Virus record (IMG/VR): IMGVR_UViG_3300045955_000281
Location: 1-29,056 of that record
Strand: one strand, 5' to 3'
Source: a virus
DNA: 29,056 bases
Shown: positions 1-29,056 of the stretch, piece by piece
How the letters are laid out: every line of letters begins with the position of its first letter
Position numbering within the stretch: position 1 is the first letter of the stretch
Translations under genes and position numbers: made by a program
The notes under the pieces: model-generated
Told to the model about the DNA's origin: nothing
Databases searched by the model: none
What the model saw: only the letters and a program-made list of their open reading frames with translations

Positions 1-283
1 TAACCACCGAGCCGTTAACCGTGGCCGTCAGTTCATCAAACTCCGGGATGTTGTCGCCGGTATCCGAGCGCGTGGCGTTGCCTGTGATGGCGTCGCCGTT
101 GATCATCTCCTTAATGGCGGTGGCGATGGATGCCGTGGTTGTGGTTGCGCCTACGGTGAGGACGAGGCTCTTGGTGTTGATCGTGATCGTGGCGGTATCG
201 TTCGTCGCCCACGTGCCGGCGATGGTAATGGTGTCTACTTGGGCACGCGCTACGGCGTCGCCTCGCCATTCTTTGTTGGCCAT
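1..283 (-). CDS. Phage-type structural protein, partial (runs off left edge)
   Basis: The ATG at 281-283 is read leftward and 94 codons are visible before the window edge, so the C-terminus is missing. A GGAG box sits 7 nt before the ATG. The protein opens MANKEWRGDAVARAQVDTIT and continues as a Thr/Ala-rich, beta-strand-like sequence with no catalytic motif. It starts 12 bp after the stop of the 244-aa gene on the same strand, so the two are probably co-transcribed. Proteins of this style recur in phage-type clusters of Planctomycetota; that is recollection, and a tail or decoration role is inference. A larger frame on the opposite strand is weaker because it lacks a sensible start and context. 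Confidence 0.6.
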   Translation of the reverse strand, partial: MANKEWRGDAVARAQVDTITIAGTWATNDTATITINTKSLVLTVGATTTTASIATAIKEMINGDAITGNATRSDTGDNIPEFDELTATVNGSVV

Positions 284-295
284 CGCGTTGCTCCG

Positions 296-1030
296 TTAGC
301 CCGGCCATCTGTGCGGCTCCCCGGCCAGCCGCACGTCTGCCTCGAAGGTGTAGTGCCAAGAAACCTCAAACTCACTGAACATCGGCGCGCCTGGCGGCCC
401 ACTGCGGCGCGGGCTTTTCATGTCCGGAAGATTCGGCTGCTCTTTCAGGTATTGAGGCCAAATCGGCGCTGGCGGTGTCGGCCTGGTGCGGTAGCCAATC
501 GCGCTGCCGGCCTGCACGGCCTTGTACGTCGTGGCCTGCGCGGTGATCTGCTTCTGCGGCAGTCCGGTTGTCGCCTCGCGCCAGACGACGCGCGGACCGC
601 CTCCCATGAACTGCACTGTCTCGGTGAACGCCAAAAGCATCCCGAAACTCGCGGCGTCCGGATACTCCGCCTCCAGCGTGATCTCGTAAGTCCGGAAGGT
701 CCCGCCTTCGTAGCCATGGCCGCTGGGATAACTCGGCCCGTGAATGACGCGCACCCCCCCGAGCGAGCCGGCGTTGTACATCGCCTGGTGGACCGTCGAG
801 CCGTCGGAGAGCAAGAGGAGGAAGTTCTGGCCTTGTCGCCGGTAGGCGGTTTCGAGCGCCGCCATCGCCGTGATGAGCGATGACGAATCAGCCGCCTGGA
901 GCAAGCCCCGAATGTGGGCCGTGACGACGCGGGCGACGTGCTGCCCGCCGTCGTTCCAGCGGCGCGAGACATCGAAGGTGACTTCGCCTTCGCTGAGCGC
1001 GTGAGTGTAGGAGCCGTACTTGGCATACAC
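296..1030 (-). CDS. Putative phage tail-region protein, 244 aa
   Basis: The start is a GTG at 1030: an in-frame TGA lies just upstream, no earlier in-frame start exists, and a GAGGG box sits 8 nt before it. The protein reads MYAKYGSYTHALSEGEVTFD and is a soluble mixed alpha/beta sequence. A central segment (about residues 125-145) is rich in Gly, Tyr and Glu. No enzyme motif is visible. It is followed after 12 bp by the partial gene at the left edge. I associate this kind of protein with planctomycete prophage tail clusters, but the exact job is unknown. Its upstream side is cut 93 bp away by the end of the IS1595-type element, so its promoter may have been lost. Confidence 0.65.
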   Translation of the reverse strand: MYAKYGSYTHALSEGEVTFDVSRRWNDGGQHVARVVTAHIRGLLQAADSSSLITAMAALETAYRRQGQNFLLLLSDGSTVHQAMYNAGSLGGVRVIHGPSYPSGHGYEGGTFRTYEITLEAEYPDAASFGMLLAFTETVQFMGGGPRVVWREATTGLPQKQITAQATTYKAVQAGSAIGYRTRPTPPAPIWPQYLKEQPNLPDMKSPRRSGPPGAPMFSEFEVSWHYTFEADVRLAGEPHRWPG

Positions 1031-1123
1031 ACGGGGAGCCCTCGTTGCTGCGGGACATCATGGCGGGGAGGGGGGGCCGGACTCAAAGGGGGAGGCAGCG
1101 CACGAATAACCGAGCATAATGAA

Positions 1124-1150
1124 GGTAATTATCCATCTGACTCATCAGAG
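1124..1150 (+). repeat. Left terminal inverted repeat of the IS1595-type element
   Basis: Begins GGTAATTATCCATC and matches the reverse complement of 3270-3296 at 22 of 27 positions, including two perfect 9-bp blocks (GGTAATTAT and ACTCATCAG). Confidence 0.85.
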
Positions 1151-1179
1151 GTCCGCAATGGCTAACGGGCGACCACTGC

Positions 1180-1317
1180 TCACTTTTTCTTGCGCCGCGC
1201 TTTGCGTTGCTTTCGCTTCGCAAGGCGACGGTCTAGCTCGCGCTTGGGAACCTGGATCAGCTTGCCCATCAGCGAGTCGAACGCCGGCCCGCCGGACAGT
1301 TCCTTCCGTGCCATCAT
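1180..1317 (-). CDS. Small basic protein coupled to the transposase, 45 aa
   Basis: The start codon lies in the string ATGATG, which also contains the TGA stop of the transposase at 1314-1316, so translation is probably coupled. The protein opens MMARKELSGGPAFDSLMGKL and ends in a lysine/arginine-rich tail (RRLAKRKQRKARRKKK). It has no recognised domain. A role as a nucleic-acid-binding accessory of transposition is only a guess from charge and position. The gene lies entirely inside the element, 30 bp from its left inverted repeat. It is too short to be noticed by length alone; the overlap and codon pattern are what support it. Confidence 0.6.
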   Translation of the reverse strand: MMARKELSGGPAFDSLMGKLIQVPKRELDRRLAKRKQRKARRKKK

Positions 1318-2273
1318 GCGATCCCCATGAAGCCAGCCCCATCCAATTCGCAGAGCCGGCGGTAAGTGAGTCTCCGACCAATGACGCCCCTCATCGCGGC
1401 CATGAACCGCGTCCAGTCTGTGCCCTTCCGCGCGTTGAAGCGGAACACTTCCTCATCGACGTAGCGGCCAAGGTGGAACGGCGCGACGGCGACATAACTT
1501 CCACGAATCGCCCGCTTGAGCAGAGACCAGAAGTTTTCGATCCCGTTCGTGTGAACCTTGCCGCGCACGTAGCCAGTCGTGTGGTCGATGAAATCGTGGA
1601 CGTAGCGGGAGATGAGCGCCTGATAGGATGCGTGCGCGTCAGTGTAGACGGCTGCGCCACTCTCCACGTTGGAGTAGACAGCCGGCAGGATCGTCTCGGC
1701 TTCGACGTTCGGCACGACTTGGGCGCGGACTTCGCCGCCGCGCTCCAGCAGCCCGTGAACGATGGTCTTGCCGACGCCACCGCGCCCGAGAATCTTCCGC
1801 TCGCGTTTGCGGGCGTGCATGTTCTCGGCGCGCCCGCCGACGTAGGTTTCATCCGACTCGATTTCGCCGTCCAACTTGCGGAAGCTGCGCGTTTTCATCG
1901 CCTCGCGGATGCGATGGAGCATGAACCACGCGGTAGCCTGGCGCACGCCGAGCGCCCGCGCCAGCTCGCAACTGCTGATACCGTTTTTTGCGTTGGCGAT
2001 CAGCCACACAGCCGCGAACCAATGGGAGAGCGGGAGCGGCGAGTCCTCGAAAATCGTGCCCACCTTCGCGCTGAATTGCTTGCGACAGGACACGTCTCGG
2101 CATTGGAGCATTCGCCGGCTCTCGATCACGCCTACCTTGTCGCTGCCGCACTTGGGGCAGGCGATCCGACCATCAGGCCATTTGAGAGCGATCATGTAGG
2201 CATGGCAGGTGTCGGCGTCGGCAAAATGCCGGACGGCTTCGATCAGGGTTTGTGGGCCGTGGGTTTCGGGCAT
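1314..2273 (-). CDS. IS1595-family (ISXO2-like) DDE transposase, 319 aa
   Basis: Catalyses excision and integration of the surrounding element. The N-terminal zinc ribbon uses C39/C42 and C58/C63 (CPKCGS, then CRDVSC). A helix-turn-helix-like region follows around residues 97-125. The DDE core shows ESDETYVGG (D141), VYTDAHASY (D212) and NGIENFWSLLKR (E246 followed by N247), the ISXO2/IS1595 signature. Length is normal and the frame is intact. Its ATG is three bases after the TAA of the 175-aa passenger and its stop overlaps the 45-aa gene, so it is the third gene of a four-gene operon. The element may therefore still be active, although it lacks a visible target duplication. Confidence 0.93.
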   Translation of the reverse strand: MPETHGPQTLIEAVRHFADADTCHAYMIALKWPDGRIACPKCGSDKVGVIESRRMLQCRDVSCRKQFSAKVGTIFEDSPLPLSHWFAAVWLIANAKNGISSCELARALGVRQATAWFMLHRIREAMKTRSFRKLDGEIESDETYVGGRAENMHARKRERKILGRGGVGKTIVHGLLERGGEVRAQVVPNVEAETILPAVYSNVESGAAVYTDAHASYQALISRYVHDFIDHTTGYVRGKVHTNGIENFWSLLKRAIRGSYVAVAPFHLGRYVDEEVFRFNARKGTDWTRFMAAMRGVIGRRLTYRRLCELDGAGFMGIA

Positions 2274-2276
2274 GGG

Positions 2277-2804
2277 TTATCTCTCCTCCGCGTAGTTCAG
2301 CGCCGAGCCGAGCGTCTGGTGATACGTGCCGATGCAATCGCGCCGCAGCGACGGCACGAACCAGTAGGGGACTCCATCGGGCACGTCGATTGCCGAGCCG
2401 CTCCAGCGGGCGCGCCACCACGCGGGCTTCATGCCTGGCGATCCGAACTGATTGAGCCAGCGCGGAGTGTTCGCGGCGAAACTGGCGTAGATGACCCGAT
2501 GACCTGTTACGTGGACGCCGAACGAGACTTGAGCGGCGTCCAGCGAGAAACTGGCGGGCCGGCGCTTGTCGGCGTACTGCCACAGTTCGCCGAGCGATTC
2601 CGTGGCGACGGAGATGAGCATTGCCCACCAGCGGTCTATCTCAGCGACGGCCTCAGTGTGGGCATCGTCGGCGACGGAGCGGGCGTTATCTTTGAGCGCT
2701 CGCAGGCTGGCGGGGATCGCCGGCTCCGCGTCCACGAGTTGATTCGTCGGCCCACTGGGGCACCGACAGCTAAACAGGGTGCATCCGCATCGTTCGCATC
2801 GCAT
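2277..2804 (-). CDS. Passenger protein with N-terminal Cys cluster, 175 aa, unknown function
   Basis: I do not recognise this protein. The chosen ATG at 2804 follows a GGAGGG box at 7-nt spacing; an in-frame start 33 bp upstream lies inside the hairpin region and has no such box. The N-terminus reads MRCERCGCTLFSCRCPSGP, with five cysteines that could bind a metal ion. Residues 30-80 look helical and the remainder is aromatic-rich (WWRARW, PYWFVP). It ends three bases before the transposase start, so it is part of the same transcript. It could be a regulator or a transposition helper; the sequence does not decide. Confidence 0.6.
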   Translation of the reverse strand: MRCERCGCTLFSCRCPSGPTNQLVDAEPAIPASLRALKDNARSVADDAHTEAVAEIDRWWAMLISVATESLGELWQYADKRRPASFSLDAAQVSFGVHVTGHRVIYASFAANTPRWLNQFGSPGMKPAWWRARWSGSAIDVPDGVPYWFVPSLRRDCIGTYHQTLGSALNYAEER

Positions 2805-2823
2805 GGATTGACCCTCCAAAAGC

Positions 2824-2881
2824 GCCCCGCGCGGCACTTCCGCTGCGCGGCCCCGGTTAGTAGCCGGGGACCGCGCGGGGC
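2824..2881 (-). promoter_or_regulatory. Large stem-loop, possible attenuator before the 175-aa gene
   Basis: Perfect 11-bp arms (2824-2834 and 2871-2881, GCCCCGCGCGG type) enclose a second hairpin (CCCCGG at 2851-2856 with CCGGGG at 2864-2869). A second GCGCGG at 2845-2850 could compete for the CCGCGC at 2871-2876. Read on the minus strand the outer stem is followed by GCTTTTGG and then the GGAGGG ribosome binding site of the 175-aa gene. This placement fits a leaky terminator or attenuator between the 71-aa and 175-aa genes. Confidence 0.5.
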
Positions 2882-2891
2882 GGGATTGCGG

Positions 2892-3107
2892 TCAGCGGGG
2901 GTAGAGGATATTCGCCGTCGCCACCAGCGAAACGCGCTCACTACTCTTCGGCAGCGCGACGAGCTGCTCGATTTGCTGCGCGGTCGCAACCGCACCGGCG
3001 CGCCACACGAAGTCATGCTGGGTGATCTGTCCGGCCCACCACTCGCGGAGCAGGCTGTGTACGCTGTCAGTGTCGGCCCGCATCTTGTCGGTCATTCGCG
3101 TCGTCAT
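2892..3107 (-). CDS. Passenger protein, 71 aa, unknown function
   Basis: First gene of the element's operon. The ATG at 3107 follows AGGGAG at about 10-nt spacing. An alternative in-frame ATG at 3188 lies only five bases after the -10 box and would give a 98-aa protein from a leaderless message; the extra residues are low-complexity and less convincing. The protein opens MTTRMTDKMRADTDSV, looks mostly helical and contains REWWAGQITQHDFVW. I do not recognise a family. A small helical protein first in a transposon operon could be a regulator, but that is inference from position only. Confidence 0.5.
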   Translation of the reverse strand: MTTRMTDKMRADTDSVHSLLREWWAGQITQHDFVWRAGAVATAQQIEQLVALPKSSERVSLVATANILYPR

Positions 3108-3192
3108 TGCCGTAATCTCCCTGGGGTTACTGGCCCCAACTGCCCCTGGTTCGCCGGGGCCGCGTGTCAGGTGTCCCTCACCCGACATAGAG

Positions 3193-3221
3193 ATTATCGC
3201 ATGCGGGGCCTGCTGAGTCAA
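3193..3221 (-). promoter_or_regulatory. Sigma-70-type promoter of the IS1595-element operon
   Basis: Read on the minus strand: TTGACT (3216-3221), a 17-bp spacer, then GATAAT (3193-3198). It lies just inside the right end of the element and points into the 71-aa, 175-aa, transposase and 45-aa genes. About 80 nt of GC-rich leader precede the SD-linked ATG at 3107. Confidence 0.75.
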
Positions 3222-3269
3222 GCGTATTACGTGCATTTTGTCGGAATAGTCATAAGTCCTTACGGGATA

Positions 3270-3296
3270 CACTGATGAGTTAGGCGTATAATTACC
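3270..3296 (-). repeat. Right terminal inverted repeat of the IS1595-type element
   Basis: Read on the minus strand it begins GGTAATTATACGCC and pairs with 1124-1150 at 22 of 27 positions. The first TAA inside it ends the truncated frame of the neighbouring gene. Confidence 0.85.
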
Positions 3297-3345
3297 ATTC
3301 GGCCGGCAGCGCTTCGAGGCTCTGGCGTAACTGCGCAACGGTCAT
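3292..3345 (-). pseudogene. Gene stub truncated by the IS1595-type element, 17 codons
   Basis: The ATG at 3345 overlaps the TGA of the 74-aa gene (ATGA). It encodes MTVAQLRQSLEALPAEW and then hits TAA inside the element's inverted repeat. The opening resembles the start of small phage-associated proteins of the form MTVAxLxxxLxxLPxxx. The rest of the gene is not found on the far side of the element, so it was deleted or lies elsewhere. Confidence 0.65.
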
Positions 3346-3566
3346 TTGCTCCTCCGCTTCTTCTTTCCCGCGATCTGCCCGATCGCCTGCCGTGCTCGGG
3401 CGCTGTTTTCCATCCAGAAATCGAGCGCCTCGCGCACGACGTCGGCCTTGCCGCGGACCGCGAGGAACTCGGCGAGATCCCCGAGCATGCGGTCCTCGTC
3501 CGCGGTCACCCGCAGACCCACCATGGCCGCGGTCCTTGCCTCCGGTTTCTCCCGTGCGAATGCCAT
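3342..3566 (-). CDS. Small RHH-like DNA-binding protein candidate, 74 aa
   Basis: The ATG at 3566 follows AGGAGGGG at good spacing. Residues 17-55 (GLRVTADEDRMLGDLAEFLA, then a VVREALDFWMEN helix) have the strand-helix-helix pattern of ribbon-helix-helix proteins such as CopG or Arc. Such proteins usually act as dimeric repressors or antitoxins, but no toxin partner is visible here. The C-terminus is lysine/arginine-rich (GKKKRRSK). It sits in a tight minus-strand operon with the 55-aa gene upstream and the truncated stub downstream. That operon now lies between two transposable elements and has lost its original promoter at 7742-7769, so it may be silent. Confidence 0.6.
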   Translation of the reverse strand: MAFAREKPEARTAAMVGLRVTADEDRMLGDLAEFLAVRGKADVVREALDFWMENSARARQAIGQIAGKKKRRSK

Positions 3567-3578
3567 CGGTCACCCCTC

Positions 3579-3746
3579 CTAGAACTTGATCCGCGGCCGT
3601 GCCGGTGATGGCGCCCGCGGAATGAACTGCCTGCGCGCCGCGATCGTCTTGCGTGCCGCTTCGAGCGCGGGCGTCATGATCCCCTGCCGCGCCTTCTGCT
3701 CGGCCACCTGCTTCACCAGTCTGAACAGCTTCTGCAGGTCGGCCAT
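3579..3746 (-). CDS. Small basic helical protein, 55 aa
   Basis: The ATG at 3746 follows GAGG at about 6-7 nt spacing. The start lies three bases after the stop of the amidoligase remnant, and 12 bp separate its stop from the 74-aa gene. The sequence opens MADLQKLFRLVKQVAEQKAR and ends FIPRAPSPARPRIKF: a predicted amphipathic helix followed by a basic, proline-containing tail. I recognise no domain. Spacing and ribosome binding site support it as a real gene of the interrupted operon. Confidence 0.55.
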   Translation of the reverse strand: MADLQKLFRLVKQVAEQKARQGIMTPALEAARKTIAARRQFIPRAPSPARPRIKF

Positions 3747-3749
3747 CGG

Positions 3750-3963
3750 TCACCTCGCGAAGAGTGGCGCCGGCTCGAAGTCGAGCCCGTGGATCCGCGA
3801 CGTCGTGAACTCCAGGGCCTGGCTCCCGGCGACGGGTGCCGGTGCTCGCGTACAGACTCTGCTCGAAGTTGCTCACCAGGGCCACCAGCGTGTTGAGCCG
3901 GTCCCGATAGTTGTCGAAGCCAACGTGTACGTGAAACCCGCAGCGGACGGAGACGCTCGCCCC
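3750..3963 (-). pseudogene. Amidoligase gene, C-terminal remnant cut off by the IS1 element
   Basis: Reading leftward from the target duplication, the frame that continues the N-part at 7421-7695 gives SVSVRCGFHVHVGFDNYRDR and then LNTLVALVSNFEQSLYASTG. The CGFHVHVG block is a hallmark of the amidoligase-like family (Pfam Amidoligase_2). Around 3825-3845 the frame breaks: coding-like sequence resumes in another frame as ALEFTTSRIHGLDFEPAP and stops at 3750-3752. The remnant is also much shorter than a full amidoligase, so besides the transposon insertion there is a frameshift or internal deletion. Non-functional in its present form. Confidence 0.7.
3956..3963. repeat. Left copy of the 8-bp target duplication (CTCGCCCC)
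   Basis: CTCGCCCC lies immediately outside the left inverted repeat and again immediately outside the right one at 7421-7428. This is the size range expected for IS1-family insertion. Confidence 0.9.
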
Positions 3964-3988
3964 GGTAGTGGGCTAGGAGTGTGTTGAT
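3964..3988 (+). repeat. Left terminal inverted repeat of the IS1-type element
   Basis: Begins GGTAGTGGGCTAGGAG and matches the reverse complement of 7396-7420 at 21 of 25 positions. It also encodes the last codons of the 63-aa gene. Confidence 0.9.
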
Positions 3989-4164
3989 TTCCGTGCAGAC
4001 TGCCGAATCGCCTCAACAAACGACTCCCAATACAGATTGTCGATCATCCTTCCCTTGCCGTCGCGGATAACGCCATCTTGAAGAATCTCCATCCGGCAAA
4101 CAAGCGTGCCCCGCTTGTCGTACCCACGAACAGAGACCTCTGCCCGTTGCTTGCTCTTTGTCAT
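3973..4164 (-). CDS. Passenger protein of the IS1-type element, 63 aa
   Basis: The ATG at 4164 follows a GGGTGAG box. The protein opens MTKSKQRAEVSVRGYDKRGT and contains a run of alternating hydrophobic residues (LVCRMEILQDGVI) typical of a small beta-sheet domain, followed by one helix (LYWESFVEAIRQSARK). I do not recognise a family. The stop codon lies inside the left inverted repeat, so the gene fills the element to its very end. It is divergent from the 83-aa gene, with about 60 bp between the two start codons; a TAGAAT-like box lies in that gap on the minus strand, but no convincing -35 partner is seen. Confidence 0.55.
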   Translation of the reverse strand: MTKSKQRAEVSVRGYDKRGTLVCRMEILQDGVIRDGKGRMIDNLYWESFVEAIRQSARKSTHS

Positions 4165-4188
4165 GGCTCACCCTATGCGTGACCGCTC

Positions 4189-4217
4189 TTGCAATTCTAT
4201 CGACCCGGCCCCATAAT
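4189..4217 (+). promoter_or_regulatory. Promoter of the 83-aa gene, implying a leaderless transcript
   Basis: TTGCAA (4189-4194), a 17-bp spacer, then CATAAT (4212-4217). The ATG of the 83-aa gene is at 4224, seven bases after the -10 box, so transcription would begin at or next to the start codon. No Shine-Dalgarno sequence precedes that ATG, which agrees with a leaderless mRNA. Confidence 0.6.
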
Positions 4218-4223
4218 GCCAGC

Positions 4224-4475
4224 ATGGCGAAGCGCAAGAGAACACCCGACCCGGCCGTCTTCGGTTTTAACATTATGCAAGGCGTCGCTGCCGCTACTGG
4301 CGACACGCCGGCGGAGCCAGAGCCCGATCCGAACAAAGACCCCGCTGCGGTCGCCCTCGGGCGCAGAGGCGGGCTGAAGGGCGGGCCGGCACGCGCCAAG
4401 AGTCTCGGCAAGAAAAAGCTCAGCGCCATAGGGAAGAAAATGGCGGCGGCGAGATGGAAAAAAAGGCGCTCATGA
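4224..4475 (+). CDS. Small basic protein with GRRGGLKGG motif, 83 aa
   Basis: The start at 4224 is chosen because the preferred promoter places the transcription start there; earlier in-frame codons overlap the promoter. The protein opens MAKRKRTPDPAVFGFNIMQG, continues with an acidic/proline linker, then DPAAVALGRRGGLKGGPARA and a lysine-rich tail ending ARWKKRRS. I recall many small bacterial and mobile-element proteins with the pattern AAxxLGRRGGLKGGxARA...KKAAxARW. Their function is not established; nucleic-acid binding is inferred from the charge. It ends in a strong bidirectional terminator shared with the convergent 183-aa gene. Confidence 0.65.
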   Translation: MAKRKRTPDPAVFGFNIMQGVAAATGDTPAEPEPDPNKDPAAVALGRRGGLKGGPARAKSLGKKKLSAIGKKMAAARWKKRRS

Positions 4476-4489
4476 CGAGCGCCTTTTTT
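4458..4489. terminator. Bidirectional intrinsic terminator
   Basis: Stem GGCGCTC (4465-4471) pairs with GAGCGCC (4477-4483) around a 5-nt loop. Seven A precede it and six T follow it, so it can act on both strands. It separates the convergent 83-aa (+) and 183-aa (-) genes; the stop codon of the former lies in its loop. Confidence 0.85.
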
Positions 4490-4506
4490 CGGCCTGCATC
4501 CCTGTT

Positions 4507-5058
4507 CTAGCCAACTTCGTTGATGTCCTTGAAACCCGTCGCACGCTGCCGAGTGCCCGGTTTGAAAGCAACCCATAGCCCGCGCTTGCGTTTTGCTTCA
4601 ATCAAAGCGTGTAGCAACTCGCCAGAAACCCGCCTGCCTGTCCGACGGTGAAACTCTCTTGCAAGAGCCGTGCGGAGCCCGCCGTTGAATGCGAGTTCGT
4701 CAGAGCCGATCCGGGCCGTGATAAACATCTCGGTATAAATCTCCCGCAGATGATTCCACTGTTCTTCAGTTAGTACTTCCGGGCGCGGACCTGCCAGCGG
4801 GTCATAGTCCCCGTCAAAAGTAGGCCAGCCTGGACCTTTTTCCCCGCTCTTGCGCTGGTTCATCATGTAGCGCAAGACTTCATCTGCGGCATCGCTCCGG
4901 CCGGTTGCGTCATTCCATGTCTGAATGAACGCCGCCAATTCGGCGTGCCGCTGCGGCTTCCTGTACTGATCGATTGGAATGCGGAAGTCGAGGTAGAGCT
5001 GCCTCAGCAGCGCATCCTCATCGCGCGGAAGTCGCATTGTTCGTCGCCGGGTAGCCAT
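4507..5058 (-). CDS. Passenger protein downstream of XRE-ImmA, 183 aa, unknown function
   Basis: The ATG at 5058 follows AGGAGGG at 8-nt spacing; an in-frame start 60 bp upstream falls inside an inverted repeat and is unlikely. The protein opens MATRRRTMRLPRDEDALLRQ and is predicted largely helical and soluble, with Trp-rich and Asp/Pro-rich turns mid-way (WPTFDGDYDPLAGPRP) and a basic C-terminus. I do not recognise a domain. It lies directly downstream of the XRE-ImmA gene on the same strand, separated by about 100 bp that contain two inverted repeats. ImmA/IrrE-type proteases commonly cleave or pair with a protein encoded next door. This could be the partner or effector, but that is inference from position. 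Confidence 0.65.
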   Translation of the reverse strand: MATRRRTMRLPRDEDALLRQLYLDFRIPIDQYRKPQRHAELAAFIQTWNDATGRSDAADEVLRYMMNQRKSGEKGPGWPTFDGDYDPLAGPRPEVLTEEQWNHLREIYTEMFITARIGSDELAFNGGLRTALAREFHRRTGRRVSGELLHALIEAKRKRGLWVAFKPGTRQRATGFKDINEVG

Positions 5059-5077
5059 ATACAATACCCTCCTGGCA

Positions 5078-5116
5078 GAGCGATGCGTACTACGGTTGGC
5101 ACCAGACGCATCGCTC
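5078..5116 (-). promoter_or_regulatory. Perfect 11-bp inverted repeat upstream of the 183-aa gene
   Basis: GAGCGATGCGT (5078-5088) and its exact reverse complement ACGCATCGCTC (5106-5116), 17 nt apart, lie just before the AGGAGGG ribosome binding site. It may be an operator for the XRE domain encoded upstream or an RNA stem-loop. A TTGACA on the minus strand (5123-5128) sits next to it, but no good -10 follows. Confidence 0.6.
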
Positions 5117-5137
5117 AATTGATGTCAAGGAAAGGGC

Positions 5138-5159
5138 GGGCGACATGCTCGCCCTTTTT
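5138..5159 (+). terminator. Hairpin with T-run between XRE-ImmA and the 183-aa gene
   Basis: GGGCGA (5138-5143) pairs with TCGCCC (5149-5154) around CATGC, followed on the plus strand by TTTTT. As a terminator it is best on the plus strand; on the minus strand, the direction of the genes, only a short T-run follows, so it would act at most weakly there. Confidence 0.45.
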
Positions 5160-5161
5160 CC

Positions 5162-6304
5162 TTAACGCTGTTCTTCTGGCTCGATGAACTTCAATGTCGC
5201 TCCTTCGTCCGATTCTTCTTTGAACTCATTGCTCTCCAAGCCCATTGCCACTCCGAGCCGATGCTTGAGCTCATCGGCGGCAATGCCTGTGACGGATTCG
5301 GCGTTCCGCCACGTCATGGTTTTTCTTGCGATGGCTCCCTCAAGTAGCTGCTCAAACCGCGTGGCGCGATCTGCCCTGACGTGGCCTGGCTCATTCCTTC
5401 GCCAACCGCGCTTGGCAAACTCGATCCACAGGTGGCGCGCAGTCTGCGCATTCAGGATGTTGGCCTTCTCTGCGCGGTAGATCATCGCGGCCAATGAAAT
5501 CCCGAATGTTTCTTTGAATTTCACAAGCCGCACCATCGACTCCCCGCGGAACGCTTCGCGTAGCTGAGTGTCCGGCAGGATAAAATGCGAGGCAAAATCG
5601 TAGGTGATTGCCTCTTCTTCATCGGACACCACGATGCTTGTTCCGGCGCAATGACCGAAGAGCCCGTGTCCCCATTCGTGTGCCGCGTTCATTCGACTGC
5701 GGTCGTGGTTCGCGGACGGATTCAGCACGACAACGAGTTCCTTGCCGAATCGTCCAGCGATGCCATCAATCCGCAACTCCGTCGCCAACTCAATCACGCG
5801 AATACCGCATCGCTCAATGCACTCAACGACGCTTGGGATCGGGGCATCAGCCCTGATGCCGAGCGCCTTGCGAATTTCGCCAGCCACTTTCGCGGGATCA
5901 TCCTCGGGGCCAATGACGGGAAGTCTTACGCTGTTCTTCAGACGCTGATCTAGATGGTCCTCCAGGCGGAAGTATGCCTCCAGCCAGCGTTGTGCATTCG
6001 CCTCAAACCAGTTCCGGTCGCCTTGGCGGACTTTCGATTTCGCATTGCGGTATCTCACGCCAGTCAGACGGGGCGATTCAGATAAGAACCACGTCAGCGG
6101 GCGCTTGTAGAGGTTTGCCAGGGCCGTCAAAACGTCCAACGGCGGCGCGACGGGGCCTCTTTCATACTTCGCGATCATGACGTGCGATACGCGGCAGTCC
6201 TCTCCGAGCGAACTGGCGACATCTCGTGTGGTCAGCCCGCTGCCGGTCCGTGCCAACTTGAGACGCTCTCCGAGCGTTTCGGGCTGGAAACTTGCTTCGT
6301 CCAT
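5162..6304 (-). CDS. XRE helix-turn-helix plus ImmA/IrrE-type zinc metalloprotease, 380 aa
   Basis: Residues 11-72 (LGERLKLARTGSGLTTRDVA ... MIAKYERG) form a Cro/CI-type helix-turn-helix. A helical linker follows. The C-terminal half is an ImmA/IrrE-type domain (COG2856) with the zinc motif HEWGH at H209-H213 inside NAAHEWGHGLFGHC, and an EEEAITYDFASHFILP block that supplies the third ligand and the usual hydrophobic helix. Proteins of this type bind DNA as repressors and cleave themselves or a partner on a signal, as with ImmR/ImmA of ICEBs1, here in one chain. The start has AGGAGAGAG close by. The gene is divergent from the transposase, and three AAGTTTCCA boxes around its start suggest autoregulation. 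The active site looks intact. Confidence 0.88.
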   Translation of the reverse strand: MDEASFQPETLGERLKLARTGSGLTTRDVASSLGEDCRVSHVMIAKYERGPVAPPLDVLTALANLYKRPLTWFLSESPRLTGVRYRNAKSKVRQGDRNWFEANAQRWLEAYFRLEDHLDQRLKNSVRLPVIGPEDDPAKVAGEIRKALGIRADAPIPSVVECIERCGIRVIELATELRIDGIAGRFGKELVVVLNPSANHDRSRMNAAHEWGHGLFGHCAGTSIVVSDEEEAITYDFASHFILPDTQLREAFRGESMVRLVKFKETFGISLAAMIYRAEKANILNAQTARHLWIEFAKRGWRRNEPGHVRADRATRFEQLLEGAIARKTMTWRNAESVTGIAADELKHRLGVAMGLESNEFKEESDEGATLKFIEPEEQR

Positions 6305-6366
6305 GACTCTCTCCTAGGGTAACGTAAGTTTCCATATTAGATATAACTGTACTAGCCAAGTTTCCA
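6285..6366. promoter_or_regulatory. Three AAGTTTCCA boxes at the XRE-ImmA start, putative operators
   Basis: AAGTTTCCA occurs at 6326-6334 and 6358-6366 in the same orientation, 32 bp apart (about three helical turns), and inverted at 6285-6293 just inside the coding sequence. All surround the XRE-ImmA start in the gap to the divergent transposase. Repeated boxes at this place are typical of autoregulation by an XRE protein. Confidence 0.6.
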
Positions 6367-6377
6367 AGCGTCAAGCC

Positions 6378-6406
6378 TTGACTTTACATGATCGGTCATG
6401 CATAAT
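6378..6406 (+). promoter_or_regulatory. Promoter of the IS1-type transposase
   Basis: TTGACT (6378-6383), a 17-bp spacer, then CATAAT (6401-6406). The spacer contains the inverted repeat CATGA-TCGG-TCATG, a possible operator. The promoter starts 12 bp beyond the last AAGTTTCCA box, so the XRE protein could also control transposition. Confidence 0.7.
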
Positions 6407-6436
6407 AGCGTCATCTGTGTTGATGAGGGTTTCCTG

Positions 6437-7411
6437 ATGCTTTGTCCCACCTGTCAGTCCGAAGGCCGCAAGTTCGGGAAGGATCGCTACGGCAATCAGC
6501 GCTTCCAGTGCATGACGTGCCGCAAGACCTACTCGGATCGGCCCGCGAAGCCTCTGGACGAAATGCGGCTCCCGCTCGATAAGGCGCTGCTCTGTTTGCA
6601 GCTCCTGACCGAAGGCAACAGCATCCGCGCCACGGTGCGGATCAGCGGCGTGGCGAAGGCCACGGTAACGGCGCTGCTCGTGAACATGGGCGAGAAGTGC
6701 GAAGCGTTCCTGCGCGGCACGTTTCAGCGCGTGAAGGTCAAGGATGTCGAGGCCGATGAGATTTGGGGATTCGTCGGGATGAAGGAAAAGACCCGGCAGC
6801 GGAATCACGTTCCGGGCGATGACGTGGGCGACGCCTATTGCTTCGTTGCCATCGAACGGACGAATAAGCTCGTGCTGGCGTGGCGGCTCGGCAAGCGTGA
6901 CGGGTTTAGCACGGTCGCATTTGTTGAGGAAGTCGAGCGGGCGACACGCGGCCGGTTTCAGTTCACAACGGACGGGTTCCCCGCTTACCCCCAGGCCGTC
7001 CACGTCCTATTCGAGAATCGGCCAATCGACTACGCGCAGCTCGTGAAGCACTACGCGACGAAAGACGACGATCATCGCTACTCGCCAGGCGAAGTGACTG
7101 GCACGGAGAAAGTACCGTGCTGCGGCGATCCCGATCCCGCGAAGATTTGCACGAGCTTTGTTGAGCGGCACAACCTCTCCATGAGGATGCAGAATCGCCG
7201 CCTGACTCGCCTGACCAATGCGTTCAGCAAGAAGTGGGAGAACCACGACGCGGCGCTCGGGCTGTACTTCGCCGTGTACAATTACGTGAGGCCGCACGGC
7301 ACGCTGAGTCAGAAGGCGAAGGCCAAGACGACGCCAGCGATGGCCGCGGGCCTGACCGATCATCCGTGGACGATGATCGAATTGCTCATGGCGGCATCAA
7401 CACTGAACTAG
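6437..7411 (+). CDS. IS1-family transposase, 324 aa
   Basis: Mobilises the surrounding element. The start is the ATG at 6437, after GAGGG; an upstream in-frame ATG overlaps the promoter -10 box and cannot be used. The zinc ribbon (C3/C6 and C25/C28: CPTC, CMTC) corresponds to InsA, a helix-turn-helix occupies residues 60-85, and the DDE part shows VEADEIWGFVG (D107), FTTDGFPAY (D179) and SFVERHNLSMR (E243), followed by the IS1-typical RLTRLTNAFSKKWENH. InsA and InsB parts lie in one uninterrupted frame, unlike classical IS1, which uses a frameshift. The last codons and stop lie in the right inverted repeat. The frame is complete, so activity is plausible. Confidence 0.92.
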   Translation: MLCPTCQSEGRKFGKDRYGNQRFQCMTCRKTYSDRPAKPLDEMRLPLDKALLCLQLLTEGNSIRATVRISGVAKATVTALLVNMGEKCEAFLRGTFQRVKVKDVEADEIWGFVGMKEKTRQRNHVPGDDVGDAYCFVAIERTNKLVLAWRLGKRDGFSTVAFVEEVERATRGRFQFTTDGFPAYPQAVHVLFENRPIDYAQLVKHYATKDDDHRYSPGEVTGTEKVPCCGDPDPAKICTSFVERHNLSMRMQNRRLTRLTNAFSKKWENHDAALGLYFAVYNYVRPHGTLSQKAKAKTTPAMAAGLTDHPWTMIELLMAASTLN

Positions 7412-7420
7412 CCCACTACC
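7396..7420 (-). repeat. Right terminal inverted repeat of the IS1-type element
   Basis: Read on the minus strand it begins GGTAGTGGGCTAGTTC and pairs with 3964-3988 at 21 of 25 positions. It encodes the final residues of the transposase. Confidence 0.9.
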
Positions 7421-7428
7421 CTCGCCCC
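7421..7428. repeat. Right copy of the 8-bp target duplication (CTCGCCCC)
   Basis: Identical to 3956-3963 and directly adjacent to the right inverted repeat. Confidence 0.9.
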
Positions 7429-7695
7429 GTTATCCTTGAGCCACTTGCACACTTGCTGAATCTGCCGCAGGCCGTCCGCGCCCGCGAGCACCGGGCTGAC
7501 GATCTCCACCCCCGCCTTGCCCCGCGCGTTGCCGAGCGAGCCGTCGTGCTGAGCGTTCCACCCCGCGGGCAATTCGGCCACCTGGGTGCCGTGGTGATAA
7601 CCCCCGATGCTGATCCGGCCCGACCGCACCAGCTCGACCGGCACGTAGCACTCGATCTCCACCCCGAAGGTCAGCTCGTTCACGTTCACCGTCAT
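7421..7695 (-). pseudogene. Amidoligase gene, N-terminal part interrupted by the IS1 element
   Basis: The ATG at 7695 follows GGGGTGG. It encodes MTVNVNELTFGVEIECYVPV and then the SPVLAGADGLRQIQQVCKWL segment. The FGVEIE start followed by an SPVL-type block is characteristic of the amidoligase-like family (Pfam Amidoligase_2), predicted ATP-dependent COOH-NH2 ligases. At the target duplication the frame enters the IS1 element, where it would stop at once. Rejoined to 3963-3750 it continues in frame into the CGFHVHVG motif, so the break is precise. Such genes occur near phage-like clusters; a role in modifying peptides or cell wall is family-level inference. The promoter at 7742-7769 is intact and would transcribe the stub. 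Confidence 0.8.
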
Positions 7696-7707
7696 GTTCC
7701 ACCCCGC

Positions 7708-7738
7708 TGCGTTAGACGTTGCGTTAATCACTACGTTA
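7708..7738. repeat. Three TGCGTTA-type boxes in the amidoligase leader
   Basis: TGCGTTA at 7708-7714, TGCGTTA at 7720-7726 and TACGTTA at 7732-7738, each 12 bp apart. They lie between the -10 box of the minus-strand promoter and the amidoligase start, where a repressor or an RNA-binding protein could act. Confidence 0.5.
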
Positions 7739-7741
7739 AAC

Positions 7742-7769
7742 ATATTACCCCGCCGCCCGGCGGATGCAA
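7742..7769 (-). promoter_or_regulatory. Promoter of the interrupted amidoligase operon
   Basis: Read on the minus strand: TTGCAT (7764-7769), a 16-bp spacer, then TAATAT (7742-7747). The -35 box overlaps the left arm of the large dyad at 7766-7822. Confidence 0.6.
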
Positions 7770-7822
7770 GGCTATTTCGCCGGAAATCCAGGAATTCCAA
7801 CGACTTCGGGCGATAGCCTTGC
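7766..7822. promoter_or_regulatory. Extended dyad in the divergent control region
   Basis: GCAAGGCTAT (7766-7775) and its exact reverse complement ATAGCCTTGC (7813-7822) flank a GGAATTCC palindrome (7791-7798) whose centre (7794.5) coincides with the centre of the outer repeat (7794). The left arm overlaps the -35 box of the minus-strand operon; the right arm lies before the plus-strand phage cluster. This fits an operator that controls both directions. Confidence 0.6.
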
Positions 7823-7840
7823 CCGATAAGGAGTTAGGCG

Positions 7841-7873
7841 ATGCTCTTTTCTTGGGAAAAACCCTGCGGGTAG
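7841..7873 (+). CDS. Possible 10-residue leader peptide before the small terminase
   Basis: AAGGAG (7828-7833) stands 7 nt before ATG 7841, which opens a ten-codon frame MLFSWEKPCG ending in TAG. A weak hairpin (GGG-AAAAA-CCC) lies inside it. The signal is as good as that of neighbouring real genes, but at this length the frame could be fortuitous. If used, it would be a leader peptide upstream of the late operon. Confidence 0.3.
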   Translation: MLFSWEKPCG

Positions 7874-7915
7874 AATGGCTCCCGCGTGGCGTGCACGGAA
7901 GCACGGAGGGGGGGA

Positions 7916-8398
7916 ATGGGTCGCCGCGGTCCGAAGCCCAAGCCGAAGCACATCTTGAAGATCCGCGGGAGCTGGCGCGCTAAGAAAGGCGGCCCGGAGC
8001 CGGAGCTGCCGCCCGAGCTGGCGGCCCAGCCGATCGCGTGCCCCGCCCACCTGGCCGGCGAGGCGAAGGCGGAGTGGGAACGCGTGGCGCCGTTGCTCGC
8101 CGCGGTGAAGCTGCTCACCCCGCTCGATCGGGCGGCGTTCGCCGGCTACTGTCAGGCCTGGGCCCGCTGGGTCGAGGCGGAGAAGATCATCGCCCGCTCC
8201 GGCGACGTGCTCAAAGGCGACAAGGGGCTGTATCAGAACCCCTACCTGGCCGTCGCCAACCGCGCGCTGGAGCACATAGCCAAGTTCCTCGCGGAGTTCG
8301 GCCTGTCGCCGGCGAGCCGCGCCCGCGTGAGCGCCGACACCTCCACCGGAAAGGGCAAGGATGCCGGTAAAGGTCGCTTCTTCAACCGCAGCGCGTAA
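7916..8398 (+). CDS. terS: Phage terminase small subunit, P27 family, 160 aa
   Basis: Binds the packaging start site and hands DNA to the large terminase. The ATG at 7916 follows GGAGGGGGGGA. It opens MGRRGPKPKPKHILKIRGSW, the usual start of P27-family small terminases, followed by ACPAHLAGEAKAEWERVAPL, the LTPLDRAAFAGYCQAWARW helix and NPYLAVANRALEHIAKFLAE, all characteristic of the family. Length is normal. It overlaps the large terminase frame by 38 bp if that gene starts at 8361. It is the first gene of the co-directional morphogenesis cluster, and its family points to an HK97-like, probably cos-type, packaging machine. Confidence 0.9.
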   Translation: MGRRGPKPKPKHILKIRGSWRAKKGGPEPELPPELAAQPIACPAHLAGEAKAEWERVAPLLAAVKLLTPLDRAAFAGYCQAWARWVEAEKIIARSGDVLKGDKGLYQNPYLAVANRALEHIAKFLAEFGLSPASRARVSADTSTGKGKDAGKGRFFNRSA

Positions 8399-10160
8399 GC
8401 GCCGGCCTGCCTCCCCTCGCCCCTCCGGGGGAGAGGGGTCGGGGGTGAGGGGGGAGCCGCCCGAGTGGCGAAAGCTCCTGCGCCCCGACCAGGTGCCGGC
8501 CAAGTGGCGCAAGCTCTTCGCGCTGATCCCCGGCTACGATCCTTTCAAGGACGCCGACGGCTGCCGGTTCGATCCGGACGCGGCGCAGCTCGCGCTGGAT
8601 TTCTTCCCGGAGTGCCTCCGCCACATTGAAGGCGACCTGGCCGGCCAGCCGTTCACGCTCGAGCCCTGGCAGCAGGCCATCGTCGCCTGTCTCTTCGGCT
8701 GGAAACAACTCGACGAACAGCAGCGCATCGTCCGCCGCTATCGCGAGGTGCTCGTCTACGTCCCGCGCAAGAATGGCAAGACGCCGCTGGTGGCCGGCAT
8801 CGGCCTCCTGGTGCTCTTCACCGACGGCGAGATCGGCCAGCAGGATTACATCGCCGCCGGCGACCGCGAACAGGCGGCACTGCTCTTCCGCCACGCCAAG
8901 GGCATGGTCGAGCTCGAGCCGGAGCTCGACGACCGCTGCGACATCTATGGCGGCAACGCCGCGGCCGGACAATCGCGCTCGATCGTCATCGAGGAGGATG
9001 GGAGTTTCCTGCGGGTGATCTCCGCCGACGCGAAAACCAAGCACGGCGGCAACATGCACCTCGGCATCCTCGAGGAGCTGCACGTGCAGCCGGACCGGGA
9101 ACTGTACGACGTGCTCCGCACTGCGACGGCGTCCAAGAACCGCAAGCAGCCGCTCGTGGCCTACGTGACGACCGCCGACTTCCTCCGCGACTCGATCTGC
9201 AATGAGACCTACGAATACGCCTGCAAGGTCCGCGACGGCATCGTGCCGAACCCGCGCTTTCTGCCCGTGATCTTCGAGGCCGCGGCCGGCGACGACTGGA
9301 AGGCGGAGTCCACCTGGCGGAAGGCCAATCCCAACCTCGGGGTGAGCGTGTCGCTCGACTACCTCAAGGCCGAGTGCTTGAAGGCCCAGGAGACGCCCGC
9401 CTACGAGAACACCTTCAAGCGCCTGCACCTGAACATCCGCACGGAGCAGGACGTGCGGGCGATCGCCATGGACAAGTGGAACTCCTGCGCCGCCGACGTG
9501 GCCGATCCGATGGCCTGGCGGCTCGCGCAGCTCGCCACGCTCAAGAACGAGCACGCCGGCTGCTTCGCTGGCCTCGATCTCGGCTCCACCAGCGACCTCA
9601 CCGCCCTGGGCCTGGTGTTCCCGCGCGGCTCGCGCTTCGTCGTGCTGCCCTACTTCTGGGTGCCGGAGGAAGGGGCCCGCGTGCGCGAGAAACGCGATCG
9701 CGTGCCCTACGGGCTGTGGATCAAGGACGGCTGGATCCGCCAGACCGGCGGCAACGTCACCGATTACGACGTCGTGCGCAAGGACGTGAACGAGATCGTG
9801 GCCAACTTCTGGCTGCGCGAGCTGGCCGTCGATCGCCTGTTCCAGGGCGCCCAGCTCTGCACACAGCTCCAGGGGGACGGGCTGCCCGTCGTCGCCTTCG
9901 GGCAGGGCTTCTTCTCCATGGCGGCGCCCACCAAGCGTATCCTCGAGCTGATCCTCCAGGGGCTCTGGGACCATGGCGGCAACCCGGTGCTCAAGTGGCA
10001 GGCCTCGAACGCCGCCACCGAGGAGGACGCCGCCGGCAATCTCAAGTTTTCAAAGAGCAAGTCGAGCGAGAAGATCGACGGCATCGTCGCCTCCACCATG
10101 GCCCTCGGCCGGGCCATGCTCGTGCCCGAAGGCGACACGGCCGGCGTAGAGCTCTGGTGA
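8361..10160 (+). CDS. terL: Phage terminase large subunit, HK97 type, 599 aa
   Basis: ATP-driven motor and nuclease that packages DNA into proheads. The Walker A-like VPRKNGKT (residues 134-141) and Walker B region HLGILEEL (233-240) form the ATPase. The C-terminal nuclease shows CFAGLDLGSTSDLTAL (D406) and KIDGIVAS (D573). The family is Terminase_1. The N-terminus is unusual: residues 18-31 are encoded by a GC-rich palindrome (8413-8452). Elsewhere in this operon such palindromes sit just upstream of start codons. The true start may therefore be GTG 8445, with GAGAGGGG from the palindrome as ribosome binding site, rather than ATG 8361, which overlaps the small terminase. From 8445 the protein would be 571 aa, closer to the family norm. 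Confidence 0.93.
   Translation: MPVKVASSTAARKRRPASPRPSGGEGSGVRGEPPEWRKLLRPDQVPAKWRKLFALIPGYDPFKDADGCRFDPDAAQLALDFFPECLRHIEGDLAGQPFTLEPWQQAIVACLFGWKQLDEQQRIVRRYREVLVYVPRKNGKTPLVAGIGLLVLFTDGEIGQQDYIAAGDREQAALLFRHAKGMVELEPELDDRCDIYGGNAAAGQSRSIVIEEDGSFLRVISADAKTKHGGNMHLGILEELHVQPDRELYDVLRTATASKNRKQPLVAYVTTADFLRDSICNETYEYACKVRDGIVPNPRFLPVIFEAAAGDDWKAESTWRKANPNLGVSVSLDYLKAECLKAQETPAYENTFKRLHLNIRTEQDVRAIAMDKWNSCAADVADPMAWRLAQLATLKNEHAGCFAGLDLGSTSDLTALGLVFPRGSRFVVLPYFWVPEEGARVREKRDRVPYGLWIKDGWIRQTGGNVTDYDVVRKDVNEIVANFWLRELAVDRLFQGAQLCTQLQGDGLPVVAFGQGFFSMAAPTKRILELILQGLWDHGGNPVLKWQASNAATEEDAAGNLKFSKSKSSEKIDGIVASTMALGRAMLVPEGDTAGVELW
8413..8452. repeat. GC-rich palindrome, family A copy 1 (inside the terL frame)
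   Basis: A CCCCTC ... GAGGGG outer pair with an inner CTCC/GGGGGAG pair, of the CCCCTCGCCCC/GGGGTCGGGGG style. It is read in frame in the large terminase N-terminus, or lies just before its alternative GTG start. Confidence 0.65.
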
Positions 10161-10163
10161 ACG

Positions 10164-10185
10164 ATTCGCTTGCGGTTTAACGAGG
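10164..10185 (+). repeat. Family B intergenic repeat, copy 1 (partial)
   Basis: TTCGCTTGCGGTTTAACGAGG lies between the large terminase stop and the next start. It matches the CGCTTGCGGCTTGACG core of the copies at 14489, 17971 and 22543. The terminal GAGG serves as ribosome binding site of the small membrane protein. Confidence 0.45.
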
Positions 10186-10193
10186 ACCTGCCT

Positions 10194-10346
10194 GTGGTGA
10201 GCTCGATCGTCCGCAACGTGTGCTTCCTCGCCGGCCTCGGCCTCATCGCCGCCGGCTGCTGGTGGATCTGGCCGCCGCTGGCCCTGCTCGTCGTCGGCCT
10301 GGTGCTGATCATCCTGGCCCTGTGGGGAACCTACCATGCTGCTTGA
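10194..10346 (+). CDS. Small membrane protein between terminase and portal, 50 aa
   Basis: Tandem GTG codons (10194 and 10197) lie 8 nt after GAGG; the first is chosen. From residue 7 the protein is almost wholly hydrophobic (VCFLAGLGLIAAGCWWIWPP then LALLVVGLVLIILALWG): two membrane helices joined by a WWIWPP turn, ending GTYHAA. The stop lies 11 bp inside the portal gene, so translation is probably coupled. Tiny membrane proteins occur at this position in other HK97-type clusters. A holin-like or scaffolding role is possible but cannot be shown. It is the only visible candidate for a lysis-like membrane function in the window. Confidence 0.6.
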   Translation: MVSSIVRNVCFLAGLGLIAAGCWWIWPPLALLVVGLVLIILALWGTYHAA

Positions 10347-12081
10347 AACCCTGCTCGGCCTGGGCCATCGCGATCGCCTGGCCACGATCTACGGCAGCCG
10401 CCGGATCTCCGAGGCCACCGGCCTGTGGCCCGCGCCCTCGATCTCCGCCGGCGTCGAGGTCACGGAGGCCACGGCCCTGTCCCTCTCCGGCGTGTTTGCC
10501 GCCGTGCGCCTCTTGAGCCAGCTCAAGGCCTCCCTGCCCCTGAGCGTCTATCGCCGGCAGTCGGACGGCGGCAAGCGTGTGGCGGTCACCCATCCCGGCC
10601 ACACGGTGCTGCACACCTACCCGAATCGCGACATGACCTCGAAGCAGGCCCGGCAGTGCCTGGAGTGGAACCGGCTGCTGGGCGGCAACGCTTACGGCGA
10701 GATCCAGTGGGACGGCGGCGGCAACGTCCGCGCCTACTGGCCGCTCGAGCACTGGCGGGTGCAGATCCAGCGCGACGACGCCGGCAAGCTCTACTACTTG
10801 GTCGACAGCACCCGCAAGGTGGCCGCGGCCGACATGCTGCACGTGCCGCTGGTGTCCTCGGACGGCGTCTGCGGGCAGAGCTTCCTCGACTACGCCGGCG
10901 AGGTCCTCGGCATCGGCATCGCCACCCAGACCTACGCGGGGGAATTCTTCGGCTCCGGCGCCTATCCGGGCGGCGTGCTCCAGCATCCGGGCCAGCCGAC
11001 GGCGGACGCGCGCCAGGAGTCGCGGGAATCCTGGGAGCGGATGCACAATCGCAAGGCCGGCGGCGGCGGCCATCGCGTGGGCGTGCTCTGGGGCGGGATC
11101 ACCTACAACGAAAAGGCCGGTGCCATCAGCCCCGAGGATAGCCAGTGCGTCGAGCAGCGCGTGTTCACCGTGCAGGAGGTGGCCCGCTTCCTCGGCATCC
11201 CGCCGCCGCTCCTGGCCGAGCTGTCGCGGGCGACCTTCGCCAACATCGAGGAGCAAAACCTGTTCTTCCTCACCTACTGCTTCACGCCGATCCTGGTGGA
11301 CTACGAGCAGGAGTACGACCGCAAGCTGCTCTCCCCGCCGGAGCTGTTCAGCAAGCACAACATCGGCGCCCTGCTCCGCGGCAAGGCCCAGGAGCGGGCC
11401 GAGTTTTTCGGCAAGATGTTCGGCATCGGCGCCCTGTCCCTCAACCGCATCCTGGAGCTGGAGGACGAGAACCCGATCGGGCCGATGGGCGACCTCCGCT
11501 TCGTGCCGGTGAACATGCAGACGCTCGAGCAAGCCGCGCGCGTCGCCCAGGCCGCCAAGGAGCCGGCGCCCGAACCGGAGCCGGCCACGTCGCCGGCGGA
11601 TCCGCCGGGCCCGGCTCCAGCGGAGGATCCCCAGGAGCCGGACGATCAGGAGATGGAGCTGCGCCGCGCGTGCGAGCAGCTCCTGGCCGACACGCTGGGC
11701 CGGCTGACCAAGAAGGAAGCCAACGAAGCCCGCCGGGCGGCCAAGCAGCCCAAGAAGTTCCTGGCCTGGATCGATGGCTTCTACAACGCGGACTATCGCT
11801 CGACCATTCGCGCCGCAGTGACTCCCGTTCTGCGGACGGCGGTGATCGCCGCCCGCCGCGACGCGGATGCCGACGAGCTCGCCCACGTGTTCGCCATCGA
11901 GCATCTCAGCCGCTCCACCCAGGAGCTGCTCGACCTGGCCGGCGCTGCCACGGAGGCAGAGCTGGCGCCGAAACTGGAAACCCTGCTCACCGCCTGGACC
12001 GAGCGCATCGCTACGGACGCGGCGGGCCTCATGGAGGTTTGTCATGCCAAAGCCCAGCAAGCCCATACCCGTGCAGCCTGA
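10336..12081 (+). CDS. Phage portal protein, HK97 family, 581 aa
   Basis: Forms the dodecameric DNA channel at the capsid vertex. The order of segments is that of HK97 portals: TALSLSGVFAAVRLLSQLKA near residue 50, NRLLGGNAYGEIQWDGGGNV near 115, the MLHVPLVSSDGVCGQSFLDY region near 170, and VFTVQEVARFLGIPPPLLAE near 280. A proline/glutamate-rich linker (about 410-440: APEPEPATSPADPPGPAP) leads to a helical C-terminal extension of about 140 residues that ordinary HK97 portals lack. The extension may reach into the capsid and could act as a scaffold or protease partner. The gene overlaps both neighbours, 11 bp upstream and 38 bp downstream. Confidence 0.93.
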   Translation: MLLETLLGLGHRDRLATIYGSRRISEATGLWPAPSISAGVEVTEATALSLSGVFAAVRLLSQLKASLPLSVYRRQSDGGKRVAVTHPGHTVLHTYPNRDMTSKQARQCLEWNRLLGGNAYGEIQWDGGGNVRAYWPLEHWRVQIQRDDAGKLYYLVDSTRKVAAADMLHVPLVSSDGVCGQSFLDYAGEVLGIGIATQTYAGEFFGSGAYPGGVLQHPGQPTADARQESRESWERMHNRKAGGGGHRVGVLWGGITYNEKAGAISPEDSQCVEQRVFTVQEVARFLGIPPPLLAELSRATFANIEEQNLFFLTYCFTPILVDYEQEYDRKLLSPPELFSKHNIGALLRGKAQERAEFFGKMFGIGALSLNRILELEDENPIGPMGDLRFVPVNMQTLEQAARVAQAAKEPAPEPEPATSPADPPGPAPAEDPQEPDDQEMELRRACEQLLADTLGRLTKKEANEARRAAKQPKKFLAWIDGFYNADYRSTIRAAVTPVLRTAVIAARRDADADELAHVFAIEHLSRSTQELLDLAGAATEAELAPKLETLLTAWTERIATDAAGLMEVCHAKAQQAHTRAA

Positions 12082-12958
12082 GCGGCTGCGCGCTTTCGCC
12101 ACCGGGAAGCCCGTCGGCGTGGACCGCAAGGCCAAGGTGCTCCGCGGTTACGTCGTCGCCCAGCTCGGCCCGTTCAAGAGCTTCGGCCGCGGCGAGTTCG
12201 ATCGGCTCGCGCTCGAGCAGATCGTGGAGCTCGGCAACGCCGGCCCTCATGGGCTCAAGAGCCACTTTCAGCACGAGACGCTGTCCGACGACGGCCTGGG
12301 CAAGCTGCTCGGCCGCTCCAGGAACTTCCGCCTGGACACCGCCACCGTCATGCGCGACGGCAAGCGGCTCACCGTCGAGGCCGTGCGTGCGGATCTCCAC
12401 TTCTCGGACGCGGCCTTCAACGCCCCGGCCGGGAACCTGGGCCAGTACGTGATGGACCTGGCCGATGAGGATCCGGACGCGCTCAGCTCTTCGCTCGTGC
12501 TCAACAAGACCGAGGCCTGGCGGCTGAACGAGGACGGCACGCCGCAGATCGACGAGGACGGGGAGGAGCTGCCGCCGCTCTGGCGGGTCGAGAAGCTCTG
12601 GGCCTCCGACATCGTGGACACCGGCGACGCCGTGGACGGGCTCCTGTCGGTGCAGCTCGACATCGATCGCCTGCCCGACGCCGCGGTCCGCCGCGGCGCC
12701 GAGCTGCTCGACCGGGCCTTCGCCGGCCAGCCGCGGGAGGTGATCGAGGCCCGCTGCAAGGCCTGGCTGAGCCGCTACCTGGCCCACCGGTTCGGGCCAG
12801 AGGAGGAATCACCCCACCCCCAACCCCCTCCCCGGATCGGGGAGGGGGCAGGGGGAGAGGTTCGAGGCCCCGCCGGCGACGTGCCGGTCGCCATTCGCCG
12901 TAAGCTCCTGAACCTCAAGGCGAAACAACTTGCTCTGTACACCGCGGGCGGACGGTAG
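12044..12958 (+). CDS. Putative prohead maturation protease, 304 aa
   Basis: The ATG at 12044 follows GGAGG at 6-nt spacing and lies inside the portal 3' end. Position between portal and major capsid protein is that of the HK97 prohead protease. The fold signals fit loosely: KVLRGYVVAQLGPFKSF at the start, GLKSHFQHETLSDDGLGKLL with candidate catalytic histidines H74 and H77, VRADLHFSDAAFN, and DPDALSSSLVL with serines 148-150 as candidate nucleophile. These are my readings, not verified catalytic residues. Residues about 256-276 (SPHPQPPPRIGEGAGGEV) are encoded by a palindrome inserted in frame, so the C-terminal tail tolerates extra sequence. The last part is basic. Confidence 0.7.
   Translation: MPKPSKPIPVQPERLRAFATGKPVGVDRKAKVLRGYVVAQLGPFKSFGRGEFDRLALEQIVELGNAGPHGLKSHFQHETLSDDGLGKLLGRSRNFRLDTATVMRDGKRLTVEAVRADLHFSDAAFNAPAGNLGQYVMDLADEDPDALSSSLVLNKTEAWRLNEDGTPQIDEDGEELPPLWRVEKLWASDIVDTGDAVDGLLSVQLDIDRLPDAAVRRGAELLDRAFAGQPREVIEARCKAWLSRYLAHRFGPEEESPHPQPPPRIGEGAGGEVRGPAGDVPVAIRRKLLNLKAKQLALYTAGGR
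12811..12860. repeat. GC-rich palindrome, family A copy 2 (inside the protease frame)
   Basis: Perfect 10-bp arms CCCCCTCCCC (12824-12833) and GGGGAGGGGG (12839-12848) with GGATC between, plus CCCCACCCCC and GGGGGAGAGG flanks. It is translated in frame without breaking the protease gene. Confidence 0.8.
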
Positions 12959-13184
12959 CCAGAATGGGCCCTGACAATTCGCTTTGCCGCGTAGGGGTTG
13001 ATCGCGAGCCGTTGCTCCGGTCGCCCAGCGCGGAACAGTAGCAAACCACGCACGCCGTCGCGGGCGCGGACTACTCGCAAGGGATGCTCTCACGAGACCT
13101 TTGCCGGTGGCCTGCGCCCGTGCTCATTTCACGGCTGGCCTCTGGCGAGCCGGGCGGCGTAAGCTCCCGGAGATGGAGGCCAGC

Positions 13185-14480
13185 ATGGAAGCCCTCAAGG
13201 AACTGCTCGACAAGCGCGCGAAGGCCTGGCACGACGCGAAGGCCATCCTCGACAAGGCGGACGCTGAAAAGCGCGAGCTCACCGCCGAGGAGAACCAGAC
13301 CTACGAGCGGCTCGAGGCGGAGATCGACGGCTTGACCGCCAAGATCGACGCCCGGGAGACCGGCGATCGGCGGCGCAAGAAGCTGTCCAACCTCGGCGAC
13401 CGCATGCGCGACGAGCTGCCCCGGCAGACCGAGCCGAGCCAGCCGGGCCTCAGCCGGGAGCACACCGGCGAAGCCCTCACCTTCCAGCTCCGGGGCCGGA
13501 CGATCACGATCGCCCCGGGCAGCCGCGAGCACGAGCGGGCCAGCGACAAGTACAACCAGGCCATGCTCAACTATCTGCTCACCGGCGAGAAGCTGGGCAT
13601 GCAGACGGCCGTCGATACCAAGGGCGGCGTGCTCGCCTCCACGCAACTGTCCATGGACCTGATCAAGTTCCTCGACGACGAGGTGTTCATCCGGCAGCTC
13701 GCCACCGTGGCCCCGCCGCTCTCCAACGCGGTCAGCCTGGGCGTGATGAGCTATGACACCGACGTCGGCGACGCCGACTGGACGCCGGAAGTGCCGGCCT
13801 CGGACATCTCCGAGGACGATACCGCCGCCTTCGGTGGCCGCGAGCTGACGCCCCACCTGGTCACCAAGCTGGTGAAGTTCAGCCAGAAGATGGTCCGCGT
13901 CTGGCCGCAGACCAACAGCTTTCTCGCCGGCCGCCTGGGCTACAAGTTCGGCGTCACCGAAGAGAAGGCCTTCCTGACCGGCAACGGCAACCACCGGCCG
14001 CTGGGCGTGTTCGTCGCCTCGGACGACGGCGTCAGCACGGGCCGCGACGTCACCGCCTCCGCGGCCACCAGCTTCACGGCCGACGATGTGATCGACTGGC
14101 TCTACAACCTCAAGCCCGGCCACCTCAACGTGGCCACGATCGTCGCCCACCGCGATTTCATCAAGCGCTGCCGGAAGCTCAAGGACGGCAACGGCCAGTA
14201 CCTCTGGCAGCCCGGCCTGCAAGGCGGCAACCCGAGCGTGATCTGCGAGCGGCCCTACAAGACCTCGGAACACGCGCCCAACACCTACACCACGGGCCAG
14301 TACATCGCGATCGCCGGCAACTGGAAGGCCGGCTACATGATTGTTGACTCGCTCGAGCTGGCCATCCAGCGCCTCGAGGAGCTGTTCAGCCTCAAGAATC
14401 AGTTCGGCCTCCTGGCCCGCAAGGAAACGGACGGTCAGCCGGTGCTGGAAGAAGCCTTCACGCGCTTGAAGCTCGGATAG
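13185..14480 (+). CDS. Major capsid protein, HK97 fold, 431 aa
   Basis: Builds the icosahedral shell. The ATG at 13185 is preferred because GGAGG stands 5 nt before it; an ATG at 13173 would add four residues and earlier starts lie in repeat-like sequence. Residues 1-80 are a charged coiled coil (MEALKELLDKRAKAWHDAKA), the delta or scaffold domain normally removed by the protease. The mature part follows with TAVDTKGGVLASTQLSMDLI, the FLDDEVFIRQLATVAPPLSN N-arm, FGVTEEKAFLTGNGNHRPLG and a conserved C-terminal IQRLEELFSLKNQFGLLARK. The 226-bp gap before it (12959-13184) holds no gene that I can support; it contains a CCGGG...CCCGG hairpin at 13150-13170. Confidence 0.92.
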   Translation: MEALKELLDKRAKAWHDAKAILDKADAEKRELTAEENQTYERLEAEIDGLTAKIDARETGDRRRKKLSNLGDRMRDELPRQTEPSQPGLSREHTGEALTFQLRGRTITIAPGSREHERASDKYNQAMLNYLLTGEKLGMQTAVDTKGGVLASTQLSMDLIKFLDDEVFIRQLATVAPPLSNAVSLGVMSYDTDVGDADWTPEVPASDISEDDTAAFGGRELTPHLVTKLVKFSQKMVRVWPQTNSFLAGRLGYKFGVTEEKAFLTGNGNHRPLGVFVASDDGVSTGRDVTASAATSFTADDVIDWLYNLKPGHLNVATIVAHRDFIKRCRKLKDGNGQYLWQPGLQGGNPSVICERPYKTSEHAPNTYTTGQYIAIAGNWKAGYMIVDSLELAIQRLEELFSLKNQFGLLARKETDGQPVLEEAFTRLKLG

Positions 14481-14488
14481 TTTCCGCC

Positions 14489-14506
14489 GCCGCGTGCGGC
14501 TTGAAG
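14489..14506 (+). repeat. Family B intergenic repeat, copy 2
   Basis: GCCGCGTGCGGCTTGAAG matches the start of the copy at 17971 at 16 of 18 positions. It sits directly after the capsid gene stop and before the next ribosome binding site. Confidence 0.5.
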
Positions 14507-14545
14507 TGAGATCACGAGGCCCCCGAGAGGGCGGGAGACCAGACC

Positions 14546-14974
14546 ATGCGAGACATGCTGCACAACGACGTGGAGTATCGCGTTGCCATCCCGGCCGACG
14601 AGGGGGCCGGCAGCGACACCGCCAAGGTGAGCTCGATCATCGACGTCGCCAATCGCGACTCGCTCGAGTTCATCATCGCCACCGGCGCGCTGGCCGACTC
14701 GAACGCCACCTTCACGGTGCTCGTCGAGGACGGCGACAACTCCGCCCTCAGCGACGCCGCGGCCGTGGACGACGCGTTCCTGCTCGGCACCGAGGCCGGC
14801 GCCAGTTTCCAGTTCGACGACGACAGCGAAGTGCGCAAGATCGGCTACATCGGGCCCAAGCGCTACGTGCGTTTGACCATCACGCCGGCCAACAACACCG
14901 GCGCCTGGGACATCGCCGTCGTCGCGGCCCTGGGCGGCTGCCGCAAGGTGCCGCGTAGTTCGCAATCGGCGTAG
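14546..14974 (+). CDS. Putative capsid decoration or head-associated protein, 142 aa
   Basis: The ATG at 14546 follows GGGAG at 8-nt spacing. The sequence opens MRDMLHNDVEYRVAIPADEG and is a beta-sandwich-like protein with alternating hydrophobic residues (FIIATGALADSNATFTVLVE, KIGYIGPKRYVRLTITPANN). I recall proteins with IGYIGxKRYVRL next to the major capsid gene in several tailed phages; they are usually unannotated. Its position right after the capsid gene and its beta content suggest decoration of the shell. That role is inferred. Confidence 0.7.
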   Translation: MRDMLHNDVEYRVAIPADEGAGSDTAKVSSIIDVANRDSLEFIIATGALADSNATFTVLVEDGDNSALSDAAAVDDAFLLGTEAGASFQFDDDSEVRKIGYIGPKRYVRLTITPANNTGAWDIAVVAALGGCRKVPRSSQSA

Positions 14975-15037
14975 CTCCCATCCGTGTCTTAAGTGACTAC
15001 TCGCCTGCGGGCGGGGCAACCAGCGGAGTCCATTGCA

Positions 15038-15832
15038 ATGTCGACCGCAGCGCAGCGAACATACGGCCCGAAGGTCTACCGCGAACAAGGCGGCAACATC
15101 CTGCGGGTGCGCGAGAACGGCAACAGCGATCGCGGCCTCATCGTCTGCGAGGACGACCTGTGGGGCGACTGCCCCATTCTCAACTGGCTCCTCGATCCGA
15201 CCATCGGCACCTGCCTGATCGAGAACTGGCACAGCTACGACGCCGAGGCCACCGTCGGCAATTACGTGCTGACCCAGGCCACGGCCGGCACGGCCGCGAT
15301 TGACACGGCCGAGACCGGCGTGCTGCTCCTGGATTCGGATTCCACCACCAGCACGCAAGGAGCCAACCTCCAGCGCCCCAAGGCGGCCTTCGTGCCGGTG
15401 GCGGACACCACGATCTGGGCCGAGTTCGAGTTCAAGATCGTGGACACCTTCGACAAGGTGGAGCTCTTCTGCGGCCTCTCCGAGATCGACACCAGCATCA
15501 TCGCCGCCAGCGCCATGAGCACCAGCAACCACATCGGCTGGCAGTGCCTGACCGATGACGGCGTGCTGCTCTTCGACACGGAGAAGGCGACCGCGGCCGC
15601 GACGCAGGCGGCGGCGACCATCGCGGAGGCGACCTACATCAAGCTCGGCTTCAAGGTGACCGGCGTTACCAGCATCAAGCAGTACGTCAACGGCACGCTC
15701 ACCGGCTCCGAAGTGGCGACCGCCAACATCCCGATCGTGGCGCTGTTTCCGTCGTTCGTGTGCCAGTCGGCCGGGACCAACGACCCGATCATGCATCTGC
15801 GCGGCTATCGAATCTTCCAGACGAGGGCTTAA
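15038..15832 (+). CDS. Putative virion surface protein, beta-sandwich, 264 aa
   Basis: The ATG at 15038 follows GGAG at 9-nt spacing; an upstream in-frame GTG lies in intergenic repeat-like sequence and is less likely. It opens MSTAAQRTYGPKVYREQGGN. The central region (WAEFEFKIVDTFDKVELFCG, then a TYIKLGFKVTGVTSIKQYVN segment) reads like a lectin or LamG-like jelly roll with Asn/Gly turns. No catalytic residues are apparent. It is located among head genes, between the decoration candidate and a small 86-aa protein. A role as a capsid surface or adsorption protein is inference. Confidence 0.65.
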   Translation: MSTAAQRTYGPKVYREQGGNILRVRENGNSDRGLIVCEDDLWGDCPILNWLLDPTIGTCLIENWHSYDAEATVGNYVLTQATAGTAAIDTAETGVLLLDSDSTTSTQGANLQRPKAAFVPVADTTIWAEFEFKIVDTFDKVELFCGLSEIDTSIIAASAMSTSNHIGWQCLTDDGVLLFDTEKATAAATQAAATIAEATYIKLGFKVTGVTSIKQYVNGTLTGSEVATANIPIVALFPSFVCQSAGTNDPIMHLRGYRIFQTRA

Positions 15833-15835
15833 TTC

Positions 15836-16096
15836 GTGGCCTGGCAACTGCAACAAGGCGTCGGCACGCTGGCCCACCCGTTCTACACGGGTGTCAGCAG
15901 CGACGCCAAGCCGGCTCTCGACGTGCCCGACGCCACCGCGTTCGAGCTGGACACGCGCCGCGAGTACATCTGGCGGAGGAATGCGTGGTATCTGTTCCGC
16001 GAGCCGCAGAATTTGCTGACGGTTTTGAATGAGCTGGTCCAGCAGCAGAAGCGCACGGTGGAGCAGCTCGAAATCCTGATCGACAAGTTCAAATAG
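15836..16096 (+). CDS. Small phage protein with C-terminal coiled coil, 86 aa
   Basis: The GTG at 15836 is three bases after the preceding stop and follows GAGGG. It opens MAWQLQQGVGTLAHPFYTGV, has an Arg/Trp-rich middle (REYIWRRNAWYLF) and ends in a helix with heptad-like spacing (VLNELVQQQKRTVEQLEILI). The helix may mediate oligomerisation. I recognise no family. Tight spacing to both neighbours (3 and 10 bp) supports it as a real gene of the head module. Confidence 0.6.
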   Translation: MAWQLQQGVGTLAHPFYTGVSSDAKPALDVPDATAFELDTRREYIWRRNAWYLFREPQNLLTVLNELVQQQKRTVEQLEILIDKFK

Positions 16097-16106
16097 GAGA
16101 CCTGCA

Positions 16107-16739
16107 ATGCAAGTCGAACTCCCGTCTGCGAGCGGAAAGTTCCCCCCGGGCCCCGGCCTCCTTTCCGACGAGCGGGCGCAGCTCATGCAGCCCTACGGCG
16201 GCAAGTGGTATCACGCCGCCAAGCAGGGCCGGCTGTTCATGGCCAGCGAAGCCGCCGCCGGCGTCGTGCTGCCGATCTACTCGGCGACCGCCGCCAAGTT
16301 CGTGCTGTGGAACCCGGCCGGCTCAGGCGTCAACCTCGTGCTGGTCCGGTTCACCTCCACCTATGTGGACACGACCGGCGCCGCGGGCGGCTACGCCATC
16401 GGCATCATGAAGAATGCCGGCTCCGCCCTGGCGACCGGCGGTGTCTCCGCCTTCACGGAGACCGTCCCCGAACGCGCCCCCTTCGGTGGATCGACGGGCG
16501 GCAACAAGGTCCGCTTCGCCGCGGCGGCGACCATCATCGCCCCTACGCTGCTCTACCAGCTCGGCCACAATCAACTGGTCCTGACGGCCACGGACGCGAC
16601 CACGGCGGCCTTCGCCTTCCAGAAGGACTTCGACGGCGAGTTGGTGATCGCCCCGAACAACCTCATCAGCTTCGGCGGCAACATCGCCACGCTGAGCAAG
16701 TGGGCCTCGTCCGTGATGTGGTGCGAGGAGCCGGTCTAA
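16107..16739 (+). CDS. Putative virion structural protein, beta-rich, 210 aa
   Basis: The ATG at 16107 follows AGGAG at 6-7 nt spacing. It opens MQVELPSASGKFPPGPGLLS and has a middle of alternating strands (FVLWNPAGSGVNLVLVRFTS) rich in Ala, Gly and Thr. It ends SKWASSVMWCEEPV. No enzyme motif is visible. The mix of strands and glycine turns is typical of outer virion proteins such as decoration or head-fibre proteins. It completes a run of four consecutive beta-rich genes after the capsid gene, an unusually large set for a simple siphovirus head. Confidence 0.6.
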   Translation: MQVELPSASGKFPPGPGLLSDERAQLMQPYGGKWYHAAKQGRLFMASEAAAGVVLPIYSATAAKFVLWNPAGSGVNLVLVRFTSTYVDTTGAAGGYAIGIMKNAGSALATGGVSAFTETVPERAPFGGSTGGNKVRFAAAATIIAPTLLYQLGHNQLVLTATDATTAAFAFQKDFDGELVIAPNNLISFGGNIATLSKWASSVMWCEEPV

Positions 16740-16830
16740 GTTCGTGAAACCACGGTCCGCGTGAGTGGCACGGATTCGCCACGTCGCCGGCCACGGATGG
16801 CCATCACGCGGGCCTGTGCAAGGAGAATCG

Positions 16831-17082
16831 ATGGCTGCCCGGAAGTCGAAGAAGCTCGCCTGCCTGGCCAAGGAGATGCTCGCCGCCAAGGACCGCGGCC
16901 GGGCCGCCTACGGCAAGGCCGACGAGCTGCTCGACGAGCTGCTCGACGACCTCAAGCCCGGCGAGGTCCTCGACCTGGGCGACGGGCAGACGTTCGAGCT
17001 CGTGGACCGCTTCGCGGAGAAAAATAAGGTGTTCACCCCGACCGGATGCAACCGCTTCGAGGTGAAAGTGACGCGCCGGTAA
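16831..17082 (+). CDS. Small phage protein, 83 aa
   Basis: The ATG at 16831 follows AAGGAG. It opens MAARKSKKLACLAKEMLAAK, continues with an acidic helix (KADELLDELLDDLKPGEVLD) and ends in a short beta-hairpin-like segment (DGQTFELVDRFAEKNKVF, then FEVKVTRR). I recognise no family. The arrangement of a basic N-terminus, helix and small sheet is common in minor head or regulatory proteins. The 91 bp before it hold only a short GGCC-ACGGAT-GGCC palindrome. It is followed at once by a family A palindrome that separates it from the connector gene. Confidence 0.6.
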   Translation: MAARKSKKLACLAKEMLAAKDRGRAAYGKADELLDELLDDLKPGEVLDLGDGQTFELVDRFAEKNKVFTPTGCNRFEVKVTRR

Positions 17083-17146
17083 CCTCTCCCCCGCCCCTCC
17101 CCGATTCGGGGAGGGGTTGGGGAGGGGTTGTGTCGGGGGTGAAGGG
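17081..17146. repeat. GC-rich palindrome, family A copy 3
   Basis: Perfect 10-bp arms CCCCTCCCCG (17094-17103) and CGGGGAGGGG (17107-17116) around a 3-nt loop, with an AACCTCTCCC flank and a GGGGTTGGGGAGGGG extension. It fills the gap before the connector gene; its GGGGGTGA end supplies the likely ribosome binding site. Confidence 0.8.
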
Positions 17147-17148
17147 TT

Positions 17149-17961
17149 ATGGGACTCGAGCTCCTCACCGCCCCCTACGCCGAGCCGATCGGCCTGTACG
17201 AGACCAAGGCCCACTGCCGGGTGCAGGTGACCGCCGACGACACCTACCTCACCGATCGCATCCGCGACGTGCGCGAGTATGTGGAGGAGGGGCTCAGCCT
17301 GCAGTTCGTGGCGGCGACCTGGCGGTTGAAGCTCGACGAATTTCCGGAGGACGACGAGATCCTCCTGCCGCGCGGCCCGGTGATCGGCATCAGCGCGATC
17401 AGCTACGTGGACAGCGACGGGGCCACGCAGTCCCTGACCTCGAGCGACTACCAGCTCGACACCAGCAAGAAGCTGGCCCGCTTGCAGCCGGCCTACGGCG
17501 AAGCCTGGCCCTCGACCCGCGAGCAGTTGAACGCCGTGACGGTGGATTTCTACGCGGGCTACCTGGCCCCGTTCACGGCGGTGGCGGCCACGAATGTGAT
17601 CACGGTGCAGGGACGGACCCTCACCAACGGCGACAAGTTCCGGCTGTCGAACCACCACACGGAATCCGGCGGGGCGCTGCCGGGCGGGCTGTCGGCGAAC
17701 ACGGATTATTACGTGATCAGCGCCTCGGGCTCGACCGGCAAGCTGAGCCTGACCTCCGGCGGTTCCGAGGTGGACATCACGGACACGGGCACGGGCACGC
17801 ACTTCCTGGGCCAGCTCCCGGGACGGGCCCGGTCGCTCCTGAATGTGCTGGTCGCCAACCTCTACGAGAACCGGGAGGCGGTGATCAAGGGCACGATCGT
17901 GGCCGAGCTGCCCTGGGCGGCGCAATCGCTGTGGTGGTCGCTTTGGCCGGGGGAGATGTAA
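17149..17961 (+). CDS. Head-tail connector, gp6-like, with an inserted beta domain, 270 aa
   Basis: Seals the portal and links head to tail. Residues 1-140 follow the gp6-like connector pattern: MGLELLTAPYAEPIGLYETK, AHCRVQVTADDTYLTDRIRD, TWRLKLDEFPEDDEILLPRG and VTVDFYAGYLAPF. The usual C-terminal helix (SLLNVLVANLYENREAVIKG) comes only at residue 229. Between them, about residues 142-222, lies an extra domain (ITVQGRTLTNGDKFRLSNHH ... LPGGLSANTDYYVISASGST ... VDITDTGTGTHFLG). It resembles a repeat domain found in phage fibres and surface proteins. Normal connectors of this type are about 190 residues, so this is a domain insertion. Confidence 0.85.
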   Translation: MGLELLTAPYAEPIGLYETKAHCRVQVTADDTYLTDRIRDVREYVEEGLSLQFVAATWRLKLDEFPEDDEILLPRGPVIGISAISYVDSDGATQSLTSSDYQLDTSKKLARLQPAYGEAWPSTREQLNAVTVDFYAGYLAPFTAVAATNVITVQGRTLTNGDKFRLSNHHTESGGALPGGLSANTDYYVISASGSTGKLSLTSGGSEVDITDTGTGTHFLGQLPGRARSLLNVLVANLYENREAVIKGTIVAELPWAAQSLWWSLWPGEM

Positions 17962-17970
17962 GCACCCAGC

Positions 17971-17996
17971 GCCGCTTGCGGCTTGACGCTCGGAGG
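17971..17996 (+). repeat. Family B intergenic repeat, copy 3
   Basis: GCCGCTTGCGGC followed by TTGACGCTCGGAGG. It matches the copy at 22543 at 23 of 26 positions. The final GGAGG is the ribosome binding site of the next gene. Confidence 0.75.
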
Positions 17997-18003
17997 GAAG
18001 CAC

Positions 18004-18336
18004 ATGCCAGCCGGCGCCTACCGCGACGTGATCGACATCGAGGAGCCGACGGAGACCAACAATGCCTTCGGCGAGCCGGTGGCGACCTGGGCGGCGATGA
18101 GCAGCGGCTCGGACATTCGCGCGGAGGTGAAGGACTTGCAGGGCCGCGAGCTCGAGCAGGCCAAGGCCACGCACGCGGACGTGAGTGTGCGGGTGAAGCT
18201 CCGTTACTTCTCGGGCCTGACGCCCAAGAAGCGGTTCAAACAGAAGCCGAGCAACCGCTACCTGCAGATCGAGAGCGTCGCCAACCCGGACGGCCGGCAG
18301 ATCGAGCACGTGTGCTTGTGCAAGCAGGAGGTGTGA
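18004..18336 (+). CDS. Phage head-tail adaptor (head closure), 110 aa
   Basis: Joins the connector ring to the tail. The ATG at 18004 follows GGAGGG. It opens MPAGAYRDVIDIEEPTETNN, followed by AFGEPVATWAAM and IRAEVKDLQGRELEQAKATH. The YRxxIxIxxPxxxxxxxGxxxxxWxx...RAxVxxLxGxExxxA pattern belongs to the phage head-tail joining family (Pfam Phage_H_T_join). The strand pairs VSVRVKLRYFSGLT and RYLQIESVANPDG are also typical. Its length is normal. It is directly downstream of the connector and upstream of the gp10-like protein, the expected order. Confidence 0.88.
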   Translation: MPAGAYRDVIDIEEPTETNNAFGEPVATWAAMSSGSDIRAEVKDLQGRELEQAKATHADVSVRVKLRYFSGLTPKKRFKQKPSNRYLQIESVANPDGRQIEHVCLCKQEV

Positions 18337-18337
18337 G

Positions 18338-18562
18338 ATGAAACCAGGAGACACCGGCAAGCTGAACTTCGACGGTCACCCGCTCAACGGGCTGCCGTTT
18401 GAATTGCACAAGTGCACCAGCGACGGCATGGCGATCATCAAGCTGGTCGAGAAGGCCAGCGCCAAGCGCAAGGGCTACAAGGTCGGCGACACGTTCCACG
18501 TGCCCAAGTCGGCCTTCCTGGCGGATGGCCAGCCGGTGCCGTCGACCCAGGCGAAGCCATGA
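18338..18562 (+). CDS. Small phage protein, 74 aa, unknown
   Basis: The ATG at 18338 lies two bases after the adaptor stop and follows AGGAGG. It opens MKPGDTGKLNFDGHPLNGLP and contains CTSDGMAIIKLVEKASAKRK and GYKVGDTFHVPKSAFL, a small beta-barrel-like pattern. I recognise no family. Its stop overlaps the ATG of the next gene (ATGA), which argues for coupled translation and a real product. The last residues (PVPSTQAKP) look disordered. Confidence 0.6.
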   Translation: MKPGDTGKLNFDGHPLNGLPFELHKCTSDGMAIIKLVEKASAKRKGYKVGDTFHVPKSAFLADGQPVPSTQAKP

Positions 18563-19101
18563 GCCTGCGCAACCGGCTCGCCGAGGGGCCCAAGGCGCCG
18601 GTGCACGCGGAGATCGAGGGCCTCGCGGAGATTCAGGCCCGCATCCGGGAACTCGGAGGCCCTTCGGTCAGGCGCATCCTCCGGCCTGGGGTCGCCAAGG
18701 GCACGCGGGTGATCGCCAAGGCCTTGAAGCAGCTCAGTCCGGTCCGGAAAACCCGCCGGGGAGAGAAGGGTAGCTACCGCGGGAAGCAGCTCAAGAAATC
18801 CCAGGGGCAAAAGGTCAAGACGTACAAGGGGGCGGTGCTCGGCATCGCCGGGCCCCGCACCGGTTTCAAGCTCGTGATCGGCACGCGCGTGCGCGGGAAG
18901 CACAAAGGCAAGCCGATCACCTACGATCCCGCCAAGACGTTCCACCTGGTGGACCTCAAGACCAAGCGGTCGCAGGGCCAGGAAGTCCGCCGGCGGGCGG
19001 TGCAGCAGACCAGGGGCGAGGTCAGCCGGATCATGCACGAGGAAACCGGCAGAGCTTACGACGCGGAGGTCAACCGGCTGCGGGCCAAGGGACGGCTATG
19101 A
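18559..19101 (+). CDS. HK97 gp10-like tail-joining protein, 180 aa
   Basis: Minor head-tail joining component. The ATG at 18559 overlaps the preceding stop; upstream in-frame sequence is only the shifted frame of that gene. It opens MSLRNRLAEGPKAPVHAEIE. The GLAEIQARIRELGGPSVRRI helix followed by KGTRVIAKALKQLSPVRKTR is the classic gp10-like start, in which the protein counts off a basic, strand-rich middle (KTYKGAVLGIAGPRTGFKLV). The C-terminal helix VRRRAVQQTRGEVSRIMHEE is also typical. It stands in the expected position before the tail completion gene. Confidence 0.85.
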   Translation: MSLRNRLAEGPKAPVHAEIEGLAEIQARIRELGGPSVRRILRPGVAKGTRVIAKALKQLSPVRKTRRGEKGSYRGKQLKKSQGQKVKTYKGAVLGIAGPRTGFKLVIGTRVRGKHKGKPITYDPAKTFHLVDLKTKRSQGQEVRRRAVQQTRGEVSRIMHEETGRAYDAEVNRLRAKGRL

Positions 19102-19151
19102 ACCCCACCCCAACCCCTCCCCGGAGCGGGGAGGGGCAGGGGAGAGGTTTT
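19101..19151. repeat. GC-rich palindrome, family A copy 4
   Basis: Arms CCCCTCCCCG (19114-19123) and CGGGGAGGGG (19127-19136) with a 3-nt loop; the arms are identical in sequence to those of copy 3. Its GGGGAGAGG end is the ribosome binding site of the next gene, 5 nt before its ATG. Confidence 0.8.
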
Positions 19152-19152
19152 T

Positions 19153-19578
19153 ATGAACGGCGGCAAGTGGATCTACGCCCGGCTGGCGGCCAACGCCGAC
19201 GTCAATGCCCTGATCGGCGCAGCGCCCAGCACGCGTTGCCGGAAGGTGCGGGCCAAGCAAAACGAGACCGTCCCCTACGTGGTCTACCGCCGGGTCGGCA
19301 GCGATCGGCCCCATGCCCACGACGGGCCCGTCAATCCGGTGGGCGCTCGCTTCGAGCTCGACTGCTACGCGGCCACCGGCGACGCGGCCGAGGACCTGGC
19401 GACGAAAGTCGCCGCCGCCCTGCGCACCACGCCTGGACAGCCCACGGTCGCCGGCGGAGTGACCGCACAAGCGTGCCTGGTGGAGGATGACGCCGACGAC
19501 GTGGACGCGCCCGTTCACGGCGACGAGGTCGGCAATTCTTACGTGACCGTGGACTGCGTCTTGTGGCTGGAGGAGTGA
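19153..19578 (+). CDS. Tail completion protein, DUF3168-type, 141 aa
   Basis: Terminates the tail tube at the head-proximal end. It opens MNGGKWIYARLAANADVNAL, then TVPYVVYRRVGSDRPHAHDG, RFELDCYAATGDAAEDLATK, VAAALRTTPG and DDADDVDAPVHGDEVGN. The pattern of an N-terminal helix, PYVVYxRV, the GxxxxxxxxRFELDCYA strand and a Y-VTVDxxLW end belongs to the DUF3168 family (lambda gpU-like or gp17-like tail terminators). The gene starts just after a palindrome and its TGA overlaps the ATG of the next gene. Confidence 0.85.
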   Translation: MNGGKWIYARLAANADVNALIGAAPSTRCRKVRAKQNETVPYVVYRRVGSDRPHAHDGPVNPVGARFELDCYAATGDAAEDLATKVAAALRTTPGQPTVAGGVTAQACLVEDDADDVDAPVHGDEVGNSYVTVDCVLWLEE

Positions 19579-19784
19579 TGCTCGAGTTCGTGCAGGTCAA
19601 GACGCGGGCGCGTGTGTTCGTCGATCCGGCCCAGGTCGCCCTGATCGTCGAGAAGTCGCGCATCGGACAGGACGCGGAACCCCAGCGCACCGCCGCCCTG
19701 CTCCTGCACTCGGGCGTCTGCGTGCAGGTCATGGATCTGGATGGGGACGCCGGCGAGAGGATCGCCGCCGCCCGGATGAAATAG
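19578..19784 (+). CDS. Small phage protein, FlbD-like pattern, 68 aa
   Basis: The ATG at 19578 overlaps the previous stop (TGATG) and follows GGAGG. It opens MLEFVQVKTRARVFVDPAQV, then ALIVEK and a later strand LLLHSGVCVQVMDLDGDAGE. Two short strand regions separated by a loop and a final helix resemble small FlbD-like proteins, which have a VNPxxIxxIE motif followed by a strand and helix. The likeness is weak and no function follows from it. Tight coupling to the tail-completion gene and 15-bp spacing to the tail tube gene support it as real. Confidence 0.6.
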   Translation: MLEFVQVKTRARVFVDPAQVALIVEKSRIGQDAEPQRTAALLLHSGVCVQVMDLDGDAGERIAAARMK

Positions 19785-19799
19785 ACAAGGAGGCCAAGG

Positions 19800-20234
19800 A
19801 TGGCTCAGCACCCCTACGGCGCCAAGTTCCAGTACGACCTCGACGGCACGCCCCCCTTCACCGACCTGACGGCGGTGAAGTCGATCGGCGGCGTCGACAT
19901 GGCCGTCGGCAGCTCGATCGTCACGCACCTGGAAAGCGCCAGCGCCTGCGCCGAGAAGATCCCCGGCTGGGCGGACGCGGGCAAAATCACGGTTGTCCTC
20001 TTCTCCGTGAAGGCCCTGCTCAACACGCTCTACACCACGCTTTACCGGACGACCTACTACTGGCGTGTGGTCTGGCCCCTGCTCACCGGCGAGTCGAACG
20101 CCACACTCTTTCATTTTCAGGGGCACTGGACCCGGCTGCACGAGCTGGAAAAAGCCGCCAACTCGGATGAGCCCCTGCTCTACGAGCTCGAAGTTGACAT
20201 CACCGGCAAGCCGACGTTCACGCCGGGCACGTAG
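19800..20234 (+). CDS. Major tail tube protein candidate, 144 aa
   Basis: The ATG at 19800 follows AAGGAGG. It opens MAQHPYGAKFQYDLDGTPPF, then DLTAVKSIGGVDMAVGSSIV, a region with conserved Gly-Gly turns, then VLFSVKALLNTLYTTLYRTT and YWRVVWPLLTGES. The gene lies between the tail-completion and chaperone genes, exactly where HK97- and lambda-type clusters encode the tube subunit. The overall alpha/beta pattern suits a tail-tube fold, although sequence similarity to a named family is not obvious to me. I consider this assignment likely mainly from position. Confidence 0.75.
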   Translation: MAQHPYGAKFQYDLDGTPPFTDLTAVKSIGGVDMAVGSSIVTHLESASACAEKIPGWADAGKITVVLFSVKALLNTLYTTLYRTTYYWRVVWPLLTGESNATLFHFQGHWTRLHELEKAANSDEPLLYELEVDITGKPTFTPGT

Positions 20235-20263
20235 ATCTCCCCATCGCCCGCTGGAGGAAGTGC

Positions 20264-20698
20264 ATGCTCAGTCTGCAGCAGATCCTGGACAAGGAGGACG
20301 TCCAGGTCGAGGTGGTCAAGGTCCCCGAGTGGGGCGGCGAGGTGTGCATCCGCTCGCTCATGGGCTGGGAGCGCGACCAGTTCGAGCAGGCGTGCGAGCG
20401 CGACGGCGGGCGCGGGCTGGAAAATGTTCGCGGCCGCTTCTGCGCCATGATCCTGTGCGATGCCCAGGGCAAGCCGTTCTACACGGAGGAAACGCTCGGC
20501 CATGGGTACAAGGAGATCGGCCGCAAGAATGCCGCGGCCCTCGATCGCCTGTGGACGCGCGGCTTGAAGCTCAACCGCATGCGGAAGAAGGACGTGGAGG
20601 AGCTGGTAAAAAACTCCGACAGCGCCCCGAGCGGCGCTTCTGGATCGAGCTCAGCTACCGCTACGCCACCCCCGTCCGATTCCTCCAGCGGCTCCTGA
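20264..20698 (+). CDS. Tail assembly chaperone, gpG-like, 144 aa
   Basis: Binds the tape measure during tail assembly. It opens MLSLQQILDKEDVQVEVVKV, then PEWGGEVCIRSLMGWERDQF, CDAQGKPFYTEETLGHGYKE and DRLWTRGLKLNRMRKKDVEE. This is the pattern of tail chaperones of the G type (strands, WGG, helix with a GxxLKLN-like motif). After the frameshift site the zero-frame tail is a low-complexity Ser/Pro/Ala stretch (SAPSGASGSSSATATPPP) with no conserved content, as in other phages. The ratio of this product to the longer fusion is normally important for tail length. Confidence 0.85.
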   Translation: MLSLQQILDKEDVQVEVVKVPEWGGEVCIRSLMGWERDQFEQACERDGGRGLENVRGRFCAMILCDAQGKPFYTEETLGHGYKEIGRKNAAALDRLWTRGLKLNRMRKKDVEELVKNSDSAPSGASGSSSATATPPPSDSSSGS

Positions 20699-20949
20699 CC
20701 AGCCGCGACTTCGCCGAGCTGCTGGCCGAGGAACGCCTGGAGCCCCGCGGCGAGCAACGGGCCGATGGCCGCGCCGCCCAGGTGGCCTGGAACGCCTGGC
20801 GGCTGCAGCACGCTCAGCGGGCATCCGATCACGACTTCGCCCCCAAGTTCGGCCCCCAGGAGCGGCGGGAGCAGACCCGCGAGGAACAGATCCGGCAGGC
20901 CCAGGTGATCACGATTTCCAACGGCGGCACGATTGTGTCGCCGGGTTAA
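20264..20949 (+). CDS. Tail assembly chaperone fusion, gpGT-like, made by -1 frameshift, 228 aa
   Basis: The first 117 codons (20264-20614) are shared with the G-like protein. A one-base backward shift at 20608-20614 then continues with the codon at 20614, for another 111 codons up to TAA at 20947-20949. The downstream part reads LRQRPERRFWIELSYRYATP, SRDFAELLAEERLEP, RADGRAAQVAWNAWRLQHAQ and DHDFAPKFGP, which resembles the T domain of phage tail chaperones (W-E-L-A..., helix, FxPxFG). It has no good start codon or ribosome binding site of its own. The coordinates given span both frames. Confidence 0.82.
20608..20637 (+). promoter_or_regulatory. Programmed -1 frameshift signal for the tail chaperones
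   Basis: Slippery heptamer A-AAA-AAC at 20608-20614 in the zero frame. Seven nucleotides later a GCGCC/GGCGC hairpin (20622-20626 with 20633-20637, 6-nt loop) can stimulate the shift. This is the classical bacterial heptamer, spacing and structure, with the second reading frame open for 111 codons after it. Confidence 0.85.
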
Positions 20950-20950
20950 C

Positions 20951-20989
20951 TCCCTCGCCCCGCGTCGGGGAGAGGGCCGGGGTGAGGGG
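20951..20989. repeat. GC-rich palindrome, family A copy 5
   Basis: CCCTCGCCCCG pairs with CGGGGAGAGGG with one mismatch around CGT, followed by CCGGGGTGAGGGG. It occupies the gap between the chaperone fusion and the tape measure gene; GAGGGG lies about 11 nt before that ATG. Confidence 0.7.
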
Positions 20990-21000
20990 TATCGCCCAGC

Positions 21001-22536
21001 ATGTCCACGATCGGCACCCTCAACGTCAAGCTGAAAGCCGACGCCACCGGCTGGAAGAGCGACCTCAACTCCGCGTCCTCGGCGTTCGGCGGCTTCAGCT
21101 CCAGGCTGGCCGCCATCGCCGGCCCGGCCGCGATCGCGGCTACCGGGTTGATGCTCGCCCGCAAGGCGGCCGCGGAGTTCGTGGAGAGCGTCAATCGCCT
21201 CGACGACATCGGCGACGCCGCCGACCGGCTCGACCTGTCGGCCAGCGCGCTCTACGGCCTCCGCCACGCCGCGATCATGTCCGACGCCTCCTTCGAGGAC
21301 CTGCAGACGGGCCTCGAAAGACTGCTGGCCAACGTGGGCGAAGCCGCCATGGGCAACAAGGAGCTGGGCCGCAGTTTTCAGCGGCTGGGGCTCGATGCCA
21401 GTGACCTTGAAGGCATGAAGCTCGACCAGAGCTTCCTGACCGTGGCCGGGGCGCTCAGCGAAGTGAAGAGCAAATACGAGCAGGCGGCACTGGCCAAGTC
21501 GATCTTCGGCAAGGGCGCCGTCAGCCTCCTGCCGCTCCTGCGCCAGGGCAAGGACGGGATCGAGCAACTCGCGCACCAGGTCGGCATGGCCGATTCCGCC
21601 TTCCGCGAGGCGGACCTCGCCGACAAGAACGTCAAGCGGCTCAACGCGTCGTGGGAGAACTTGAAGGACACCCTGGCGAGCCAGGTGCTCCCGGCGGTCA
21701 ACTCCGTCATGGACGCGATGAATCGCCGGCCCGAATTGGCCGACGGCGGCAAAGGCATGTCCTGGATGGACCGGATCGCCCTCGGAATGCGCATCGGCAC
21801 GTTCGCCCTCACCCACCGCGACCAGGAGTTCTACCAGTCGGAGGGCGGCGACTTCACGCAAGAGAACGCCTTCGCCCGCCACGATGAACAGAGGATCGCC
21901 GAACAGGTGAAGCGCGAGGAGAAAGCCGCCGACGCGATCAAACGGATTCGCGAGGAGCTGGCCTTCGAGCTCGCCACGCTGGGTATGTCCGAGGCCGATA
22001 GGGAGGAACGGCGGCTCGCCTCGATGGGCGTCGCCGGCGAGGACCTCGACGCCATCCGTGCGCTGCAGCAACAGATCGATCTGACCAAGCAGCTCGCCGC
22101 GGCCGACAAGCAGATGGCCGAGAACATGGCCGAGTGGGGCCGCGTCAGCATGCAGGTGTGGCAGCAGACGCGCACGCCGCTCGAGCAGTTCGACAACGAC
22201 CTGAACGACTTGGCCCTTACCATGGCAAACTCGCCCCTGGACGGCGAGACGTTCAAGCGCCGCGTGGGCCAGCTCACCCAGGGCCTGATCGACTCCGCCG
22301 GCGAGAGCAGCTTCCAGCTCCCCACCGCCCTGACCCGCGGCTCGGTGGGCGCGGTCAGCGCCATCAATCAGAACCTGAACGCCTCCCGCATCGGCAACGA
22401 CCCGGCCTCGAAGATCGAACGCGCCTTGAAGATCCACGAGCAGAAGCTCGAGTACATCCGCCGCTTCAACGAGGAGGCGGTCAAGATCATGCGCGAACGC
22501 TGGCCCGAGTTTTTCGCGGGCAACATCCCGGAGTGA
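21001..22536 (+). CDS. Short tape measure protein, 511 aa
   Basis: Sets the tail length and helps eject DNA. The start MSTIGTLNVKLKADATGWKS, with the GTLNVKLKAD and FGGFSSRLAAIAGPA segments, is the typical N-terminus of minor tail or tape measure proteins. A hydrophobic stretch (AAIAATGLMLA, about residues 43-53) follows. Long helices with Ala/Glu/Lys richness (ADLADKNVKRLNASWENLKD, EEKAADAIKRIREELAFELA) make up the middle. At about 0.15 nm per residue the length predicts a tail near 75-80 nm; that figure is a rule of thumb. The size is small for a tape measure, so the particle would be a short-tailed siphovirus type. The preceding G/GT pair supports the call. Confidence 0.85.
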   Translation: MSTIGTLNVKLKADATGWKSDLNSASSAFGGFSSRLAAIAGPAAIAATGLMLARKAAAEFVESVNRLDDIGDAADRLDLSASALYGLRHAAIMSDASFEDLQTGLERLLANVGEAAMGNKELGRSFQRLGLDASDLEGMKLDQSFLTVAGALSEVKSKYEQAALAKSIFGKGAVSLLPLLRQGKDGIEQLAHQVGMADSAFREADLADKNVKRLNASWENLKDTLASQVLPAVNSVMDAMNRRPELADGGKGMSWMDRIALGMRIGTFALTHRDQEFYQSEGGDFTQENAFARHDEQRIAEQVKREEKAADAIKRIREELAFELATLGMSEADREERRLASMGVAGEDLDAIRALQQQIDLTKQLAAADKQMAENMAEWGRVSMQVWQQTRTPLEQFDNDLNDLALTMANSPLDGETFKRRVGQLTQGLIDSAGESSFQLPTALTRGSVGAVSAINQNLNASRIGNDPASKIERALKIHEQKLEYIRRFNEEAVKIMRERWPEFFAGNIPE

Positions 22537-22542
22537 TCACGT

Positions 22543-22568
22543 GCCGCGGGCGGATTGACGCTCGGAGG
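22543..22568 (+). repeat. Family B intergenic repeat, copy 4
   Basis: GCCGCGGGCGGA followed by TTGACGCTCGGAGG, matching 17971-17996 at 23 of 26 positions. The GGAGG(AG) end is the ribosome binding site of the following TTG-started gene. Confidence 0.75.
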
Positions 22569-22576
22569 AGATTACC

Positions 22577-23518
22577 TTGGCCGTGGATTGGGTCAGAGAA
22601 CGCTGGCACGGACGCGCCGGCTCCGACGAGCTGGAGCATCTCCACAAGGATTACGTGCGCGCGTTCCAGGCCCACACCACCGACGCCCTGGATGACCCGA
22701 AGATGGTGCTCGCCCATCCGGAGATCCCCAAAAAGGGCGATCCCTACCAGGTCGCCGCCGGCAGTGATCCGGATGCCCTGTGCATCCGCCGGCGGGCGGT
22801 GAACGACTCCGATAATCCCCAGCTCTTCGAGGTGATCTGCGATTACTCCACGCGCCAGCCGGAGGAGGACGAGCCCGGCGACAACCCCCTGCTGCGGCCC
22901 GCGGAGATCACCGGCGACACGGAGCTCGTGCAGAAGGCCCTCGAGTGGGCCCATGCCCGCGAGCTGTTCACGCCCACGACCGATCCGATCGACGGTACGC
23001 TCATCGAAGGTGACCCCAAGGTCGCCATCGTCAACACAGCCTACCAGCCGTTCGAGCCGCCGCCCACGATCGAGCATGAGGTCGACATCCTGACCATCAC
23101 CAAGAACCTCGCCCTCACCGTCAACGAGCTGCAGGCCCTGCGCCTGACGTTCCGCCGCAAGACGAATAAGCTCGCCCTCCTGGGCTACGAGCCGCACTGC
23201 GTGCGCGTGGGCGCGATCACCTGGTCGAACGCGCGGGAGAAGGGCATCAAGTTCAAACGGGCCTCGCTGCGGCTCTTGTTCTCGCCCGACGGCTTCTTTT
23301 ACGAGCCGTTGAACGCCGGCTACTGGGAGCTGGTCAGCGGCACGCTCAAGCAGATCGTCGAGCACAACGGGCAGACGCCGAGCGTGCCCCAGCACCTCTC
23401 GCAGAGCGGGCAGAAGTTCACGCCGACGACGCTCTTCGAGCCGATCTACTGCCGTTTCCAGATCTACGAGCAGGAGGAGCTCGCGCCCCTGCTCACCCTC
23501 TTCGGTTTCGAGCAATGA
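22577..23518 (+). CDS. Putative tail protein, 313 aa
   Basis: The start is TTG 22577, 6-8 nt after GGAGGAG; no ATG is available near the repeat. It opens MAVDWVRERWHGRAGSDELE, then QAHTTDALDDPKMVLAHPEI. Later parts are beta-rich (LALTVNELQALRLTFRRKTN, GAITWSNAREKGIKFKRASL). No catalytic motif stands out. The position after the tape measure gene is that of distal tail or tail-tip proteins in HK97-type clusters. It could be a distal-tail or adhesin-hub protein. No classical tail-tip (gpJ-like) gene is visible, so this one or the next may take that place. Confidence 0.65.
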   Translation: MAVDWVRERWHGRAGSDELEHLHKDYVRAFQAHTTDALDDPKMVLAHPEIPKKGDPYQVAAGSDPDALCIRRRAVNDSDNPQLFEVICDYSTRQPEEDEPGDNPLLRPAEITGDTELVQKALEWAHARELFTPTTDPIDGTLIEGDPKVAIVNTAYQPFEPPPTIEHEVDILTITKNLALTVNELQALRLTFRRKTNKLALLGYEPHCVRVGAITWSNAREKGIKFKRASLRLLFSPDGFFYEPLNAGYWELVSGTLKQIVEHNGQTPSVPQHLSQSGQKFTPTTLFEPIYCRFQIYEQEELAPLLTLFGFEQ

Positions 23519-23526
23519 GGTGAACC

Positions 23527-24531
23527 ATGGCCGGTGAAGTTGGCGCTGGAAATATCGTTGCGGGTTCGATCCGGGACGTGCATCTGCACTCCGCCGCGGA
23601 CATCGCCCTCACGAAGCTCGTGCAGCGGCCTCTGGCCGCGTTCCCGCAGAATCTCTTCGACGCCCGCGTGTGGGACACGCTCGAGCAGCGGCTGCCGGGC
23701 CCCGGCAACGTCGAGGCCGGCATCCTGGCGGTCAGTTACTACTGGGATCCCAACTCGGCCGACGACACCTTCTTTGTCGCGGTCGGGCGTGCCTGGAGAG
23801 TGCTCGGCATCATCGCCCGCGTGGAGGTCGCCGGCACCGACGCCGGCGCCGTGACGCTGGCGGTCAAGAAGGCCGCCTCCGGCACCGACATCGCCAGCGG
23901 CACCGCCCTGCACTCGAGCACGGCCGACCTCAAGGGCACGGTGGACACCAACCAGACGCTTACCCTCTCGGCCACGTCGAGCGACCTGGACATCGCCATT
24001 GGCACCGCGATCGGCGTCGATCTCACCGGCACCATGACCGCGGCCCGTGGCGTGGTGACCGTGCTCCTGGCCCCGGCCCCGGGAGCGGACGATCTCCAGG
24101 TCTACACCGGCACCTTCGGCACCCACGTGCCCAGCCTCCGCAGCCGGGACGTCAAGGCGGCGGGCGCCCAGACCTTGCGGGCCCGGCTGATCATCGCGCT
24201 GCCGGACAATTACGACGCCGCCGAGAGCATCCAGCTCCGCTGCCTGGCCGGCATGAACACCACCGTGGCCGACACCACGGCCACCATCGATCTCGAGGCC
24301 TATGAGCTGCAATCGGACGGCACGCTGTCGAGCGACCTGGTGGAGACCTCCGCCCAATCGATCAACAGCCTGACCCTGGCCAACAAGGATTTCAATATCA
24401 CCGCCACCAACCTGGTCGCCGGCGACCGGCTCGACGTGCGCGTCACCATGGCCATCTACGACGCCGCCGGCGTTACCGCCGTGATCGGCGTCCTGCAGGA
24501 CCTGATCCTGCGCTGCGACGTGCGGCCGTAG
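23527..24531 (+). CDS. Putative tail or fibre protein with two beta modules, 334 aa
   Basis: The ATG at 23527 follows GAGGTG and lies 8 bp after the previous stop. It opens MAGEVGAGNIVAGSIRDVHL, then WDTLEQRLPGPGNVEAGILA. Two similar modules follow: DAGAVTLAVKKAASGTDIAS with LTLSATSSDLDIAIGTAIGV and TGTMTAARGVVTVLLAP, then VADTTATIDLEAYELQSDG, SINSLTLANKDFNITATNLV and GDRLDVRVTMAIYDAA. Each ends in a hydrophobic strand hairpin. This is characteristic of Thr/Ala/Asp-rich beta-sandwich modules in virion surface proteins. Binding to host surfaces is likely but not demonstrated. Confidence 0.65.
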   Translation: MAGEVGAGNIVAGSIRDVHLHSAADIALTKLVQRPLAAFPQNLFDARVWDTLEQRLPGPGNVEAGILAVSYYWDPNSADDTFFVAVGRAWRVLGIIARVEVAGTDAGAVTLAVKKAASGTDIASGTALHSSTADLKGTVDTNQTLTLSATSSDLDIAIGTAIGVDLTGTMTAARGVVTVLLAPAPGADDLQVYTGTFGTHVPSLRSRDVKAAGAQTLRARLIIALPDNYDAAESIQLRCLAGMNTTVADTTATIDLEAYELQSDGTLSSDLVETSAQSINSLTLANKDFNITATNLVAGDRLDVRVTMAIYDAAGVTAVIGVLQDLILRCDVRP

Positions 24532-24540
24532 TTGCAAGCC

Positions 24541-24618
24541 CTCACCCCATCACCCCATCACCCACTCACCCCCTCAAGCCACGGATGGGGTGATGGGGTG
24601 AGCGGGTGAGGGGGTGAC
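24541..24618. repeat. CACCCC / GGGGTGA microsatellite-like inverted repeat (family A variant)
   Basis: Left half: CTCACCCCATCACCCC and further CACCC units. Right half: GGGGTGATGGGGTGAG and further GGGTGA units after ACGGAT. The halves pair imperfectly. It fills the gap before the fibre gene and uses the same CACCCC/GGGGTG vocabulary as family A, but in short tandem units. Confidence 0.7.
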
Positions 24619-24641
24619 AAGCGGGATAAGAGAGGCCACGG

Positions 24642-25916
24642 ATGGCCGACAAGCGCTGGCTACCATCGGAGGCGGACGCGAAGCGCATCAGCCGCGTCGT
24701 CCGCCAGGTCGAGCAGATGCCCGGCGGTTCCGGGCAGCGGCCGGGCCGCGCCGTCTTTCTCTCGCCGCTCGTCCACCTCATCGAGTGCACCGGCGACCTC
24801 GGCGCCGGCAGCGCCCCGTTCAGTGACTGGGCCCCGGGCACGATCCAGGCTTACGACGTCAGCACCAACAGCGTCAGCGACCTGGGCGACTGCTGGCTGT
24901 GGGACGCGAACGACCTCAACCTCAGCTCCGGCCACTTCTACCAGTGCCGCTGCATCGCCCAGCACACCGACGGCAAGCTCGTGTTCGTGGCCGAAGGCGG
25001 CGTTCTCGAGGAGCGCTGCTACAAGATCCCCTGGGACATCGACTGCTCGGGCGACCGGGCGGTGGTGATCTACAAGTACATCCGCGGCCCGATCCGCATC
25101 ACCGACGAGCCGTGCATCGACCAGCCGCCGGACGCGCCATCGCCGGGCCCCGGACCAGGTCCGGCGCCGCCGCCGCCGGACGATCCCCCGATTCCACCGC
25201 CCGATGACCCGATGCCGCCTGGCAATCCCAAGCCGCCCACCCGCGGCGGCAGTGGCGGCGGCAGCGGCGACGATCCCTATCCTTGGAAGCCCCAGGGCGG
25301 CGGCGGCTCGCGCGGCTGGGATGAACCACCGCCGCCGATACCCATTCCTACCAAGCCCGGCGGCTACGGGCTCCCGCCGGGAACCTTCCTTGGCGACGCG
25401 CTCATCGAGAACCCGGTGCTGTACCCCAACCAGGGCGGCACCGGCCTCGACGTCTACGCCGCCGGCGACGTGCTGTACGCCTCGGGCACGGGCACGCTCG
25501 CCCGCCTGGCAGCGAGCGCGGGCAAGTTCCTCGGCTGGGACGGCGGCGGCGCCATCGGCGCCTACAGCGCCGGCGGCGGCGCCACGGAGATCTCGCCCGC
25601 CGCGCTCACCGCCAGCGTCAACGACTACGCGCCCACGGGCCTGGCCGATCGCGTGCTGATCCGCCTCACCACCGACGGCGGCGGGCCTTACACGATCACC
25701 GGGCTCGACGCCACCGGCATCGCCGGCGGCGCCGAAATCACCATCGTCAACATTCACGCCACCGACTCGATCGTGTTCACGCACGAGGACGCCGCCTCGT
25801 CCGCGGCCAACCGCTTCGACAATCAGGGCGGCTTCGGCTACACCGCGGCCGCCGGCGGCCGCACCAAGTTCATTTACGACGCCACCACCCAGCGCTGGCG
25901 CCGCTTCGCCTCGTAA
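24642..25916 (+). CDS. Tail fibre-like protein with proline-rich linker, 424 aa
   Basis: The ATG at 24642 follows AGAGAGG. Residues 1-160 form a cysteine-containing domain (CWLWDANDLNLSSGHFYQCR, CIAQHTDGKL, VLEERCYKIPWDIDCSG) with repeated aromatic-Asp pairs. Residues 161-240 are low-complexity Pro/Asp and Gly (PGPAPPPPDDPPIPPPDDP). From 255 on there is a phage-fibre motif YPNQGGTGLDVYAAGDVLYA followed by SGTGTLARLAASAGKFLGWD, and a beta-rich C-terminal domain. The NGGTGLxxYxxGDxLYA pattern is common in tail-fibre proteins. The linker probably separates a base domain from a receptor-binding domain. It is the most likely host-recognition protein in the window. Confidence 0.75.
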   Translation: MADKRWLPSEADAKRISRVVRQVEQMPGGSGQRPGRAVFLSPLVHLIECTGDLGAGSAPFSDWAPGTIQAYDVSTNSVSDLGDCWLWDANDLNLSSGHFYQCRCIAQHTDGKLVFVAEGGVLEERCYKIPWDIDCSGDRAVVIYKYIRGPIRITDEPCIDQPPDAPSPGPGPGPAPPPPDDPPIPPPDDPMPPGNPKPPTRGGSGGGSGDDPYPWKPQGGGGSRGWDEPPPPIPIPTKPGGYGLPPGTFLGDALIENPVLYPNQGGTGLDVYAAGDVLYASGTGTLARLAASAGKFLGWDGGGAIGAYSAGGGATEISPAALTASVNDYAPTGLADRVLIRLTTDGGGPYTITGLDATGIAGGAEITIVNIHATDSIVFTHEDAASSAANRFDNQGGFGYTAAAGGRTKFIYDATTQRWRRFAS

Positions 25917-25921
25917 CCCCA

Positions 25922-25944
25922 GCCCGGCTCACGGGGGCCGGGCT
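25922..25944 (+). promoter_or_regulatory. GC-rich hairpin after the fibre gene
   Basis: AGCCCGG and CCGGGCT form a 7-bp stem with a loop of about ten nucleotides just before the GGGAGG ribosome binding site of the next gene. No T-run of useful length follows, so it may be a partial attenuator or only a structural spacer. Confidence 0.4.
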
Positions 25945-25963
25945 CTTGCAGGGAGGATGGATC

Positions 25964-26359
25964 ATGGCAGCTCCCAGGAACTGGACGACGCTCAGGAACC
26001 CCGGACGCAAGCTGCTTGACACCGCCAACGCCAACCGCGACGGCAGCGGCACCCTGGTGGATCTGGTGACCGGCATCGCCGCGCCCGGCACTATGGTCAC
26101 CAGTCTCAACATCGCCGCGCTGGGAGTGACGAGCCGCGGCTTCGTTCGGCTGTTCGTGTACGACGGCACCAACAACGGCTTTTATGACGAGATCATCGTG
26201 CCGGAAATCACGACGGCCATGCTGGCCCTCAACCAGAAGGTGTTCAGGTTCCTCTACCTCTGCGCCATCCCACTGGTGGGGACGAGCCAAATCCTGCGGG
26301 CGAGCACGCACACCGGCGACGACTTCCACGTGATCCCCGGCGGCTACGACTACGCGTGA
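25964..26359 (+). CDS. Small virion-associated protein, 131 aa
   Basis: The ATG at 25964 follows GGGAGG at 7-nt spacing; an in-frame ATG 18 bp upstream overlaps that box and is rejected. It opens MAAPRNWTTLRNPGRKLLDT and has a beta-rich middle (GFVRLFVYDGTNNGFYDEII). It ends in a segment with TSQILRASTHTGDDFHVIPG. The pattern resembles the Thr/Asp-rich surface proteins earlier in the cluster. It sits between the fibre gene and the cysteine-rich gene. A role as tail accessory or capsid surface protein is inference. Confidence 0.6.
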   Translation: MAAPRNWTTLRNPGRKLLDTANANRDGSGTLVDLVTGIAAPGTMVTSLNIAALGVTSRGFVRLFVYDGTNNGFYDEIIVPEITTAMLALNQKVFRFLYLCAIPLVGTSQILRASTHTGDDFHVIPGGYDYA

Positions 26360-26382
26360 TCGCTGATCCCCGAGGTGTCAAT

Positions 26383-27000
26383 GTGGCCGAGACCAAGATC
26401 CTCAACTGTCGCTGCTGCCCGGGCGGGCAGCCCGGTGATCCGCCGCCGCCCGGCGAGCCCCCGCCGAACCCGTCGCCCGGCTGCGCCTGTATGGACGGGA
26501 TGCACACGCTCGGGCCCTGCCCGCAAGTCCCGATGCTCTGGCGTCTGCACTCGGGACTCGGCTCGCCTTTCCCAAACGGCGACACCCTGCTCCAGTACGT
26601 CGGCGACGTGATCATTCTGCCGGGGGCGCCGTGCCCGATGTGGGAAACTTCCGAGCGTGTCTGCGGGAAAGGCGCGGCGTTCCAGGGCGGATGTGCCGTG
26701 CGCGATGACAGCCAGGCCCTGGTGCCGCTGTGGAGTATGAGGTTCAAGGCCAGCTCGCTCTTCGCCGGCTGCGCTGGCTGGCTCACTCAACCCGAGGGCT
26801 GTTGCGGGTTGGAACTGGTCGCGGCCTACACCCAGCCCGCGATGGGCTTCGTGCCGGAGCGCTGCTGCACCCGCGCGTTCTGGAGTGCGAACCCCGTCGC
26901 GGGCTTTGCCGCGGCCGCGTGCCTGGGGCGCAACTACTTCGTGGACGCCTCACAGGGATTCCCCATCCTGGACCTATGGGTCGAGCCGTACATCCCCTAG
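26383..27000 (+). CDS. Cysteine-rich phage-type protein, about 205 aa
   Basis: The GTG at 26383 is preferred, with GAGG about 9 nt before it; an in-frame GTG at 26356 that overlaps the previous stop would add nine residues. The frame encodes about 15 cysteines, many paired (CRCCPGG, CACMDG, GCCGL, RCCTR), in a protein with a proline/glycine stretch near the N-terminus (PPPPGEPPPNPSPG). No named zinc finger fits. The content suggests a metal-rich or disulphide-bonded protein on the virion or involved in assembly. It overlaps the next gene by about 25 bp. I recognise no family. Confidence 0.55.
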   Translation: MAETKILNCRCCPGGQPGDPPPPGEPPPNPSPGCACMDGMHTLGPCPQVPMLWRLHSGLGSPFPNGDTLLQYVGDVIILPGAPCPMWETSERVCGKGAAFQGGCAVRDDSQALVPLWSMRFKASSLFAGCAGWLTQPEGCCGLELVAAYTQPAMGFVPERCCTRAFWSANPVAGFAAAACLGRNYFVDASQGFPILDLWVEPYIP

Positions 27001-27350
27001 ACCTGGTCGATCTCAACGAGCCGCCGGCATGCGTCAACCGCTCCGCGGACGGCCGCACGTGCACCAGCGCCTTCCTGGCCCCGCCGGGCCCGAAGCCACT
27101 CCGCCTCGGCCAGTGCCACGGCTGCCCCTATGCCGACGTGCCGAACGAGCGGATGCCCGCGCTCAAGCTCCCCGTGCACGCGTGCCCGCGCAAGCTCCGG
27201 CTGCCGATCGTCGTTCCGCCAGAGCTCGAATACGCCCGCTGGCCCGGCCTCCGCACCGAGCTGATGCAGCGACCGCTCCGCTGCCGCTTCCTGGGCGAGT
27301 CGCTCCGCAAGCCCAACGGCCGGGCCCGCACGCGCGAGGTGAAGCTCTGA
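26976..27350 (+). CDS. Cys-cluster protein, 124 aa, ending at an in-frame TGA
   Basis: The ATG at 26976 lies inside the previous gene, with no clear ribosome binding site; translation is probably coupled. The protein reads MGRAVHPLDLVDLNEPPACV and then contains two cysteine groups, CVNR...CTS and GQCHGCPYA, and a later RCRFLGESL. The frame stops at TGA (27348-27350). It continues open for 40 codons after that stop with another cysteine cluster. The protein may therefore be a truncated form of a longer zinc-binding protein. I recognise no named family; I recall similar cysteine spacing in unnamed planctomycete phage proteins. Confidence 0.55.
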   Translation: MGRAVHPLDLVDLNEPPACVNRSADGRTCTSAFLAPPGPKPLRLGQCHGCPYADVPNERMPALKLPVHACPRKLRLPIVVPPELEYARWPGLRTELMQRPLRCRFLGESLRKPNGRARTREVKL

Positions 27351-27473
27351 GGCGCGAATGAGCTCCGCATCCCCGTGCTGGGATGCCACCACCCCGAGCG
27401 CGAGGATACGACCTGGGTCGAGTGCGAGTTTTGCCGGTGGTACGAGCTGCCGGAGGCGACGAAGTCGGCGTAG
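27351..27473 (+). pseudogene. In-frame continuation beyond TGA, with a second Cys cluster
   Basis: Reading on through the TGA at 27348-27350 in the same frame gives a 40-codon open stretch to TAG, containing ELRIPVLGCHHPEREDTTWV and ECEFCRWYELPE. The cysteine/histidine pattern (CHHPE ... CEFC) mirrors the first module of the preceding frame (GQCHGCPYA). I see no separate start codon with a ribosome binding site. This points to a nonsense mutation, readthrough or a sequencing error splitting one gene. Selenocysteine use would need a recognisable SECIS element, which I do not see. Confidence 0.5.
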
Positions 27474-27480
27474 TGCTCTG

Positions 27481-28173
27481 TCACTTCGATCGGGCCGCAA
27501 GGCGGCTGCTTGCTTCTCCCGCGGACAGCGCCTTCTCGGCGACAGGGTCCGTGAAACCGACGAGCTTCCAGTGGCTGTAGGGGGGCGGTGTGTTCATTCT
27601 GGCCTCGCCGTCAGGAACGAAAACCGCGCGCACACGTTCCTTCCGGTAGGTCACAATGCGCGTGACAATGGGCGGTCTCGGGCGATCGTATGCTGTCGAC
27701 TCGTCCTCGTCCGGGGCCCCATAGCGATTGATCAGACGGGTGAGATCATCGTGGGCCGCGCGTTCGACCGGCGCCGCTGGAGGCTTCGACTCCCACAGAC
27801 GCAGCATCCAGAAAACACCCGCGCAGCCCGCCACGATCGGCAGCGTGATCACACTGGCGATCAGGAGACCGACAGCCACACTGCGATCTGGTCGTCTTTT
27901 CACCGGACCAGGATCGGCAGGCAACACTTCATCCGGCTCGGAGAAGTCGAAAGGATCGGGCGCGGCCGCCGGCAACCGGACCGGCGGCGGCTCGGCCTGG
28001 TAATCGGTGGTGACTGGCAGCGTCGAACGCATTCCGGAGGGATCGTCGAAGATGTTCTCCGTGGGCACGCCGATCGCGCGCGCGCACGTCGGGCATTTCC
28101 CCTTCTTTCCGGCCAGATGATCGTCAACGCGGATGGCGGCGGAGCAGTGCGGACAGCGGAAGCGGATGGACAT
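27481..28173 (-). CDS. Zinc-ribbon membrane protein, planctomycete type, 230 aa
   Basis: The ATG at 28173 is chosen because the zinc ribbon begins there (MSIRFRCPHCSAAIRVDDHL). C7/C10 and C27/C30 (CPHC, CPTC) bind one zinc. A proline-rich acidic linker (PPPVRLPAAAPDPFDFSEPD) runs to residue 97. One transmembrane helix follows (about 99-124: SVAVGLLIASVITLPIVAGC), and a soluble C-terminal part containing TRIVTYRKERVRAVF. This arrangement, CPxC...CPxC ribbon plus linker plus one helix, is very common and largely unexplained in Planctomycetota. No enzyme motif is visible. It is convergent with the phage cluster and looks like host DNA. Confidence 0.8.
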   Translation of the reverse strand: MSIRFRCPHCSAAIRVDDHLAGKKGKCPTCARAIGVPTENIFDDPSGMRSTLPVTTDYQAEPPPVRLPAAAPDPFDFSEPDEVLPADPGPVKRRPDRSVAVGLLIASVITLPIVAGCAGVFWMLRLWESKPPAAPVERAAHDDLTRLINRYGAPDEDESTAYDRPRPPIVTRIVTYRKERVRAVFVPDGEARMNTPPPYSHWKLVGFTDPVAEKALSAGEASSRLAARSK

Positions 28174-28312
28174 GGCGGCCTCAGGCTGGGTGAGGTCGCT
28201 CGCCGTGCTGGGCTCCGCCTGACGAAAACCCACCACGGCGAACGCTCGGCCAGCCGTCGCCGGCCCACCTCACGTTGCCCGATTCTGGGCACACGCGCGG
28301 GCACGGTGCAAC

Positions 28313-28349
28313 AAAAAAAGCGGCCGCGGGAAGTGCACCTCCCGCGGCC
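28313..28349 (-). terminator. Intrinsic terminator of the RHH gene
   Basis: Perfect 10-bp stem GGCCGCGGGA (28322-28331) / TCCCGCGGCC (28340-28349) with an 8-nt loop. Read on the minus strand it is followed by GC and seven T (complement of the A-run 28313-28319). It lies 37 bp after the RHH stop and separates that gene from the zinc-ribbon gene. Confidence 0.88.
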
Positions 28350-28386
28350 TCAGGCCATCGTACAGCGCGCGTACGCTTGTGATCGA

Positions 28387-28623
28387 TCAGGCGGTCTCCA
28401 GTTCCTTCCGCGGCCGGCCGTAGCTCTTGCGCGGGATCTTGGCCAGCTCGGGCCGGCGTAGATGCTTCGCGAACACGCGTGCCGCGTATTCGTTCATCGG
28501 GAGCCCTGCCTCGTCGGCAGCTTCCCCGATGGCTGTTTTGAGTTCGGCATCGATGTGCAGCGTCAGAATGTCTTTCACGCGAAGCCCCGCCCCAAGTGTG
28601 CTGGTGACATTGCGTTTCATCAT
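28387..28623 (-). CDS. RHH-type DNA-binding protein, 78 aa
   Basis: The ATG at 28623 follows GGGAG at 7-nt spacing; in-frame codons further up have no such box. Residues 12-50 (GLRVKDILTLHIDAELKTAI, then ADEAGLPMNEYAARVFAKHL) show the ribbon-helix-helix pattern: a short strand with alternating residues, then two helices joined by a GLPMNEY turn. Such proteins dimerise and repress transcription, often of their own operon, and many are antitoxins. No toxin frame is adjacent. The C-terminus is basic (PRKSYGRPRKELE). The gene is monocistronic, with a strong terminator after it. Confidence 0.75.
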   Translation of the reverse strand: MMKRNVTSTLGAGLRVKDILTLHIDAELKTAIGEAADEAGLPMNEYAARVFAKHLRRPELAKIPRKSYGRPRKELETA

Positions 28624-28729
28624 ACGCCGGCTCCCGTCGTTCAGCAAGTAATAAAAAAGTAGTCAACAGGTTATTGACAAGACCAATCCGCGCCGTACCA
28701 TTGTCTCCCGTTCCATTCGCTCGGAGGTC

Positions 28730-28918
28730 TCAGGTCGGATGACGCAGCCGCAGTCTTACAACCGCACGAGCCTGGAGCTGGTCCGGCAGGCCCAGCAGAT
28801 TGGGATCCTCCTGCACGAGCTCGTCGATGATCGCCAGCGCCTCTTCGGCTGTGTAGGTGCGTTTGTTGCCGCTGGCTCGACGGGCCACGATCTCGGCGAG
28901 CCACCACTCGGGGTTCTG
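28730..28918 (-). pseudogene. Frameshifted small gene remnant, 62 codons
   Basis: On the minus strand the frame reads EWWLAEIVARRASGNKRTYT, then AEEALAIIDELVQEDPNLLG and LPDQLQARAVVRLRLRHPT, ending at TGA 28730-28732. This looks strongly protein-like. The sequence has no start codon of its own; an in-frame TGA lies just above it. Upstream, another frame holds a good start (an AAGGAGG box before ATG near 28952). A two-base loss around 28905-28920 would explain the break. A plus-strand frame over the same bases is open too, but has weaker protein character. I recognise no family. Confidence 0.4.
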
Positions 28919-29056
28919 TCAGGGAGGGAGCATCTTGCTCTCGTTTGCATGCTGCCTCCTTGCACCATGCCGCAGCGGGTGAATTCCGCGTGCGGTTTTC
29001 CACTTCCGGCCGTGGGGTGTCGTTGGGCCGAACAACCCACCCCCCCCGCCCGCACT

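Follow-up and report, generated by a model that had tools for sequence, protein, structure and literature searches.

Probable REP-like palindromes turning over in the late operon of a phage

Introduction

Are the short palindromes that recur along a phage late operon control signals built into it, or mobile elements that have inserted there? The question is raised by a 29,056-nt stretch of viral DNA (IMG/VR record IMGVR_UViG_3300045955_000281, positions 1 to 29,056; hereafter the window), in which an earlier note had described five GC-rich palindromes and proposed that they might be mobile, might have become protein-coding or might act as portable ribosome binding sites. Among known elements, REPs comprise the GTAG and CGTC superfamilies and include published intragenic copies (PMC3733652), TnpAREP/RAYT proteins are associated with REPs (PMC8266576), and Rickettsia palindromic elements (RPEs) that lie in frame have been reviewed (PMC10969869).

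The palindromes lie in a head-tail operon that runs from 7886 onward and encodes, in order, terS, the large terminase TerL (8361-10160, plus strand; PF03354, PF20441, phrog_9), the portal, a presumed prohead protease (12044-12958, plus strand), an HK97-type capsid protein, a connector (PF05135), a head completion protein (PF05521), a neck protein, a tail terminator (PF11367), a tail assembly chaperone and the tape measure. The protease, which found no match in Pfam or PHROGs, is named for its position between the portal and capsid genes and for fold similarity: Foldseek matches of its predicted structure in BFVD include several prohead proteases (probability 1.0, E 4e-5, low TM), and the search against PDB gave nothing significant. 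Upstream of the operon, the window holds an IS1-like transposase (PF03400) at 6398-7411, adjoined by an HTH plus ImmA/IrrE-type metallopeptidase regulator on the minus strand (5162-6304). The host may be a planctomycete, a guess from the style of the repeats.

Results

Two families of palindrome

All five palindromes are present where they had been placed, at 8413, 12811, 17081, 19101 and 20951. They measure 42-53 bp, are GC-rich and form two related families rather than the single one first proposed. Family A comprises copy 2 (12811-12861, plus strand), copy 3 (17081-17129, minus strand) and copy 4 (19101-19149, plus strand), each an asymmetric hairpin of ~49 bp with the bipartite layout AACCCCACCCCAACCCCTCCCCG-nnn-CGGGGAGGGGCAGGGGAGAGGTT and with identical unpaired stem positions across copies. 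Copies 3 and 4 have the identical 10-bp arm CCCCTCCCCG in common, as previously reported. Copy 3 is inverted, its reverse complement matches copy 4 at 45 of 49 positions (92%), and the two share their asymmetric mismatches despite their opposite orientation. Family B, which resembles family A in style only, consists of copy 1 (CTCCCCTCGCCCCTCCGGGGGAGAGGGGTCGGGGGTGAGGGG; 8413-8454, plus strand) and copy 5 (20951-20989, plus strand), whose alignment gives the outer arm GGGGTGAGGGG. The supposed sixth relative at 24541 proved to be a separate long hairpin of TCACCCC/GGGGTGA repeats (24539-24617, plus strand), microsatellite-like and homologous to neither family, in the 110-nt gap 5' of the gene at 24642 (z -5.1 against dinucleotide shuffles).

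The RNA hairpins formed by the palindromes have predicted stabilities of -30 to -48 kcal/mol. For copies 2, 3 and 4, no dinucleotide shuffle out of 200 folds as well (z -3.2, -4.2 and -4.2), and copies 1 and 5 depart more mildly from shuffled sequence of equal composition (z -1.2 and -2.0). Hairpins with a stem of at least 10 bp number five in the window, against ~0.5 expected per Markov-simulated window, and three of these are long C-first palindrome stems (10-11 bp), which is above chance. Every family A copy also contains, in one of its arms, a strong G-quadruplex motif of four GGGG runs with 1-2-nt loops (12812-12833, minus strand; 17108-17127, plus strand; 19103-19122, minus strand), which falls on the mRNA strand only in copy 3.

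Placement within the operon

Three copies occupy gaps between genes: copy 3 the 66-nt gap 5' of the connector gene (17149), copy 4 the 51-nt gap between the stop codon of the neck gene (TGA, 19099-19101) and the ATG (19153) at which the tail terminator begins, and copy 5 the 51-nt gap 5' of the tape-measure gene (21001). Element-free non-coding sequence makes up only 3.7% of the span 7886-27000, yet three of the five copies are found in gaps (P about 5e-4). The AACC end of copies 3 and 4 completes the stop codon of the upstream gene, split T/AA at copy 3 and TG/A at copy 4. Since the elements nearly fill gaps of 51-66 nt, their closeness to the next start codon is forced and by itself is no evidence for a role as a ribosome binding site.

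Comparison with a related phage

A profile search with the presumed protease identified L040, which is syntenic with the window from terS to the tape-measure gene at 40-75% protein identity and is the sole near relative available for a site-by-site comparison; scans with the tail-tube and connector proteins gave no closer relatives. The site of copy 4 is empty in L040 (CTGTGACCAAC), where the neck TGA and the tail terminator GTG overlap as GTGA, and that of copy 5 is likewise empty, the gap there being about 17 nt. The TerL ortholog of L040 carries no palindrome at the site of copy 1. At the site of copy 2, L040 has a family-B palindrome (10363-10404) in place of the family A element, and its connector gap, the site of copy 3, holds a different type of repeat, GGGGCGAGCCGGGTGGCGTGAGCCCCCGG (13990-14030), a variant of which occurs upstream of terS (5310-5340). 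A further family-B hairpin, at ~19515-19555 and ahead of the gene for the tail assembly chaperone, is private to L040, with no counterpart in the window.

The earlier note had pointed to orthologous clusters as the comparison that would separate mobile repeats from ancient sequence, and in the one near relative the set of copies and sites differs: two sites are empty, one is non-palindromic, one holds a different palindrome and one another repeat, and there is one private copy. Because the sites in L040 are empty or differently occupied, the elements appear to come and go rather than to be ancestral, which supports reading them as mobile or turning-over elements rather than built-in control signals. 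C-first hairpins of this style number just four across 85 related loci (0.99 Mb), L040 and the distant relative L115 contributing two each; the palindromes are thus not a conserved feature of this phage group. Both L115 hairpins (8040-8062 and 8596-8618) lie just 5' of ATG codons, and in the second a GGAGG of the arm falls shortly ahead of the start.

Copies inside genes

Two copies had been described as lying within reading frames without disrupting them. Both are indeed in frame, but neither is in a conserved domain: copy 1 falls at the very N-terminus of TerL, in an extension, and copy 2 in the C-terminal tail of the presumed protease. The protease sequence on both sides of copy 2 is homologous in L040, where WLSRYL and IRRKLL.LKAKQ are conserved to either side (RYLAHRFG..., ...IRRKLLNLKAKQ in the window versus RYLDRRYG..., ...IRRKLLALKAKQ in L040). 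Homologous protein to both sides of a palindrome means that copy 2 would be translated unless the whole tail were untranslated in both phages, and its translation as part of the protease linker therefore appears well supported. The more distant orthologs in L042, L044 and L014 have a short linker and a shorter, basic tail without a palindrome. In the window, the copy 2 segment (predicted peptides SPHPQPPPR/IGEGAGGEVR) lies within residues 253-288, a linker predicted to be disordered that joins helices at 231-250 and 283-301.

For copy 1, which lies in the N-terminal linker of the TerL frame, the argument rests on the position of the start codon. The TerL start (ATG, 8361) overlaps terS, and the same ATG is present in L040, where it is the sole ATG, GTG or TTG in the first 240 nt of the frame. 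The TerL of L040 must start at this shared codon, so translation through copy 1 is the simpler reading; copy 1 is probably translated (predicted peptide RPASPRPSGGEGSGVR), the alternative being a start at the in-frame GTG within it (8445). The proposal that palindromes here have become protein-coding thus has good support from copy 2 and probably holds for copy 1 as well. Disorder is predicted for TerL residues 1-29, with order starting right after the palindrome, and both coding copies lie in segments with pLDDT below 50. As stop codons are nearly absent from the elements in all six frames, a frame stays open across them at little cost, which is no evidence of domestication.

Ribosome binding at copy 4

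It had also been suggested that three copies supply or adjoin the ribosome binding site of the next gene. This applies to copy 4 alone, where a Shine-Dalgarno-like GAGAGG (19142-19147) lies 5 nt ahead of the tail terminator ATG; copies 3 and 5 have no well-placed GAGG. In the modelled free RNA the key bases of GAGAGG are mostly paired, and when 19085-19115 are held unpaired, as by a ribosome positioned at the stop codon of the neck gene, the modelled unpaired probability of GAGAGG rises to 0.3-0.8. Re-initiation at the tail terminator through a hairpin opened by the ribosome is therefore plausible in the model, and copy 4, alone among the copies, could plausibly provide a portable ribosome binding site as a by-product.

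Occurrence in other genomes

Exact matches to the core were found in one Edwardsbacteria MAG and in 13 viral stretches, which include three from the same virus as the window as well as unrelated viral contigs. A scan of genomes with the element pattern matched this MAG alone, which has 11 copies within one mismatch, and the same layout with a GAGAGGT end is found there and in other viral contigs. The element was absent from nine relatives of the MAG within its phylum. Weaker, similarly built elements occur in 128 plasmid records, mainly of the alphaproteobacterial Rhizobiaceae, Azospirillum and Sphingomonas, and all five of the plasmid examples inspected were intergenic. BLAST of the element against known phage records gave no match, and a TerL scan of genome contigs, run in search of the host, found no relative. 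Matches in Rfam (mir-4433 and others) were far below gathering scores and are attributable to chance. No RAYT was recognised among the window proteins searched; for Y1_Tnp, the copy-bearing MAG has one marginal match against 2-5 in three copy-free relatives.

Discussion

We consider it likely that the palindromes are untagged, REP-like, non-autonomous elements, most likely derived from the host, that were inserted into the phage late operon largely after its split from L040. The best reading is of an untagged REP-like family that is also present in other bacterial and viral DNA and is turning over here. Counting against it are the missing GTAG or CGTC tag, a direct repeat at a single copy and the mild z values of copies 1 and 5. 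Such elements, of a type found scattered across bacterial genomes, would insert, presumably by a transposition-type mechanism, into the head-tail (late) operon of a phage that is probably temperate. Copies would survive where they fell into disordered protein linkers or into the scarce non-coding sequence that separates genes of like orientation. The tolerated coding sites would be the N-terminal extension of TerL and the linker from the protease core to its C-terminal helix, where an insert could be in frame and nearly stop-free. In the gaps, the hairpin would separate the stop of one gene from the start of the next. Copy 4 would have split an ATGA-type stop/start overlap and placed its own GAGAGG where a ribosome binding site was then needed, and a ribosome ending the neck gene may open the lower stem and so expose it.

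The palindromes could instead be portable translation-start modules, kept because they bring ribosome binding sites, although we regard this as unlikely. On either strand, the 3' side of a C-first palindrome is rich in G, so that insertion near a start would bring a GGAGG- or GAGG-like tract in either orientation, and the idea gains from the spacing of GAGAGG at copy 4 where L040 has the GTGA overlap, from its modelled concealment until a ribosome covers the upstream stop, from the L115 hairpin with GGAGG shortly before an ATG and from the in-frame GTG within copy 1. It accounts poorly for copies 3 and 5, however, and nearness to the start is unavoidable in such short gaps; published REPs between co-directional genes hug the end of the upstream gene while their distance to the next start varies (PMC3733652), and the tail terminator of L040 manages without such an element. 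A bolder version, which we hold to be more doubtful still, is that the elements are orientation-independent translation modules, whose 3' arm is purine-rich whichever strand is read and whose insertion at an ATGA overlap swaps stop/start coupling for a hairpin that the ribosome opens and that brings a binding site of its own, and that the protease linker is a recurrent site of palindrome replacement that feeds new coding sequence into capsid-assembly proteins.

That the palindromes belong to the conserved regulation of the phage, as transcription terminators, attenuators or mRNA-stabilising hairpins, seems improbable to us. Their RNA hairpins are very stable and some stand between co-oriented genes, and TTTTT follows copy 4, but a terminator scan, which gave 11 sites in total against 9.5 in shuffles, lists none of the palindromes, the hairpins are kept neither in L040 nor in the 0.99 Mb of related loci, and two of the five copies are within genes. 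We think it very improbable that they are low-complexity hairpins generated locally, by slippage or template switching, with no common ancestry: the arms are built from C4-5/G4-5 runs and the 24539-24617 hairpin does look like a microsatellite, but the match of copies 3 and 4 in opposite orientations extends to their asymmetric mismatches, and the layout with the GAGAGGT end recurs in the Edwardsbacteria MAG and in other viral contigs. An artefact of assembly or binning is refuted for practical purposes by separate assemblies, 3300045946 and 3300045934 (L012, L001 and L015), which carry the same palindromes at 99.99% identity, even though the left end of the window (1-1123) has a chimeric look where it meets an IS1595-like element (1124-3296). 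The left flank of this IS in contig L001 (2700-2800), which is near-identical, ends in ATTCGGCC, identical to the 8 bp that follow the IS (a target duplication), and the left flank in the window, ATAATGAA, does not match those 8 bp; positions 1-1123 are therefore probably a chimeric join or the product of an IS-mediated rearrangement.

The REP-like reading draws on several resemblances. Like REPs, these elements are imperfect palindromes of the 20-50-nt class that occur in both orientations, mostly between co-directional genes, with a minority of copies in ORFs, often N-terminal in the case of REPs; their ends complete upstream stop codons, as reported for GTAG REPs (PMC3733652). Unlike REPs, they lack a GTAG or CGTC tag, lie in a phage structural operon and come with no RAYT recognised among the window proteins searched. 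GTAG/CTAC is absent in or beside all five copies, and an unpaired CGTC end tag is also absent, CGTC being present solely within the loop of copy 5. We therefore take them to work in the manner of intragenic REPs without assigning them to the REP superfamilies. As with RPEs, a palindrome is inserted in frame in genes of unrelated function and adds a peptide, homologous flanks being seen for copy 2, but the phage elements are 42-53 bp long as against about 150 bp for most RPEs, are GC-rich, lack the CGTC tag of RPE-4/6 and fall in predicted disordered linkers.

The mobile regulatory cassettes of T4-type phages, reportedly described by Arbiol et al. in 2010, are said to be mobile intergenic stem-loops carrying promoters. 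The present elements are likewise mobile intergenic stem-loop elements in a phage genome; unlike those cassettes, some copies are in coding sequence, and a promoter scan found no promoters here. Comparison with a MITE of a DDE transposon turns on a 7-bp direct repeat, TATGAAC (19097-19103, plus strand, and 19152-19158), which flanks copy 4 only and is statistically weak, with a chance of about 0.027 per site and five sites tested. It may be the trace of a target-site duplication, or may stem from repetition of the start codon.

As a kind, the elements are not notable, since intragenic REPs and RPEs have been published (PMC3733652, PMC10969869). What the locus offers is a natural experiment, in which one phage operon has the elements and that of a relative is mostly without them, in which the insertion of copy 4 pulled apart a stop codon and a start codon that had overlapped, and in which the same protease linker is filled by two different palindromes in two relatives. 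It makes testable how compact viral genomes tolerate or use selfish palindromes, a question that has been raised for REPs and RPEs and, within the literature surveyed, has been little examined in phages.
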